Under the pieces are notes generated by a model that saw only the letters and a program-made list of their open reading frames with translations, had not been told where the DNA came from and made no database searches. The position numbers were made by a program, and so were the translations under genes. Below, piece by piece: positions 1 through 64,000 of a DNA stretch of 64,000 nucleotides. This stretch comes from Veillonella montpellierensis DSM 17217. Its GTDB lineage: Bacteria; Bacillota; Negativicutes; Veillonellales; Veillonellaceae. The stretch lies in contig NZ_AUFY01000012.1 in the NCBI RefSeq assembly GCF_000426745.1, forward strand, positions 1 to 64,000, given 5' to 3'. Positions within the stretch are counted from its first letter, which is position 1. Each line of letters starts with the position of its first letter.

Positions 1-266
1 AGATGTCTGCATACTCTCATGAACTAAAGGAAAATAAAATTTTTCAAAGCATGTCTCGCAAAGGAAATTGCTATGATAATTCTGTCATGGAAAATTTCTT
101 TGGTTTACTAAAGCAAGAAATCTATTATGGGAATACATACTACAGCTTTGAGGAACTAAAAGAAGCGATTGAAAAATATATTGTGTATTACAATCAAAAA
201 CGTATTAAAGAGAAACTTAGCTGGATGAGTCCTGTTGAATACAGGCTTTCTGTCTTGACTGCATAA
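1..266 (+). CDS. IS3-family transposase OrfB, C-terminal fragment (cut by window edge)
   Basis: The frame is open to the left window edge and ends at TAA 264-266. The visible 87 residues carry the end of the rve (DDE) integrase domain. The segment SRKGNCYDNSVMENFF holds the conserved Asn/Glu-containing stretch around the third catalytic acid, and the closing segment YNQKRIKEKLSWMSPVEYR is typical of IS3 OrfB proteins. The enzyme would cut and join the element ends by a copy-out-paste-in mechanism. The methionine at position 3 is internal, not a start. No frameshift is seen in the visible part. Confidence 0.85.
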   Translation, partial: MSAYSHELKENKIFQSMSRKGNCYDNSVMENFFGLLKQEIYYGNTYYSFEELKEAIEKYIVYYNQKRIKEKLSWMSPVEYRLSVLTA

Positions 267-270
267 AAAT

Positions 271-298
271 AACGTAGCAGCCATCAAACTGCTACGTT
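271..298 (+). terminator. Hairpin after the transposase, near the IS end
   Basis: A perfect 10-bp stem (AACGTAGCAG / CTGCTACGTT) with an 8-nt loop lies 4 bases after the transposase stop. The U-tract is poor (TTTA then A-rich), so termination may be weak. IS3 elements often have such structures near their ends to limit transcription out of or into the element. Confidence 0.55.
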
Positions 299-299
299 T

Positions 300-324
300 A
301 AAAAGTCTAACTTTTGGGGGTCAC
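300..324 (+). repeat. Terminal inverted repeat (right) of the IS element
   Basis: The sequence ends AACTTTTGGGGGTCA, and its reverse complement starts TGACCCCCAAAAGTTAGAC, matching the usual ends of IS150-group elements in Firmicutes. The exact boundary (the final A at 324) is inferred from that pattern. Confidence 0.65.
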
Positions 325-537
325 CTCAATGTTAGAGTGCTTTTTATATTAAAGAGAAAAGTTGTTATTTATGATGATTTTATAAGTAGTGTTACTAGAG
401 ATTACTAGCCATGTTATACTATATTCACTAATAATCTGAATATAAATCTTCTATTAGGGAGAGTAGAGGGTAGCGGTAAGCTTAGTTATCAAGGAACGAA
501 GTGACGCAGAGAACTTAGCGAGAGCATCCTACAACAT
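325..537. other. Intergenic stretch between IS end and tRNA terminator
   Basis: No ORF of any length is convincing. Most is AT-rich, but about 460-535 is a distinctly GC-richer patch containing GGAACGAAGTGACGCAGAG and GCGAGAGCATCC. It could be a remnant of a displaced repeat or of a stable-RNA spacer; it is not recognised. Confidence 0.4.
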
Positions 538-567
538 AAAAAGGACCTTACCTAAGTAAGATCCTTT
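538..567 (-). terminator. Rho-independent terminator of the tRNA-Trp/tRNA-Arg transcript
   Basis: Read on the minus strand, a 12-nt arm AAAGGATCTTAC and a matching arm GTAAGGTCCTTT form a stem with a TTAG loop and one internal mismatch, followed by T residues. It lies just 3' of tRNA-Arg and would end the minus-strand tRNA transcript. Confidence 0.75.
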
Positions 568-571
568 GCTT

Positions 572-648
572 TGGTGACCCAGGAGGGATTCGAACCCCCG
601 GCCTTCTGATTCGTAGTCAGACGCTATATCCAGCTTAGCTACTGAGTC
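572..648 (-). tRNA. tRNA-Arg (anticodon ACG)
   Basis: The minus strand folds as a full cloverleaf. The acceptor stem is GACTCAG/CTGGGTC with one G-T pair, the D arm contains AGCTGGATA, the anticodon stem TCTGA/TCAGA encloses loop CTACGAA (anticodon ACG), and the T arm is GGGGG-TTCGAAT-CCCTC. Discriminator A and an encoded CCA follow. The length is 77 nt. The first A of ACG is normally deaminated to inosine to read CGN codons. Confidence 0.95.
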
Positions 649-663
649 ATAGAGTTAATTAGA

Positions 664-739
664 TGGCAGGGGCAGTAGGACTTGAACCCACAACCGACGG
701 TTTTGGAGACCGTAACTCTACCAATTGAGCTATACCCCT
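664..739 (-). tRNA. tRNA-Trp (anticodon CCA)
   Basis: The minus strand gives acceptor stem AGGGGTA/TGCCCCT, D arm with AATTGGTA, anticodon stem ACGGT/ACCGT around loop CTCCAAA (anticodon CCA), T loop TTCAAGT, discriminator G and encoded CCA. It is 76 nt long. It lies 15 bp upstream of tRNA-Arg on the same strand, so the two are probably cotranscribed and share the terminator at 538-567. Confidence 0.95.
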
Positions 740-1583
740 AATTTCTAACTGACTATATAATTATAATTAAAATTTGTTTTCTTGTCAATGATATTATAAT
801 ACTATTTTTCAAATCTTTCTTAGTGCTAATATATATGTTACACCTTGAGACGTATTATGATACAACTTGGTTTGGACTTTTAAAGTCAAGCATATTCGTG
901 TGGACTATTATATCTTGCTTCGTGTTTTTCGCTTTGTTTTATCAAATCTTTTTTGCTTGTAAAGATATTTGTGTCATATATAATTTCCTATCTTCTTGAT
1001 GACTTCTTTCAACTTTACAATTTTTAGTTGTTAATACATAGTTATACAGTTTTATAATGATGTATATGAACAGTAGTTTCTTAGCATTTTGTGGAATTAT
1101 TATATGTTAATAGTTTTGGCGTAGTATATATGAGTATAATGAGAATTATAAATTTAACGTTAGTGTGCACCGTTACGCTATTAGCTTGATAGGTCTTAAT
1201 GGGCATAAAATGATTAGTACATTACTATGGTATACATATGATATAGGAACTTATCGTATGGAATAGTATATATTCTATACAATTATATGCCTTAGAAATT
1301 TATGAAAATGGTTAATTTTTATATGTTTGTATGGATATTCTAATTACTAGAAGCAGTTTACATTCATAGTAGATATATCGTATCAATTCCTGTATTATTC
1401 ACAATAAGATGATAATATTTTAACAATTTAAAATTCTGCTCATTATTTTTTTTAATATCACTATGCATATTATTTTATATATATTGATTATGTTAAATTA
1501 ATCTATTATACTAATAGTAGAAATATATTATATTTAACAATTTAATAATTTACAATGTTATATTGGAAATTGCATTAGCATAA
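740..1583. other. Long AT-rich intergenic region upstream of the adhesin
   Basis: About 840 bases hold no ORF with a plausible start and ribosome site. The sequence is very AT-rich with many TATA-like stretches. It should contain the tRNA promoter (minus strand) and the adhesin promoter (plus strand), but no pair of -35/-10 boxes stands out clearly enough to call. Confidence 0.5.
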
Positions 1584-1599
1584 GAGAGGGGAGCTGTAT

Positions 1600-4161
1600 A
1601 TGAATCATATTTATAGAGTTATTTGGAGTAAGGTAAAACATTGTTATGTTGTTGTATCAGAAATTGCGAAACGAAATGGAAAATCATCGTCTAAAGTGAG
1701 TAGGACGGGTATAACTGTATTAGCGTTAGTGGGTACAGTTTCGATGGGCATTAGCGTATATGCAGATAATCCAACAGAAAATTCTACATTAACGGCAGAT
1801 CAACAAGCTGTGTATAAAGCGGTTTTGCATGAATTGGAAAATAATGGAGTTCATTATGTGTCGGTGAAAGGCGAGAGCCAAGAGAACGATTCCAATTATA
1901 AAAATGACGGTGCAAAGGGTAAAGGTGCCGTAGCTATCGGCGAAAAGGCACTGGCAGCTAAAGGCGGTACCGTGTCTATCGGCAGAAATGCACACATCGA
2001 AGGCAACGGCGGTAATGCGGACGGTGAAGGCAGTGTAGCTATCGGTGACAACGCTTTAATTACGACGAACGGGTTGGATTTGGCAAGTATTGCCTTGGGA
2101 AAGAATGCAAAGGTCTTGAACGGTAGCGGTAAGCAGGAACGTGGATTGAGTTTTATGCCGGATAATTTTGATGCACCCGGATTTTTCGGTAGAGGAAATA
2201 CCTTGCCGAAAAATGCGGACAAAGTTCCGGGCGGTATCGCTATCGGTACAAATTCTTATGCCCGTACGGGAAGCATTCAGTTGGGACATCATACCTTTGA
2301 CGGATACAAAATGGGCGGTATCGATGTAACGAATGCAAATGAAGAAGCCAATATTGTCGGTATGACCACTGTCGGTACGAATACATACAATAAAGGTGCT
2401 CTTGCCAATATGTACGGTGCATATTCCATTATTACCGGTGATTTTACCGGTGAGGGCGGCATGAATAGTTGGACATACGGACCGCAAAATTTCGGTGCCA
2501 ATGTGGTCGGCTCATTGAACAGTATCCGTTCTAAAGGACATAGCGGATCATCCGGTGTGGCAAACAGTATTGTCGGTGTGGCAAATACGGTAGAAAATGC
2601 CAACGGTACTTTGGTGTACGGTGCGGGAAATAAGATTACCAATTCAATTAAGGCTATTAGTGCTGATGCAGGATTTACTACGTTAAAAAACTGGGACGAC
2701 ACGGTTACCGGGTTGCAAAAGGTGATTAAGAATTCTAATTCCGGCGGTGCTGTATTGGCTATCGGTGGCGGTAACGTAGCGGATTATGTACGTCATTCAC
2801 AATTGGTCGGCGTCAATAATACCGTGACTGGTACGGAAAATAAAGTCAGCGAATTTAATATGGTAGACGGCTATAAAAATACGGTAACGAACGGTACGCA
2901 CGTAACCATGATCGGTTCTGAAAATACTGCAACCGACAGTGAATCTACTTTGGTCATGGGCGACAAGCAAAAAGTGACTAAGGTCAAACACGGTGTATTG
3001 CTAGGTTCGCAAGATGCGGAAAAAGAAACGACCGTAGCCGATATCGTTGCTATCGGTCATAATGCGCATGTGGAAAAAGAAGGCGGCATAGCGTTGGGCA
3101 GTTATTCCATAGCTTCGATAGATAAAGGCATAATCGGGTATGATCCGCTTACCGGAAAAGCAAGTACGGAAACTTCCGCAATTTGGAAAGCAACAAAGGC
3201 GGCACTTTCTGTCGGAAGTACTGTAGATAAAAATAATTTAATAACTCGCCAGATTACGGGAGTTGCCGCCGGTACGGAAGACACCGATGCGGTCAACGTA
3301 GCGCAGCTCAAAGCTTTGGAAAAGAAATTGTCTAAAGGTGGTTCAAATGTAGAAGTTGTCGGCGATCAAAATACGGGTATAGTTGTAGAAAAGGATCCGA
3401 AAGAAAATACATCAACACCGTCAACGGGCGGAACGACAACTACTCCGGCAGCTGAAAGCAAGACCGTTTATAAAGTAAAACTCGACAAGAAAGTTGACGT
3501 GGGAAATATTTCCATAAACGGTACTGAAAATAAAGAAACCATTACAATCGGTAAAGGCGACAACAATGTTATTGTAAATAATACTGGACTTACAATTGCA
3601 AAAGGTCCTTCTGTTACAAATACCGGTATCAATGCCGGAAATAAAAAGATTACGAACGTTGCAGATGCTACCGAAGACAGCGATGCAGTTAACTACAAGC
3701 AGTTGAAGCAAGCAACTCAAGGAATGAATGAAATGTTCGGAGAAATCAATCGTGTGGGTGCACACTCTGCAGCACTTGCGGCACTTCAAACGCTCGACTT
3801 CGATCCCTACAACAGAAGTCAAATTATGGCAGGAGTTTCAACTTACAAAGGGCAACAGGCGATTGCACTTGGAGTTGCACACTACTCAAATGAAAACACA
3901 CTTGTGCATGCCGGTTTATCCTATGCAGGAGAAAGCGATCTCATGGCAAATGTAGGTATTTCCTATAAATTCGGTTCAGAAGAAGATAAAAAATATCTTC
4001 ACGAAAGAAATAAAAAATTGTCGCAATATAAAGATGGTCCGATAAGTTCAGTATACATATTGCAAGACGAAGTAAAACAATTGCTTGAAGAAAATAACGG
4101 AATGAGAAAAGAAATAGAAGAACTGAAAGCCGTAATAAAAGAAATACAAAACAAAGCATAG
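1600..4161 (+). CDS. Trimeric autotransporter adhesin (YadA/Hia type), mosaic
   Basis: This 853-residue surface adhesin would trimerise and be anchored in the outer membrane. Residues 1-55 form an extended signal peptide (ESPR-like start MNHIYRVIWSKVKHCYVVVSE, hydrophobic core, cut after VYA). From about residue 105 come YadA-like head repeats of the type AVAIGEKALA and SVAIGDNALI. A stalk with NVAQLK and AVNYKQLK connector motifs follows, then a Pro/Thr-rich linker near 605-625. The four-strand YadA anchor spans roughly residues 710-792 (AHSAALAALQTLDFDP ... GISYKFG). Unusually, a 61-residue coiled coil follows the barrel. The start has a strong GGGGAG site. Codons from about base 1890 on are GC-rich (GGC, GTC, CCG), unlike the first 280 bases and all neighbours, which suggests an imported passenger. 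Confidence 0.93.
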   Translation: MNHIYRVIWSKVKHCYVVVSEIAKRNGKSSSKVSRTGITVLALVGTVSMGISVYADNPTENSTLTADQQAVYKAVLHELENNGVHYVSVKGESQENDSNYKNDGAKGKGAVAIGEKALAAKGGTVSIGRNAHIEGNGGNADGEGSVAIGDNALITTNGLDLASIALGKNAKVLNGSGKQERGLSFMPDNFDAPGFFGRGNTLPKNADKVPGGIAIGTNSYARTGSIQLGHHTFDGYKMGGIDVTNANEEANIVGMTTVGTNTYNKGALANMYGAYSIITGDFTGEGGMNSWTYGPQNFGANVVGSLNSIRSKGHSGSSGVANSIVGVANTVENANGTLVYGAGNKITNSIKAISADAGFTTLKNWDDTVTGLQKVIKNSNSGGAVLAIGGGNVADYVRHSQLVGVNNTVTGTENKVSEFNMVDGYKNTVTNGTHVTMIGSENTATDSESTLVMGDKQKVTKVKHGVLLGSQDAEKETTVADIVAIGHNAHVEKEGGIALGSYSIASIDKGIIGYDPLTGKASTETSAIWKATKAALSVGSTVDKNNLITRQITGVAAGTEDTDAVNVAQLKALEKKLSKGGSNVEVVGDQNTGIVVEKDPKENTSTPSTGGTTTTPAAESKTVYKVKLDKKVDVGNISINGTENKETITIGKGDNNVIVNNTGLTIAKGPSVTNTGINAGNKKITNVADATEDSDAVNYKQLKQATQGMNEMFGEINRVGAHSAALAALQTLDFDPYNRSQIMAGVSTYKGQQAIALGVAHYSNENTLVHAGLSYAGESDLMANVGISYKFGSEEDKKYLHERNKKLSQYKDGPISSVYILQDEVKQLLEENNGMRKEIEELKAVIKEIQNKA

Positions 4162-4911
4162 AATCAACCGAATAAAGATAAGACAGAAAAAGAATTCTTG
4201 GATAGCTTGAAAGGTAAGGATGGTAAAGGTACGGGGGTATCTGTCGATATACAAGGAGATCCTACAGGTATTCAGGTTACATCTAAGACTAACAACGATA
4301 AGACAACATATACGGTGAAACTAGACAAGAAAATCAATGCTGGTAAGATTAGCATTGATGGATCTGACACAAATGGTACTATTACAGGACTTTCCAATAC
4401 GACATGGGATGTGAAACTAGTACAACAGGATCGTGCTGCGACAGAAGGTCAGTTACAACAAGTATCACAATCTATGCAAAATAGCCTAGCGAATATGGGA
4501 CAACGTATGAATCGTGCAGGTGCTAGTAATGCGGCACTCGCTGCCTTACATCCATTAGATTTTGATGCGCAGGATAAATGGAATTTTGCGGCCGGCTTTG
4601 GCAACTATATGGGGGCCAATGCATTAGCACTTGGTGCTTTCTATCGTCCAAATGAAACAACACAATTCTCGATAGGTGGATCGTTTGGTAACGGAGAAAA
4701 TATGATTAACGCTGGTGTATCATTGAAAGTGGGTAAAGGGTCTTTACCAATTTCCTCAAAGGTGGAAATGGCACGTCAATTAACGGCGCAAGCACAGGAA
4801 ATTGAAAGATTGCAACAAAAAGATAAAGAACGTGATATGGAAATGGCGGCTATGAAAGAACGAGAAGCACAATTATGGAAGGAATTGCAAAATTTAAAAC
4901 ATAATCATTAA
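4162..4911 (+). pseudogene. Orphan C-terminal anchor of a second trimeric autotransporter
   Basis: The frame of the upstream adhesin continues directly after its TAG (4159-4161) with no intervening frame change. It encodes 249 residues: a short stalk (TTYTVKLDKKINAGKISIDG), a connector-like stretch, a YadA anchor (AGASNAALAALHPLDFD ... NAGVSLKVG) and a 58-residue coiled-coil tail. There is no signal peptide, and the first start-like codon (TTG 4198) has no convincing Shine-Dalgarno site, so independent expression as a surface protein is unlikely. Codon use is AT-rich like the rest of the chromosome. It most likely is the remaining 3' end of the resident adhesin gene after recombination replaced its middle part. 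Translation by stop readthrough cannot be excluded. Confidence 0.8.
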
Positions 4912-4931
4912 GCCATACCTATTGATAGAAA

Positions 4932-4967
4932 AGAAGATATGAACCTAGTCGTTCATATCTTCTTTTT
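4932..4967 (+). terminator. Rho-independent terminator after the adhesin locus
   Basis: A 13-bp perfect stem (AGAAGATATGAAC / GTTCATATCTTCT) with a 6-nt loop is followed by TTTT. It lies 20 bases after the stop of the orphan anchor. Confidence 0.9.
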
Positions 4968-5010
4968 GTGTAGTATATGTGTTATATCATACCATTCATA
5001 TAGTTCTTTA

Positions 5011-5019
5011 TGATATAAT
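5011..5019 (+). promoter_or_regulatory. Likely extended -10 promoter for mutSL
   Basis: TGATATAAT is an extended -10 box about 120 bases before the mutS start and after the adhesin terminator. No good -35 is visible, as expected for extended -10 promoters. Position fits, activity is inferred. Confidence 0.45.
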
Positions 5020-5141
5020 ATAAAGTAAACATTAATACTAGTATACAGAATGATATTGTTGGTACGTGAGAAAAATTAGATATATAGTCAGGTGTACTAC
5101 ATAGATTATACTTATTTATGGTAGTTTGTAGAGGTGATATA

Positions 5142-7769
5142 ATGGCTAAAAAAGTGACTCCTATGATGACGCAATACAATGAAATTAAATCTAAGTATTC
5201 GGAGGAGTTATTATTTTTTCGTTTAGGCGATTTTTATGAATTATTTTTTGAAGATGCATATATTGCATCACGCGAGCTAAATATTACGTTAACTGGACGT
5301 GGTACGGGAGAGGATACGAAAACACCTATGTGTGGTGTGCCCTATCATGCAGCAGAATCATATATTGATACATTGGTAAAAAAAGGCTATAAGGTTGCTA
5401 TTTGTGAGCAAATGGAAGATCCTAAATTAGTGAAAGGGATTGTTAAACGTGACGTTATCCGTGTTATTACACCAGGCACGGTGATGTCTGAAAGTGGAAC
5501 TGAGTCCAGTAGTAATAATTTTCTAAGTCTTTTTTATAAAACCTTAACTAGTTGGATTATTTTGTTTTGTGATATCACAACGGGAGAACTTATTTGGGAA
5601 CGTATGACATTAGAAACGCATCATACTGAGATGTATGATGCGTTATCTATGTATAGACCAAGCGAAATTGTGTTAGCTGATTCTGTAGAATTACCATCGA
5701 ACGTTTTTAATTTTATACAAAATAATTTTCGTCATGTTACATTATCTCCCTATAAAACGGATAAAAATCATAATGAATTAATTCAAGAGGCTTGCTCACA
5801 GTTTACTGATATAGGATTAATGGAAGAAGATGTATTGCAAGCCTTAGGATATTTGTTAGTGTATCTACAAGATGTGATTAAAACAGAAACATCACATATT
5901 AACTATGTTCATCGGTTAAGTGTGGGAGATCGATTAATTTTAGATACCGCTTCCTTGCGCCATTTAGAAATTACTCATAATTTACGAGATGGGGGACGTA
6001 AAGGAACTTTGTTATCCGTACTGGATAGAACATTGACACCTATGGGGGCTAGATTATTAAAACAATGGTTAGAGACTCCTTTAGTAGATATTTCACATAT
6101 TAGCCGACGTCAAGCTGCTATTACAGAATTAATTAGTCGCCATGAGGAACGGGAGCAAATTCGTCAGTATTTAACATCTATATTTGATTTCGAACGAATT
6201 GCAAGTCGTATTGAAACAGGCAGCGTATCGCCTAGAGATTTTACGTCTCTTAGAGAATCACTTAGCACGTTGCCAACGATTAAACACATCATAAGTAATT
6301 GCCAAAGCTTATCATTACAGATGATTAATGAGCAATTGCATGAACACGATGATATCTTTCAGCTGTTATCTAAGGCCATTGCCGAAGAACCGGCGTTAAC
6401 GTTAAAGGAGGGTCGTGTAATTAGAGATGGATATAATGCTGAACTGGATGAATTACGATCATTGGCGAGTGACAGTCAATCCTGGCTCGTACAACTGGAA
6501 GATGAGATTCGGAAAAAAACAGGCATTAAACTTAAAACAGGATATAACAAGGTATTTGGGTATTATTTTGAAGTAACTCATGCGCATACATCGAATGTAC
6601 CTGATTACTTTATTCGCAAACAAACTTTAACGAATGGAGAACGGTATATTACACCGGAACTTAAAGAGTTTGAAATCAAGGTATTAAGTGCAAAAGAAAA
6701 AATGATTGCCTTAGAGCATGAGCTATATCAAGAGTTACGCGTACAGGTGAAAGAGGCCATTAAATCCATTCAAGAAACAGCACGAGCTTTAGCACAACTT
6801 GATGTGTTGATTAGTTTGGCTTTGGTAGCCTATGAAGAAAAGTATATTTGCCCATCCTTGTCAATGAACGGTCAAATTACGATTCGTGATGGTAGGCATC
6901 CCGTCATTGAAAAGTTTTTAAAACAGGAATTGTTTGTCCCTAATGATGTGACATTGAATCATGAAGAAGAAGAGTTTATTTTGATTACTGGTCCTAATAT
7001 GGCCGGTAAGTCTACGTATATGAGACAAGTTGCTATTTTGATGATTATGGCACAAATGGGATCTTTTATACCAGCACAGGAAGCGTGTATTAGTCCGGTA
7101 GACAGAATATTCACGCGTGTTGGTGCTAGTGATGATATTTCTACGGGACAAAGTACGTTCATGGTGGAAATGAAAGAAGTGGCATATATTTTAGAAAATG
7201 CAACGGCGAATAGTTTGATCATTCTTGATGAAATCGGTCGAGGGACGAGTACCTTTGATGGGTTGAGTATTGCACAAGCTGTGGTGGAATATATTTCTAA
7301 ACAAATTCATGGGAAAACATTATTTGCTACACATTATCACGAATTAATTCCCTTAGAAGACCAATATCCTAAATTGAAAAATTATACGGTAGCGGTCAAA
7401 GAAAAAGGAAAAGACATCGTCTTTTTACGGCGTATTGTTCGTGGTGGTGCGGATCGTAGTTATGGTATTCATGTAGCTAAATTGGCAGGATTACCATCTT
7501 CGGTATTAAAACGGGCAGAAGTTATTTTATCCTCCTTAGAAAGAGAATCATCTGAAATAGATCTAATGAACCGCGTTATGGTCTCCGATACAGAAGTGCA
7601 GAGTACCCATAAGTCTACGAATACGCATCAAGTGATGAATGACAATTTATTCACCCATTCGGTGGTGGATGATTTATTATCCTTAGATGTAATGAGCATG
7701 ACACCTATTGAAGCGATTAGTACACTATATCAATTGCAAGAAGCGGCGAAAAAAGGTGGTGGTAAATAA
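5142..7769 (+). CDS. mutS: DNA mismatch repair protein MutS
   Basis: MutS recognises base mismatches and small loops and recruits MutL. The 875-residue protein has the N-terminal mismatch-binding motif Phe31-Tyr32-Glu33 (GDFYELF), the connector, lever and clamp domains, and a C-terminal ABC-type ATPase. That ATPase has Walker A GPNMAGKST at about 617-625, the STFMVEM signature region and Walker B LIILDEIGRGTS. Length is normal for the family. The frame is open further upstream to a possible ATG at 5118, but AGAGGTGAT 8 bases before 5142 and the family start (MAKKVTPMMTQY) favour 5142. It overlaps mutL by one base (TAATG), which indicates translational coupling. Confidence 0.97.
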   Translation: MAKKVTPMMTQYNEIKSKYSEELLFFRLGDFYELFFEDAYIASRELNITLTGRGTGEDTKTPMCGVPYHAAESYIDTLVKKGYKVAICEQMEDPKLVKGIVKRDVIRVITPGTVMSESGTESSSNNFLSLFYKTLTSWIILFCDITTGELIWERMTLETHHTEMYDALSMYRPSEIVLADSVELPSNVFNFIQNNFRHVTLSPYKTDKNHNELIQEACSQFTDIGLMEEDVLQALGYLLVYLQDVIKTETSHINYVHRLSVGDRLILDTASLRHLEITHNLRDGGRKGTLLSVLDRTLTPMGARLLKQWLETPLVDISHISRRQAAITELISRHEEREQIRQYLTSIFDFERIASRIETGSVSPRDFTSLRESLSTLPTIKHIISNCQSLSLQMINEQLHEHDDIFQLLSKAIAEEPALTLKEGRVIRDGYNAELDELRSLASDSQSWLVQLEDEIRKKTGIKLKTGYNKVFGYYFEVTHAHTSNVPDYFIRKQTLTNGERYITPELKEFEIKVLSAKEKMIALEHELYQELRVQVKEAIKSIQETARALAQLDVLISLALVAYEEKYICPSLSMNGQITIRDGRHPVIEKFLKQELFVPNDVTLNHEEEEFILITGPNMAGKSTYMRQVAILMIMAQMGSFIPAQEACISPVDRIFTRVGASDDISTGQSTFMVEMKEVAYILENATANSLIILDEIGRGTSTFDGLSIAQAVVEYISKQIHGKTLFATHYHELIPLEDQYPKLKNYTVAVKEKGKDIVFLRRIVRGGADRSYGIHVAKLAGLPSSVLKRAEVILSSLERESSEIDLMNRVMVSDTEVQSTHKSTNTHQVMNDNLFTHSVVDDLLSLDVMSMTPIEAISTLYQLQEAAKKGGGK

Positions 7770-9826
7770 TGGCAATGGTTCATATTCTTGATGAAATCAC
7801 GATTAACAAAATTGCAGCTGGCGAAGTAGTAGAACGACCAGCATCGGTGATTAAAGAATTAGTGGAAAATTCTATTGATGCGGGAGCTAACTCTATTGAA
7901 GTTGAGATTTCTGATGGCGGTAGTACGTATATGCGAGTCACTGATGATGGGATAGGCATGACGGAAGAAGACGCTAGATTGGCTGTATTGCGTCACGCTA
8001 CTAGTAAAATACAAGGGGTAGAGGATTTATTTGATATTGCATCATTAGGTTTTCGTGGCGAAGCATTAGCTAGTATTGCATCGGTATCAAATTTTGTATT
8101 AACGACTAGAAAACAAGACTCTGAATGGGGGACACGCGTTATTATCGATGGAGGTACGTGCATAGATTGTTTGCCCTATGGTACTACACCTGGTACGACG
8201 ATTGAGGTAAAAAATTTATTTTATAATACGCCAGTACGACGAAAATTCTTAAAAACAGAGCGTACAGAAAGTATTAAAATTTCTGATATTGTTGGAAAAC
8301 TTGCGTTAAGTAACCCACAAATTTCTTTCAAGCTAATCATTAATGATAGAGTTAGCATTATCACGCCAGGTAATGGCAATTTATTGGAAACTGTCACTGC
8401 TTTATATGGCTATAAGGTGAGGGAAGACGTATTTCCTATTTCTTATGAAGCGGACTCAATTGTAATAGACGGTGTTGTTAGTAAACCATCATTAATTAAA
8501 AGTACGCGAACATGGCAGACGATTATTGTGAATAATCGTGTAATTGGCGATAAAACAATTTATAAAGCTATCGATAATGCCTATCATGCGCTATTGCCTA
8601 AAAATGGATTTCCCCTAGTGGTGCTTGCTATTACAGTGCCAGCAGATTGCATTGATATTAATGTGCATCCTCGTAAAAGTGAAGTAAAGTTTGTAGATGA
8701 TAAAGTAATATACCGCGCTGTATATCATGCGATTTTACAAGCTATAGAAAATCCATTAGGCACTATGGACACTAGGTCAGAAGTAATTGATAATCAATGC
8801 TCACAGGAAGATGCTATTGCTACGAATGTAGAATTTGATAAAGTATTTGGACATACTAGAAATGGTGGCTATACAATTCTTAGAGATGATACGAATCGAT
8901 TTGTGCATGATTTGCGAACAAATGGCTTTGTAGCACATCCTCGTTCTTCCTATGAACAAGAATCTTTTATGGGTGATTCTACTTTTTCTAATGTGCCATC
9001 AGAATTTACTAGTTATACAGAGGAAGATAAAGAAAAATTTCGTCAATTGCATAGAGAAAGTGCATTTCAGTATCCTTCTAGTGCAGGAGATACATTACAG
9101 ACTGTTGAAGAAACTACATCAACTATGGCATGTTCTACAGGGGCTAAGGAATGTATAGAACAAAATTGTGAAGAAACTGATAGTATCACGCCTCCTGATA
9201 AGGAAGCCTTTAATGGGGATACACCTATTCATAATGCTCATACGAGAGTGATTCAAAATAGTGGACTATTACCTATGGGGCAAGTGGCCTCTTGTTATAT
9301 ATTAGCGAAAAAGGGCGATGACTTATATATTATTGATCAGCATGCAGCACATGAACGGGTGCGGTATGATACATTGTGTAAATCAGCACAAGCAATTCCT
9401 ATGCAACAGTTATTGGTGCCCATTTATGTAAAAGCCAGTGATGATGATATGCTTATAGTAGAAGAATATCAAGCGGAACTAATTGATGTGGGATTTGCTG
9501 TTGAATTGGGAGGACCAACGCAAATTAAAATTACAGGTATGCCGGTAGATATTGTAGAGGCACAGGGTGAAGATATTTTACAACATGTATTTTCATGCTT
9601 GCATGAGAAACAGATTCCCACAAAAGCACAATTACGTCATAAGATGTTAGCCTATGCATCGTGTCGCGGCGCTATTAAGGCGGGCCATAATTTGAATTTA
9701 TATCAAATGTCTGTACTGATTGAAGATTTATTTCATACAGATAAGCCGTTTGTATGTCCTCATGGAAGACCGACAATTATTAAGTTTACGCCTAGTGAAT
9801 TGGGACGCTTATTTTTACGGTCCTAG
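7769..9826 (+). CDS. mutL: DNA mismatch repair protein MutL
   Basis: MutL couples mismatch recognition by MutS to strand incision. The 685-residue protein opens with a GHKL ATPase (ELVENSIDAGA near residue 35, DDGIGM, GFRGEAL) and a transducer domain. A poorly conserved acidic linker covers about 330-500, and the dimerisation/endonuclease domain comes last. The endonuclease metal motif is present at residue 523 (DQHAAHERVRYD), but the last acid of the usual DQHA-x2-E-x4-E pattern is Asp, not Glu. SCRGAIKAG and CPHGRP complete the site. It therefore is probably a nicking MutL, as expected in a bacterium without MutH. An alternative ATG lies at 7775. Confidence 0.97.
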   Translation: MAMVHILDEITINKIAAGEVVERPASVIKELVENSIDAGANSIEVEISDGGSTYMRVTDDGIGMTEEDARLAVLRHATSKIQGVEDLFDIASLGFRGEALASIASVSNFVLTTRKQDSEWGTRVIIDGGTCIDCLPYGTTPGTTIEVKNLFYNTPVRRKFLKTERTESIKISDIVGKLALSNPQISFKLIINDRVSIITPGNGNLLETVTALYGYKVREDVFPISYEADSIVIDGVVSKPSLIKSTRTWQTIIVNNRVIGDKTIYKAIDNAYHALLPKNGFPLVVLAITVPADCIDINVHPRKSEVKFVDDKVIYRAVYHAILQAIENPLGTMDTRSEVIDNQCSQEDAIATNVEFDKVFGHTRNGGYTILRDDTNRFVHDLRTNGFVAHPRSSYEQESFMGDSTFSNVPSEFTSYTEEDKEKFRQLHRESAFQYPSSAGDTLQTVEETTSTMACSTGAKECIEQNCEETDSITPPDKEAFNGDTPIHNAHTRVIQNSGLLPMGQVASCYILAKKGDDLYIIDQHAAHERVRYDTLCKSAQAIPMQQLLVPIYVKASDDDMLIVEEYQAELIDVGFAVELGGPTQIKITGMPVDIVEAQGEDILQHVFSCLHEKQIPTKAQLRHKMLAYASCRGAIKAGHNLNLYQMSVLIEDLFHTDKPFVCPHGRPTIIKFTPSELGRLFLRS

Positions 9827-9914
9827 AGTAAATTACATAGAAATGTTGATATTTTCAAGGAACCTACAGATGTATGAGTCAATGGCGTTCTGCTCGTAGT
9901 ATATGGAGAAAAAT

Positions 9915-10724
9915 ATGAATATAGTAACTACATCACAAAAGTCTAGCGCCATTATTCATGCCCAGGCACAAGAGGCTGCAGAGCGATTGCAATTAACCTA
10001 TGTTAGTCGTAAAAAACTTTCATTACGACAATTACAAGATATGTATGGTAGTGAATATATTGTCGTGTATAATTCACAGGGACCATCATTGTATATAGGC
10101 GAAGGAAAAGAACATCATTTTCATCTTTCTATGGCACAATTGCGAATTTTACATTTGCAACGGACGGGACATGATTATTTGGTAGAAGCTATTGGATTGC
10201 CTAGATTATCCTCTTTTTTAGATTGTACGTTAGGATTAGGTAGCGATAGCATTGTTGTTTCCTATGCGTATATGACCGGACAGAATGCTATAGGTGCAGT
10301 ACCACAAAAAACATACATGGTAGGAATAGAGGCTTTTTTACCATTGCATCATATTACACAGTACGGATTGGCACATTTTTGTCATGATGATCACCATGTT
10401 ACACAGGCATTACGACAAATTAATACCTATGGCTGTCATTACCAAGAGTATTTAGCAACTTGTGAGACGAATGCTTTTGACGTAGTGTATTTAGATCCTA
10501 TGTTTGAAGTTCCTATTGTAGAAAGTCCTCAATTCTTAAGTTTGCGCGACCATCTTGTTAAATCCGCTTGTACGGATCTAATTATACGGGAGGCTATGCG
10601 CGTGGCTAAGCGAAAAGTAATTATAAAAGAGCGCCCATTTAGTAGAATCTTTCAGATGATAGAACCAGATTATTTTGTTGGTGGTAAGTATAGCAAGATT
10701 GTATATGCTGTCTATGAGGTATGA
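9915..10724 (+). CDS. RsmJ-like SAM-dependent methyltransferase (DUF548 family)
   Basis: A 269-residue class I methyltransferase fold is suggested by the SAM-binding stretch LDCTLGLGSDSIVVSYA and the later catalytic-loop motif VVYLDPMFEVP. The overall pattern resembles RsmJ, which makes m2G1516 in 16S rRNA. The N-terminal ~75 residues, before LSMAQLRILHL, are less typical. GGAG at 9905-9908 supports the ATG at 9915 over the one at 9903. It sits between mutL and miaA, a place where this family is common in Negativicutes (recalled, not checked). Substrate is inferred from the family only. Confidence 0.7.
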   Translation: MNIVTTSQKSSAIIHAQAQEAAERLQLTYVSRKKLSLRQLQDMYGSEYIVVYNSQGPSLYIGEGKEHHFHLSMAQLRILHLQRTGHDYLVEAIGLPRLSSFLDCTLGLGSDSIVVSYAYMTGQNAIGAVPQKTYMVGIEAFLPLHHITQYGLAHFCHDDHHVTQALRQINTYGCHYQEYLATCETNAFDVVYLDPMFEVPIVESPQFLSLRDHLVKSACTDLIIREAMRVAKRKVIIKERPFSRIFQMIEPDYFVGGKYSKIVYAVYEV

Positions 10725-10846
10725 GTATATTTTGAGAAAGTAGCACATTGTAATTCAAAATTATCGATAGTTAGTTTTTATACAATAGGATTATTCTTTT
10801 GGATTTTCTTAGGAACCTAGGTGTATTTAAGTGAAGGATGTATTTG

Positions 10847-11758
10847 GTGGAACGATTATTAACAATTTTAGGGCCTACAGCGGTAGGAAAAACAGATTTA
10901 ACATTGCGACTGGCACAAGAAATGAAAGCCCCTGTTATTTCAGGAGACGCCTATCAAGTATATAAAGGTTTATCCATTGGCACAGCAAAGCCATCGACAG
11001 AAGAATTAGCGCGTGTGCCACATTATTTAATTGATATTTTAGAGCCTAATGATGTGTATAGTGTAGCGGACTTTCAAAGAAAAGCGCGCGACGTGATAAA
11101 AAAATGTAATACACAAGGAGTTATGCCCATTTTATCAGGTGGAACAGGATTGTATGTACAATCACTATTAGAAGGATATCAATTTTCAGACGTGCCACCG
11201 AATCAGACATTGCGAGAAGAGTTGAACCAATTATATGAAGTACAGGGCATTGAGGGGTTACGGAGAAAGGCTCGTGAATTAGCAGCACATGGTTCTATTA
11301 CTATTGAATTACAAGATAAACATAGATTGTATAGAGCTATTGAACTCATGAGTGCAGGCCAGTATAATGTAGTATCACATCATAGTAAAGATGGGTTGAT
11401 GTATGAAGGCACTGTATTAGGTTTAATGCGTGATCGAGAGTCTTTGTATAAGAGAATTAATAAACGAGTTGACACTATGGTGCAACAAGGTTTGTTTGAT
11501 GAAGTAGAATGGTTGTTAACGCATGGTGCATCACCAGATAGTCAAGCTTTCAAAGGAATTGGCTATAAAGAGATTGTTTTATATATGACGCATCAAATTT
11601 CAAAAGAAGAAGCCATTGATTTAGTCAAAAAAAATACGCGACATTTTGCTAAACGACAGATAACATGGTACAAACGGATGCCGTATATACAATGGATTTA
11701 CATCGATGATACTATGAGCGAATTAGATGTTTATAAAATGGCTAAAGATTTGCTATAA
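10847..11758 (+). CDS. miaA: tRNA dimethylallyltransferase MiaA
   Basis: MiaA transfers a dimethylallyl group to N6 of A37 in tRNAs that read codons starting with U. The P-loop GPTAVGKT stands within the first 20 residues. The usual DSMQVYK-like motif appears as GDAYQVYKGLSIGTAKP, and GGTGLYVQ and the C-terminal RHFAKRQITWYKRMP are typical. Length (about 303 residues) is normal. An ATG at 10838 is only one base from the GAAGG ribosome site (10833-10837), so GTG 10847 (spacing 9) or TTG 10844 (spacing 6) is the likelier start. Confidence 0.94.
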   Translation: MERLLTILGPTAVGKTDLTLRLAQEMKAPVISGDAYQVYKGLSIGTAKPSTEELARVPHYLIDILEPNDVYSVADFQRKARDVIKKCNTQGVMPILSGGTGLYVQSLLEGYQFSDVPPNQTLREELNQLYEVQGIEGLRRKARELAAHGSITIELQDKHRLYRAIELMSAGQYNVVSHHSKDGLMYEGTVLGLMRDRESLYKRINKRVDTMVQQGLFDEVEWLLTHGASPDSQAFKGIGYKEIVLYMTHQISKEEAIDLVKKNTRHFAKRQITWYKRMPYIQWIYIDDTMSELDVYKMAKDLL

Positions 11759-11827
11759 TAAACTGTTAATATATTTAAAATAATGAATACACTGTTGTAT
11801 CCATATAGAATCAAGGAGTTATTGTTT

Positions 11828-13072
11828 ATGGTATTAGAAGAATTGCGTGAGAAGGCATTTTCTTTAGCTAAGGATCAGTTTGAAAAATTTGAGCCCATCG
11901 CATTAGCGAATACTAAAAAGGTGTTACATGCATTTAAAGAGTGTCAAGTGTCCGACTATCATTTTAATGGTAGTTCTGGATATGGTTATAATGATGCGGG
12001 CAGAGAAAAATTAGATGAAGTATTTGCTCATGTATTTAAAGGAGAAAAAGCGTTAGTGCGTCCCCATTTTGTGTCTGGTACACATGCATTGGCTACAACA
12101 TTAATCGCTTTATTGGGAAATGGTGCACAGGGCAAAGAGTTTGTGTATGCAGTAGGAGCACCCTATGATACTATGCAGTCTGTTATTGGTAGCACTTGTG
12201 AGGTACGCGGATCTTTAGTAAGTAAAGGATTTATTTATAAAGAAGTACCATTATTAGCACAGTCTTATGATATAGAAGGTATAAAAAAAGCAATTACAAA
12301 CGATACAAGAGTTGTCGTTATTCAGCGATCTCGTGGGTATAGTACGCGCAAGCCTTTATCGGTAAAGGATATCGGTGCTATATGTAACGCCGTTAAGTCA
12401 GTGAATCCAGATACAATTTGCTTTGTAGATAATTGTTATGGGGAATTTACAGAGTTACAAGAACCTTTAGAGGTCGGGGCGGATATTATGGCGGGTTCAC
12501 TTATTAAGAATGCTGGCGGTGGTATCGCACCAACAGGTGGTTATGTAGTAGGTAAAAAAGAATTAGTAGAAGATGTAGCCTATCAATTGACAGCACCCGG
12601 ATTAGGAGATCACATGGGATCGTATGCTGCTGGATATCGCTTATTTTTTCAAGGCCTATTTTTAGCACCGCATGTGGTATTACAAGCACTGAAAGGGGCA
12701 GTATATACAGCGGCAGTAGCACATGTATTGGGATACGAAGTATTCCCTTCGATTGAAGAACCACGATATGATTTAATTCAAGCTATTAATTTACATAATG
12801 CAGAAGAAATGGAATTATTTTGTGCAGGGATGCAAGCCTACTCTCCTGTAGATGCACATGTGAGACCAGTGCCAGGTGATATGCCAGGATATACAGATCA
12901 AATTATTATGGCTGGTGGCACATTTGTACAGGGATCTTCTATCGAATTAAGTGCAGATGGGCCAATACGACCACCGTATACCATTTTTATGCAAGGTGGA
13001 TTGGTATTTGAACATTCGATGTTGGGCATTTTGGGGGCGGCTGAAGCGATTTTAAAAAGTCGTCAATCTTAA
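11828..13072 (+). CDS. Methionine gamma-lyase-family PLP enzyme (YnbB / aluminium-resistance family)
   Basis: The 414-residue protein is a fold-type I PLP enzyme of the family labelled methionine gamma-lyase family or aluminium resistance protein. PLP-site features are the segment DNCYGEF (cofactor-contacting Asp) and GSLIKNAGGGIAPTGGY, where the Lys would carry PLP. The N-terminal stretch FNGSSGYGYNDAGRE and FVSGTHALATTL are family hallmarks. AAGGAG at 11813-11818 is 9 bases before ATG 11828, so the upstream start at 11783 is unlikely. It follows miaA as in Bacillus (miaA ... ynbB). The physiological substrate of this family is not settled. Confidence 0.85.
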   Translation: MVLEELREKAFSLAKDQFEKFEPIALANTKKVLHAFKECQVSDYHFNGSSGYGYNDAGREKLDEVFAHVFKGEKALVRPHFVSGTHALATTLIALLGNGAQGKEFVYAVGAPYDTMQSVIGSTCEVRGSLVSKGFIYKEVPLLAQSYDIEGIKKAITNDTRVVVIQRSRGYSTRKPLSVKDIGAICNAVKSVNPDTICFVDNCYGEFTELQEPLEVGADIMAGSLIKNAGGGIAPTGGYVVGKKELVEDVAYQLTAPGLGDHMGSYAAGYRLFFQGLFLAPHVVLQALKGAVYTAAVAHVLGYEVFPSIEEPRYDLIQAINLHNAEEMELFCAGMQAYSPVDAHVRPVPGDMPGYTDQIIMAGGTFVQGSSIELSADGPIRPPYTIFMQGGLVFEHSMLGILGAAEAILKSRQS

Positions 13073-13082
13073 TGTAGACGGA

Positions 13083-13123
13083 TCATGTATTCCTGTATTG
13101 TTTATGAATATAGGAAGACATGA
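13083..13123 (+). other. Long hairpin after the PLP-enzyme gene, without U-tract
   Basis: A 17-bp stem with one A-G mismatch and one G-U pair (13083-13099 with 13107-13123) and a 7-nt loop begins 11 bases after the stop codon. Neither strand has a T-run after the stem, so it is not a standard intrinsic terminator. It may protect the 3' end of the transcript or be a processing site. Confidence 0.6.
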
Positions 13124-13304
13124 TAGTAAATAAAATGTATGAATCATAGGTGTAGCAATGGTAGCATACATCGATTCTTACATGTAAATGATTTATAATA
13201 GAAATATATAGGTATATGATTTAATTATACACATTCAGACTTTCACTCTGTATTGATGTATGTCGTTAATTATCATAGTTGATGATTGACCAGAAGGAGA
13301 AAGC

Positions 13305-14366
13305 ATGGAACAAGTTTTTGCAGTGGCAATGAGTGGGGGCGTAGATAGCTCCTTAACAGCTAAAATGCTATTAGAACAAGGACATAAGGTATTTGGGATT
13401 ACACTTCGTTTATGGGTAGAAAATACAACAGAAGATGATGTGCCTTTAGCAGTTACGGATGCTAAAAAAATGTGTGATTTTTTAGGCATCAAGCATTATG
13501 TTGTTGATGCACGTCATGTGTTTTATGAAAATGTAGTTGACTATTTTGTGAAAGAATATGCAAGGGGAAGAACGCCTAATCCATGCGTGTTTTGCAATAA
13601 AAATATAAAGTTTGATTTACTCTTACATCGTGCGTTAGAGCTAGGAGCTACTCATATGGTGACAGGCCATTATGCACAAGTGAAATATAATCAGACGACA
13701 GGCTTATATGAATTACATAAGGGTGCGGATCCTACAAAAGATCAAAGTTATGTTATGTATACTATGAATCAACATATTCTAAGTCATATTGTATTTCCTT
13801 TAGGAGCCCAATGTAAAACCGAAACGCGGAAAGAGGCAAATCGTTATCAGCTTCCTGTAGCCAATAAACCAGACAGTGAGGATATTTGTTTTTTACCAAA
13901 TCATAATTACCAAGGATTAGTACAACGTGAATTGAAACAGCCTGTTAAAAAAGGCAAAATCGTTCATGAAAATGGCGAGGTATTAGGCACTCATACGGGC
14001 TTGTTTAATTATACAATTGGACAGAGAAAAGGATTGGGTATTGCTTATAGTACGCCATTATATGTAACTAAGCTTGATGCGGAGAAAAATGAAGTTGTTG
14101 TAGGCCCGAATGAAAGTTTATTTACGAAGCGTATGATTTGTAAATTTTATAATTTCTTAGATGGTGTTACGCCGAAGGTATTGCATGCAGAAGGTAAAAT
14201 TCGCTATGCAGCGAATCCAGCTTCCTGTACGGCACATATACTAGAGGACGGTACTATGGAAGTTGTATTTGATGAACCACAACGAGCGATTACACCAGGC
14301 CAATCCGTGGTGTTTTATAAGGGAACCCAAGTTCTTGGCGGTGGAGTTATAGATAAGGTTTGTTAG
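13305..14366 (+). CDS. mnmA: tRNA-specific 2-thiouridylase MnmA
   Basis: MnmA thiolates U34 at position 2 in tRNA-Lys, -Glu and -Gln, using persulfide sulfur. The 353 residues contain the PP-loop SGGVDSS (10-16), the first catalytic Cys in NPCVFCN (Cys94, with a CxxC to Cys97) and the second Cys in DSEDICFLP. The C-terminal beta-barrel follows with [10 protein letters not shown]. The ribosome site AGAAGGAG precedes the ATG. lepA begins 13 bases downstream. Confidence 0.96.
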
Positions 14367-14379
14367 TAGAGAGGTAATT

Positions 14380-16179
14380 ATGACCACAAATCATATTAGA
14401 AATTTTTGTATTATTGCCCATATTGATCATGGTAAATCAACATTAGCCGATCGGTTAATCGAAAAAACTGGGACGTTGACAAAACGTGAAATGGAAGCAC
14501 AAGTATTAGACTCTATGGAGCTAGAGCGAGAACGAGGTATTACAATTAAAGCACAAGCAGTTCGCATTTTGCATACGGCTAAGGATGGCAATGAATATAC
14601 CTTGAATCTAATTGATACACCGGGTCATGTTGATTTTAGTTATGAAGTATCACGATCTTTGGCAGCTTGTGAAGGTTGTTTGCTGGTGGTTGATGCGGCA
14701 CAAGGCGTAGAAGCTCAAACATTGGCGAATGTGTATTTAGCATTAGAGCATGATTTGGAAATTATACCGGTCATCAATAAAATTGATTTGCCAAATGCCG
14801 ACCCTGAACGAGTTAAAAAGGAAATAGAAGATATTATTGGCCTTGATGGAGACGAAGCGATTTGCTGTAGTGCGAAATCTGGCATGGGCATTGAAGATAT
14901 TTTAGAGGCTATTGTAGAACGTATTCCAGCACCAGTGGATAAAACGGATAAACCTTTAAAAGCATTAGTTTTTGATTCTCGATTTGATTCCTACAAAGGT
15001 GCGATTGCTTATGTGCGCGTGCAAGAGGGTTCTTTGCGCGTGAAGGATACGATTCGCATGATGCATAATAATCATGATTTCGAAGTGACGGAGCTAGGCA
15101 TATTTACACCCAACTTATTACCTGTTCAAGCATTGACATGTGGGTCTGTAGGATGTATTGCAGCAAGTATTAAAAATGTTCGTGACTGTCGTGTAGGTGA
15201 TACGATCACATTGGCATCTAATCCAGCGGATGAGCCACTACCAGGGTATCGCAAAGCAGTACCAATGGTATACTGTGGATTATATCCGACAGATAGCAAG
15301 GACTATGAAAATCTCCGAGATGCATTGGAAAAGTTAAATTTGAATGATGCTGCTTTAGAATATGAACCAGAAACATCATTGGCATTAGGGTTTGGATTTC
15401 GATGTGGTTTCTTAGGGTTGTTGCATATGGATGTTATCCAGGAACGATTAGAACGTGAATATAATTTATCTTTGATTACAACAGCACCAAGTGTAAATTA
15501 TCGAGTGTTTAAAACCAATGGAGATATGTTAGAAGTTGATAATCCAGCTAAGCTACCACCTACTACGGAAATTGAATATATACAGGAGCCATATGTAAAA
15601 GCGACAACCATTGTTCCAAAAGAATACGTGGGCACGATTATGGAACTGTCTCAAGAAAAACGTGGTGAGTATCAAAGTATGGAATATTTAGATGAATCTC
15701 GCGTATCAATCGTGTATCATCTGCCATTAGGTGAAATTATTTATGATTATTTTGATAAATTAAAATCTGCCACGAAAGGATATGCATCTCTTGACTATGA
15801 GTTGATTGGGTATCAAACATCGCCTATGGTTAAGATGGATATTTTGTTAAATGGAGAACCAGTCGATGCACTAAGTATTATTGTGCATAAAGAAAGAGCG
15901 GCCATGCGTGGTCGTGCATTGGCAGAAAAATTAAAGGAACTAATTCCACGACAAAACTTTGAAATCCCTATACAAGCGGCTGTGGGCACTAAAATTGTAG
16001 CACGTGAAACAGTGAAGGCTTGGCGTAAAGATGTGCTCGCAAAATGCTATGGCGGCGATATTAGTCGTAAGCGTAAATTATTAGAAAAACAAAAAGAAGG
16101 TAAGAAGCGAATGAAAGCGGTAGGAAGTGTAGAAATTCCTCAAGAAGCATTTATGGCAATTCTTAAAGTGGAAGATTAG
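14380..16179 (+). CDS. lepA: Elongation factor 4 (LepA) GTPase
   Basis: LepA is a translational GTPase that binds ribosomes and is linked to back-translocation and 30S biogenesis. The 599-residue protein has G1 AHIDHGKST, switch region RERGITIK, G3 DTPGHVDF, G4 NKIDLP and G5 SAKSG, then EF-G-like domains II, III and V. The unique C-terminal domain ([18 protein letters not shown]) is intact. RBS AGAGG stands 7 bases before ATG. hemW follows after a single base. Confidence 0.98.
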
Positions 16180-16180
16180 T

Positions 16181-17347
16181 ATGACAGCACTAGCATCTAA
16201 TAATAGGGATATGGGGATTTATCTTCATATCCCTTTTTGTAGACAAAAATGCACATATTGTGATTTTGCGGCTTATCAAAATTTAGAAGACTATTATGAT
16301 GCGTATGTGGCGGCCTTATTAGATGAAGTGCGAATATGGTGCGAGATGTATCCTGAAAGCACTACTATACCGGTGGATACTATTTATTTTGGCGGTGGTA
16401 CGCCTACTGAGTTGAGCATTGTACAGTTAGAGAAAATTTTGAAAACTTTGGACGTATATTTCCCTTTGCAGAACGTTAGACAAGTCTCTATTGAAGCTAA
16501 TCCGCACAATTTGACGACATCTTATTTGTCTGATTTATATGCGTTAGGATGCAATCGCATTAGTTTCGGAGTTCAAACGTTTAATGATCGCTTGCTGCAT
16601 ATGATACATAGAAATCATACAGGGCGTGAAGCAGTTGATACTATTTATCAAGCTTATGAAGCGGGGGTTACTAATATTAATTTAGATCTCATGTATGCAT
16701 TGCCCTCTCAAACACTTATGGATATAGAAAATAGTGTGCATACAGCAGTGACTTTGCCGATTCATCATATTTCCATATATGGATTACAGGTAGAACCAAC
16801 AACACAGCTAGCGTATGCCATCAAACAAGGACAATTAACACTACCTGAAGAAGAGGTGGAAATGGCTATGTACGATTATTTGGTTTCTACATTGCCAGAA
16901 GTGGGATTTAATCGGTATGAAGTGGCTAATTTTGCTAAAGAAGGATACGTTAGTCATCATAATTTACGTTATTGGCACTATAAAGAATATTTAGGCTTTG
17001 GTGTGGGAGCGCACTCCTTTTATAATCATTATCGCCGTGCAAATCATGCCTATGTCATTCCCTATATTAAAGCAGTCGAACAGTCTGTATTGCCTATAAA
17101 GACTGAAGAATACATTGATGGACAACGGGATAAAGAAGATTATTGTTTTTTACATTTACGTACAACTACAGGTATTTATGCGCCTGATTTTGAAGATAGG
17201 TTTGGACTATCTTTAGAAGAAGAATATGGAGTGGTTATAAGAGGTCTTATGGACAAGGGACTATTAACGAGTAAGGATAATCGATATTATATGACAGATG
17301 AGGGGTTTGTTCACGGTAACTATGTATTTGCACAATTTATCAAATAG
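16181..17347 (+). CDS. hemW: Radical SAM heme chaperone HemW
   Basis: The 388-residue protein has the radical SAM cluster motif Cys20-x3-Cys24-x2-Cys27 (CRQKCTYC), the FGGGTPTEL glycine motif and the HemN-like C-terminal domain ending in FVHGNYVFAQF. It lacks the extra N-terminal Cys expected of true HemN oxygen-independent coproporphyrinogen oxidases, so the heme-chaperone subgroup HemW fits best. It follows lepA directly, as in many Firmicutes, and is probably cotranscribed. Confidence 0.9.
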   Translation: MTALASNNRDMGIYLHIPFCRQKCTYCDFAAYQNLEDYYDAYVAALLDEVRIWCEMYPESTTIPVDTIYFGGGTPTELSIVQLEKILKTLDVYFPLQNVRQVSIEANPHNLTTSYLSDLYALGCNRISFGVQTFNDRLLHMIHRNHTGREAVDTIYQAYEAGVTNINLDLMYALPSQTLMDIENSVHTAVTLPIHHISIYGLQVEPTTQLAYAIKQGQLTLPEEEVEMAMYDYLVSTLPEVGFNRYEVANFAKEGYVSHHNLRYWHYKEYLGFGVGAHSFYNHYRRANHAYVIPYIKAVEQSVLPIKTEEYIDGQRDKEDYCFLHLRTTTGIYAPDFEDRFGLSLEEEYGVVIRGLMDKGLLTSKDNRYYMTDEGFVHGNYVFAQFIK

Positions 17348-17704
17348 TATTTCTAGTATATTGATAACAAGATATAGTTAGCTATGATAGTTATCATGAA
17401 ACATTTTAATAGCAGGCGTAATAACCATAATATATAGATATAAGCTTGTAGTGGACTGGATAAGCTATTGTGAATGGGCATTATATCACAGAATTTGAAG
17501 TGCTTTTTTGCTATAATAAATATAATCAGTACAACACTTATTAGAGATTAAGTTAGATATAATTCTATAAATGAATCTAGTATATATGGCCGAATTAGAT
17601 TGAATGGTGTCTTACTTTATAATAATTGTATGAGTAAGTACATGATAGATTTTTATGTAGTATAGATTTATGATTGAATAGATAGTGTATATGAGGTATA
17701 TATT
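17348..17704. other. Intergenic region, 357 bp
   Basis: AT-rich with no ORF of note and no clear terminator for hemW. GCTATAATAAATATAATC near 17511-17528 offers -10-like boxes for the following gene, but no matching -35 is evident. Confidence 0.4.
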
Positions 17705-18307
17705 GTGAAAACATCTATTATTTTACATGCGCGCCACAATGAGTTTTCTCCGAAACAAATGATGGAAATCGTAGCATTGGGAGAAAAATATGGCGGCTAT
17801 TTTCGACATGTTGTGACAGGAATTCAAATTTATAATATTACTAAAGAAGACAAAGAATGTATCATTCATGAATTGCCTGAAGGCATTGTTCAAGTTAAGC
17901 ATCGTGGGGTTAATAATTTGTTGGCTTGTGTGGGAAAAGGCAATTGTAAAAATGGTCTTATGGAAACACGTGAGTTAGAGGCTTATATTGATGCACACCA
18001 CTATGGAAAAGGTACGGCCCACAAATGTAAAATAGGCATTAGTGGTTGTGGTCGTAATTGTGCTGATGTGATGGTCAAAGATATAGGTTTTTATGGAACG
18101 GTTAATGGTTTTGTTATGTCTTTAGGCGGAACGACAGGACATAGACCACAAGCAGGACAGATTATTGCTAGAAATTTATCGGTTGAGCAAGCTAAAAAAG
18201 CAATAGATATAGTCATTGATTGGTATATTAGTAATGCAGAACCTAAGGAACGCATAGCAAAAGTATTAGCTCGACTAGGTAATCCATTAGAGAATGTTGA
18301 TTTATAA
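17705..18307 (+). CDS. Small nitrite/sulfite reductase-like siroheme/4Fe-4S protein
   Basis: The 200-residue protein resembles one half of a siroheme-dependent nitrite or sulfite reductase. An N-terminal ferredoxin-like half domain (residues 1-65, HARHNEFSPKQMMEIVALGEKYG) is followed by a 4Fe-4S/siroheme half. Its four cluster ligands are in CVGKGNC (C-x5-C) and GCGRNC (C-x3-C). Full enzymes are two to three times longer, so this is a stand-alone single-repeat form. Start GTG has GAGG 9 bases before it. It is a single-gene unit ending in a strong terminator. A role in anaerobic sulfite/nitrite handling or electron transfer is inference. Confidence 0.8.
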   Translation: MKTSIILHARHNEFSPKQMMEIVALGEKYGGYFRHVVTGIQIYNITKEDKECIIHELPEGIVQVKHRGVNNLLACVGKGNCKNGLMETRELEAYIDAHHYGKGTAHKCKIGISGCGRNCADVMVKDIGFYGTVNGFVMSLGGTTGHRPQAGQIIARNLSVEQAKKAIDIVIDWYISNAEPKERIAKVLARLGNPLENVDL

Positions 18308-18338
18308 AAAAGGCAAAGCTTTTACGCTTTGCCTTTTT
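18305..18338 (+). terminator. Rho-independent terminator
   Basis: GGCAAAGC / GCTTTGCC with loop TTTTAC, preceded by an A-run and followed by TTTTT. It begins at the stop codon of the siroheme-protein gene and isolates it from the heat-shock operon. Confidence 0.93.
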
Positions 18339-18378
18339 GACTAAACAGAAAAATACTAAACTTTTTTAGACTTTTATC

Positions 18379-18406
18379 TTGACATTTTGATAGACTGTGA
18401 TAATAT
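18379..18406 (+). promoter_or_regulatory. Sigma-A promoter of the hrcA-grpE-dnaK-dnaJ operon
   Basis: TTGACA (18379-18384), a 16-bp spacer and TAATAT (18401-18406) lie immediately upstream of the CIRCE operator. That is the standard arrangement for HrcA-controlled heat-shock operons. Confidence 0.8.
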
Positions 18407-18417
18407 TATACATGTAG

Positions 18418-18444
18418 TTAGCACTCAACTTGAGAGAGTGCTAA
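18418..18444 (+). promoter_or_regulatory. CIRCE operator (HrcA binding site)
   Basis: A perfect CIRCE element, TTAGCACTC-N9-GAGTGCTAA, lies between the promoter and hrcA. HrcA bound here represses the operon until heat shock titrates GroEL. It will also be in the 5' leader of the mRNA. Confidence 0.97.
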
Positions 18445-18461
18445 TAAGTGAGGTGTACTAT

Positions 18462-19493
18462 ATGGATGATAGAAAAAAACGCATCTTACAAGCTATCATA
18501 CAAGATTATATTAAATCTGCTGAGCCAGTTGGATCACGGACATTAGCTAGAAATTATAACTTAGGTATTAGCCCGGCGACGGTTCGTAATGAAATGTATG
18601 ACTTAGAACAACTTGGTTTTTTAGAACAACCACACACATCAGCAGGACGGGTTCCATCATCAAAAGGGTATCGATATTATATTGATTCTATGAATCGTAA
18701 TACTATTTCTAGTGAAGATGTAGCATCGATACATGAATTATGGGAACGTCAAGGTATTAATCGCGTTGATTTTTTTCAGAGTGTGGCCAAACTAATATCA
18801 CAGATTAGTCATAGTATGAGTGTTTTTTTAGCACCAACTCATGACTCATCAGCAGTGCGTCATATTCATGTGTTACCGTTAGATTTACATAAATCAGTTA
18901 TGGTAGTCATAACTGATACAGGTGCCTTGGATAATGAATTAATGTATTTTGATGAAGCTGTAAATGTGGAAGTACTTGAGAGTACGGCAACTCAATTTAG
19001 TAATGCTTTACAAGATATATTATTACGGAATATTACAAAAGAAAATCTACTTGCTATCATTTCAACCATTGATGGACCAAGACGTATTTTACTAGTTATG
19101 GTTGATACTTTGTATCGTGCCATTTCTAAGCGACGATTATTTTATACAGTGGGGACGACTGAATTATTACAACAACCAGAATTTAGAAATATTGACAAAG
19201 TACAACCAATTTTGTCATTAGTGGAAGAACAAGAACAATTGAGTAAATTGCTTTCTAATCGTGATAATGCAGAATCGTCGCCTGTCAATATAAAAATTGG
19301 TAGTGAAAATAGCAATGAGTCCTTACGAGATATGAGTGTTATACAGGCTGACTTTAATTCGCCTAAAGAACACGTGGGAACATTAGCCATTTTAGGCCCT
19401 ACACGTATGGAATACAGACGAATTATAGGTATCCTTACTTATATGCAACAATTAATAGATTCAATTGTGAAAGATGATCAAACAAAGAGGTGA
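18462..19493 (+). CDS. hrcA: Heat-inducible transcription repressor HrcA
   Basis: HrcA binds CIRCE sites and represses class I heat-shock genes. The 343-residue protein has the N-terminal winged helix (SAEPVGSRTLARNYNLGISPATVRNEM is the HTH region) and AGRVPSSKGYRYY, then the GAF-like domain. The ATG at 18462 follows the CIRCE element and GTGAGG; the frame is open further upstream but would place coding sequence across the operator. A low-complexity insert (about 270-310, rich in Ser and Asn) separates the C-terminal strands. The stop overlaps the start region of grpE. Confidence 0.96.
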   Translation: MDDRKKRILQAIIQDYIKSAEPVGSRTLARNYNLGISPATVRNEMYDLEQLGFLEQPHTSAGRVPSSKGYRYYIDSMNRNTISSEDVASIHELWERQGINRVDFFQSVAKLISQISHSMSVFLAPTHDSSAVRHIHVLPLDLHKSVMVVITDTGALDNELMYFDEAVNVEVLESTATQFSNALQDILLRNITKENLLAIISTIDGPRRILLVMVDTLYRAISKRRLFYTVGTTELLQQPEFRNIDKVQPILSLVEEQEQLSKLLSNRDNAESSPVNIKIGSENSNESLRDMSVIQADFNSPKEHVGTLAILGPTRMEYRRIIGILTYMQQLIDSIVKDDQTKR

Positions 19494-19495
19494 TG

Positions 19496-20035
19496 ATGGT
19501 GACGGAACAAGAAAATTTAACTCATGATGAAACAGTACATATGGAAGAAAATCCTCAAGAAGAGGTAGTGGAAGAAACACCGACTACATTGGAAGAAGAT
19601 ATTGAAAGTTTAAAAGCTGACTTTGATAATCGGTATAAACGTTTACAAGCTGATTTTGAAAACTTTAAACGACGTACTAACCAAGAGAAAGAACAACTTT
19701 CTGGATTCATAAAAGGCGAAGTGTTAAAAGATATATTACCTATTTTAGATAATTTTGAACGAGCTATTGCAGTGCCTGCTAATGGAGATGTAAAAGTCTT
19801 TTTGGATGGGTTTATTATGATCCATCAGAATTTGATGGATATATTATCTAAGCAAGGGTTAGAGGCAATCGAAGCGGTGGGTAAACCGTTTGACCCTAAT
19901 TTGCATGAAGCTGTTATGCGAGTAGATTCTGAAGAATATGAAAATGATACAGTTTGTGAAGTGTTACAAACTGGCTATACGGTAGATGGCCGTTGTATTC
20001 GACCAGCAATGGTAAAAGTTGTTAATAATGCTTAA
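19496..20035 (+). CDS. grpE: Nucleotide exchange factor GrpE
   Basis: GrpE releases ADP from DnaK. The protein of about 179 residues begins with an acidic disordered segment. A long coiled coil (LKADFDNRYKRLQADFENFKRRTNQEKEQ) and the beta-wing domain with FDPNLHEAVMRV follow. Several start codons are possible (GTG 19490, ATG 19493, ATG 19496, GTG 19499). The AGAGG site ends at 19490, so 19496 or 19499 has the best spacing. The start lies within a few bases of the hrcA stop. Confidence 0.95.
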   Translation: MVTEQENLTHDETVHMEENPQEEVVEETPTTLEEDIESLKADFDNRYKRLQADFENFKRRTNQEKEQLSGFIKGEVLKDILPILDNFERAIAVPANGDVKVFLDGFIMIHQNLMDILSKQGLEAIEAVGKPFDPNLHEAVMRVDSEEYENDTVCEVLQTGYTVDGRCIRPAMVKVVNNA

Positions 20036-20043
20036 CTAAGTGC

Positions 20044-20062
20044 GTATTTATGATATAAATAC
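20044..20062 (+). other. Small dyad upstream of dnaK
   Basis: GTATTTAT-gat-ATAAATAC forms an 8-bp AT-only stem in the 89-bp gap before dnaK. It has no U-tract and is not a CIRCE site. It may be an mRNA processing or stability element in the hrcA-grpE/dnaK interval; the function is unknown. Confidence 0.35.
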
Positions 20063-20124
20063 AGACTTATAGAATATAATTTACTTCATTTAGGAGAATA
20101 GATAATCATAGGAGGTCATGTAAC

Positions 20125-21954
20125 ATGGCAAAAGTAATTGGTATTGATTTAGGTACAACAAATTCGTGTGTAGCAGTAATGGAAGGCGGCGAACCAGTCG
20201 TTATTGCTAATCAGGAAGGGGCTCGTACAACTCCTTCTGTAGTTGGTTTTACTAAAAATGGAGAACGTTTAGTAGGTCAATTAGCTAAACGTCAGGCTGT
20301 TTCTAACCCTGAAAACACAATTTCTTCTATTAAACGTCATATGGGTAGTGATTACAAAGTAACTGTAGAAGGTAAATCGTATACACCTCAAGAAATTTCA
20401 GCTATGGTGCTTCAAAAAATTAAAGCCGATGCTGAAGCATACTTAGGAGAAACTGTATCACAGGCTGTTATTACAGTTCCTGCTTATTTTACAGATGCAC
20501 AACGCCAAGCGACTAAAGATGCTGGTGCCATCGCTGGCTTAGAAGTATTGCGTATTATTAATGAACCAACAGCAGCTGCATTAGCATATGGTGTTGATAA
20601 AGATGAAGATGGTAAAGTTTTGGTATTTGACCTTGGTGGCGGTACATTTGACGTATCTATCCTTGAATTAGGTGATGGCGTATTTGAAGTAAAAGCTACG
20701 AGCGGTAACAACCATTTAGGTGGTGACGATTTTGATAATCGTATTATGGAATGGTTAATTTCTGAATTCAAAAAAGAATCTGGTATTGACTTATCCAATG
20801 ATAAAATGGCAGACCAACGTTTAAAAGAAGCAGCAGAAAAAGCTAAAATTGAGTTATCTGGTACATTGAGTACTCAAATTAACTTACCATTTATCACAGC
20901 TGATGCAACTGGTCCAAAACATTTAGATTTAACCTTAACTCGTGCTAAATTTGAAGAATTAACTGCTGATTTAGTAGAAGCAACTATTGAACCAACTAAA
21001 AAAGCATTAGCTGATTCTGGATTATCAGTTAATGAAATCGATAAAGTATTGCTTGTAGGTGGATCTTCTCGTATTCCAGCAGTTCAAGAAGCTATTAAAC
21101 GTGTACTTGGTAAAGAACCTACTAAGAATGTTAATCCTGATGAATGTGTTGCTGTAGGCGCAGCTATTCAAGGTGGTGTTCTTGTAGGGGAAGTTAAAGA
21201 TGTATTGCTACTTGATGTAACACCATTGTCTTTGGGGATTGAAACATTAGGTGGTGTATTTACTCGTATTATTGATAGAAATACAACCATCCCAACTTCT
21301 AAATCACAAGTATTCTCTACAGCAGCTGACAACCAACCATCAGTTGATATTCATGTGTTGCAAGGGGAACGTGAATTTGCTAATGATAACAAAACATTAG
21401 GCCGTTTTGAATTAACCGGCATTCCTGCAGCACCACGTGGAGTACCTAAAATTGAAGTAACTTTTGATATTGATGCGAATGGTATCGTTCATGTAAAAGC
21501 AAAAGATTTAGGCACTCAAAAAGAACAAAAAATTACTATTACATCTTCTAGCGGATTACAACAAGAAGAAATCGATCGCATGGTAAAAGAAGCGGAAGCC
21601 CATGCTGCTGAAGATAAAGCTAAAAAAGAAGAATTAGAAGTTAAAAATAATGCAGATTCTCTAGTATATCAAGCGGAAAAAGCTTTGAAAGACTTTGAAG
21701 GTAAAGGCGATGCAGCTATTATGGAACAAGTGAAGACTGCAAAAGACAAATTAAAAGCATCTATCGAAACAGGTAATGTTGAACAAATTAAAAAAGATAG
21801 CGAAGAATTAACAAAACCTTTATACGAATTGTCTACAAAAATGTATGAACAAGCACAAGCTGCAGGAGATGGTGCTGCACAAGAAGAAACTAAAAAAGAA
21901 GACGATAATGTAGTTGACGCAGATTATACTGTAGTCGATGATGATAAAAAATAA
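20125..21954 (+). CDS. dnaK: Chaperone DnaK (Hsp70)
   Basis: The 609-residue protein starts with [19 protein letters not shown], the Hsp70 phosphate-binding motif. It carries [11 protein letters not shown] and the second signature [13 protein letters not shown] in the ATPase domain, the linker [13 protein letters not shown], the substrate-binding domain and a C-terminal lid. The tail is acidic with the ending [12 protein letters not shown]. It is short by the Gram-positive-type deletion in the ATPase domain, usual for Firmicutes. RBS AGGAGG stands 9 bases before the ATG. It acts with GrpE and DnaJ from the same operon. Confidence 0.99.
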
Positions 21955-21973
21955 TAAGAAGGGTCGGTACTAG

Positions 21974-23128
21974 ATGGCAAGAGACTATTATGAAATCTTG
22001 GGTGTCAGCAAGGATGCTAGTCAAGATGAAATAAAGAAAGCGTTTCGAAAAAAAGCGCGCCAATACCATCCTGATGTAAATAAAGATAACCCAGAAGCTG
22101 CCGATAAATTTAAGGAATGTAATGAAGCTTATGAAGTGTTATCCGATGATACTAAAAAGGCTCAATACGACCAATTTGGACATGATGCTTTTACGCAAGG
22201 AGGTGGAGCATCAGCTGGTGGGTTCCAAGGCGGATTTGGACAAGGCTTTGGTGGCTTCGGCGGACAAGCTGGTGGCTTTGGTGATATTTTTGATATGTTC
22301 TTTGGCGGTGGTGGTCAACAACAGCGTGGACCAGAAAAAGGGGCTGATTTACGTCAAGATGTAGATATTAGCTTTGAAGACGCTGCCTTTGGCAAAGAAA
22401 TGGCTATTGAAGTTAATCGCCATGAAGAATGTGATCACTGCCATGGAACAGGTGGTGAACCAGGCACAAAAGTAACTACTTGTTCACGTTGTCATGGTAC
22501 AGGTCAAGAAACAGTGATTAAAAATACGCCGTTTGGACAAATGAGAACGGCACGCACATGTAGTGCTTGTCATGGTAGTGGTAAGAATATTGAAAAACGT
22601 TGTTCTAAATGTCATGGTAGTGGAGAAGTCGTAGCTAAGCGAAAAATCACTATTAAGATTCCAGCAGGTGTAGATAGTGGATCTAGATTACGTGTTGCTA
22701 ATGAGGGAGAACCAGGTATACTAGGTGGACCTAAGGGCGATTTATACGTATATATTTATGTTCGACCTCATAAAGAGTTTGAACGTAATGGCAATGATGT
22801 TATTAGTCATGCAGATATTACCTTTGCACAGGCTGCATTAGGTGCTACTATTCAAGTAAATACGTTAGATGGTAAAGTAGAATTAAAAATACCAGAAGGA
22901 ACTCAAACCGGGACAGCATTTAGAATAAAAAACAAAGGTATTCCATATTTACGTAATATGAATCGTCGTGGGGATCAACATATTATTGTGAATGTGAAAA
23001 CGCCAAAGAAACTAACAGATAAGCAACGCGAGTTGTTATTGCAATTTGCTCATGAAGGACATGAAGACGTTAATGGCTTACAAGTTAGTAAAACATTGAT
23101 GGATAAAATTAAAGATGTTTTTAAATAA
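21974..23128 (+). CDS. dnaJ: Chaperone DnaJ (Hsp40)
   Basis: DnaJ delivers clients to DnaK and triggers its ATPase. The 384-residue type I protein has the J domain with His32-Pro33-Asp34, and a Gly/Phe-rich region (about 75-120). Four zinc-finger repeats ([32 protein letters not shown]) and two beta-sandwich client-binding domains follow. RBS AAGGGTCGG precedes ATG. It is separated from dnaK by 19 bases. Confidence 0.98.
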
Positions 23129-23213
23129 ACAAATCTTATTTATAACTATTGATTTATAGAGTGCTATTATAAAGTGCTAATACTCAATGAATCAATGCTA
23201 TGAAGGAGTAGGT

Positions 23214-24071
23214 ATGAAATGGATTGAAATATCCATTACTGTAAAAAGAGTAGCCACCGATGAGGTGACTACTCTTTTTAGTGACTATACAGATAATGGA
23301 ATTGTTGAAGAAGAAGTAGCTGATTCTTCTGATTTAATTATGTTAAAATTATATGGTAATATGAGTAAATCGGAAGACGAATGGATCGATGAGATACAAA
23401 GCATATTGAAAGACGCGCATATCTCTGTTGAATCAATTATGGCAACTACTATCGATGAACAAGATTGGTATACAAATTGGCAACAATATATTGAGCCTAC
23501 AGAAATTTTACCTAATATCATTATTAAACCAGCGTGGAAATCATATGATATAAGACCTAATGACAAAGTTATAGAAATAGATTCACAATTATCATTCGGC
23601 ACAGGAGCGCATGAAACAACACGATCATGTGCTAAACTAATGAATATATATGGAAAACATGCTACAACGTGCTTAGATATTGGAACAGGCACAGGAATTT
23701 TATTACTCATTGCGCATCAGTTAGGAATTCCTACTTTAGTGGGCATTGATATTGATGCATCGGCAGTGGAGCAAGCACAACATAATTGTAAACAGAATAA
23801 CGTACTAGCTCATATTATATGTGGAGATTTGGACAGTGATTTTACAGGTACGGCCGATTTAATCATGGCCAATTTGACAGTGGATCCATTAAAATTATTA
23901 CTACCTGTTATAGGACGTAAATTGTCGACTCATGGTATATTAATTATTAGTGGTATTATTGATGAACGTTATGATGAAATCATGCCGTATATTAAACGAC
24001 ACTGGCGTATCAAAGCAGAGGATGTTAATGGATCTTGGCATACGTTTGTATTAGAACAATTGATGACATAA
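23214..24071 (+). CDS. prmA: Ribosomal protein L11 methyltransferase PrmA
   Basis: PrmA trimethylates the N-terminus and lysines of ribosomal protein L11. The 285 residues have an N-terminal substrate-recognition domain (MKWIEISITVK) and a C-terminal SAM domain. The SAM domain carries SFGTGAHETTRSC, LDIGTGTGILLLIA, and the catalytic-site loop DLIMANLTVDPL. AAGGAG at 23203-23208 fixes the ATG at 23214; the frame continues upstream without a better start. The codons for residues 10-22 form a strong hairpin with T-runs, reported separately. The stop is 11 bases before the rsmE start. Confidence 0.95.
   Translation: MKWIEISITVKRVATDEVTTLFSDYTDNGIVEEEVADSSDLIMLKLYGNMSKSEDEWIDEIQSILKDAHISVESIMATTIDEQDWYTNWQQYIEPTEILPNIIIKPAWKSYDIRPNDKVIEIDSQLSFGTGAHETTRSCAKLMNIYGKHATTCLDIGTGTGILLLIAHQLGIPTLVGIDIDASAVEQAQHNCKQNNVLAHIICGDLDSDFTGTADLIMANLTVDPLKLLLPVIGRKLSTHGILIISGIIDERYDEIMPYIKRHWRIKAEDVNGSWHTFVLEQLMT
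23243..23279 (+). other. Terminator-like hairpin inside the 5' end of prmA
   Basis: AAAAAGAGTAG (23243-23253) pairs with CTACTCTTTTT (23269-23279). CACC/GGTG extends the stem after one C-A mismatch, closing a 5-nt GATGA loop. Five T residues end the stem on either strand. It has the shape of a bidirectional intrinsic terminator but lies wholly in prmA codons 10-22, which encode conserved PrmA N-terminal sequence. Confidence 0.7.
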
Positions 24072-24082
24072 GAGAAATAATT

Positions 24083-24817
24083 ATGAAAAAAATTTTTATT
24101 TCCTCTTTATTAGAGGATACGATCATATTACCTACAGAAACTACACATCATGTATTACATGTATTGCGACATCCCTTTCAGAAACCTATTATCGTTGCAG
24201 ATAAAAATGGGAATCATGGATTATATCAGTTTTTAGAAGAAGTTGATGGACGTGCAGTTATGCAGATAATCGAATACCAAAAGGTAGAGTCTAGTCAGCA
24301 TCAAATCGTGTTAGTACAATCCTTTTTGAAAGGTGATAAATTTGATTGGGTTTTGCAAAAAGCAACTGAATTAAATGTAGGTACGATTTATGCAACAAGC
24401 ACTGCTAATTGTGTAGCTCAGTATGATAGAAAAAAACTACATACTAAAAAACAAAGATGGGAAAAAATTATACAAGAAGCCTCACAACAATGTGGTCGTT
24501 ATGAAATGCCTAATCTAGTGGTGGATATGTCTGTTGATACTATCTTAGCAGGCGAAACGCATTCAATTTGTTTTGTTGCCTATGAAGATGAAAAAGGAAC
24601 TACTTTAAAAGAAGCTTTGTCAGAAAAGTTATACAAACAAGAGGATAATCAGCGTATTCTCATATTTATTGGACCAGAAGGTGGGTTTACTAGAAATGAA
24701 ATCGAACATATGGTAGAATATGGAGTCCAGCCTGTTAGTTTGGGGCATAATATACTTAGAGCAGAAACAGCCGCCATAGCAGCGATGGCAATGATAGCAT
24801 ATGAAGTGAATCTATAA
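24083..24817 (+). CDS. rsmE: 16S rRNA (uracil1498-N3)-methyltransferase RsmE
   Basis: The 244-residue SPOUT methyltransferase has a PUA-like N-terminal domain (FISSLLEDTIILPTETTHHVLHVLRH). The knotted C-terminal half carries FIGPEGGFTRNEIE and SLGHNILRAETAAIAA, the SAM-binding knot motifs. ATG 24083, 11 bases after the prmA stop, gives the expected N-terminus; the longer frame from 24035 overlaps prmA. The prmA-rsmE pair is standard in Firmicutes heat-shock clusters. Confidence 0.95.
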   Translation: MKKIFISSLLEDTIILPTETTHHVLHVLRHPFQKPIIVADKNGNHGLYQFLEEVDGRAVMQIIEYQKVESSQHQIVLVQSFLKGDKFDWVLQKATELNVGTIYATSTANCVAQYDRKKLHTKKQRWEKIIQEASQQCGRYEMPNLVVDMSVDTILAGETHSICFVAYEDEKGTTLKEALSEKLYKQEDNQRILIFIGPEGGFTRNEIEHMVEYGVQPVSLGHNILRAETAAIAAMAMIAYEVNL

Positions 24818-24844
24818 TAGTAGAAAGGAGTCTATGATAGTTGA

Positions 24845-26167
24845 ATGAAATGTCATAAAAATACGATGAAAACAGTTGCCTTTACTACCTTAGGATGTCG
24901 TGTGAATCAATATGATACAGATGCAATGAAAGGTTTGTTCTTACAAAAAGGATATGAGGTTGTTCCCTTTGATGATGTAGCTGATATTTATGTCATTAAT
25001 ACGTGTTCCGTTACTAATATGGGAGAGCGTAAATCACGTCAGCTAATTCGAAAAGCTAAGAGAACTAATGAGGCAGCCCGCATTATTGTTACTGGTTGCT
25101 ATGCACAACTCGATCCAGATGCTATTGCAGCTATCGAAGGTGTTAGCTTGGTAATTGGTACAAATAACCGACATCGCATTGTAGAACTGATAGAAGAGAT
25201 TGATGTAACAGAACAACAAATTAATGCGGTTCGAAATATTATGGAGCAAGCTACATTTGAAGAAATGCCATTATTAGGGGACGAGTCTAATAAATCGAGA
25301 GCATTTATGAAAATACAAGAAGGGTGTAACAATTATTGCGCCTTTTGTATTATTCCCTATACACGGGGAAAGTTAAAATCAAGACGGATTGATGATATTG
25401 TACAAGAAGCTAAGCGATTGGTAAATCATGGGTATCATGAAATTGTTTTGACCGGTATTCACTTGGGAAATTATGGCATAGAATTACCTGATAGACCAAT
25501 ATTGGCGGATGTGGTTAAAGCATTACTAGATATTCCAGAATTGAGACGTATTCGCTTTGGATCTATTGAATCTGTTGAAGTATCCGATGAGTTGGTTCAT
25601 TTGATGGCTACCAATAAAAGAGTGTGTCCTAATTTACATTTACCATTACAAGCAGGGTCGAATCATGTATTACAATTGATGAAACGTCACTATACATTGA
25701 ATGAATATAAGAAATTAATTAGTTGGTTGCGCTCTAAAATTCCTGATATATCAATTACAACAGATATTATTGCAGGGTTTCCACAAGAAACTGATGAGGA
25801 CTTTGAAGAAACGATAAAAACAGTAAAAGAAATTGGATTTACTCATATTCACGCTTTTCCGTATTCCATTAGAAAAGGAACACCTGCTGCGGATATGCCA
25901 TATCAAGTACCTGAAGCTGTAAAAAAAACGAGAGTGGCTATTTTAAATCGTTTAAGTGAAGAAGGCTTTCAAAAATATGCATCATCTCGAATTGGTAAAA
26001 AAGCAGAAATTCTCATTGAAAAAGAAGAAGATGGTTGGTATAAAGGCTTAACGAATGAGTATATTCATGGTAAAATAAAAAAAGGTTCCACACCGTATGA
26101 AATAGGTGACCTTGTTGGTGGAACTGTGGTATCAATTGATGATAATTATGTTGTTATTGAATCGTAA
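24845..26167 (+). CDS. mtaB: tRNA t6A37 methylthiotransferase MtaB
   Basis: MtaB converts t6A37 to ms2t6A37 in tRNAs reading ANN codons. The 440-residue protein has the UPF0004 domain with TLGCRVNQYDTDAM and NTCSVT (first-cluster cysteines). The radical SAM motif CNNYCAFC and a C-terminal TRAM domain (KKAEILIEKEEDGWYKGLT) follow. AAAGGAG lies rather far (about 14 bases) from ATG 24845; ATG 24866 is an alternative. It follows rsmE as usual in this cluster. Confidence 0.94.
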   Translation: MKCHKNTMKTVAFTTLGCRVNQYDTDAMKGLFLQKGYEVVPFDDVADIYVINTCSVTNMGERKSRQLIRKAKRTNEAARIIVTGCYAQLDPDAIAAIEGVSLVIGTNNRHRIVELIEEIDVTEQQINAVRNIMEQATFEEMPLLGDESNKSRAFMKIQEGCNNYCAFCIIPYTRGKLKSRRIDDIVQEAKRLVNHGYHEIVLTGIHLGNYGIELPDRPILADVVKALLDIPELRRIRFGSIESVEVSDELVHLMATNKRVCPNLHLPLQAGSNHVLQLMKRHYTLNEYKKLISWLRSKIPDISITTDIIAGFPQETDEDFEETIKTVKEIGFTHIHAFPYSIRKGTPAADMPYQVPEAVKKTRVAILNRLSEEGFQKYASSRIGKKAEILIEKEEDGWYKGLTNEYIHGKIKKGSTPYEIGDLVGGTVVSIDDNYVVIES

Positions 26168-26181
26168 TATAGGAGGCATGT

Positions 26182-26538
26182 ATGCTTCATAGTAAAGAAG
26201 ATTGCATTTTTTGCAAAATTGTTAATGGCGAAATTCCAGCTAAAAAGGTGTTAGAAAATGATAAATTTTTATCATTTTATGATTTAAATCCCGTAGCTAA
26301 AGTTCATGTGTTAATTATCCCTAAAAATCACATTTCTAATATAGCTCATTTAAATGAAAATAATGCTGACTATATAGCAGGAATTTTATCATTTGCCAAA
26401 GAAGTAGCTAAAGAATTAGGAATTTCTAAGGATGGCTATCGTCTAATCTTTAATACTGGCGAAAAGGCAGGTCAAACAGTATTTCATATGCATGCACACA
26501 TGCTTGGTGGAGAAGAGTTATCATGGCCTAACCCTTGA
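26182..26538 (+). CDS. HIT-family (Hint-like) nucleotide hydrolase
   Basis: The 118-residue protein has the zinc-binding CIFCKIVNGEIP start and the catalytic histidine triad HMHAH near its end (VFHMHAHMLGGEELSWP). This is the classic Hint/PKCI-1 layout. Such proteins hydrolyse adenosine phosphoramidates. AGGAGG precedes ATG, and the gene sits 14 bases after mtaB, so it is likely part of the same transcript. Confidence 0.93.
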   Translation: MLHSKEDCIFCKIVNGEIPAKKVLENDKFLSFYDLNPVAKVHVLIIPKNHISNIAHLNENNADYIAGILSFAKEVAKELGISKDGYRLIFNTGEKAGQTVFHMHAHMLGGEELSWPNP

Positions 26539-26577
26539 TGAGTCTAGTAAATTACCCTATTTACCATTAGATGGATA

Positions 26578-26606
26578 TTGACAAATATTAATAAAGTCAT
26601 TATAAT
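26578..26606 (+). promoter_or_regulatory. Consensus sigma-A promoter for rpsU-yqeY
   Basis: TTGACA (26578-26583), a 17-bp spacer and TATAAT (26601-26606) match the full consensus. It lies 64 bases upstream of rpsU, and should drive strong constitutive expression of rpsU and yqeY. Confidence 0.9.
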
Positions 26607-26669
26607 AATCTCATGTGCGTATATAAAATACCTGCACTTCCCTAGTAAAATTTGGAGGGAGGGATATAG

Positions 26670-26849
26670 ATGTCTGAAATCAAAGTCGGTAAAAATGAAA
26701 CGCTTGAAAGTGCTCTTCGCCGTTTCAAACGCTCCTGCCAAAAAGCGGGTGTTTTGTCTGAAGTAAGAAAACGTGAACACTACGAAAAACCAAGCGTAAA
26801 AAGAAAGAAAAAATCTGAAGCAGCACGTAAACGCAAATTCAGAGCATAA
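26670..26849 (+). CDS. rpsU: 30S ribosomal protein S21
   Basis: A 59-residue protein starting [19 protein letters not shown] and ending in a very basic tail ([16 protein letters not shown]). This is the typical length and composition of S21, which helps the 30S subunit start translation on mRNA. GGAGGGAGGG stands just before the ATG. Codon use is more conserved and GC-richer than its surroundings, as for other highly expressed ribosomal genes. yqeY follows after 13 bases. Confidence 0.96.
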
Positions 26850-26862
26850 TCTTGGAGGAAGT

Positions 26863-27309
26863 ATGTCCTTAAAAGATCAATTAAAAACTGATATGAAGGA
26901 AGCTATGAAAGCTCGTGAAGCTGGCAAAGTAGCTCTTTCTGTTATCCGAATGGTTAACAGTGCCATTAGAAATACAGAAATCAATGAAAAAATAGAATTA
27001 GATGATGACGGTGTTATCACTATACTTGCTAAAGAAATGAAAAGTCGTCATGACTCGTTAGCAGAATTTAAAAAAGGTGGCCGTGAAGATTTAGTTTTAC
27101 AAACACAAGCAGAGATGGATGTATTAGCTAACTATTTACCTAAACAATTAGAGGAAGAAGAAATCCGTAAAATTGTAGCTGAAGCAATACTAGCATGTGG
27201 TGATGATGTCAATATGGGCAATGTTATGCGTCATGTTATGCCAAGCACAAAGGGTAAAGCTGATGGTAAGTTGGTAAGTGATATTGTAAAAGAAATGCTT
27301 GCCAAATAA
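26863..27309 (+). CDS. yqeY: GatB/YqeY domain protein
   Basis: The 148-residue protein is a stand-alone YqeY domain, related to the tRNA-binding tail of GatB. Its N-terminal helical part is SLKDQLKTDMKEAMKAREAG, and VDVLANYLPKQL-like and GDVMRHVMP-like segments follow. GGAGG lies 6 bases before ATG. The rpsU-yqeY pair is widespread in Firmicutes. Its molecular role is not well established; a tRNA-linked function is inferred from the GatB similarity. Confidence 0.9.
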   Translation: MSLKDQLKTDMKEAMKAREAGKVALSVIRMVNSAIRNTEINEKIELDDDGVITILAKEMKSRHDSLAEFKKGGREDLVLQTQAEMDVLANYLPKQLEEEEIRKIVAEAILACGDDVNMGNVMRHVMPSTKGKADGKLVSDIVKEMLAK

Positions 27310-27314
27310 ATTTG

Positions 27315-27343
27315 TTGACAAAGAATGTAACTTGTGATATTCT
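27315..27343 (+). promoter_or_regulatory. Promoter upstream of the glutamine synthetase leader
   Basis: TTGACA (27315-27320), 17-bp spacer, TATTCT (27338-27343). Transcription would start near 27350, upstream of the hairpin at 27371-27415, so the hairpin lies inside the leader RNA of the synthetase gene. Confidence 0.75.
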
Positions 27344-27370
27344 TTCTACAAAGATAATAATAGTCAATGA

Positions 27371-27415
27371 AGACTTCTCGATACAGTATATATTACTGTA
27401 TGGGAAGTCTTTTTT
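27371..27415 (+). terminator. Intrinsic terminator / possible attenuator before glutamine synthetase
   Basis: AGACTTCTC (27371-27379) pairs with GGGAAGTCT (27402-27410). An inner stem TACAGTA/TACTGTA and a run of seven T complete it. It could simply end the yqeY transcript. Because a good promoter lies only about 30 bases upstream, it could equally act as a conditional terminator in the leader of the next gene. Confidence 0.85.
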
Positions 27416-27459
27416 GTCATATTAGAAAAAAGCGTTGTTAGTATAAGGAGGATATGGTT

Positions 27460-29355
27460 ATGTCTACAGAATTATTATATTATATTCCTGCTGGTCAATA
27501 TGGAAAAGAAGGTGTATTGGCTTTATTGGAACAACACCCAGAAATTAAATTTGTGTCATTAGTAGGAATTGACTTAGCAGGGAATGATACAGATGAAAAG
27601 ATTCCTATAAGTGCATTCTTTAAAGATTATGAATCTTTTTTTGAAGGGACAGCGGTTCAAACTGATGGATCATCTGTAGTATTAACTAATATTGCAACTT
27701 TAAATAATGCTCGTGTTGATATGTGGGGAGACCCAAGTGTTAATTGGTTTATTGACTACAACTATGAACATATGGATGAAGAAACAGGCTTGCCTGTAGG
27801 AACACTTCGTATTCCAGCATTTTTGATGCATTGTAACCGATATGTTGATTCTCGTGCTATTTTAAAAAATAGCTGTGACTATGTAAAAGCCGAAATGTTA
27901 AAGCTCTTTCAAAAACATGATATTCCAGGGCTAGATCATTTTAAAGCGGCTGATGTAGAAGATATTATATTCACATCAGCTACAGAATTAGAGTTTTGGG
28001 TAAAAACACCATCTATTGGTATTGCGAAAAAAGAGCTATCTACATCACAAAAACTACAAGAACAATATTGGCAACGAACACATGGTGCTGTTAGAACTGC
28101 CTTAGAACAAGCTGTAGAACGTCTTGATCAATATGGCATGAAAGCTGAAATGGGACATAAAGAAGTTGGTGGTGTTAAAGGCAAAATTGGTGATGATGGA
28201 CATATTGATTATGTATTAGAACAATTAGAAATTGACTGGAAATTTACGAATCATCCATTGCAAACTGCAGATAATGAATTACAGGCTCGTATTATCGTTC
28301 GCGAAGTATTCCGGGAAAATGGATTGGATGTTACCTTTAATGCTAAGCCAATTATTGGAGTAGCTGGATCTGGGGAACATACTCATTTTGGCTTAATGGC
28401 TAAATTAAAAAATGGTAAAGTCATTAACTTGTTTTCTCCAAAAAATATGAGAGAAGAGGCTGTATCGGTTCCTGGCTTAGGGGCTATTATGGGTTTATTG
28501 AAAAACTATGAAGCAATTAATCCATTCATTAGCTCTACTACTGATTCATTAAATCGGTTAAAACCAGGTTTTGAAGCACCTGTCTGTATTGTTACTTCTT
28601 TAGGTACTAGCCCAGATGTTCCAAGTCGCAATAGAACAATTCTTTGTGGGTTAATTCGCGATTTAGATAATCCTATGGCAACTCGTTATGAGCTACGTTC
28701 TCCTAATCCATATACTAATACATATACCGCATTAGCGCTTATTTTCTTGGCAGCTTTCGATGGTATTAAATATGCGTTAGAATCAGGAAAAACAAGGGCT
28801 CAATTAGAGGCAGAATTATCAAAAGCACCAGGTGACGTAGCTGATTATTTAGAAACAGATAGAGCGTATCGCACTGAAAAAGATGTTTTTGAAGATTATA
28901 CCGCAGAAGAAAGAAATCAAATGTTTGGTGTTCCACCAGCTACTGTATGGGAAAATGTGAAGGGCTATACAGACCATCCTGATAAAGTGGCGGCCTTATC
29001 ATTAGGTGGAGGATTCCCAAAAGATTTGATGGATTCCTTTATCGCTTCTATTTTAAAACGTTGGAGATTAGAGTTAGCTAACCGTTTGATTCCTACTAAT
29101 TTAGAGATAGTGCGTAAATGTGTGAAATTGCATAATGAATCGAATGCTATTGATGATGCAGCATGGCATGAAGTTAATGAGTTACGATACTATTTAGCAA
29201 AAGATACGGAAACAAATCAATCCTTATTTACTCGCTTAACAGATGCATTAGGCACTGGGAAGTATGATATAGCTTCTGATCTTCAAGTAGAAATGAATGC
29301 ATGCATGGAAAAATTAGAAGCTAAGTATGCTAATTATAGTAAAAATATTTTTTAA
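27460..29355 (+). CDS. glnA: Large glutamine synthetase
   Basis: Glutamine synthetase makes glutamine from glutamate, ammonia and ATP. At 631 residues it is longer than GSI (about 450) and shorter than typical GSIII (about 700). Family motifs are present: EMGHKEVGGVKGKIG, the ATP/glutamate region GVAGSGEHTHFGLMAK, LNRLKPGFEAPV, and SRNRTILCG with the active-site arginines. The C-terminal ~170 residues form a helical extension. AAGGAGG at 27445-27451 supports ATG 27460 over 27454. It is a single-gene unit between two terminators. The subclass is not certain from sequence reading. Confidence 0.88.
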   Translation: MSTELLYYIPAGQYGKEGVLALLEQHPEIKFVSLVGIDLAGNDTDEKIPISAFFKDYESFFEGTAVQTDGSSVVLTNIATLNNARVDMWGDPSVNWFIDYNYEHMDEETGLPVGTLRIPAFLMHCNRYVDSRAILKNSCDYVKAEMLKLFQKHDIPGLDHFKAADVEDIIFTSATELEFWVKTPSIGIAKKELSTSQKLQEQYWQRTHGAVRTALEQAVERLDQYGMKAEMGHKEVGGVKGKIGDDGHIDYVLEQLEIDWKFTNHPLQTADNELQARIIVREVFRENGLDVTFNAKPIIGVAGSGEHTHFGLMAKLKNGKVINLFSPKNMREEAVSVPGLGAIMGLLKNYEAINPFISSTTDSLNRLKPGFEAPVCIVTSLGTSPDVPSRNRTILCGLIRDLDNPMATRYELRSPNPYTNTYTALALIFLAAFDGIKYALESGKTRAQLEAELSKAPGDVADYLETDRAYRTEKDVFEDYTAEERNQMFGVPPATVWENVKGYTDHPDKVAALSLGGGFPKDLMDSFIASILKRWRLELANRLIPTNLEIVRKCVKLHNESNAIDDAAWHEVNELRYYLAKDTETNQSLFTRLTDALGTGKYDIASDLQVEMNACMEKLEAKYANYSKNIF

Positions 29356-29417
29356 TCTACTACCATACTAGTAAGTAGGAACATATTAATTAAGACTTAA
29401 GTATATGTACACAAAAT

Positions 29418-29459
29418 AAACTGCCATATGGTCTTTGTACTGTATGGCAGTTTATTTTT
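29418..29459 (+). terminator. Terminator after glutamine synthetase
   Basis: AAACTGCCATA (29418-29428) and TATGGCAGTTT (29443-29453) form an 11-bp perfect stem with a 14-nt loop, followed by ATTTTTT. Confidence 0.88.
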
Positions 29460-29545
29460 TAGTGGTCAATTAGTCAGATTAATGGTAGTATAAAATATAC
29501 ATTGATGCACTATACAGTAATCGATTAGAAAGGGATTGATATAGT

Positions 29546-30040
29546 ATGAAGGAAAGTATTACTACAAAAAAAATAGCATTAGCAGGATTACTATTAGCGT
29601 TAGCTGTTATTGGGGCTAATATAAAAATTATGGGCTCCATCGCGTTAGATTCCGCACCAGCATTTATTGGTGCGATTTTATTAGGACCTTGGATAGGCTC
29701 TTTACTTGGTGGCATCGCACATATGATATCTGCTCTATTAGTGGGCTTTCCATTATCAATACCAGTTCATTGTACAGTAGCTTGTGTTATGATTGTAAGT
29801 TGTGCTATTTATAGCATTATAGGAAATTACTTTAAAGATAGGTATCGCTTTTTGGGAATTTTTCTTGCCTCTGTGGTCGCCTATTTCATTAATGTAGTTA
29901 TTGGTTTAGCTATTATGGATGAAGCATTTCATGTATCACTATGGATTTTATTCGTACCACTTTCTATAGCTGCAATTACCAATTTATGCATTGCCGCCAT
30001 AGCATTGTGTATTATTCTGTCAAAGAAATTATATAAATAG
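29546..30040 (+). CDS. ECF transporter S component, probably alpha-ribazole transporter CblT
   Basis: A 164-residue very hydrophobic protein with five to six predicted membrane segments (starting KKIALAGLLLALAVIGANIKI). The length and the AxxxA-rich first helix are typical of ECF S components, the substrate-binding subunits that work with a shared EcfAA'T module, which is not in this window. The next gene is an AIR-synthase-like protein. That pairing matches CblT-CblS, the alpha-ribazole uptake and kinase pair described in Firmicutes. The substrate is therefore inferred from the neighbour. RBS is AAAGGGATTG. Confidence 0.7.
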   Translation: MKESITTKKIALAGLLLALAVIGANIKIMGSIALDSAPAFIGAILLGPWIGSLLGGIAHMISALLVGFPLSIPVHCTVACVMIVSCAIYSIIGNYFKDRYRFLGIFLASVVAYFINVVIGLAIMDEAFHVSLWILFVPLSIAAITNLCIAAIALCIILSKKLYK

Positions 30041-30144
30041 TTCTACTGAGAAATCGATTGATTTAGTATATATCACTTATACTATCAGATATAATGTATA
30101 GTATAAGTGTGAATATATAGTCAAATACATGAAAGTGATTGCAT

Positions 30145-30888
30145 ATGAAATATAGAGATTTAACAATTATACCTGTTGGAACAAATCAATCTATGGTGAT
30201 AGCTTGTGATATGTCAGCAGGAATTGGAGAAGCGGTGCATGATTTATTGAAGGTGCCATACACTATGGTAGGCGCCTATGCGGCTCGCGTTGTATTAATT
30301 GAATTACTAGCATTTGGGGCGACGCCCATTCTATTAACTAATTTAGTGGGGAATCATTTTGAGACAGTAGGGCAGGCTGTTTTACAGGGAATACGGGAGG
30401 AAATAACATTAGCTAAACTTTCTAATGTTGAAATTAATGGTAGTTCAGAAGAAAATATGGTACTTACATCGACTAGCGTAGGTGTTACCGGCATGGGCAT
30501 TATTAATTCTACTGAGTATTCTATGTCTACCATACGTGCAGGTGATTGTATATATTGTGTGGGTAAGCCCTTAGTGGGACAAGCGGTTATTGATGAATTA
30601 GAGTCTATTGTCACCTATGATGATATATATGCTTTGCAAAAAATTGATTTTGTGAAAGAAATTATACCAGTAGGATCGCAAGGAATTTGGGAAGAATGTT
30701 TCTCGTTAACAAAGGCTACAAAAAAATGCTCTCATGAAACATTCCTATTTAATGAGGCATTGAGTGATACATTCTTGTCAACTAGTGCAGGACCAGCTAC
30801 ATGTGTATTGGTAGTAGTGCCACATAAAAATGAAAATAATTTTTTAAAATTCTTCCCTAACGCATATTATATTGCTACAGTAAAATGA
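30145..30888 (+). CDS. AIR synthase-like protein, probable alpha-ribazole kinase CblS
   Basis: The 247-residue protein has the N-terminal AIR synthase/ThiL-type fold (VIACDMSAGIGEAVHDLLKVP, GAYAARVVLIELLAFGA). It lacks neighbours from purine or thiamine synthesis. Known CblS proteins are short AIR-synthase relatives that phosphorylate alpha-ribazole, and they sit beside the S component CblT, as here. The product, alpha-ribazole phosphate, is the substrate of CobS at 60256. TTG 30139 is an alternative start; ATG 30145 fits the GAAAGTGAT site better. The strong palindromic terminator follows 58 bases later. Confidence 0.72.
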   Translation: MKYRDLTIIPVGTNQSMVIACDMSAGIGEAVHDLLKVPYTMVGAYAARVVLIELLAFGATPILLTNLVGNHFETVGQAVLQGIREEITLAKLSNVEINGSSEENMVLTSTSVGVTGMGIINSTEYSMSTIRAGDCIYCVGKPLVGQAVIDELESIVTYDDIYALQKIDFVKEIIPVGSQGIWEECFSLTKATKKCSHETFLFNEALSDTFLSTSAGPATCVLVVVPHKNENNFLKFFPNAYYIATVK

Positions 30889-30945
30889 GAATATATAGTA
30901 TTATATAGATACGTATAAAAATATTTTATATATACTGAATATATC

Positions 30946-30990
30946 AAAACGCATAGTAAATAATAATTATTATTTACTATGCGTTTTTTA
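30946..30990 (+). terminator. 42-bp perfect palindrome, bidirectional terminator
   Basis: Bases 30946-30987 are a perfect inverted repeat centred between 30966 and 30967. Arms start AAAACGCATAGTAAATAATA, with no true loop, and T-runs follow. It works as a terminator shape in both directions. The central AT part may open to form the loop. Confidence 0.85.
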
Positions 30991-31015
30991 TCTACTTATT
31001 GTTCCTATTTTATAT

Positions 31016-31046
31016 AATCCTTGATATACCAATAGATATAAGGATT
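31016..31046 (+). promoter_or_regulatory. Inverted repeat upstream of the pflB promoter
   Basis: AATCCTTGATAT (31016-31027) is mirrored by ATATAAGGATT (31036-31046) with one bulged base and an 8-nt spacer. It lies 48 bases upstream of the -35 box of pflB. This is a plausible site for an anaerobic or redox regulator, but it does not clearly match FNR or Rex consensus. Confidence 0.4.
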
Positions 31047-31093
31047 GTTTGATATATCTAGGGGAATATACCCGTTAAATAGAAGTGATTATA

Positions 31094-31123
31094 TTGACAG
31101 TAATTATCATATAAACATATAAT
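31094..31123 (+). promoter_or_regulatory. Promoter of pflB
   Basis: TTGACA (31094-31099), 18-bp spacer, TATAAT (31118-31123), about 125 bases before the pflB start. Confidence 0.8.
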
Positions 31124-31247
31124 CAAAGTAAGAAGTCTGACAATATGATTATTGCTAATCATATACTGTGAATCGGATAAGTACCGGAAATTTTATAATT
31201 TGTTTTTCTAATAGTTGTTATATATCCGATATGGAGGAACGAATCAT

Positions 31248-33500
31248 ATGTTACAACACAAAGCATGGAATAATTTCAATGGTCGTTTATGGAAAGAAGA
31301 ATGTAATGTTCGAGACTTTATCCAAACAAACTATACACAGTATGATGGGGATGAATCATTTTTAGCAGGTCCTACAGAAGCTACTAATATATTATGGACA
31401 AAAGTACAAGAATTACAAAAACAAGAACGGTTAAATGGTGGCGTATTAAAACAAGATGCTAATACAGTATCTAGTATTACCTCTCATGCACCAGGATATA
31501 TTGATCCTGCTCATAAAGAATTAGAAAAAGTAGTGGGTTTGCAAACAGATGAACCATTAAAACGTGCATTTATGCCATATGGTGGTATTAAAATGGCAGA
31601 AGAAGCATTAGAAATGTACGGAGATAAGCCAAACCCTGAATTTCATAAAATTTTTAATGAATATCATAAAACACATAATCAAGCTGTATTTGATGCATAT
31701 ACTCCAGAAATGCGTGCAGCTCGTAGTAGTCATATTGTAACAGGCTTGCCAGATACATATGGCCGTGGTCGTATTGTTGGCGATTATCGTCGAGTTGCTT
31801 TATATGGTATTGATCAATTAATTGCATGGAAAGAAGAAGATAAAGCTAATTGTGGCTGTGGCGTTATGCTTGATTCTGTTATTCGCTTGCGTGAAGAATT
31901 AGCAGATCAAATTAAAGCATTGAAACAAATGAAAGAAATGGCGGCTTCCTATGGGTATGATATTTCTAAGCCAGCAGAAAATGCACGTGAAGCAGTACAA
32001 TGGTTGTATTTTGGTTATTTAGCAGCTATAAAAACACAAAATGGTGCGGCTATGTCTGTAGGTCGTATTTCTACATTCTTGGATATTTATATTCAACGTG
32101 ATTTAGAAGCAGGCACGTTAACAGAAGAAGAAGCACAAGAATTAATTGACCATATCGTATTAAAATTCCGTATGGTAAAATTCGCCCGCATTAAATCATA
32201 CAATGAACTATTCTCTGGTGATCCTATTTGGGCAACATTGGAAATGGCTGGTATCGGTATGGATGGCCGTTCCATGGTTACTAAGAACGACTTCCGATTC
32301 TTGCATACATTGGAAAATATGGGACCTTCTCCAGAACCAAACTTGACTGTATTATATTCCTCTAAATTACCTGAACCATTTAAAAAGTATGCAGCTTATA
32401 TTTCTGTATCTACTAGCTCAATTCAATATGAAAATGATGATGTTATGAAACCTGTTTGGGGCGATGACTATTCTATTTGCTGTTGCGTATCGGCTACACA
32501 AACAGGCAAGGAAATTCAATTCTTTGGAGCTCGTGCTAACCTTGCGAAAGCATTGTTATATGCTATTAATGGCGGTATTGATGAAAAATCTAAAAAACAA
32601 GTTGGCCCTAAATACGTACCAATTACCTCTGAATATTTGGATTATGATGAAGTAATGGCTAAATTTGTACCGATGCTAGATTGGTTAGCAGATATTTATG
32701 TAAATGTATTGAACTTGATTCACTATATGCATGATAAATATTATTATGAAGCGGCTGAAATGGCATTGATTGATACTGATGTACGTCGTACATTCGCTAC
32801 GGGGATTGCAGGGTTCTCCCATGTCATCGATTCCTTATCGGCTATTAAATATGCGAAAGTAAAAGTGGTTCGTGGAGCAGATGGCATTGCAGAAAGCTTT
32901 GAAATTGATGGGGACTTCCCTAAATATGGTAATGATGATGATCGTGCTGATGAAATTGGCGTATGGTTGTTACGTACATTCTTAGCTATGATTAAACGTC
33001 GTCACACATATCGTGAATCCGAACCAACTACTTCTATTTTGACCATTACTTCTAATGTAGTATATGGTAAATATACAGGCATGCTACCAGATGGACGTCC
33101 TGCATGGACTCCATTTGCACCAGGCGCTAACCCTAGCTATAATGCTGACGCTAATGGCTTGTTGGCATCTTTGAACTCTGTAGCTAAATTACCATATGAA
33201 TGGGCATTAGATGGTATTTCTAATACACAAAGTATGACACCATCTGCATTAGGTCATGATAACAAAGAACGCTCTGTAAATCTTGTACATGTTATGGATG
33301 GCTATTTTGATCAAGGGGCGCATCATTTGAATGTAAATGTATTTGGCAAAGAAACATTACTTGATATTATGGAACATCCAGATAAACCAGAATATGCAAA
33401 CTTTACAATTCGCGTATCTGGATATGCCGTTAAATTTATCAATTTAACTCGCGAACAACAATTGGATGTTATTTCCAGAACATTCCATGAAAGAATGTAA
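31248..33500 (+). CDS. pflB: Formate C-acetyltransferase (pyruvate formate-lyase) PflB
   Basis: PflB splits pyruvate and CoA into acetyl-CoA and formate, in the cytoplasm under anaerobic conditions. The 750-residue protein has the active-site cysteines in SICCCVSAT (Cys411-Cys413, an unusual third Cys) and the C-terminal glycyl radical motif RVSGYAVKF with Gly725. GGAGG 11 bases upstream and the family N-terminus support ATG 31248 rather than the open frame from 31215. Codon use is biased, as for highly expressed genes. The activase gene follows 137 bases downstream. Confidence 0.98.
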
Positions 33501-33583
33501 TGAATGAAGGCACATTTGACTAGGACTATGTGATTTTGATTTCCATAGGATACTAGCATATAGTGTGTAGTATAATTACATAG

Positions 33584-33609
33584 TAGCCCTGTGCTTTGCG
33601 CCAGGGCTA
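33584..33609 (+). other. Hairpin between pflB and pflA
   Basis: TAGCCCTG / CAGGGCTA form an 8-bp stem with a 10-nt loop, followed only by TTTATG. It is too poor in U for a strong terminator. It may be a leaky terminator or an RNA stability element that sets the pflB to pflA ratio; TATAAT at 33571-33576 could give pflA its own start. Confidence 0.5.
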
Positions 33610-33637
33610 TTTATGTATTGTAAAAGGAGGTGGTTCT

Positions 33638-34402
33638 ATGGGAGATACACAAAGAGAAATAAAAGGGTTAGTAAATGCTACAGAATCATTTGGCGCTGTA
33701 GACGGGCCAGGATTACGATTTATTGTATTTTTACAAGGTTGTGCCATGCGTTGCCGATATTGCCACAATCCAGAAACGTGGCAATTTGATAATAGAAATG
33801 CACAATGGAGAACGCCAGAGGATGTATTTCAACAAGCATTACGGTATAAAGCGTACTGGCGAAATGGCGGCGGGATTACTGTGAGTGGTGGAGAGGCTTT
33901 ATTGCAAATTGATTTTGTCATTGCATTATTTACATTGGCTAAAAAGAAAGGCATTCATACTTGTCTTGATACATCGGGAAATCCCTTTACGTGGGATGAG
34001 CCATTTTTTTCCAAGTTTGAAACATTATGTGACTTAACAGATTTGTTCTTATTAGATATAAAAGAAATAGATAATGAACGCCATAAGAAATTGACAGCAC
34101 AAGCGAACACAAATATTTTAGAAATGGCTACGTATTTGTCAGATAAAGGTAAAGCCATGTGGATTCGTCATGTGCTGGTGCCAGGCATAACGACCGACAT
34201 TGAGGGATTAACACGGTTAGCAGAATTTATAGATACATTACATACAGTGGAACGAGTAGAAGTCTTGCCATATCATGCTATGGCAATTCATGAATGGGAA
34301 CGATTAGGAATACCATATACGTTAGAAAATGTTGAACCACCAACACAAGAACAGATTGATACAGCAGAACGTATATTAAAAGTAAGCAGATATAAGAAGT
34401 AA
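33638..34402 (+). CDS. pflA: Pyruvate formate-lyase-activating enzyme PflA
   Basis: PflA is a radical SAM enzyme that abstracts a hydrogen from Gly725 of PflB. The 254-residue protein has the cluster motif Cys35-x3-Cys39-x2-Cys42 (GCAMRCRYC) and the glycine-rich SAM contact GGGITVSGGEALL. AGGAGG with 7-base spacing supports ATG 33638; the frame is open further upstream through the hairpin. Length is normal for PflA. Confidence 0.96.
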   Translation: MGDTQREIKGLVNATESFGAVDGPGLRFIVFLQGCAMRCRYCHNPETWQFDNRNAQWRTPEDVFQQALRYKAYWRNGGGITVSGGEALLQIDFVIALFTLAKKKGIHTCLDTSGNPFTWDEPFFSKFETLCDLTDLFLLDIKEIDNERHKKLTAQANTNILEMATYLSDKGKAMWIRHVLVPGITTDIEGLTRLAEFIDTLHTVERVEVLPYHAMAIHEWERLGIPYTLENVEPPTQEQIDTAERILKVSRYKK

Positions 34403-34462
34403 CCTGAAAAGATAGTAAGTGGTCATCGTTGTTATAAAAAACTATTAAAATTTTATAAAGTG

Positions 34463-34471
34463 TGGTATACT
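34463..34471 (+). promoter_or_regulatory. Extended -10 promoter of the thiC riboswitch leader
   Basis: TGGTATACT is an extended -10 box about 15 bases upstream of the TPP aptamer. It puts the transcription start at the beginning of the riboswitch. Confidence 0.55.
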
Positions 34472-34485
34472 GAAAAAAATAATAA

Positions 34486-34578
34486 AGATGGGGAGCTGAC
34501 TGAAGTCGGCTGAGAGTAAACTGATTGGTTTAGACCCTTGACCTGATTTGGATAATGCCAACGTAGGAAAAGTTTCTA
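34486..34578 (+). promoter_or_regulatory. TPP riboswitch (THI element)
   Basis: The leader contains the conserved THI-box blocks: GATGGGGAGCTG, GGCTGAGAGTAAA, ACCCTTGACCTGATTTGGAT and AATGCCAACGTAGG. It is followed by a terminator and then thiC. Thiamine pyrophosphate binding should favour the terminator and shut off thiC. Confidence 0.96.
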
Positions 34579-34591
34579 GTCATAAATAATG

Positions 34592-34624
34592 CGAGATACC
34601 TATAGATGGTATCTCGTTTTTATT
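34592..34624 (+). terminator. Expression-platform terminator of the TPP riboswitch
   Basis: CGAGATACC (34592-34600) and GGTATCTCG (34608-34616) form a 9-bp stem with a 7-nt loop, followed by TTTTTATTT. It lies between the TPP aptamer and thiC. Confidence 0.92.
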
Positions 34625-34681
34625 TAGATTAACTAATCGTTACCCATGTGATAACAAGTGTAAATTTTAGGAGGTAATGAA

Positions 34682-35992
34682 ATGAATTCATACACAACAC
34701 AGATGGATGCAGCACGTAAAGGGATTATTACAGAACAAATGAAAATAGTAGCCCGTAAAGAATTTCGTCCTGTAGAAGAAATTCGTCAATTAGTAGCAGA
34801 AGGCAAAGTTGTTATCTGTGCTAATAAGAATCATACTTCGTTGGATCCAGAGGGTATTGGTAGTATGCTTCGCACTAAAATTAATGTTAATCTAGGTGTA
34901 TCTCGCGATTGTAAAGATTATGATATTGAAATGCAAAAAGTAATGAAAGCCGTAGAGTTAGGGGCAGAATCCATTATGGATCTATCTAGTCATGGTAATA
35001 CAGAGCCTTTTCGTGTTAAATTAACAACAGAATGCCCTGCCATGATTGGTACAGTGCCTATTTATGATAGTGTCATTCATCATCAAAAAGATTTGGCTGA
35101 ATTAACCGCAAAAGATTTTATTGATGTAGTACGACTTCATGCAGAAAATGGTGTAGATTTTGTTACATTGCACTGTGGAATCACGCGTAAAACAATTGAA
35201 CAAATTCGCAAGCACAAACGCAAAATGAATATTGTAAGTCGTGGTGGTAGTTTAGTGTTTGCTTGGATGAGTATGACGGGAAAAGAAAATCCATTTTATG
35301 AATACTTTGATGATATTCTAGATATTTGTGAAGAATATGATATGACAATATCCTTAGGTGATGCATGCCGCCCTGGATGCTTGGCAGATGCCACTGATGT
35401 GTGTCAAATTGAAGAATTGGTAAGACTAGGGGAATTGACAAAACGTGCTTGGGCACATAATGTACAAGTTATTGTTGAAGGACCGGGACATGTGCCATTG
35501 AATCAAGTAGCGGCAAATATGCAAGTTCAACAAACTATTTGTATGGGGGCTCCATTTTATGTATTAGGGCCATTAGTTACTGATATTGCACCTGGCTATG
35601 ACCATATTACAGCGGCTATCGGAGGTGCAGTAGCTGCTATGAATGGAGCTGCATTTTTATGTTATGTAACGCCAGCAGAACATTTAGCATTACCTAATGT
35701 AGACGATGTAAAACAAGGTATCATTGCTTCTAAAATTGCAGCCCATGCAGCAGATATTGCAAAAGGCGTTCATCATGCACGTGATATTGATGATAAAATG
35801 GGAGAAGCTCGCCAAAAACTAGATTGGGAAGCACAATATGCATGCGCTTTAGATCCTAATACGGCTCGTGCGATTCGTGATAGTAGAGCACCTGAAAGTG
35901 ATCATGCAGATACTTGTAGTATGTGTGGTAAATTCTGTGCTGTACGCAGTATGAATAAAGCATTAAACGATGAATATATTGACATTTTATAG
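34682..35992 (+). CDS. thiC: Phosphomethylpyrimidine synthase ThiC
   Basis: ThiC rearranges aminoimidazole ribotide to the pyrimidine moiety of thiamine in a radical SAM reaction. The 436-residue protein shows [22 protein letters not shown] and the C-terminal cluster motif CSMCGKFC (C-x2-C-x4-C type). It lacks the N-terminal extension of proteobacterial and plant ThiC, normal for Firmicutes. AGGAGG precedes ATG. No other thiamine gene is adjacent; regulation is by the upstream TPP riboswitch. Confidence 0.98.
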
Positions 35993-36018
35993 AATGATTA
36001 GGCGCATCTATATTTTCT

Positions 36019-36027
36019 TGCTATAAT
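36019..36027 (+). promoter_or_regulatory. Extended -10 box before the DUF456 gene
   Basis: TGCTATAAT lies 26 bases after the thiC stop and 26 bases before the next ATG. This suggests the membrane protein gene has its own promoter with a very short leader. Confidence 0.5.
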
Positions 36028-36052
36028 AGACTTATAGGGAGGAGAATGTAAT

Positions 36053-36559
36053 ATGAATATCATTTTAGGCCTACTATTAGCAGTGTTATTTTTTATATCC
36101 TTAATGGCTACATTGATAGGGTTACCAGGAAACTGGTGTATCATTATTTTGACAGTGTTAATGGCTTTCTTTACGCATTGGCAAATTATATCTATCACTA
36201 CAACAGTTATAGTAGTATTGGTCTTATTAGCGGGAGAACTGCTTGAAACTGTATCAGCTTTTCTAGGTATGAAAAAATATAAACCATCAAAATGGACTTA
36301 TATAGCTACTTTCATAGGTGGCATAGTTGGCGGCCTTATCGGTACGAGTGTGTTCCCCTTGGTCGGCTCAATCATAGGCGCTGCTATTGGTGTATTTATT
36401 TGTACCTATGTTTGTGAAAGTTATATATCTCCTGGTAATGTGGCTGATAAAGTGGCAAAGCGTGCTATGATTGGCACATTAGTGGGTATATCCATCAAAT
36501 TTATTATAGCTGTAGGCATCATTGTTTACATTCTAGGACAGATTTTTTTCGCTTCTTAA
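36053..36559 (+). CDS. DUF456 family membrane protein
   Basis: The 168-residue protein has about four to five membrane segments and matches DUF456: LIGLPGNWCIIIL in the first part and a glycine-rich central repeat (FIGGIVGGLIGTSVFPLVG, SIIGAAIGVF) around residues 90-125. Function is unknown for the family; a membrane transport or osmotic role has been guessed but not shown. GGAGG lies 8 bases before the ATG. It is flanked by a promoter-like box and a terminator, so it is probably a single-gene unit. Confidence 0.85.
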   Translation: MNIILGLLLAVLFFISLMATLIGLPGNWCIIILTVLMAFFTHWQIISITTTVIVVLVLLAGELLETVSAFLGMKKYKPSKWTYIATFIGGIVGGLIGTSVFPLVGSIIGAAIGVFICTYVCESYISPGNVADKVAKRAMIGTLVGISIKFIIAVGIIVYILGQIFFAS

Positions 36560-36592
36560 CTATAATAAATAGATGGTTATAGAGTTGATATG

Positions 36593-36628
36593 AAAAAGGA
36601 ACTAACATATAATGTTAGTTCCTTTTTT
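36593..36628. terminator. Bidirectional terminator between converging genes
   Basis: GGAACTAACAT / ATGTTAGTTCC with a 3-nt loop is preceded by AAAAA and followed by TTTTTT. It serves the DUF456 gene on the plus strand and the solute-binding protein gene on the minus strand. Confidence 0.92.
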
Positions 36629-36639
36629 GTGTGAATTAT

Positions 36640-37440
36640 TTATTCTACAGGCATATCAGTAGGGGCGTTTTGATTAAACCATTTTTGGTAAATTTTATCG
36701 AATTCGCCACTTGCTTTTAAGTCAGCAATTGCTTTATTGATTTCCTTTTGTAATTGACTATTATCCTGACTCATCGCAATACCAAAGTATTCATTCGCAT
36801 TGTTATTAAGAGGTATGATTTTTAAATTTTCTTCTGGATGCTTGGACATATAATATTGGGCTACGGGTAAATCAAGTACAGCAGCTTCTACATTGCCAAT
36901 TTTTAATTCTAGCAAGGCTTCATTACTGTGATCAAATTCTTTTATAGTAGCTCCATTAATGGCGTGAGCCGCTTTGGCACCAGTAGTACCTAACTGAACA
37001 GATACAGTATGATTGGATAAGTCATTTATGGAATTAATAGTAGTAGTTGATGATTTAGTAACAATGGCTAGTCCTGATTCATAATATGGTGTTGCAAATA
37101 ATACTTTACTTTTTCTTTCTGGTGTAATGGTCATACCCGATACAGCAATATCTATATCTTTGCTCATTAAAGCTGGTATTAAAGCATCGAAAGAAACATT
37201 TTTAAATTCTACTTTAGCACCCATTTTATTGGCAATGGCATTAATCATATCGATATCATAACCATCATAGCCTTGCGTTTTTTCATCTTTAAACTCAAAT
37301 GGTACAAAAGTAGGATTAGTACCAACTATGATCTTTTTCTCGTTAGTACTTGAAGTATTGTTAGACGATCCACAACCTGTGAATGCGGCCATGACAGACA
37401 TGGCGACCATACCGATGGTTACTATTTTTTTGAAATTCAT
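36640..37440 (-). CDS. Amino-acid ABC transporter substrate-binding lipoprotein
   Basis: The 266-residue protein starts with a lipoprotein signal peptide (basic MNFKK, hydrophobic core, lipobox AFTGC with Cys23). A family 3 solute-binding domain follows, with IIVGTNPTFVPFEF, YDGYDIDMINAIANKMG and DIAVSGMTITPERK. These are typical of polar amino acid (glutamine, arginine or cystine) binding proteins. GGAG with 9-base spacing favours the second Met over the one at 37446. No permease or ATPase gene is adjacent, so it is an orphan binding protein. The ligand cannot be told from sequence. Confidence 0.92.
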   Translation of the reverse strand: MNFKKIVTIGMVAMSVMAAFTGCGSSNNTSSTNEKKIIVGTNPTFVPFEFKDEKTQGYDGYDIDMINAIANKMGAKVEFKNVSFDALIPALMSKDIDIAVSGMTITPERKSKVLFATPYYESGLAIVTKSSTTTINSINDLSNHTVSVQLGTTGAKAAHAINGATIKEFDHSNEALLELKIGNVEAAVLDLPVAQYYMSKHPEENLKIIPLNNNANEYFGIAMSQDNSQLQKEINKAIADLKASGEFDKIYQKWFNQNAPTDMPVE

Positions 37441-37493
37441 ATACATGCACTCCTTTTGAATATCTATTAACGAAATATTTTTTGTATGTTGTT

Positions 37494-37522
37494 ATTATAA
37501 CTTTCTAATTTTAATAAGTCAA
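37494..37522 (-). promoter_or_regulatory. Promoter of the substrate-binding protein gene
   Basis: On the minus strand TTGACT, a 17-bp spacer and TATAAT occur 54 bases upstream of the start codon. Confidence 0.82.
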
Positions 37523-38046
37523 TAAAAAATGAATAAAAAATACATAAAATAAGAATAAATATAAATCTAAGGAAAATAAATAAGTATGAAAAGTATGATG
37601 CTATAATGATTTTCTTATTTCGTGAATTTCATACATTATAATGAGACTATATAGATTATTTCAGATAATATAATATTGGGAAAGCGAATCAAGTTTATAT
37701 TTTGTCGGTAATAATATCTTATTTGATTTATTATAAGACGTAAAATCCATCTTGCCATTATAGTGATCTGAATTGTATTTATATTCTAAAATGGGATAGC
37801 TATAGTATGTATTGAATATAGTTGCACGGATGACTATTATATAAGTGCGTATAATTATTATATTTAATTACATGCATACAACATCATATAGTATTTAGAA
37901 GCTACGAATTGAAATCGATATGACTTGTTGATACAAGAGATATAGTTAGGGGTGGGCTTTCATAGCCGATGTTTTCCTAGGTGATTTATGAGTGCTATAT
38001 AATCATAGATTCGTACAAGACATGAATAGAAATAAAGAGACAAAAA
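37523..38046. other. Intergenic region, about 520 bp
   Basis: AT-rich sequence between the promoter of the binding protein and the terminator of the next minus-strand gene. No ORF with a ribosome site, no tRNA and no strong repeat were seen. Confidence 0.45.
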
Positions 38047-38105
38047 AGCACCATCCTTATTTATGATATAAATGTTTACATGTCATCATAAATAAAGAAG
38101 GTGCT
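38042..38105 (-). terminator. Terminator of the thioredoxin-fold gene
   Basis: AGCACC...GGTGCT encloses a second long pairing ATTTATGAT/ATCATAAAT (38058-38066 with 38084-38092). On the minus strand the stem is followed by TTTTTTG. It begins 27 bases after the minus-strand stop codon. Confidence 0.82.
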
Positions 38106-38131
38106 GCATTTGGGGTAGTGTATATACAATT

Positions 38132-38416
38132 TTATATTGCTTTTAGTGCATTTTCTAAGACGGTTTTAATTTTGCTCTTTGTTTCTTCGTAGGTTTCACC
38201 TGGATGTGCCTCATATTGTTTATTTGTATCAAACCACATATTAGGGACATATGTATAGGGATGTGTTTTAAATAACTCACCAGCATTAGCATCATCGACC
38301 CATTGGATAGAAATTGATTTGAATGTAGGATTTTCATTAATAAGTTCTTGAATTGCTTTATGTGCATTAGCACAATAAGGACAACCTACCATATCAAAGG
38401 CAATAATTGATTTCAT
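38132..38416 (-). CDS. Small thioredoxin-fold (glutaredoxin-like) protein
   Basis: The 94-residue protein begins MKSIIAFDMVGCPYCANAH. It has a CxxC redox motif after the first strand and a later cis-Pro-like position in TYVPNMWFD. Size and layout fit a glutaredoxin or NrdH-like thioredoxin-fold disulfide reductase. AAAGGAG with 8-base spacing supports this start over a Met six codons upstream. Partner and substrate are unknown. Confidence 0.8.
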   Translation of the reverse strand: MKSIIAFDMVGCPYCANAHKAIQELINENPTFKSISIQWVDDANAGELFKTHPYTYVPNMWFDTNKQYEAHPGETYEETKSKIKTVLENALKAI

Positions 38417-38906
38417 AATATAGACTCCTTTCATTGGAAAGTAATATCATTCTGTATATAGTATAGCAAATTGTTATAATATATTCAATGTTGTCGATAT
38501 ATTATCTGTGTTTTCTGTTAAGACAGAAATGATAGTAAGGATTTTCTTTAATCAGGCTGTTTGCTAATTTTTTTATAAGTACATCTTATTGTGTATGTAT
38601 GGGTACCAATATGTATTCTTTCTATATAGTATATATTAATCGATATAATAGTACAGTCAAAAATATTAGTATATAAGTTGCTTCATTAAAGTGTCACAAA
38701 ATATAATGTTTATATTTTTATCATACTGAACTATTAATTTTGATATATAAAGAATTTTATTATATGAGTTCATTCTATTCCTTGACATACAGTGTATAAA
38801 CGGAGTAATATGTATAACACATGTGTATGAATATCATTATATAATGTTATGTTAATAACTATATATATGATATATAAATATTGTTTTCTAAGAAAGTGTG
38901 AAATGT
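38417..38906. other. Intergenic region before ilvB
   Basis: About 490 bp of AT-rich DNA between divergent genes. Apart from the promoter at 38782-38811 and a small hairpin (TTCTGTTAAGACAGAA near 38513), nothing is recognised. No T-box or leucine leader peptide could be identified. Confidence 0.45.
38782..38811 (+). promoter_or_regulatory. Promoter of ilvBN
   Basis: TTGACA (38782-38787), 18-bp spacer, TAATAT (38806-38811), 95 bases upstream of the ilvB start. Confidence 0.72.
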
Positions 38907-40625
38907 ATGATAACAGGTGCAGCATATTTAGTACGTGCTTTACAATATGAAGGTGTAGATACATTATTTAATTATCCAGGTGCAGCTACTATAGATATTA
39001 TGGATGAACTATATAAACAGGATTGTATTCGTGTTATATTACCACGTCATGAACAAGCATTAGCACATGAGGCTGATGGATATGCGAGGAGTACGGGAAA
39101 AATAGGGGTATGTTTAGTAACGAGTGGACCGGGAGCTACAAACTTGGTAACAGGTATCGCAACGGCTAATGCTGACAGCGTTCCATTAGTATGCATTACA
39201 GGACAAGTACCATTAGAATTAATGGGCAATGATGCCTTTCAGGAAGTCGATATGGTGGGAATTTGTCGAAATATTTGTAAATATGCTATTACCGTTCGAA
39301 ACCGTGAAGAGTTAGGGCGTATTCTTAAAGAAGCTTTTTATATTGCCCGTACGGGTAGACCAGGCCCTGTTGTCGTTGATATACCTAGAAATATTCAGAT
39401 TGCTTTAGGAAGCGATGAGTACCCTCATGATATTTCTATTAGAGGATATAAACCAAATTCTATAGCGCATGTGGGGCAAATTAAAAAGGCTATACATGAG
39501 TTAGAAAGTGCTAATAAGCCAGTGTTTTTATTGGGCGGTGGCGTTAATATTTCTGGCGCTAACGAGATAATGACTCAATTGGTTGATATGACAGGAATAC
39601 CTGTGGTAACAACCTTAATGGGAAAAGGGGCTATTCCTTCGGACCATCCTTTGTACTTAGGAAATGTAGGAATTCATGGCGGATATGCTCCCAATATTGC
39701 GATAGGTGAGTGTGATTTATTATTTTCTATAGGAACTCGATTTAATGATCGTATTACTGGGAAATTAGATACCTTTTGTCAGCATGGAAAAATTATACAT
39801 ATTGATATAGATGCGGCATCAATTTCTAAAAATATTAAAGTGGATATACCCATTGTGGCAGATGCAAAAAGTGCGATTGAAACGCTAGTATCATATATGA
39901 AACCGATTGATGTATCTGATTGGACTCGCCAATTGCTATCATTAAAATTCAAGTATCCGGTTACACAAGATAGTATTAAGGGATTAACACCAGAAAAGGT
40001 TATTTCTTATATTAATGCACATTATACAGAACATATTGTTGTTACTGATGTAGGACAGAATCAATTATGGACAACGCAGTTTTTAGCGGTGAAACAAGCT
40101 AAACAGTTATTGACCTCTGGTGGACTTGGAACAATGGGGTATGGCTTTCCTGCAGCTATAGGTGCGCAATTGGGAAATCCAGGGAAACGAGTATTTGCTA
40201 TTACTGGAGATGGCGGATTTCAGATGAATTTACAGGAATTGGCAACGGCGGTCATGTTGAAATTGCCAATTACGATTGTTTTATTTAATAATGGATATTT
40301 AGGTAATGTGCGTCAGTGGCAACAGCTATTTTATGATAAGCGATATGCATGTACAAATTTGTTGCCAATAGATGAAATTATTACAGAAAATACGGATAAA
40401 GAAAGGTTACCATATATACCTGATTTTATATCCTTAGTAAAAGCGTATAAAGCACAAGGTATGAGAATTACAAAAGAGGAAGATATAGAGCAAGCTTTTC
40501 AATATGCAGAGTCATATCGAGAAGGACCTACTTTGTTAGAATTCATTATTGATACAGAAATAAATGTATTACCAATGGTTCCAGCAGGACAATCATTACA
40601 GGAAATGGTATTAGTTGATGCGTAG
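38907..40625 (+). CDS. ilvB: Acetolactate synthase large subunit
   Basis: The enzyme condenses two pyruvates (or pyruvate and 2-oxobutyrate) in valine/leucine and isoleucine synthesis. The 572-residue protein has the ThDP-activating Glu49 in PRHEQALAHEADGYAR, the segment SGPGATNLVTGIA, and the ThDP/Mg motif ITGDGGFQMNLQEL...NNGYLGNVRQWQ. The usual YPGG appears as YPGA. GTG 38898 is an in-frame alternative; neither start has a strong ribosome site. The regulatory subunit follows 15 bases downstream. IlvC and IlvD are not in the window. Confidence 0.96.
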   Translation: MITGAAYLVRALQYEGVDTLFNYPGAATIDIMDELYKQDCIRVILPRHEQALAHEADGYARSTGKIGVCLVTSGPGATNLVTGIATANADSVPLVCITGQVPLELMGNDAFQEVDMVGICRNICKYAITVRNREELGRILKEAFYIARTGRPGPVVVDIPRNIQIALGSDEYPHDISIRGYKPNSIAHVGQIKKAIHELESANKPVFLLGGGVNISGANEIMTQLVDMTGIPVVTTLMGKGAIPSDHPLYLGNVGIHGGYAPNIAIGECDLLFSIGTRFNDRITGKLDTFCQHGKIIHIDIDAASISKNIKVDIPIVADAKSAIETLVSYMKPIDVSDWTRQLLSLKFKYPVTQDSIKGLTPEKVISYINAHYTEHIVVTDVGQNQLWTTQFLAVKQAKQLLTSGGLGTMGYGFPAAIGAQLGNPGKRVFAITGDGGFQMNLQELATAVMLKLPITIVLFNNGYLGNVRQWQQLFYDKRYACTNLLPIDEIITENTDKERLPYIPDFISLVKAYKAQGMRITKEEDIEQAFQYAESYREGPTLLEFIIDTEINVLPMVPAGQSLQEMVLVDA

Positions 40626-40640
40626 GAAGAGGTAAGTCAT

Positions 40641-41147
40641 ATGATTTTAAAAAAACGATGTATATCTGCGTATGTAGAAAATCAAATTGGAGTTTTGGCT
40701 AAAATATCAGGGTTGTTTGCAGGAAAAAATTATAATTTAGACACATTAACAGTTGGAGTAACAGAAGATGCTACTATGTCGCGTATGACTATTGGACTAA
40801 CTTGTGATGACTTAACATTTGAGCAGATTATAAAACAATTAAATCGGAGTGTAGAAGTTATTAAAGTTATTGACTTTACGGATATCGCTATTCACAAGAA
40901 AGAATTGTTATTTATAAAGGTAAGTAATTGTAAGGAAACCGACACACAGGAGATTTTTAGAATTGCTCAAACGTTTGATTTGTTGGTAGTAGACTATAAT
41001 AAAAAAGCGGTGCTTTTACAGTCTGTTAAAACGGAACAAAAAAATAATGATATGATTCGTTTGTTTAAAAATATATTTGTGAATCGAGTAGAAGTCGTGC
41101 GTGGTGGAAGTGTGGCTATTGAAGCATTGTCCGTGCCTGATTCGTAA
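40641..41147 (+). CDS. ilvN: Acetolactate synthase small (regulatory) subunit
   Basis: The 168-residue protein has an N-terminal ACT domain (VENQIGVLAKISGLFAGKNYNLDTLTVG) and the IlvN C-terminal domain with EVVRGGSVAIEAL. It activates the catalytic subunit and gives valine feedback control. AAGAGG precedes ATG. It may also be called ilvH. Confidence 0.95.
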   Translation: MILKKRCISAYVENQIGVLAKISGLFAGKNYNLDTLTVGVTEDATMSRMTIGLTCDDLTFEQIIKQLNRSVEVIKVIDFTDIAIHKKELLFIKVSNCKETDTQEIFRIAQTFDLLVVDYNKKAVLLQSVKTEQKNNDMIRLFKNIFVNRVEVVRGGSVAIEALSVPDS

Positions 41148-41471
41148 CTATCTATTATTTTAATCCATAGGGCTATTAATGTAGATATAGTATAGGTGAC
41201 CTATAGCACCTTTTATTAGACCTATGGTTTTCTTGTGAGCAAGATAATGATTTATAAGTATTGTTATGATGTTGATGAATAGAAGACTAGGAAAGTGACA
41301 AATTAGAAAGTATTGAGCAATAATTGATGTTTATAAACGACCCTATGATAACTCAATAGATATGTATCATTTGTAGAAATTTATTATACTTTATCATGTA
41401 TATAAGAGAGTTATCATTATTAGTGAAGAGTGACCATAGTATTATTCATGAATGAACTGAAGGGTATATGC
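41148..41471. other. Intergenic region between ilvN and the metK leader
   Basis: No ORF is supported. A short dyad TATAGGT-G-ACCTATA lies at 41191-41205 and a weak GGTG/CACC hairpin with TTTTA at 41195-41214 could end the ilv transcript. The rest is featureless AT-rich DNA. Confidence 0.45.
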
Positions 41472-41500
41472 TTGATTTTTATAAAAAAATAGAATAAAAT
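41472..41500 (+). promoter_or_regulatory. Promoter of the metK leader
   Basis: TTGATT (41472-41477), 17-bp spacer, TAAAAT (41495-41500), just upstream of the SAM aptamer. Confidence 0.65.
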
Positions 41501-41515
41501 AAATAAAGACGTAAA

Positions 41516-41614
41516 CTCATCGAGAGTAGTGGAGGGATAGGCCCTGTGAAGCTACAGCAACCTTTCAATGTTGAAAACGGTGCTAAATCCGACAGCGAGA
41601 TGCTGACAGATGGG
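41516..41614 (+). promoter_or_regulatory. SAM-I riboswitch (S-box)
   Basis: Conserved S-box blocks are present: CGAGAGTAGTGGAGGGA, GGCCCTGTGAAGC, CAGCAACC, GGTGCTAAATCC and the closing GACAGATGGG. The P1 stem pairs CTCATC (41516-41521) with GATGGG (41609-41614). A terminator and metK follow, so SAM should repress its own synthesis. Confidence 0.96.
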
Positions 41615-41621
41615 GAATTTC

Positions 41622-41648
41622 CCCTCATGAGTATATGAGGGCTTTTTT
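41622..41648 (+). terminator. Expression-platform terminator of the SAM-I riboswitch
   Basis: CCCTCAT (41622-41628) and ATGAGGG (41635-41641) with loop GAGTAT, followed by CTTTTTTT. A competing GGGG-AATTT-CCCC pairing (41612-41624) shares bases with both the aptamer P1 and this stem. Confidence 0.93.
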
Positions 41649-41665
41649 TATTATAGGAGGAAATA

Positions 41666-42856
41666 ATGTCTGAAAAACATATGTTTTTTACATCTGAATC
41701 TGTTACAGAAGGACATCCTGATAAAATTGCGGACCAAATTTCTGATGCAGTATTAGATGCAATTATTGAAAAGGATCCTAATGCACATGTAGCATGTGAA
41801 ACATTAGTTACAACTGGTTTAGTTCATGTAGTTGGTGAAATTTCTACTAAATGTTATGTAGACATTCCACGCATTGTGCGTGATACAATACGTGAAATTG
41901 GCTATACTCGTGCTAAGTATGGATTTGACTGTGATACTTGTGGTGTATTAGTATCTATTGACGAACAATCTAGTGATATAGCTATGGGTGTTGATGAAGC
42001 ATTAGAAGTTAAAACAGGTGAATCGGAACAATTTGATAAAATTGGTGCAGGGGACCAAGGTATGATGTTTGGTTATGCTACCAATGAAACACCTGAATTT
42101 ATGCCAATGCCTATTTCGTTAGCCCATCGGTTATCAAGAAAATTATCGGAAGTACGTAAAGATGGAATTTTATCTTACTTGCGTCCAGATGGAAAAACAC
42201 AGGTAACAGTTGAATATGTTGATGGAAAGCCTAAACGTATTGATACAATTGTTATTTCTACACAACATAGTCCAGAAGTGCCTAGAGAACAAATTGAAAA
42301 AGATTTGAAAAAATATGTCATTGAAGCGGCAATTCCTAGTGAATTGATGGATGAAAAGACTAAATTTTTCATTAATCCAACAGGTCGTTTTGTTATCGGT
42401 GGACCTCATGGTGATGCAGGTTTAACAGGTCGTAAAATTATTGTTGATACATATGGTGGTATGGCTCGTCATGGAGGCGGCGCATTTTCTGGGAAAGATC
42501 CTACAAAAGTTGACCGTTCTGCTGCCTATGCAGCTCGCTATGTGGCTAAGAATGTAGTAGCGGCAGGGTTAGCTGACAAATGTGAAGTTCAAATTGCCTA
42601 TGCTATTGGGGTAGCACGTCCTGTATCTGTATTAGTAGAAACTTTTGGTACGTCTAAAGTTCCTGAAGAAGTTATTGAAAAATTGGTTAATACACATTTC
42701 GACTTACGTCCAGCAGGTATTATCGATATGCTTGATTTATTAAAACCGCATTATAGAAAAACTGCTGCTTATGGACACTTTGGCCGCAATGACGTTGATC
42801 TTCCTTGGGAACGTACGGATAAAGCTGATGTACTTCGTAAAGAAGCAGGTTTATAA
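41666..42856 (+). CDS. metK: S-adenosylmethionine synthetase MetK
   Basis: MetK makes SAM from methionine and ATP. The 396-residue protein has [17 protein letters not shown] at the N-terminus, the signature [12 protein letters not shown], and the P-loop-like [16 protein letters not shown]. Length is normal. AGGAGG precedes ATG with 5-base spacing. It is transcribed alone from the SAM riboswitch leader and ends in a strong terminator. Confidence 0.99.
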
Positions 42857-42917
42857 TTAACACATTAGTCAATCATAGTTGTATTTTGGTATGCAGCGAT
42901 TGAAAGAAGATAGTAAG

Positions 42918-42957
42918 AAGCTGTTATAAGATATATGTTCTTATAACAGCTTTTTTA
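42918..42957 (+). terminator. Terminator after metK
   Basis: A 14-bp perfect stem (AAGCTGTTATAAGA / TCTTATAACAGCTT) with a 7-nt loop, followed by TTTT. Confidence 0.93.
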
Positions 42958-43380
42958 TATACACTGAGATTTTTAAGCCTTATATGAGTTAAGTTTCTGT
43001 CATGCATGTATATTACAAATTTGTTACTATATGGGTAGAAGGCAATTTGTCTATGAAACATCATTTTATTTATCTATAAGAAAGAAATTCAATTTGTATT
43101 ATACATAAAGAAGACGGTTTATATGTTTATGATTCACTATACAAAGTACGGTTCATCATAAATAGACAGCCTATATTTTCTATGAAGTGACAATGGATAT
43201 CTTTATATTTTAGGAGATACTATATCTATCATTAATAGGCATATACGTATAGGTGGGAATCAGAGGCTTTTCATTAGTATAAAAAATGAGAAAATTTGTT
43301 ACCTAGTAAGTATAAGATTGAATGATATAATGGGAAACTAAGTTTGGATGGATTCATTTATATAGCACTCGTTGCTTTAT
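42958..43380. other. Intergenic region between metK and tpx
   Basis: About 420 bp with no supported gene. It lies between two converging terminators, is AT-rich, and no repeat or RNA structure was recognised. Confidence 0.45.
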
Positions 43381-43382
43381 GA

Positions 43383-43424
43383 AAAAAATTAGGACTGTAG
43401 GTATGTATGCCTACAGTCCTAATT
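43383..43424 (-). terminator. Terminator of tpx
   Basis: A 15-bp perfect stem (arms 43387-43401 and 43410-43424, AATTAGGACTGTAGG type) with an 8-nt loop. On the minus strand it is followed by a T-run (the A-run at 43382-43388). Confidence 0.92.
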
Positions 43425-43459
43425 CTGTATAATTTAGAAATGATTAGATGTTAAGTATT

Positions 43460-43975
43460 TTAGATTAAAGAAGCTACTGCATCTTTTACAGCGTCGAAGT
43501 TTACTGGATTTGTTACCTCTGGCACATATTCAACATAAGAAACAGTGTTGTTTTTATCAATTACTACAACACCACGAGTCAATAAGCGAAGTTCTTCGAT
43601 TAAGAACCCGTAAGCAGTACCGAAAGAAGCATCTTTGTGGTCAGATAGAGTTACCACACGATCAACACCTGCTGCACCACACCAACGTTTTTGAGCAAAT
43701 GGTAGGTCCATAGAGATAGTTAATACAACTACATCGTCGGACAAATTAGTAACATCTTGGTTGAACCAACGAGTTTGGGCATCACAAACGCCTGTATCTA
43801 GTGATGGTACAACGCTAATTACTTTAATTTTATTAGCATAGTCGGCTAATGTTTTAGGTGCTAGGTCATTGTCTAATACAGTGAATTCTGGAGCTTTTTG
43901 ACCAACTTTTACTTCAGGACCCACTAATGTCATAGGATTATTTACAAAAGTGATTACATTTTTTCTCTTTTCCAT
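43460..43975 (-). CDS. tpx: Thiol peroxidase Tpx (atypical 2-Cys peroxiredoxin)
   Basis: The 171-residue protein reduces peroxides using thioredoxin. The peroxidatic Cys64 is in [15 protein letters not shown] and the resolving Cys99 in KRWCGAAG, the spacing typical of Tpx. The N-terminal strand [17 protein letters not shown] is also characteristic. GGAGG lies 6-7 bases upstream of the ATG. It is a single-gene unit with its own promoter and terminator, suited to oxygen defence in an anaerobe. Confidence 0.97.
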
Positions 43976-44031
43976 GATTATATTCCTCCAAAGTATGATT
44001 AATACTCACAAATAACTTACTATTTGTTTTT

Positions 44032-44060
44032 AGTATATCATGGAATAATTAATAAGTAAA
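44032..44060 (-). promoter_or_regulatory. Promoter of tpx
   Basis: On the minus strand TTTACT, 17-bp spacer, TATACT, about 57 bases upstream of the tpx start. Confidence 0.65.
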
Positions 44061-44189
44061 CTAAATTTTTCGATATAGAATTAAGATAGGAATCGATTAT
44101 TCATAGATACATAGTATGTATAATATACAAAAGATAGCATATAATATAATATACAGGATAGAAGTATTTGTTTGATTAATACATATATT

Positions 44190-44214
44190 TATAGGACTGT
44201 TTGACATATGTATG
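44190..44214 (+). repeat. 25-bp direct repeat, copy 1
   Basis: This 25-base unit (beginning TATAGGACTGTTTGACATAT) recurs exactly at 44251-44275. The two copies are 61 bases apart start to start and lie 70-155 bases upstream of the ABC exporter genes. Each contains a TTGACA box. Confidence 0.9.
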
Positions 44215-44250
44215 AGTTAACACGTAAGGACATAAATGTCTGTACCATTC

Positions 44251-44275
44251 TATAGGACTGTTTGACATATGTATG
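44251..44275 (+). repeat. 25-bp direct repeat, copy 2, with -35-like box
   Basis: Exact second copy. Its TTGACA (44262-44267) is followed after 16 bases by TTATAT (44284-44289), a possible promoter for the ABC exporter operon. Copy 1 has no good -10 at the right distance, so one copy may be a decoy promoter or an operator duplicate. Confidence 0.9.
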
Positions 44276-44344
44276 TTCAGGATTTATATTTTTCGTGTAT
44301 ATTTTATATAGATAATCAAGTATTGCTAGTATGGGAGCTATAAC

Positions 44345-46075
44345 ATGAGTGCTGATGATTTATTTCTTAAGTTTTTTAAAGAAGAAGGAAGGACCTATCT
44401 ATTGGGTGTTGCCTTATTAATTATTATTAATCTTATCTTTTTAGAAATGCCTAAATTAATTGGTGAAGCAGTAGACACATTATCTCATGGTAAAGAAGGA
44501 TTAAGTGAATATATACTTCTTTTTGTGGCTATTATGATTGCGGTTACTCTTTTGAAAAGCATATCGAGACGGATGCTTCTGGGATCTATTCGTAAAATGG
44601 AATATGTATTTCGCAGTAATTTGTGCAATCATGCATTAGCCATACCCGTTAGCTATTATGAAGAACATGGACCTGGTAAGGTTATGACTTTGATGACGAG
44701 TGATGTTACATCATTGCGCGTATCTCTTGGGTTAGGTGTTATGATTGTTGTGGATGCTATTTTTTTTGGACTATGTTCTTTTTATCATTTAGTAGATAAT
44801 GTATCTCTCCCCTTAGCATGTATCATTATGAGCCCCATGCCATTTATTATAATTGGTGTGTTACTAGTTGGGCAGACTATGCGAAAAAAACAACGACAAG
44901 CACAGTCAACTTATAGTCGACTTACTGAATTCTCTCAAGAAATTCTACTGGGGATTAACGTGATTCGTGCCTTTAATAAAGAGTATATGGGAGCATTGCG
45001 ATTTTCTACTATTAATCAAGATAATTATGAAAAGAACTTAGAAGTGTCTTTTTTAGATGCTTTGTTAAAGCCCTTAACTTTCATTGCTCCTTTGAGTTGT
45101 TTAGGTATTAGCATATATGTGTGTGGCACTATGGTAGTTCATGAATCTATGACTGTAGGGAAATTTGTTAGTGTCAATGCATATATTATGCTGATGATTG
45201 GGCCGTTAATGGGGTTAGGGTCCTTAGCATCTGTTATGCAAAAAGGATTGGCTTCGTTTGATCGGATTAGTAAATTTTTATCTATTCCTAAGGAAGTTAT
45301 TACAGGCCATGATAAACCATTGTTACCACTTGATACAGTACGTCTAGATAATCTTACATTTTCTTATGGACATAATACACATCCAGCACTTACTAATGTA
45401 TCTATGGAAATACCAGCAGGTGCATTTATTGGAATTGTTGGAGGACCAGGGTCCGGAAAAACAACATTGTTTAAATTACTGACTCGTATTCAAGAACCTA
45501 TGGAAGGACATATTTTTATCGGTAATCAAGACATTGTGGATATTCCATTAGCTGTGTTAAGGCGTAGCATTGCCTATGTGGAACAAGAAGGAAATGTTCT
45601 TGGTACAACGATTCGTGACAATATTGCGTTTGGAGAAGTCGGAAAAAATCACATATCGGTAGAAGAAGCAGCTCGTCGTGCCAGTTTATATAGGGATTTA
45701 GGGGAAAGGATTTCTAATCATAAGAAGGGCGCATTAAAGGAAAGAGGAAACAATTTATCTGGAGGACAGAAACAACGAGTGACCATAGCGAGAGGGCTAT
45801 ATAAAAATGCTCCTTATGTATTACTTGATGATAGTTTTTCTGCATTAGATACGATGAGCGCAGCTACTATTATAGAAACATTAAGGACTACACAACAACA
45901 AACAATTATATTTATTTCGCAACGGATAGAGGCGATTCGACAGGCAGATATGATTTATGTGATGGATGCAGGACAGATAGTAGAGCGTGGTACACATCAA
46001 GAATTAATGAATCAAAAAGGATTATATTATCAGTTATATGCTAAACAAGAAGAAAGTGAGGTGTATCATGCCTAG
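44345..46075 (+). CDS. ABC exporter subunit with degenerate ATPase site (half-transporter 1)
   Basis: This 576-residue half-transporter has an N-terminal six-helix membrane domain (about 1-310) and a C-terminal nucleotide-binding domain. Walker A is GGPGSGKTT and the signature LSGGQKQR is intact. The catalytic Glu after Walker B is replaced by Asp (YVLLDDSFSALD), and the H-loop His is replaced by Gln (FISQRI). This is the pattern of the non-catalytic partner in heterodimeric exporters such as BmrC or LmrC. The gene overlaps the next by 8 bases, so both are coexpressed. The substrate is unknown; multidrug or lipid export is usual for the family. Confidence 0.92.
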   Translation: MSADDLFLKFFKEEGRTYLLGVALLIIINLIFLEMPKLIGEAVDTLSHGKEGLSEYILLFVAIMIAVTLLKSISRRMLLGSIRKMEYVFRSNLCNHALAIPVSYYEEHGPGKVMTLMTSDVTSLRVSLGLGVMIVVDAIFFGLCSFYHLVDNVSLPLACIIMSPMPFIIIGVLLVGQTMRKKQRQAQSTYSRLTEFSQEILLGINVIRAFNKEYMGALRFSTINQDNYEKNLEVSFLDALLKPLTFIAPLSCLGISIYVCGTMVVHESMTVGKFVSVNAYIMLMIGPLMGLGSLASVMQKGLASFDRISKFLSIPKEVITGHDKPLLPLDTVRLDNLTFSYGHNTHPALTNVSMEIPAGAFIGIVGGPGSGKTTLFKLLTRIQEPMEGHIFIGNQDIVDIPLAVLRRSIAYVEQEGNVLGTTIRDNIAFGEVGKNHISVEEAARRASLYRDLGERISNHKKGALKERGNNLSGGQKQRVTIARGLYKNAPYVLLDDSFSALDTMSAATIIETLRTTQQQTIIFISQRIEAIRQADMIYVMDAGQIVERGTHQELMNQKGLYYQLYAKQEESEVYHA

Positions 46076-47843
46076 ACCATCAGCGACGCAATTTGATGTC
46101 ACTATAAGACGAATCAGTCAAAAAAATGATATGCTCCTTTTATCTTCTTTGCTTACATATATTAAGCCTCATATGGGCAAGCTAGCTATAGGTGTGATGG
46201 CCCTTATTATAACGCTAGGAGTAGAATTAATTCGTCCTATTATTATTCGATACGTTATTGATGAGGGGTTTGTTCATAAAGATTTTCACATTATATTATT
46301 ATGTGCTATGGCGTATATCATATCAATTGCTTTAAGCTTTATCTTTATGTTTTTACAAAATTATTTATTAGAGCGATTTGGTCAAACGATTATTTTAGAG
46401 CTTAGAAATATTGTGTTTTCTAAAATTTTACATAAGCGCGTAAACGATTTTGAAAGTATTCCTACAGGGAATTGGGTGACACGGATAACGAATGATATTG
46501 AGTCATTACGGACATTATACACGGATGTTTTAATTAAGCTCGGCAGTAATATAGTGTTTATTTTTGGAATATTAGGCGCTATGTATTATTTGAACGTCTA
46601 TCTAGCACTTGTAATGACGGCGATAGTACCAATTATGGGAGTCATTATTTTTGTATACCAAAAGTTTTCAAGAAAGGCATTTCGTGGTGTTCGCCTTGAA
46701 CTTGCTGCCTCCAACTCATCGGTACAAGAAATTTTAAATTTTATTGTGACGATTAAAACATATGTGGCTGAAAATTATATTAGTCATTACTATGATGAAG
46801 TAAGTAAGCGATACTTACAAGCTGGATTACAAGAGGTTAAGACATTTGCCATTTTTCGACCTATTGTAGATGGATTGTTTTTTGTAGCAATTATTGCTGT
46901 ATTTTCATTTACTAATTATTTCGATTCTGTTACAGATGCAGGCGTGGTATTTGCATTTATTCAATATATGGATAAATTTTTCCAGCCTTTAAAAGAAATA
47001 GCTGAAAAGTATAATTCCTTACAGAGTTCCTTAGCAGGCGGAGAACGATTAGTGCCATTATTACAAGAAACTAGTACCGGTCGAAACGATGTCATAGAAG
47101 TGCCTAAAGAGTTAGCGTCGGTTCATAGTATTGAATTAGAGCATGTATATTTCTCGTATGACGACTCTGAAAATTATGTACTAGAGGATATTTCCATGAC
47201 AATTCAAGGCGGTGAGTTTATTGGTATTGTTGGCGTATCTGGAGCAGGAAAATCAACATTGCTTTCATTGCTGATGGGATTATATCAACCTACGAAAGGG
47301 CGTATTCTGATTAATCATATAGATATTAAGAATTATGATGGAGCGGTTCTTCGAGAAGTAATTGGCTATGTATTTCAAAGTGCTCATTTGTTTAAGGGAA
47401 CGATTAGAGAAAACATATCTTTATATGACGATGCTATTACCGATGATAAGATTATAGCTGCTACAGATAAGGTGGGGCTACATTCGATGATAATAAAGTT
47501 GCCAGAAGGATATGATACACCAGTAGGATATTTGGGGTCATTGTTATCAAGCGGTGAAAAGCAATTGTTAGCTTTTGCAAGGACATTATTAAAAGAAAAG
47601 CCAGTTTTATTGCTGGATGAAGCTACATCAAATATCGATAGTCAAACGGAACAAAAGATTCAGGACTCTATCGCATCTATTCGTGGTGACAAGACGGTGA
47701 TTAGCATTGCACATAGAATATCGACTATTAAAGATGCTGATTGTATATATGTGTTAGAAAAAGGTAAGCTCATTGAATCTGGTAGCTATCAATCCTTAAT
47801 CCAACAAAAGGGAGTATTTTATGATTTGTGGGCACACAGATGA
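46068..47843 (+). CDS. ABC exporter subunit with canonical Walker B (half-transporter 2)
   Basis: The 591-residue partner has a 45-residue cytosolic lead, a six-helix membrane domain and an ATPase with Walker A GVSGAGKST. Its catalytic Glu (VLLLDEATSNID) and switch His (SIAHRIST) are intact. Its signature is degenerate (LSSGEKQ instead of LSGGQ). With the upstream subunit this gives one competent site (this Walker A/B with the partner LSGGQ) and one degenerate site. GTGAGG 6 bases before ATG 46068 fixes the start, inside the upstream gene. Confidence 0.92.
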   Translation: MPRPSATQFDVTIRRISQKNDMLLLSSLLTYIKPHMGKLAIGVMALIITLGVELIRPIIIRYVIDEGFVHKDFHIILLCAMAYIISIALSFIFMFLQNYLLERFGQTIILELRNIVFSKILHKRVNDFESIPTGNWVTRITNDIESLRTLYTDVLIKLGSNIVFIFGILGAMYYLNVYLALVMTAIVPIMGVIIFVYQKFSRKAFRGVRLELAASNSSVQEILNFIVTIKTYVAENYISHYYDEVSKRYLQAGLQEVKTFAIFRPIVDGLFFVAIIAVFSFTNYFDSVTDAGVVFAFIQYMDKFFQPLKEIAEKYNSLQSSLAGGERLVPLLQETSTGRNDVIEVPKELASVHSIELEHVYFSYDDSENYVLEDISMTIQGGEFIGIVGVSGAGKSTLLSLLMGLYQPTKGRILINHIDIKNYDGAVLREVIGYVFQSAHLFKGTIRENISLYDDAITDDKIIAATDKVGLHSMIIKLPEGYDTPVGYLGSLLSSGEKQLLAFARTLLKEKPVLLLDEATSNIDSQTEQKIQDSIASIRGDKTVISIAHRISTIKDADCIYVLEKGKLIESGSYQSLIQQKGVFYDLWAHR

Positions 47844-47882
47844 TGAAAGTATAAGTAGTTGATGTAAGAATACGATAAATAA

Positions 47883-47915
47883 TGTATACTGACTTGCTAC
47901 GATGAGGAGTATACA
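47883..47915 (+). promoter_or_regulatory. Inverted repeat in the gap after the ABC exporter
   Basis: TGTATACT (47883-47890) and AGTATACA (47908-47915) are exact inverted copies 17 bases apart in the 193-bp gap. They could be a regulator site for the following operon; no known regulator is matched. Confidence 0.35.
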
Positions 47916-47991
47916 CGGTAAGAATATTGACGTGGTGACCATATTTTTTAGCGCTTAAATTACATTTGTCTTTATATGATGGACAATAATG

Positions 47992-48000
47992 TGTTATAAT
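47992..48000 (+). promoter_or_regulatory. Extended -10 promoter for the rRNA methylase-larB operon
   Basis: TGTTATAAT lies 37 bases before the ATG at 48037, without a clear -35 box. Confidence 0.5.
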
Positions 48001-48036
48001 GGAATATATGTTAGTAATAGAAATATAGGGTGCAAT

Positions 48037-48852
48037 ATGGAAGTTATTAAATCAAAAGAAAATAATACAGTTAAGCATATTCGCTCTTTATATAAAAGAA
48101 AGTATAGAGAAAAATATGGAGAATATGTAGTAGAAGGCGTTAGAGCTGTTAGGGATTTGCTAAGAAAAAAGAAAATACATACTATTTGTATTGCCGTATC
48201 TCAAGTTTCATCTAGTGCCATTATAGAAATTATTGAATTGGCAAATGCACACTATTGTATAGTACATCTTATAGAAGATAGAATATTCTCAACAATCGAG
48301 CAGACTGTGCAAGGACAGGGTATATTAGCAATTGCTAATAAAGATGAATATGCATTACATACAGTTGTACCAGAGAAGGGAATATACTTGGTGTTAGATC
48401 GTATACAAGATCCTGGCAACTTAGGCACTATAATACGAACAGCTGTTTCTGCTGATGTAAAGGGCGTTATTTTAACTAAAGGAAGCGTTGATCCCTATAA
48501 TGAAAAGTGCATTCGTAGTACTATGAGTGCCATTAGTGAAATTCCTATTTACGATAATATAGATGAACAAGAGGTAATTCAGTTTATACAGAAGTTTTCA
48601 CTACATTCTTATGTAACAGCATTAGAACGAGCTGTAACATATGACTCACTGACATATACAGTGCCGGCGGTGTTAATTATGGGTAATGAAGCTAATGGTG
48701 TTTCACAGAAATTACAAGATGCATGTGATCATAGCATTGTGATTCCTATTATAGGTAATATTGAATCATTAAATTTAGCAGTTGCTACGGGTATATGTTT
48801 ATATAAAATGAGGGAGTCTTTTTATCATGAATCGCCAAAAGAAAGCATCTAA
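48037..48852 (+). CDS. TrmH/SpoU-family RNA 2'-O-methyltransferase
   Basis: The 271-residue protein has an N-terminal L30e-like substrate-binding domain (about 1-100). The SPOUT knot carries LDRIQDPGNLGTIIRTA (motif 1), VLIMGNEANGVS (motif 2) and IPIIGNIESLNLAVATGICLY (motif 3). It is close to the RlmB/TsnR type that methylates 23S rRNA or tRNA ribose; the exact target is not readable. It ends inside the start of larB (26-base overlap), indicating a joint transcript. Confidence 0.9.
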   Translation: MEVIKSKENNTVKHIRSLYKRKYREKYGEYVVEGVRAVRDLLRKKKIHTICIAVSQVSSSAIIEIIELANAHYCIVHLIEDRIFSTIEQTVQGQGILAIANKDEYALHTVVPEKGIYLVLDRIQDPGNLGTIIRTAVSADVKGVILTKGSVDPYNEKCIRSTMSAISEIPIYDNIDEQEVIQFIQKFSLHSYVTALERAVTYDSLTYTVPAVLIMGNEANGVSQKLQDACDHSIVIPIIGNIESLNLAVATGICLYKMRESFYHESPKESI

Positions 48853-49504
48853 TGAATATATGGCTACGATTGACTGGAATCGTCAGGAACGTCAAGGCTT
48901 CCCAGAAGTGGTGTATTGTGAAGGAAAGACTGATGAACAATGTTGTTCTATTTTATCATCGTTAGCGAATACTTATGATGTGTGTATGGGTACTCGTGCG
49001 AGACCTAGTATATATAATCAGTTACTACCTTATATAAGTGATATACAGTATGATGAGTTAAGTCGTATAATCTATGTAAATCGAGTGCCTCTACATATCA
49101 ATGGAGATCGAACCATTGCTGTAGTTACCGCAGGTACTAGTGATATTCCTGTAGCGGAAGAAGCAGCGCTAACGGCAGAATTAATGGGCAATCAAGTGAA
49201 TCGTATTTATGATGTAGGTGTAGCTGGTATTCATCGCTTATTTTCTCGCCTTGATGAAATTCAAGAAGCTAATGTGGTCATTGCTGTAGCTGGCATGGAG
49301 GGCGCTTTAGTAAGTGTTTTAGGAGGTTTAATCAAAAAACCGTTGATTGCTGTGCCAACTTCAATTGGATACGGTGCTAATTTTCAAGGAGTGGCAGCGT
49401 TATTAGCAATGCTTAACTCATGTGCTGCAGGCGTAGGTGTGGTGAATATTGACAATGGCTTTGGCGCAGGTAGATTGGCACATATTATTAATAGTCAACG
49501 GTAG
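48827..49504 (+). CDS. larB: Nickel-pincer cofactor biosynthesis protein LarB
   Basis: LarB carboxylates nicotinic acid adenine dinucleotide and splits off AMP, the first step toward the nickel-pincer nucleotide of lactate racemase. The 225-residue protein shows the PurE-like core TAGTSDIPVAEEAALTAELMG, VAGMEGALVSVLGGL and PTSIGYGANFQGVAALLAML, all typical of LarB. It overlaps the upstream methylase gene and is followed immediately by a LarC-type protein. Lactate is the main carbon source of Veillonella, so racemisation would make both isomers usable (inference). Confidence 0.93.
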   Translation: MNRQKKASNEYMATIDWNRQERQGFPEVVYCEGKTDEQCCSILSSLANTYDVCMGTRARPSIYNQLLPYISDIQYDELSRIIYVNRVPLHINGDRTIAVVTAGTSDIPVAEEAALTAELMGNQVNRIYDVGVAGIHRLFSRLDEIQEANVVIAVAGMEGALVSVLGGLIKKPLIAVPTSIGYGANFQGVAALLAMLNSCAAGVGVVNIDNGFGAGRLAHIINSQR

Positions 49505-49510
49505 GTGAAT

Positions 49511-49948
49511 ATGGAAGAAACAATTGTTAAAGTAGAAACCAATATTGATGATATGAACCCTGAACAATATGAATATATTATTGATTTATTATTAAAAGCT
49601 GGTGCGAATGATGTGTGGTTAACACCTATTATTATGAAAAAAGGGAGACCAGCTATTTTAATCTCAGTTTTATGTAAAGATAGTTTACTTACTGCTGTTG
49701 CACATATTTTATTCACTCATACAACAACGATTGGTCTTCGATGTATAGATTATCACCGTATTATTTGTGAACGACAATATAGGGTTTTTTATTATGAAGG
49801 CATGCCTGTAGGCATAAAAGAGGCATATTATCAAGGACAGCGTGTTAATATTTCGTTGGAATATGAAGATATGAAACGCATTGCGCAGGTGAAGAAGGTT
49901 TCTATACAGGATATTGAACATAGTATATGGAAACAAATCAAGTTATAA
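49511..49948 (+). CDS. Stand-alone C-terminal half of LarC (LarC2-like)
   Basis: The 145-residue protein matches the C-terminal domain of LarC, the CTP-dependent nickel insertase. It shows VKVETNIDDMNPEQYEYIIDLLLKAGANDVWLTPIIMKKGRP, given here only as its landmarks NIDDM and WLTPI-MKKGRP. The N-terminal LarC1 half is absent, because the sequence directly upstream is larB in a finished frame. GTG 49505 or ATG 49511 can be the start; AGG 5 bases before 49511 is weak. In Lactobacillus LarC is joined from LarC1 and LarC2 by a frameshift. Here the half protein is either a remnant or acts with a LarC1 encoded elsewhere. Confidence 0.82.
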   Translation: MEETIVKVETNIDDMNPEQYEYIIDLLLKAGANDVWLTPIIMKKGRPAILISVLCKDSLLTAVAHILFTHTTTIGLRCIDYHRIICERQYRVFYYEGMPVGIKEAYYQGQRVNISLEYEDMKRIAQVKKVSIQDIEHSIWKQIKL

Positions 49949-50074
49949 GTAGTTCTTTTTTACTAGGTGCGATTTTATTGCTATTGTAGCATGTATTTGT
50001 TAAAATAACGTATATCTTTTTGGAAGAGATAATCAATAACTAATAATTTAATTAAAATGTAAAAGAAGGATTAT

Positions 50075-50926
50075 ATGATTAAACTGATTGTTAATGCGGA
50101 TGATTTTGGTATTCATACATCTGTTAACAAGGGCATTGTGAAGGGGCATTGTGAGGGAATTATTACAAGCACCTCTTTGTTGGCTAATGGAAGCGAATTT
50201 GAATCTGCTGTGGACTTGGGGTTTACTTATCCTAATTTAGGGATTGGTATTCATACTTGTTTAGTGGGAGGATTGCCACCTGTGTGTAATCCTGATGAGG
50301 TATCATCATTATTAACGAGTGAAGGTGTATTGCCTACTACATATTTGGACTTTATCAAACGATGTATGATGAGAACGATTCGTTATGATGAGTTATATAA
50401 AGAATTAGCAGCGCAATTTAAAAAAATAATAGATACGGGACTTCCTATTACACATGTAGATGGACACCAACATATACATATATTGCCACAGGTGTTGCCG
50501 ATTGTTGTGGATTTGATGAAACAATACGGTATTAAAAAAATTCGCATACCACGAGAATATAAGACCTTTGTTAATGGCGTGTACAATCCTATTCGCTTTT
50601 TAGGAAAGGTAGGCTTATCGACGGTAGCCGATATGGCAAAGCGAACAGTAGCACAAGAAGATATTAAGAGTCCCGATTATTTTTGGGGGATGATTAATGG
50701 GGGCCAGCTTATTGAACCAGCATTAGCGACAATTTTATCATCCATATCTAAGAAAGCAGGTGTTCATGAAATTATGACACACCCTGGTCTATCAGATAAT
50801 GTGCTAAATCAAAAATTTGATTGGCATTATCATTGGGAAGAAGAATTAAAGAGTATGATGTCAATTTCTATCGGCGAATATATTCGTCGTCACAATATAG
50901 CATTGATTAATTATGGTGAGTTATAA
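50075..50926 (+). CDS. YdjC/ChbG-HpnK family carbohydrate deacetylase
   Basis: The 283-residue protein begins LIVNADDFGIHTSVNKGI, where the two Asp form the metal site. It carries HVDGHQHIHILP, with the family histidines, and ends with a HPGLSDN-type segment. The family removes acetyl groups from N-acetylated sugars (chitobiose, or sugar-lipids in hopanoid synthesis). The stop overlaps the start of the next gene (TAATG), which encodes a flippase-like membrane protein, so a lipid-linked sugar substrate is plausible. AGAAGGA precedes the ATG. Confidence 0.88.
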   Translation: MIKLIVNADDFGIHTSVNKGIVKGHCEGIITSTSLLANGSEFESAVDLGFTYPNLGIGIHTCLVGGLPPVCNPDEVSSLLTSEGVLPTTYLDFIKRCMMRTIRYDELYKELAAQFKKIIDTGLPITHVDGHQHIHILPQVLPIVVDLMKQYGIKKIRIPREYKTFVNGVYNPIRFLGKVGLSTVADMAKRTVAQEDIKSPDYFWGMINGGQLIEPALATILSSISKKAGVHEIMTHPGLSDNVLNQKFDWHYHWEEELKSMMSISIGEYIRRHNIALINYGEL

Positions 50927-51927
50927 TGAATAAATTATTGAAGCGAGGCCTCATATTAGGAAGTGTGCTGATAGTAATTTCTTGTATCACAATATATTGC
51001 ACAGTTGATATTAAGGCGCTTACAATGCTATCAACATTTAATATGGAATCGATTTTATTAGCGGTCATAGCCTTATCCATAGGTATGTATTTTGACGGAC
51101 TTCGATTGCAGAGACTTGTCAGAATCGGTGGGTATCATTTACCCATTAAAGCGGTGTTGCGTGTTATTTTTGGCAATTATTTTATGGCCTTATTAACGCC
51201 TGGCGCTAGTGGTGGGGCAGTGGCACAAGTACTTATTTTGAAAAGCTATGGCGTGCCTATTGCAAAAGCAACACCCATAGTGCTTATTCGCACCATATTT
51301 TCTATTTTGTTTTTAATTATTATGATGCCATTTATTTTTTTACATGATACGATGACGATACCTTACATTTCTAAAGATGTGTTATGGAAATTATCATTGT
51401 TATTGGTTTTATGTGTATGTATGGGGATTTATTTTTTTAAAACAGAACTTTGCAAACGGTTAGTGTATCGTTTGGCACGATATATAAAAAAGGATAACCC
51501 TGATACATGGTTAATTAAATTAGAAGAAATAAACAGTGGATTCGCTTTGCTATATGAGCATCCTATACAATCATTCATTGTATTTATAGAATCAGGGATA
51601 AGTTTACTGTGTTTGTATTGCATTGCTCCTGCCTTGATGTGGGCTTTTTCCACTACTACATTATCAGTGGTGACGATTTTAGAAAGAATGATATTACTTA
51701 ATTTGATATTATATTTTGCACCCACACCAGGAGGAACGGGTATAGCGGAAGGATTATTTGTATTTTTGTTAGCTAGTTTTGTGCCAGATGGAACAATTGG
51801 ACTTATTGCCGTAGGTTGGCGAGTTATTGCAGAATATATACCTTTTTTTATCGGTATGTATGCAGTATTAACTTTATATGGAAAACAGTTTGTAGCGGGT
51901 ACTGTTACAACATCGGATAAGTTGTAG
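50926..51927 (+). CDS. UPF0104 / lysylphosphatidylglycerol synthase-like flippase domain membrane protein
   Basis: The 333-residue protein has about eight membrane segments and the UPF0104 landmarks SIGMYFDGLRLQRLVR, GNYFMALLTPGASGG and FAPTPGGTGIAEG. The same fold forms the flippase part of MprF. It lacks the cytosolic aminoacyltransferase domain. It is translationally coupled to the deacetylase gene upstream, which suggests a joint role in modifying or moving a glycolipid across the inner membrane (inference). Confidence 0.85.
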   Translation: MNKLLKRGLILGSVLIVISCITIYCTVDIKALTMLSTFNMESILLAVIALSIGMYFDGLRLQRLVRIGGYHLPIKAVLRVIFGNYFMALLTPGASGGAVAQVLILKSYGVPIAKATPIVLIRTIFSILFLIIMMPFIFLHDTMTIPYISKDVLWKLSLLLVLCVCMGIYFFKTELCKRLVYRLARYIKKDNPDTWLIKLEEINSGFALLYEHPIQSFIVFIESGISLLCLYCIAPALMWAFSTTTLSVVTILERMILLNLILYFAPTPGGTGIAEGLFVFLLASFVPDGTIGLIAVGWRVIAEYIPFFIGMYAVLTLYGKQFVAGTVTTSDKL

Positions 51928-51942
51928 ATGGGAGGTTCTAGT

Positions 51943-52392
51943 GTGACTCAGTCAAAAAAAGATAAATTCTACCTTGTACAAGAAGATATTTTACCAGAAG
52001 CAATTAAGAAAACGATTAAGGTAAAAGAAATTTTAAAAATGGGTGAAGTTAAGACGATTAATGAAGCGGTGGAACGTATGAATCTAAGTCGCTCTGCGTA
52101 CTATAAATATAAGGATTATGTATTCCCTTTTTTTGAAATTGCACAAGGGAAAATCGTATCTATTGCCGTATCGATGTCAAATGATCCTGGTATGTTGTCT
52201 AGCGTTTTAAAAGCGATTGCCAGTCATAATGGAAGTATCTTAACAATTAATCAAGACATTCCTCTACAAGGTATTGCTAATGCGAGTATTGCTTTTGAAA
52301 CAAAAGACATGACCGGATCCTTGGAAGAATTATTGCAAGATATACGCAATATTAAAGGTATGATTAAGGTCGATATATTGGGACAAGCATAG
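51943..52392 (+). CDS. ACT domain protein (UPF0735 / ThrR-PheB type)
   Basis: The 149-residue protein has an N-terminal helix-turn-helix-like stretch (TINEAVERMNLSRSAYYKYK) and a C-terminal ACT domain (SIAVSMSNDPGMLSSVLKAI). It matches the UPF0735/PheB family. The Bacillus subtilis member, renamed ThrR, represses threonine biosynthesis genes. GGGAGG 7 bases before GTG 51943 sets the start. It lies directly upstream of hom and thrB, which supports a threonine-responsive regulatory role (inference). Confidence 0.85.
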   Translation: MTQSKKDKFYLVQEDILPEAIKKTIKVKEILKMGEVKTINEAVERMNLSRSAYYKYKDYVFPFFEIAQGKIVSIAVSMSNDPGMLSSVLKAIASHNGSILTINQDIPLQGIANASIAFETKDMTGSLEELLQDIRNIKGMIKVDILGQA

Positions 52393-52432
52393 TGTATGAA
52401 AACAGTGTGAATATAAAGAGAGTAGGTAACAT

Positions 52433-53722
52433 ATGAATTCTATAAAAATTGGTATATTGGGCTTTGGTACAGTCAGTCAAGGAACTTGTGAGCTATTAAT
52501 TGATAATGCAGAATTAATTTCTAAACGAATTAATACAAATATCACTATTGCTAAAATATTTATGAGAAATCCTAAAAAATATGAACATATTAGTTTGCCA
52601 GATGATACTAAGGTAGTTAGTGATGCACAAGATATATTGCAAGATCCAGAAATTTCTATCGTTGTAGAGTTGATGGGAGGAACTGATTTTGCTCGTGAGT
52701 GTATTGAAAAAGCGTTAGAAAACGGTAAAAATGTAGTGACTGCTAATAAGGATTTAATGGCAGAAGCTGGACCATACTTGTTAGATTTGGCAAAACGTAA
52801 TCATGTGGATTTACGATTTGAAGCAAGTGTGTTAGGCGGTATTCCTATTATTAGGACTCTATATGAATCGCTAGGAGGCAATAAAATAACTGAGTTAGTG
52901 GGAATTATGAATGGCACTACTAATTTTATCTTAACTAAGATGACTGAAGAAGGGACTAGTTATACTGAAACGCTAAAAGAAGCACAAAGCTTAGGTTATG
53001 CCGAAGCAGATCCTACTGCGGATGTTGAGGGGTATGATGCGGCACGTAAATTAGCAATTTTATCTTCTATTAGCTTTAATCGTAGAATTTTCTTTGAAGA
53101 TGTTGAGGTAGAAGGCATTAGTCATATTGATACAGCGGATATTGAATTCGGCAAAGAATTTGGTTATAACATCAAGTTATTAGGCATTGCGAAAGAAACA
53201 AAAAAAGGATTATCTCTTAATGTATACCCTGCATTTATTCCACTCACCCATCCCTTGGCATCTGTAAGAGGATCGTATAATGCGATTTATGTGAAGGGGA
53301 ATGGCATTGATGACGCTATGTTTTATGGTCGTGGTGCCGGTAGCTTACCTACAGGTAGTTCTGTAGTCAGCGATATTATGGAAATTGCTAAAAATATCAA
53401 TTTTAATAGTACTGGCCGATTAGCACCATTTTACTTTGAAAAGAAATCAATATATGCACCAGGAAAAATTTCTTCATCCTATTATATTCGTTTAGTAGTA
53501 GAAAATAAGACGGGCGTATTAGCAAAAGTTACTACGAAATTAGCAGAGCAACGCATTTCTGTATTGTCGGTATTACAACGCAATGATGATCCAGAAAAAG
53601 CGGTAATTGCTATAGTTACTTCTTCTTGTCCACGATCTTATATTTTAAATGTTTTAGACGCCTTTAATAATTTACGAGTGGTGAAGAAAGTTAGTAGTGT
53701 TATTAGAATTATGGGTGAATAA
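52433..53722 (+). CDS. hom: Homoserine dehydrogenase
   Basis: Reduces aspartate semialdehyde to homoserine for threonine and methionine synthesis. The 429-residue protein has the NAD(P) fold GILGFGTVSQG, the central VELMGGTDFA and VTANKDLMAE, the catalytic region IMNGTTNFIL and GYAEADPTADVEGYDAARKL. A C-terminal ACT domain (RLVVENKTGVLAKVTTKLA) is likely to sense threonine. AGTAGG precedes ATG. thrB begins 2 bases after its stop; thrC is not in the window. Confidence 0.97.
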   Translation: MNSIKIGILGFGTVSQGTCELLIDNAELISKRINTNITIAKIFMRNPKKYEHISLPDDTKVVSDAQDILQDPEISIVVELMGGTDFARECIEKALENGKNVVTANKDLMAEAGPYLLDLAKRNHVDLRFEASVLGGIPIIRTLYESLGGNKITELVGIMNGTTNFILTKMTEEGTSYTETLKEAQSLGYAEADPTADVEGYDAARKLAILSSISFNRRIFFEDVEVEGISHIDTADIEFGKEFGYNIKLLGIAKETKKGLSLNVYPAFIPLTHPLASVRGSYNAIYVKGNGIDDAMFYGRGAGSLPTGSSVVSDIMEIAKNINFNSTGRLAPFYFEKKSIYAPGKISSSYYIRLVVENKTGVLAKVTTKLAEQRISVLSVLQRNDDPEKAVIAIVTSSCPRSYILNVLDAFNNLRVVKKVSSVIRIMGE

Positions 53723-53724
53723 TC

Positions 53725-54651
53725 ATGAAAACTATTACCGTACAAGTTCCAGCTACGAGTGCTAACTGTGGACCTGGGTTTGATTGTTTAGGATTGGCAT
53801 TACAATTATATAATGTGTTTACTTTTGAATTGAATGAAGAAGCAACTAGTTATTCATATACATTTAAAGGTTTTGGTGCAGATATATTAGCTCATGAAGA
53901 TACTAGTCGTAATTTAATTGGACGCGCTATGTATGAATTATTTTATGCTGTGGGAGAAAAACCAAAGTTTGGACACATTATATCCGATAGTAACATTCCT
54001 CCTTCACGTGGATTAGGTAGTAGTTCGACTGCGATTGTTGGAGGCTTATTGTTAGCCAATGCGTTAGTAGAAAAACCACTTTCAAAAAAAGAATTACTTA
54101 CATTAGCCCATCGTATGGAAGGACATCCAGATAATGTAGCTCCTGCTATTTTTGGGAATTTATGTTGTGCTTTAGGCAATGATAGAGAAGTCGTTAATAC
54201 AGTGATTACTGTGCCAGAAGAGTTGTCATTTGCCGTAGTGGTACCAGAAGTACTGGTATCGACTGAATATGCACGTACGGCTTTGCCATATACCATTGAT
54301 TTTAAAGAAGCGGTTGCCAATATAGGTTATGTGTCATTGCTTATTTCATCTATGGTTACTAGGGATCTTACTAATCTGCAATGGGCCTTACAAGATAATC
54401 TACATGTGCCATATAGAAAAAAAATAATTCCTTGTTGTGATGAGGTGTTTTCTGTAGCAAGAGATAAAGGTGCTTATGGCGCTACTATTAGTGGATCTGG
54501 TTCTACGCTTATTGCGTATTGTCATCATGAAGTGGCTTTAGATGTAGCAAAGGCAATGGGCAATGTATTTTCTTCACAAGACATCAAAAATACAGCATAT
54601 GTGTTAAAAGCGGATGTAATTGGTGCAAAAGTGATTTCACGTACATTATAA
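53725..54651 (+). CDS. thrB: Homoserine kinase
   Basis: A 308-residue GHMP kinase that phosphorylates homoserine. The N-terminal VPATSANCGPGFDCLGLALQ, the ATP-binding loop PPSRGLGSSSTAIVGG, HPDNVAPAIFG and the late GATISGSGSTLIAY are all diagnostic of ThrB. It follows hom directly, forming an ACT regulator-hom-thrB operon. Confidence 0.97.
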   Translation: MKTITVQVPATSANCGPGFDCLGLALQLYNVFTFELNEEATSYSYTFKGFGADILAHEDTSRNLIGRAMYELFYAVGEKPKFGHIISDSNIPPSRGLGSSSTAIVGGLLLANALVEKPLSKKELLTLAHRMEGHPDNVAPAIFGNLCCALGNDREVVNTVITVPEELSFAVVVPEVLVSTEYARTALPYTIDFKEAVANIGYVSLLISSMVTRDLTNLQWALQDNLHVPYRKKIIPCCDEVFSVARDKGAYGATISGSGSTLIAYCHHEVALDVAKAMGNVFSSQDIKNTAYVLKADVIGAKVISRTL

Positions 54652-54751
54652 ATAGTGTTTAATTAGCATGTAGAGTCTTAGAAACTTCGTGTTTAAGTAT
54701 ACAACATGTTACTATTGTATAGTAAAAATTCATTTATTTTAAATAACATCA

Positions 54752-54760
54752 TGCTATAAT
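54752..54760 (+). promoter_or_regulatory. Extended -10 promoter for htpX
   Basis: TGCTATAAT lies 45 bases before ATG 54805. No strong -35 box was seen. Confidence 0.5.
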
Positions 54761-54804
54761 ATGTATATATTATAGTATGATTAACTATTATGATGGGAGG
54801 ATGT

Positions 54805-55659
54805 ATGAACAATATAAAAACAGCAGCATTAATGGCATTATTATCGGCTTTATTGATGGCTATTGGTCAATATGTAGGCGGCTTACATGGGTTAATGGTG
54901 ATGTTTATTATTTCTATTGGAATGAATGTATTTAGTTATTGGAATAGTGATAAATTAGTGCTTAGAGCTTATAATGCGAGAGAAGTACAAATGTCATCAA
55001 ATCCAGAATTGGTTTCTATTGTGAAACAATTAGCTATGAATGCACATCTTCCTATGCCGAAAGTATATATCATTGATTCTGAAATACCGAATGCTTTTGC
55101 TACTGGTCGTAATCCAGAACATGCGGCAGTAGCTGTTACTACAGGTATTATGAATTTATTAACCCATGATGAAATTGAAGGTGTATTAGCTCATGAGTTA
55201 ACGCATGTACAACATAGAGATACTTTGATTAGTACGATTGCAGCTACGATGGCAGGGGCGATTGCGATGGTTGCCAATGTGTTACAATTTGCCGCTTTAT
55301 TTGGTAGCCGTGACGATGATAGAGAGAGTAATCCTATTGCTCTATTAGGAATGATTATTTTGGCACCTATCGCAGCATCTTTAATACAAATGGCTATATC
55401 TCGCTCTAGAGAATATTTGGCTGATGAAGGTGGCGCTCGTATTAGTGGGAAACCATTATCATTAGCTTCTGCATTAGCTAAAATTGATCATTATGCTAAA
55501 TATGGTGCTCTGCCTCATGCAAGTAATGCGACAGCGCATATGTTTATTGTTAATCCATTAAGTGGGGTTAAAGATTTTGCTAGTAATTTATTTAGTACGC
55601 ATCCTAGTACAGAGGAACGTATTAAACGATTACGCATGTTAGCTTCGACTGTAAAATAG
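54805..55659 (+). CDS. htpX: Zinc metalloprotease HtpX
   Basis: A membrane-bound M48 protease that removes damaged membrane proteins. The 284-residue protein has two N-terminal membrane helices, the zinc site HELTH near residue 130 ([11 protein letters not shown]), two further membrane helices and the third ligand in [18 protein letters not shown] with 4-base spacing supports ATG 54805 rather than the upstream Mets. ndk follows closely. Confidence 0.95.
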
Positions 55660-55670
55660 GAGTGGTTATT

Positions 55671-56081
55671 ATGGAACAAACATTAGTGTTGATAAAACCA
55701 GATGGAGTGCGACGTAGATTGTGTGGAGAAATCCTAAATCGCTATGAACGTAAGGGGCTTAGTATTGTGGCGATGCAGTTGATGCAGGTGCCTAGGTCAT
55801 TGGCAGAGGACCATTATGTAGAACATAAGAATAAACCATTCTTTGGTGAGTTAGTTGATTTTATTACCTCTGGACCTGTACTTGCGTTTGTATTATCTGG
55901 CGAGCATGCTATTGCTACAGTACGCACATTAAATGGAGCTACTAATCCACAGGATGCTGTACCTGGTTCTATTCGCGGTGATTATGCATTAACGATGGAT
56001 GCTAATGTAGTACATGCTTCTGATTCAATAGAGGCTGCTACTAGAGAAATAGCACTTTGGTTTCCTAATATTACATTGTAA
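55671..56081 (+). CDS. ndk: Nucleoside diphosphate kinase
   Basis: Ndk equalises nucleoside triphosphate pools through a phosphohistidine. The 136-residue protein has the N-terminal [12 protein letters not shown] and the active-site His in NVVHASDS (usually NxxHGSDS; here Ala replaces Gly), with GSIRGDYAL before it. AGGAG at 55659-55663 supports ATG 55671. Confidence 0.95.
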
Positions 56082-56116
56082 TATGTATAGTATTAAATAA
56101 AGGAGATGGATTATAT

Positions 56117-56617
56117 ATGGCAAATGTATATACTAAAACAGGTGACAAAGGTACAACTGGTTTATATACAGGTGAGCGTATTAATAAAGCATCATTACGT
56201 GTAGAAGCATATGGTACAGTTGATGAAGTACAAGCTTTTTTGGGATTAGCAAGAGCGCATGGAACAAATGAAAGTGTCAAAGAGGCTTTGCTACAAGTTG
56301 AAAAAGAATTATGGATGCTTATGGCAGATATTGCTAGCTTACATAAAGAACCTACTATTACAGATGAGTATGTAGTAGAATTAGAAAAAATTATCGATGC
56401 TTTTGATGCACAATTATCTCCTCTTAGTGCATTTGTATTGCCAGGTGAAAGTCAATCATCAGCGTATTTGCATGTGGCCAGAACGATTGTACGTCGTGCA
56501 GAACGCGATTTGTGGGCTTTATTCGGAGAAGAAGGGGCACATGAATCAAATTTAAAATATTTAAATCGACTATCTGACTTATGTTTTATATTAGCGCGGG
56601 TTGAGGAAGAACTATAA
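56117..56617 (+). CDS. Cob(I)alamin adenosyltransferase, PduO type
   Basis: Transfers the adenosyl group of ATP to cob(I)alamin to form coenzyme B12. The 166-residue helical protein has the N-terminal ATP loop VYTKTGDKGTTGLYTGERI and the later RTIVRRAERDLWAL and LKYLNRLSDLCFILAR signatures. AGGAGATGG precedes ATG. It lies about 500 bases before the cobalamin operon and serves the same pathway. Confidence 0.94.
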   Translation: MANVYTKTGDKGTTGLYTGERINKASLRVEAYGTVDEVQAFLGLARAHGTNESVKEALLQVEKELWMLMADIASLHKEPTITDEYVVELEKIIDAFDAQLSPLSAFVLPGESQSSAYLHVARTIVRRAERDLWALFGEEGAHESNLKYLNRLSDLCFILARVEEEL

Positions 56618-56644
56618 TTTTTAGATACGTGGCAAGCGTCATAT

Positions 56645-56687
56645 AAAAAGCTATGTTGCTGGTATATAGGACAACATAGCTTTTTAT
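56645..56687. terminator. Bidirectional terminator
   Basis: AAAAAGCTATGTTG / CAACATAGCTTTTT, a 14-bp perfect stem with a 13-nt loop. A-runs and T-runs on both sides serve the adenosyltransferase gene (plus) and the hypothetical gene at 56745 (minus). Confidence 0.9.
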
Positions 56688-56744
56688 ATATTGTTATAGT
56701 GAGTAGTGTGATACAGTATGAATGTAAAACAACTAGTGAAATGC

Positions 56745-57074
56745 TTAGTGTGGTTTATTTAACATATCTTCAGGACTAGGGTAGAAAAAGAATACGTTGG
56801 GAATTTGATATTGGAATTTTTCTCTCAATAAGGCAGAAAATGTTGTTTCAAAACTAATAATTTCTGAAGAGGACAAGATCGAGTCTTCTACAAGTGCTAA
56901 TAATTGTGCTTCTACTGAGGGCGCATTTTCAGGCAGTAGTTCTTTATCAAGAGGCAGATTTACGATGACACGCACGGTGGCGATATAATTAGTCTCAGGA
57001 TCTTCTACCATAACTCTATATGTATTTTCCCATAAAGTGGCCATTAATTTGATTTTCATATTCATTATTTCCAT
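56745..57074 (-). CDS. Hypothetical protein, 109 residues
   Basis: No family is recognised. The protein is soluble in appearance, with alternating strands in the first half (KLMATLWENTYRVMVEDPE, then YIATVRVIVNLPLD) and an acidic, Leu-rich middle. AAAGGAG with 7-base spacing before the ATG and a terminator after the stop suggest a real gene. It is divergent from cobU (68-bp gap) and could share its control region. No signal peptide or membrane segment is seen. Confidence 0.75.
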   Translation of the reverse strand: MEIMNMKIKLMATLWENTYRVMVEDPETNYIATVRVIVNLPLDKELLPENAPSVEAQLLALVEDSILSSSEIISFETTFSALLREKFQYQIPNVFFFYPSPEDMLNKPH

Positions 57075-57142
57075 AGCAATACTCCTTTATTTATTCTAGT
57101 TACATAATACTGAAATTTACATATATTGTATAGGTGATTTCT

Positions 57143-57718
57143 ATGAATAGTCATATTATATTGTGTTCTGGCGGTGCTAGAAGTGGTAAAAGTGAATTTG
57201 CAGAATCTCTGGCACTTTCACAGAATGGTAGAAAAGGTTATATCGCAACAGGACAAGCCTTTGATGAAGAAATGAAGGATAGAATTTCTAAACATAAAGC
57301 TAGAAGAGGCACTTTATGGAACAATTACGAGATCCCTTTACATATTACAAAATATTGGGATACAGTGAGTGCTGATTGTGATATTATATTGATTGATTGC
57401 TTAACCATGTATACATCTAACTATATTTTTGACTATGGTTCCTTAGAAAATCAAGCTGCTTGCAATGAGGTGGAATCAATTATTATGAAAGAAGTTGATG
57501 CTTTATTGGGGCAGATTAGAAAAGATGGGAAGACAGCAATATTTGTTACAAACGAATTAGGCTTAGGTGTGGTACCAGAAAATAAATTAGCTCGGTATTT
57601 TCGTGATATTGCAGGACGTGTTAATCGGCAAGTGGCAACAGCAGCTGATCAGATGTATTTTACAATTAGTGGCATAACGATAGAATTAAAAGCACAGGAG
57701 GTTACAGTCCATGGCTAA
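57143..57718 (+). CDS. cobU: Adenosylcobinamide kinase / guanylyltransferase CobU
   Basis: CobU phosphorylates adenosylcobinamide and then attaches GMP. The 191-residue protein has the P-loop GGARSGKS near the start, the HKARRG segment with the guanylylated His region, IDCLTMYTSN and FVTNELGLGVVPEN. AGGTGAT 5-7 bases before ATG 57143 sets the start; the frame is open to 57134. It overlaps cbiP by 8 bases, the first gene pair of the late cobalamin operon. Confidence 0.96.
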   Translation: MNSHIILCSGGARSGKSEFAESLALSQNGRKGYIATGQAFDEEMKDRISKHKARRGTLWNNYEIPLHITKYWDTVSADCDIILIDCLTMYTSNYIFDYGSLENQAACNEVESIIMKEVDALLGQIRKDGKTAIFVTNELGLGVVPENKLARYFRDIAGRVNRQVATAADQMYFTISGITIELKAQEVTVHG

Positions 57719-59234
57719 AAAACTTATGTTTCAAGGAACGAGTTCTAATGTAGGAAAAAGTATTTTGTGTACGGCACTTTGTCGTATTTTTTATCGCAAG
57801 GGACTTAAGACAGTTCCTTTTAAAGCTCAAAATATGGCACTCAACTCATATGTAACTAAATGGGGCGATGAAATTGGTCGAGCACAAGTAGCACAAGCTG
57901 AAGCGGCTGGAATTGAACCTATTGTGCAAATGAATCCAGTTTTATTAAAGCCTACAGGCAATCAATCTTCACAAGTCGTATTAATGGGCAAGCCAGTTGG
58001 CGTATTTAGTGCTAAGGAATACCATACACAATACTCATTAACTGCACTTGATAAAGTTAAAGAAAGTTTAGCATTTTTAGATGCTAATTACGATATGATT
58101 GTCATTGAAGGAGCAGGTAGTCCTGCAGAAGTCAATTTGAAAGCAAATGATATTGTTAATATGCGTATTGCAAAAATTACACAGGCCCCTGTTATGCTTA
58201 TTGCTGATATTGATCGTGGTGGTGCGATTGCTTCTATTGTAGGCACGTTAGAATTATTAGAGCCAGAAGAACGCGATTTAGTTAAGGGTATTATTATCAA
58301 TAAATTCCGTGGAGATATTAATTTATTAAAGCCCGCTTTAGATTTTATTGAAACAAAAACAGGCAAAAAGGTAGTAGGTGTAATCCCTGCTATTGATAAT
58401 TTGGATATTGATGAAGAAGATTCAGTAGCTTTAGAGAATAAAAAAGCAGTTGCTAATAATGACATTCAAATTGCTGTATTACAAACGCCAAAAATTTCTA
58501 ATTTTACTGATTTTGATGCATTAAATTATGAACCAGATGTAACAGTTCGATATATTGGACATGGTGATATGATTGGACACCCAGATTTAATTATTCTACC
58601 AGGCTCTAAGAATACATTGGCAGATTTAGATTATTTGCGCACGACTGGATTAGCAGATGAAATTATTAATCTGGTGAAAGCTGGTACGCCTGTCATAGGG
58701 ATTTGTGGCGGTAATCAGATGCTTGGTACTATGTTATATGATCCTGAGCATATGGAAAGTGATATTACTGAAATTGAGGGATTAGGATTATTGCCTACAG
58801 AAACTACTATGAAACACCATAAGACTACGCATCAAGTTAAGTTTGATGTGGATGCATTGACTTTTTTAGGCCATACATATCATGGAAAAGACTTAAAAGG
58901 TTATGAAATCCATATGGGTGATACAGTGATGACGAATGATAGTGCTACACGTTGCTTCTCTATTACATCGCGTAGTGATAAACCTGTAAATGTTATTGAT
59001 GGGTTCATTAGCGGTGATGGCCATGTTATGGGAACTTATATACATGGGATATTTGATAATGATGGTATACGTAGATTTATTATTAATGCCTTACGTATAC
59101 GGAAAAACCTCTTACCGTTAGATGAAGTATTTCACTATTGGGAACATAAAAATAATGCTTACAATCGGTTGGCGGATATAGTGGAAAGTCATATTGATAT
59201 GGACTATATAGAATCATTATTGGAGAATGATTAA
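57711..59234 (+). CDS. cbiP: Adenosylcobyric acid synthase CbiP/CobQ
   Basis: Amidates four carboxyl groups of the corrin ring with glutamine nitrogen. The 507-residue protein has a dethiobiotin-synthetase-like ATPase (GTSSNVGKSILCTALCRIF at 10-28) and a C-terminal glutamine amidotransferase domain with the nucleophilic Cys in GICGGNQMLG and the His in YIHGIFDN. AGGAGG precedes ATG inside the cobU end. Its stop overlaps cbiB by one base (TAATG). Confidence 0.97.
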   Translation: MAKKLMFQGTSSNVGKSILCTALCRIFYRKGLKTVPFKAQNMALNSYVTKWGDEIGRAQVAQAEAAGIEPIVQMNPVLLKPTGNQSSQVVLMGKPVGVFSAKEYHTQYSLTALDKVKESLAFLDANYDMIVIEGAGSPAEVNLKANDIVNMRIAKITQAPVMLIADIDRGGAIASIVGTLELLEPEERDLVKGIIINKFRGDINLLKPALDFIETKTGKKVVGVIPAIDNLDIDEEDSVALENKKAVANNDIQIAVLQTPKISNFTDFDALNYEPDVTVRYIGHGDMIGHPDLIILPGSKNTLADLDYLRTTGLADEIINLVKAGTPVIGICGGNQMLGTMLYDPEHMESDITEIEGLGLLPTETTMKHHKTTHQVKFDVDALTFLGHTYHGKDLKGYEIHMGDTVMTNDSATRCFSITSRSDKPVNVIDGFISGDGHVMGTYIHGIFDNDGIRRFIINALRIRKNLLPLDEVFHYWEHKNNAYNRLADIVESHIDMDYIESLLEND

Positions 59235-60259
59235 TGGCATCTATAGGAGAATTTTTTACGAATATTACAGGGACTACAGCATTTTTATGGTATATGGAAC
59301 ATACCTATTGTTTTATACCAATGTGGGCATTGCTATTAGATGCACTGATAGGAGATCCTAATAGTAAATATCATCCTGTTGTGGGAATTGGAAAAGTTAT
59401 TTCGTTTTATGAAAATTTACTATATATGAGATCTGATACACCTAAGAAAAAAGTAATGTATGGTGGTATTGCAGTATGTATGACATTGCTAACAGTAGTT
59501 ATTATCGCAACTATCCTTATATATATTGCCAGTTTAATTGCAACGTGGGCCTCGTATATTGTTCAAGTTCTATTGGTGTATATATCGATCAGTCCTCGCT
59601 CTTTGGCGGAAGCTGGATATCGTATTGCTACATTACTTAAAAACAATGATATTGAACAAGCGCGGGTTCGTGTTGGATGGATTGTAGGACGTAGGACCGA
59701 TGAACTTGATGAAAGTGAAATTACTCGCGCTACCATTGAGACAATTGCTGAGAATACTGTTGATGGGATCGTATCTCCTTTATTGTTCTTTGCTGTATTT
59801 GGACCTGTAGGCGCTATTTTTTATAGAGCGGCCAATACATTAGACTCTATGATCGGGTATAAAAATGAACGATATATTTTTTTCGGTCGTATAGCAGCAA
59901 AATTTGATGATTTCACTAATTATATTCCAGCACGAATATCTTTTATATTATTAGTGATAGCCGCATACATTTGTGGATTTGACTATAAACAAGCATGGAA
60001 GTTGGGATTAAGAGATGCTCATAAGCATCCAAGTCCTAATGGTGGTTATGCAGAAGCACCTGTTGCAGGGGCATTACATATTCGACTGGGTGGATATAAT
60101 CAGTATTTTGATACAGTTACATTTAGAGAGTATATGGGTGAGGCACAAGAAATTATGCGTGGCATTCATATTTATCGTACTATACGATTAATGTACACGG
60201 CTTCAATATTAGCAGGTATACTTTCAATAATCATTGCATGTGGGGTGGTATCATTATGA
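59234..60259 (+). CDS. cbiB: Adenosylcobinamide-phosphate synthase CbiB
   Basis: A membrane protein that joins aminopropanol phosphate (from CobD) to adenosylcobyric acid. The 341 residues have five or more membrane segments and the conserved WALLLDALIGDPNSKYHPVVG, TIAENTVDGIVSPL, DSMIGYKNERY and HPSPNGGYAEAPVAGAL. The N-terminus is about 25 residues longer than usual before the first motif. The stop overlaps cobS by four bases (ATGA). Confidence 0.95.
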   Translation: MASIGEFFTNITGTTAFLWYMEHTYCFIPMWALLLDALIGDPNSKYHPVVGIGKVISFYENLLYMRSDTPKKKVMYGGIAVCMTLLTVVIIATILIYIASLIATWASYIVQVLLVYISISPRSLAEAGYRIATLLKNNDIEQARVRVGWIVGRRTDELDESEITRATIETIAENTVDGIVSPLLFFAVFGPVGAIFYRAANTLDSMIGYKNERYIFFGRIAAKFDDFTNYIPARISFILLVIAAYICGFDYKQAWKLGLRDAHKHPSPNGGYAEAPVAGALHIRLGGYNQYFDTVTFREYMGEAQEIMRGIHIYRTIRLMYTASILAGILSIIIACGVVSL

Positions 60260-60999
60260 ATTCATTTTTTGTAGGACTACAATTTTTAACACGTCTAAAA
60301 ATTGTGAATCAAACGAATTGGGAAATGCGTGATTTTGGTAAAAGTGTAGTATCTTTTCCATTAGTAGGCTGTATTATTGGTTTATTTACGTATCTTGTGT
60401 ATGTTTTGTTATATAACTATATTCCTCATCAATTATTAATGGTCTTACTCGTCATTTTTGAGTTTCTTTTTACTGGCGGTCTTCATGCTGATGGGTTCAT
60501 GGATACTTGCGACGGCTTGTTTTCCGGAAGAGATAGAGAACGAAAGCTAGAGATTATGAAAGACAGCCGTATTGGATCTAATGGGGTAGTAGGATTTGTT
60601 TTTTTAGTACTATTAAAATGGCAACTGTTGGTGTCTATACCTCACGAATGGATGCTATTAACTTTGATAAGTCTTCCTCTGTTAAGTCGTTATACTATGT
60701 GCTTCAGCATTACTGCGTATCCCTATGCACGTCCACAAGGTATGGGAAAGGCTTTTGCTGAATTTGCCCCTAAATACACATTGCTGTATACAACAGTAAT
60801 GGCGTTTATGCCTGCGTTTTATTTTGGATTAGCTTATGGGATTATGTTTATTAGTGCTATTGCTATTAATATCATATTAAATCGTTATATAGTAAAACAT
60901 TTAGGTGGCACGACAGGGGATACATATGGATTTGTAACAGAACTAACAGAATTACTGTTATTAGTTGTTGTTATTGCTAGTATGACTATAGGCTTATAA
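60256..60999 (+). CDS. cobS: Adenosylcobinamide-GDP ribazoletransferase CobS
   Basis: Membrane enzyme joining adenosylcobinamide-GDP with alpha-ribazole (phosphate), the last assembly step. The 247-residue protein has several hydrophobic helices, the catalytic Asp cluster in GGLHADGFMDTCDGLFSG and KDSRIGSNGVVG, and the C-terminal GGTTGDTYG. ATG 60256 overlaps the cbiB stop and has GGGGTGG upstream; the frame from 60238 is less likely to be used. Confidence 0.95.
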   Translation: MNSFFVGLQFLTRLKIVNQTNWEMRDFGKSVVSFPLVGCIIGLFTYLVYVLLYNYIPHQLLMVLLVIFEFLFTGGLHADGFMDTCDGLFSGRDRERKLEIMKDSRIGSNGVVGFVFLVLLKWQLLVSIPHEWMLLTLISLPLLSRYTMCFSITAYPYARPQGMGKAFAEFAPKYTLLYTTVMAFMPAFYFGLAYGIMFISAIAINIILNRYIVKHLGGTTGDTYGFVTELTELLLLVVVIASMTIGL

Positions 61000-61193
61000 C
61001 AACTTGATAGAATTAGTAGCTTATATTGTATGGATATACATGCTTGATAATACTGATATATTCTTTGATGAATCGAAAAGTATGAAATTCATGCCTTCAA
61101 ACTATTAGCAATGTCTATGAAAACGGCTTATAAAGATAATGTGTAGTTATTTTAATTTCTAGTAATATTATGTATAGAAAAGGAGAGCTAATT

Positions 61194-62072
61194 GTGACCT
61201 ACCATGTGCGGGCACCAGGAACCTGTGGAGAATTCATACAAGGTTCTATGCAAGGGCAATCCTTTTTGGTAACTTGTCCGATTAACAGATATTCATATGC
61301 TATGAGTGATGTGTCATATCCATTAAAACGTTCTATGTGTGCCTTACAACCTAAAGCGTATTTGGCCTATGAAAGAACGCTAGAGTATTTAGAGATACAG
61401 CCGGAACAGTTTTCTCCCATATATGTGCGGTCTGATATTATACAAGGAAAAGGAATGGCATCTAGTAGTGCAGATATCAGCGTTACAGCTATGGCGACAG
61501 CATTGGCATATGGTCGACGTTTATCTATGAAAGAATTGGAAAAGATATGTTTGTCTATTGAGCCTACAGATGCGTCCTTTTATCCTTCCATCATACAATT
61601 TGATTATCAATCAGGTCGGATCTCAAAGTCTTTAGGCGTGTGCCCACCTATGAAAATAGTTATTTTCGATGAAGGGGGTACGATAGATACCGTAGATTTT
61701 AATAAACGCACTGATTTATCTGCATTGATTCGAGAAAAAGAGCCTTTTATAGAAGAAGCCATTAACTATTTTATTCAAGGATTAGAATTACACGATATAT
61801 CATTAATTGGGCAAGCAGCAACAATTAGTGCTTTCGCTAACCAGAGAATATTACATAAACCTCATTTATACATATTTCATGATATCGGAATTCGTTATAA
61901 GAGTGTTGGTACTATTATTGCACATAGTGGTACGATTATGGGACTACTATTTCCTAATGATTATAGTGGTATTGCTGATTGTATTTATGAAATTAAGCAG
62001 AATCTACCCACATTAACGTATATTGACACGGTAGAAACAACATGTGAGGGAATTACATTTGTAAAACGATAG
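61194..62072 (+). CDS. pduX: L-threonine kinase PduX (GHMP kinase)
   Basis: PduX phosphorylates L-threonine, the substrate of CobD. The 292-residue GHMP protein has RAPGTCGEFIQG at the N-terminus (PduX hallmark), the ATP loop GKGMASSSADISVT and a PTDASFYP segment. AAGGAG with 8-base spacing supports GTG 61194, not the ATG at 61170. A 194-bp gap separates it from cobS without a visible terminator. CobD follows. Confidence 0.9.
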   Translation: MTYHVRAPGTCGEFIQGSMQGQSFLVTCPINRYSYAMSDVSYPLKRSMCALQPKAYLAYERTLEYLEIQPEQFSPIYVRSDIIQGKGMASSSADISVTAMATALAYGRRLSMKELEKICLSIEPTDASFYPSIIQFDYQSGRISKSLGVCPPMKIVIFDEGGTIDTVDFNKRTDLSALIREKEPFIEEAINYFIQGLELHDISLIGQAATISAFANQRILHKPHLYIFHDIGIRYKSVGTIIAHSGTIMGLLFPNDYSGIADCIYEIKQNLPTLTYIDTVETTCEGITFVKR

Positions 62073-62163
62073 ATGTATTGACAGCGATTAGCTAGAGTTA
62101 TTACAATAAAATTATTGCTAAGATGATAACGTAGTAGAATATGTGATTTTATTTATAGAAAGG

Positions 62164-62185
62164 AGTCCGATAGGAATATCGGACT
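62164..62185 (+). promoter_or_regulatory. Hairpin between the Shine-Dalgarno site and start codon of cobD
   Basis: AGTCCGATA-GGAA-TATCGGACT is a perfect 9-bp stem with a GNRA-type tetraloop. It begins within the AAAGGAG ribosome site (62159-62165) and ends 8 bases before ATG 62194. Unfolded, the spacing is 28 bases; folded, it drops to about 8. Confidence 0.75.
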
Positions 62186-62193
62186 ATTATTGT

Positions 62194-63315
62194 ATGACAC
62201 AGAAAGTTCATGGCGGTAATATTTATCAATTTGCTAAGAATCATAACATTGCACCACAGGATGTTATTGATTTTAGTGCCAATATTAATCCTCTTGGGGC
62301 TAATAAAAAAGGCGTTGACATGATGAAGTCTCAGATTGATATGATTACCCATTATCCAGATCCAAATCATAAGGAATTACTAGATGTAGCAGCTCAGTAT
62401 TATAAGATAGATCCTTCTATGATTGTAGCTGGCAATGGGGCAGCGGAAATTTTATCTGCTATTTGTCGATTGCCAAACTATACAGGAGTTATGGTGCCAG
62501 CACCAGGTTTTTCTGAATATGAATCTTCGGCTAGTATGGCTCATATGGAAGTAGCACCTATTTATTATAAGTGTAATGAAGATGAGAAAATTTTTGAGGT
62601 TCCCTATACGGCACTTAAGTCATTTGCCGCTAAACTACATGGACAAGACGGAAGAGTCATTCTTTTTTTAGGAAATCCGAATAATCCTGACGGTACTCTA
62701 TTAGATATTGATCAAGTTGATGAGTTAGCTCGTATATATGATTATATTGATAGCTTGTTGGTTATTGATGAATCATTTATTGACTTTACAGATGGAAGCC
62801 ACAGTGTACGGCAATTAGTGAGAAAGCATGATAACTTAATTGTTGTGCATTCGTTAACTAAATTTTTTGCTGTACCAGGGTTGCGAATAGGATTAGCTTT
62901 TGCAAATACTTCATTGACCAGACAAATACAATCATTAATTCCCACATGGTCCGTAAATTCATTAGCACAAGTATATGCTATTGAGGCATTACAAGATATA
63001 TCTTATAGTCAAGCTACGAAGGAATATATTCGACAGGAAAAAGAACGGATGTATGACGCATATAACGCTCTGCCAGGTGTAGTGGCTTATAAGCCTTCTG
63101 TTAATTTTATGTTGATTCATTGGCAACACAAGAAGGTTACCGTAGAAGATTTAAAAACATTCTTAGAAGATCATCAAATATTGATACGTAGTTGTGATAA
63201 TTTTTATGGATTAGGTAATGATTGGTTTAGAATTGCTATTAAATCAGTAGAGCTGAATAATAGATTGTTGATGACAATTAAGGAGTTTATGAATGAATAC
63301 AATTTATTTGGTTAG
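62194..63315 (+). CDS. cobD: L-threonine-O-3-phosphate decarboxylase CobD
   Basis: A PLP enzyme that decarboxylates threonine phosphate to aminopropanol phosphate for CbiB. The 373-residue protein resembles histidinol-phosphate aminotransferases. It shows GGNIYQFA at the start, DFSANINPLG, GNPNNPDGTLL, and the PLP lysine in HSLTKFFAVPGLRIG. The position between pduX and cobC identifies it as CobD. A longer frame reaches GTG 62143, but that leader would be encoded by the SD-hairpin region, so ATG 62194 is preferred. It overlaps cobC by 23 bases. Confidence 0.93.
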   Translation: MTQKVHGGNIYQFAKNHNIAPQDVIDFSANINPLGANKKGVDMMKSQIDMITHYPDPNHKELLDVAAQYYKIDPSMIVAGNGAAEILSAICRLPNYTGVMVPAPGFSEYESSASMAHMEVAPIYYKCNEDEKIFEVPYTALKSFAAKLHGQDGRVILFLGNPNNPDGTLLDIDQVDELARIYDYIDSLLVIDESFIDFTDGSHSVRQLVRKHDNLIVVHSLTKFFAVPGLRIGLAFANTSLTRQIQSLIPTWSVNSLAQVYAIEALQDISYSQATKEYIRQEKERMYDAYNALPGVVAYKPSVNFMLIHWQHKKVTVEDLKTFLEDHQILIRSCDNFYGLGNDWFRIAIKSVELNNRLLMTIKEFMNEYNLFG

Positions 63316-63922
63316 ACATGGGGAAACGGAGTGGAACTATACAGGAAAATATCAAGGACAAACTGATGTACCGTTAAATGAACGAGGTATTTTACAAGCA
63401 CAACAATGTTCTTTGGCAATGAACGAAATTACATTTGATAAAGTGATTTGCAGCGATTTGAGTCGCGCATATATTACAGCTAAAATGATTGTTGGAAGTA
63501 GGAATGTAGACATCGTAAAAGATAAGCGGTTGCGAGAAATTAACTTCGGCGCATGGGAAGCGTTAACATATAAAGAGATTGATGCTAAATGGCCTGGAGC
63601 CATTGAAGAAATGTATCGTCATCCTGAAAGATTACGCATTCAAGGCGGAGAAAGCTTTCAAGATGTGCAAGAACGTGCATGGCAAGCATTAGAAGAAACC
63701 ATTCATACCACTCAGGATGGAGATACTATATTAGTAGTGGCTCATGGAGGAACGAATCGCACTATTATTTGTAAATTACTAAACTTGCCGTTGGATTATT
63801 CTTGGAATTTAAGTCAAGGTAATACTGGTATTAGTCGATTATTTTATTATGGTATGGGTGCAGAGGATCATAATATTTTAAATATGTTAAATGATACTAA
63901 GCACATTGAAAATAAATTGTAG
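63293..63922 (+). CDS. cobC: Histidine phosphatase, probable alpha-ribazole phosphatase CobC
   Basis: The 209-residue protein has the phosphohistidine motif LVRHGETEWN, REINFGAWEALTY and the second His in VVAHGGTNR. It belongs to the phosphoglycerate mutase-like family. Its place directly after cobD indicates alpha-ribazole phosphatase, which removes phosphate from alpha-ribazole or adenosylcobalamin phosphate. AAGGAG 7 bases before ATG 63293 lies within the cobD coding end. Confidence 0.9.
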   Translation: MNTIYLVRHGETEWNYTGKYQGQTDVPLNERGILQAQQCSLAMNEITFDKVICSDLSRAYITAKMIVGSRNVDIVKDKRLREINFGAWEALTYKEIDAKWPGAIEEMYRHPERLRIQGGESFQDVQERAWQALEETIHTTQDGDTILVVAHGGTNRTIICKLLNLPLDYSWNLSQGNTGISRLFYYGMGAEDHNILNMLNDTKHIENKL

Positions 63923-63937
63923 TAGAGAAAGCCTTAT

Positions 63938-64000
63938 ATGAGAATTGATAAATTTTTAGCGAACAAAGGATTAGGAAGTCGTAAAGACGTTCATAGACTA
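63938..64000 (+). CDS. S4-domain pseudouridine synthase (RsuA/RluB type), N-terminal fragment
   Basis: The last 63 bases encode MRIDKFLANKGLGSRKDVHRL, 21 residues that match the start of the S4 RNA-binding domain in 16S/23S rRNA pseudouridine synthases. The gene runs off the window edge. AGAGAAAG 8-16 bases before the ATG is a modest ribosome site. The catalytic domain is not visible, so the exact member (RsuA or RluB) is open. Confidence 0.7.
   Translation, partial: MRIDKFLANKGLGSRKDVHRL

Follow-up and report, generated by a model that had tools for sequence, protein, structure and literature searches.

The window, by which I mean the whole stretch of 64,000 nucleotides analyzed here, is the start of contig C10 in the 1.87 Mb genome of Veillonella montpellierensis DSM 17217, and close to its left end a single open reading frame at 1600-4161 on the forward strand encodes a product of 853 amino acids whose predicted domains place it among the trimeric autotransporter adhesins (type Vc). 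Above the Pfam cut-offs it contains an ESPR (PF13018, 60.9 bits against a cut-off of 25, 1.6e-16, residues 1-47), a YadA head (PF05658, 29.8 bits over the whole protein against a cut-off of 25, with no individual stretch passing alone), a coiled stalk (PF05662, 81.1 bits, two stretches) and a YadA anchor (YadA_anchor, PF03895, 53.7 bits against a cut-off of 22.7, 2.3e-14, residues 737-791), and residues 717-788 also match PDB chain 2lme (Adhesin yadA) at 9.1e-8. Behind the anchor, a sub-threshold bZIP match (E 0.0076) at residues 821-850 suggests a coil, and no SLH domain was found in a Pfam search of the protein (the PDB entries 8bys and 8bym are presumably V. parvula OmpM). The parts of the locus are as follows.

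1600-1785, forward strand: resident-like 5' end with ESPR and signal peptide, from the Pfam ESPR match and similarity to own and sister genes; cleavage site placed by eye
1786-1850, forward strand: pre-head linker (LTADQQAVYKAVL...NGV), from similarity to the adhesin loci L060 and L061
1851-3807, forward strand: apparently exchanged passenger, comprising heads of the YadA type, a neck and a stalk and ending where the YadA anchor begins, from identity to Dialister micraerophilus (locus L059)
3808-4161, forward strand: membrane anchor, from the YadA_anchor match, probable C-terminal coil, and stop codon at 4159-4161
4162-4911, forward strand: probable orphan, the 3' end left by an earlier adhesin, in frame after the stop, open for 249 codons and carrying a separate YadA anchor (5.4e-11)

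Downstream of the adhesin lies mutS, and upstream are two tRNAs and a transposase piece. The latter, at 3-266, where the contig begins, is the C-terminal part of an integrase-core transposase (rve_2 and rve_3 in Pfam), and the tRNA-Arg and tRNA-Trp genes at 572-739 on the reverse strand stand between it and the adhesin. The stretch at 818-1021 is 77% identical to L114:11874-12079 elsewhere in the genome and its minus strand gives broken transposase-like text (VERSHQED...), so that it is probably a decayed insertion element.

Relatives of the passenger in other families

Scanning named genomes brought up three relative loci, in D. micraerophilus DSM 19965 (G031), Megasphaera hutchinsoni KA00182 (G044) and Veillonellaceae bacterium DNF00626 (G032), the last two of which I take to be vaginal isolates. 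D. micraerophilus and DNF00626 belong to one genus (family f2), M. hutchinsoni to a further family (f3) and the genome of the window to f1. The preliminary description of this locus, made from the letters alone, had proposed searching the GC-rich segment against other genomes, and the search proved productive: 1851-3807 is 90.4% identical in DNA to L059:5985-7959 of D. micraerophilus over 1978 aligned columns (92% of amino acids over 651 codons), and 1849-3101 is 86.0% identical to M. hutchinsoni and 85.4% to DNF00626. Throughout, the genome searches (order, class, 3' anchor and further adhesins) scored the best 2-11 places per genome, and weaker matches may be missing from the counts. At the level of the order, nine of 61 genomes match 1600-4911 at 1e-30, including the genome itself, which is the only one from its genus; at the level of the class, 11 of 300 genomes drawn evenly from a larger group match 1851-3807 at 1e-20, again with the genome itself included. 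The distribution is patchy relative to how the species are related, since only three of these 300 genomes besides its own exceed 71% DNA identity (best two places scored in each), namely the three relatives named above, all of which belong to other families. No near-identical donor was found in these searches, and within the genome itself nothing else matches the passenger above 81% (few best places scored). Carriage on plasmids or phages was also considered: a phage search gave no match, and among plasmids three records each showed a single short match, 80-84% identical and confined to 3246-3314 in the neck/stalk module.

Synonymous sites carry the argument that this similarity reflects exchange. 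For the passenger, dS is 0.27 (dN 0.044) against D. micraerophilus over 651 codons, and 0.46 and 0.51 against DNF00626 and M. hutchinsoni, respectively, over 416 codons each. The housekeeping genes lepA and dnaK give dS of 3.6 and 1.5 against D. micraerophilus and of 1.4 and 1.2 (at least 1.19) against M. hutchinsoni, and lepA is saturated against DNF00626; the DNA identity of the two genes is 66-75% in five comparisons with the three relatives, and dnaK against DNF00626, computed apart from those five, gives 71%. Synonymous conservation at dS 0.27-0.51, set against values of at least 1.19 or saturation, goes beyond what selection on the protein explains, and the test thus argues that the passenger moved between families, and recently. 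The sister species agree with this at the level at which they were compared, which was one genome per species. Protein-level matches exist in all 13, with a head region of at least 300 residues at 41-48% amino acid identity in 10 of them, a short stretch of 96 residues at 60% in G013 and values of ~51% near the anchor, but a DNA match at 1e-30 in none of the 13. In the ten sister loci where 1.5 kb upstream of mutS was read by eye (another three of the 13 are oppositely oriented and stand outside this count), no adhesin was seen.

The opposing view would be vertical descent, in which an old adhesin was kept alike by selection and the rise in GC is simply the composition of adhesins. It can draw on the ten adhesin frames scanned in this genome (two of them halves of one gene), all of which have a GC3 of at least 0.27 against a median of 0.247 in ordinary genes, and on a passenger that is GC-rich relative to its host in all four hosts, but neither the conserved synonymous sites nor the absence of DNA matches in the sister species fits it, and I regard it as scarcely credible.

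What base composition can and cannot tell

Since composition was what first drew attention to this gene, it deserves its own consideration. The preliminary description had an AT-rich first part followed by a GC-richer middle, and this is correct, GC3 being 0.23 at 1600-1850 (19 of 83 codons) and 0.41 at 1851-3807 (266 of 652 codons; Fisher p = 0.0017). It placed the switch at about 1890, where the alignment puts the change at 1851 with foreign-type sequence possibly starting at 1786, and it had the GC-rich codons continue to about 4160, where GC3 has in fact fallen back to 0.27 at 3808-4161 (32 of 118 codons; p = 0.005 against the passenger); the orphan tail at 4162-4911 has 0.30. More importantly, it took composition as evidence of replacement, to be abandoned if other adhesins of the genome had the same composition, and over a span of 457 codons two of the ten own adhesin frames have GC3 values of 0.425 and 0.453. 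Ordinary genes do not: among 81 frames of at least 200 codons, chosen mechanically and with 60000-64000 sampled twice, none attains 0.425 and the maximum is 0.354. The same segment is equally out of place in the genomes of its relatives, with a GC3 of 0.424 in D. micraerophilus against a mean of 0.228 for the genes sampled there, and ~0.49-0.50 in the other two against means of 0.29-0.30. Composition is therefore weak as proof of import and was rejected as the deciding test; it marks borders and does not name a donor.

The simple equation of GC-rich with imported was tried on two further GC-rich adhesins of the genome, and it does not hold, because one of them, on contig C9 (L116), has no cross-family match (best few places per genome). 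The other, on contig C4 (L114:2279-6919, reverse strand, 1547 codons), does carry cross-family pieces, at 91% to M. hutchinsoni over 1408 bp and 90% to DNF00626 over 1292 bp. An AT-richer own adhesin (L115) gave same-family matches only, at its 3' end and at 73-83% (best few places per genome). Cross-family pieces are thus present in two of the four own adhesins tested, the window gene included. Beyond these four, the genome has adhesins on C6, C13, C20 and C22 and two more on C4, a long one where that contig ends and a split one. The split one, at L114:7952-9754 on the reverse strand, is divided into two frames, and parts of it are 80-81% identical to the window gene.

The two ends of the gene

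At the 5' end, 1600-1683 is 83% identical to the own adhesin L116 and 76-82% identical to sister species over 63-75 bp, whereas the ESPR region is 73% identical to L061 and 54-65% to the Dialister locus L059. The identity to Dialister then climbs from ~50% to an exact match of 33 bases that opens at 1851. Between the two lies the AT-rich linker at 1786-1850, which is 80% identical to L060 and 81% to L061 and so of the Megasphaera/DNF00626 type; among the fetched loci it precedes the head-entry text only in the window gene, L060, L061 and, more loosely, L135, and it is absent from the D. micraerophilus gene. Since it precedes the head entry in no own or sister locus searched by that text, foreign-type sequence may begin as early as 1786. 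The proposal of the preliminary description that a foreign passenger stands behind a native export signal is borne out by identity and dS on the one side and by the resemblance of the ESPR to own and sister genes on the other, so that its core idea is supported, and its interpretation as a whole in part. One could argue instead that the gene arrived entire and diverged or ameliorated at its ends alone, for which the linker of Megasphaera/DNF00626 type, despite its AT-richness, and the similarity of the L061 ESPR would speak. However, the ESPR is closer to own and sister genes than to either relative, the divergence would need to be restricted to just the two ends, and the D. micraerophilus gene carries after its anchor an SLH domain that was not found in the window gene, so that I consider this improbable.

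At the 3' end, the exchanged segment was first thought to extend to about 4160, but the Dialister similarity decays inside the YadA anchor near 3807, down to 45-58%, and the 3' end of the gene is of other origin: the best match for the 3' anchor, at 3788-3993, is an own adhesin on contig C4 at 80% (best few places per genome). Past the stop at 4159-4161 the frame is open again as far as 4911, and this part contains another YadA anchor. An adhesin of DNF00626 contains the intact stalk module SAYEIWRDHEENG-NQPNKDKTEKQFLESLKG, to which similarity in the window begins at exactly 4162, with 88% over 67 bp against 30% in the preceding 60 bases; 4165-4228 is moreover 86% identical to the genome's own contig C22, where the same module is intact. 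A match that begins in the middle of a module, in frame and at exactly this position implies that an older gene lost its front part at this locus, although no homology explaining the 4161/4162 junction was found. Short frames of this kind are rare, with five of 140 anchor matches in the 14 genomes of the genus falling in frames below 260 codons, 4162-4911 included.

Such a junction could in principle be an assembly chimera of several own adhesin genes, and six contigs do start or end within adhesin frames (C4, C6, C9 at both ends, C13, C20 and C22). However, the best other own match to the passenger is the 81% given above, the longest stretch over 4161/4162 shared with any of the eight fetched own adhesin loci is 13 bases, and the frame at 1600-4161 stays open, which makes a chimera highly improbable.

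A probable mosaic adhesin and how it may have formed

Bringing these observations together, I consider it very likely that the locus is a mosaic adhesin in which a Veillonella-like export end is joined to a passenger from a pool circulating among the families of Veillonella, Dialister and Megasphaera. Most probably, DNA would be taken up and then recombine within modules common to these adhesins, namely the head entry 'HYVSVKGESQ..NYKNDGA' at the 5' border and the opening of the YadA anchor, 'GAHSAALAAL', at the 3' border, so that the incoming cassette would replace the older passenger. As the present frame has an anchor and a stop of its own, the older 3' end would be left behind and stay as a putatively silent in-frame orphan, and the product, going by what is typical of the family, would be exported through the native signal and trimerized through the anchor, displaying a new binding head.

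In contact-dependent and Rhs systems (CdiA-CT/Rhs), the exposed end is supplanted by an incoming one and persists as an orphan module. The proposed displaced older end remaining as an orphan would be alike here, but above the Pfam cut-offs the gene and its orphan have adhesin domains only, with neither a toxin tip nor an immunity gene, and the displaced part would be a stalk and membrane anchor. Two neighboring adhesins fused by a deletion, a complete one with the 3' end of the next, would also produce such an arrangement without displacement of a tail. Veillonella adhesin clusters with duplications and reductions have been published (PMC7549365) and some sister species have short anchor frames, but no other adhesin adjoins 1600-4161 within the window and fusion alone leaves the cross-family passenger unexplained. 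I regard this as a serious possibility, if clearly below even chances, and it is compatible with the mosaic adhesin proposed above; a cassette displacing an older tail or a deletion fusing two neighbors may either of them account for the orphan.

It was originally suggested that surface binding changed in one event, and this is where the locus is most at odds with the preliminary description. M. hutchinsoni and DNF00626 have the same base, and D. micraerophilus another, at 126 sites; at 72 of them the window carries the D. micraerophilus base and at 54 that of the other two, and these sites fall into just 28 runs, so few being obtained in none of 20,000 shuffles (the test assumes independent sites and thereby overstates, so the figure is a guide). 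The stretch at 1929-2248 is mostly Megasphaera-like and that at 2249-2704 mostly Dialister-like, and the alternation points to repeated exchange rather than a single event. A direct Dialister donor in one event was rejected on the same grounds, and because the passenger is mosaic, the Dialister similarity ends inside the anchor and the locus bears a second, orphaned 3' end, no single clean event describes it.

Known systems and implications

The Veillonella trimeric autotransporters VtaA-I are likewise YadA-type, and domain swapping among Veillonella strains has been reported for them (Bechon et al., 2020; PMC7549365). The swaps described there are among Veillonella strains, whereas the passenger of the window is 85-90% identical in DNA to two other families, and the published adhesin cluster lies upstream of rRNA genes, whereas the locus here lies upstream of mutS. 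The same source describes an extra SLH or coiled-coil domain after the anchor in Veillonella adhesins (PMC7549365). Its Table 1 places adhesins of V. parvula SKV38 at 45453-46883 and 48397-56829, and in G012, a genome of the same genus as the window, these positions are in accord with the match to the window adhesin at 45537-46865 and with a frame of 2814 codons whose anchor lies at 56431-56604. An SLH domain comes after the YadA anchor in L059 and L061, the Dialister-family adhesins of D. micraerophilus and DNF00626. The D. micraerophilus adhesin as a whole (L059:5797-8559) is alike in its passenger and unlike in having another signal peptide, no pre-head linker and the SLH domain just mentioned. 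Domain swapping within Veillonella and an anchor-only gene are known; an account of passenger exchange across families of the Negativicutes was not found among the published matches listed, which were judged on title and the start of the abstract and lay mostly outside the subscription literature.

The partners and surfaces to which a bacterium attaches are decided by its adhesins, and adhesion functions of such Veillonella proteins are published (PMC7549365; PMC11633186). If passengers move between co-resident families, species names would not tell how a cell coaggregates or binds its host, and a survey of Veillonella adhesins that stays within the genus would overlook a source of variation. 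I would tentatively extend this, at somewhat less than an even chance, to the idea that human-associated Negativicutes of several families share one passenger pool that recombines at the head-entry and anchor modules, in which case the binding head would be a community trait and orphans a source from which older versions could be restored. The borders are module-sized and clear in sequence, which makes the process directly testable in isolates.

Finally, the Vpar_0045 gene of V. parvula consists almost only of a YadA anchor and is regarded by the authors who described it as non-functional (Poppleton et al., 2017; PMC5491611). The orphan described here differs from it in following a complete adhesin immediately and in the same frame, and in beginning mid-module. 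In two other genomes, frames of 155 codons (L152, G007 C1:58765-59229; L153, G009 C1:73260-73724) have ESPR-like text joined straight to a YadA anchor with no passenger in between.
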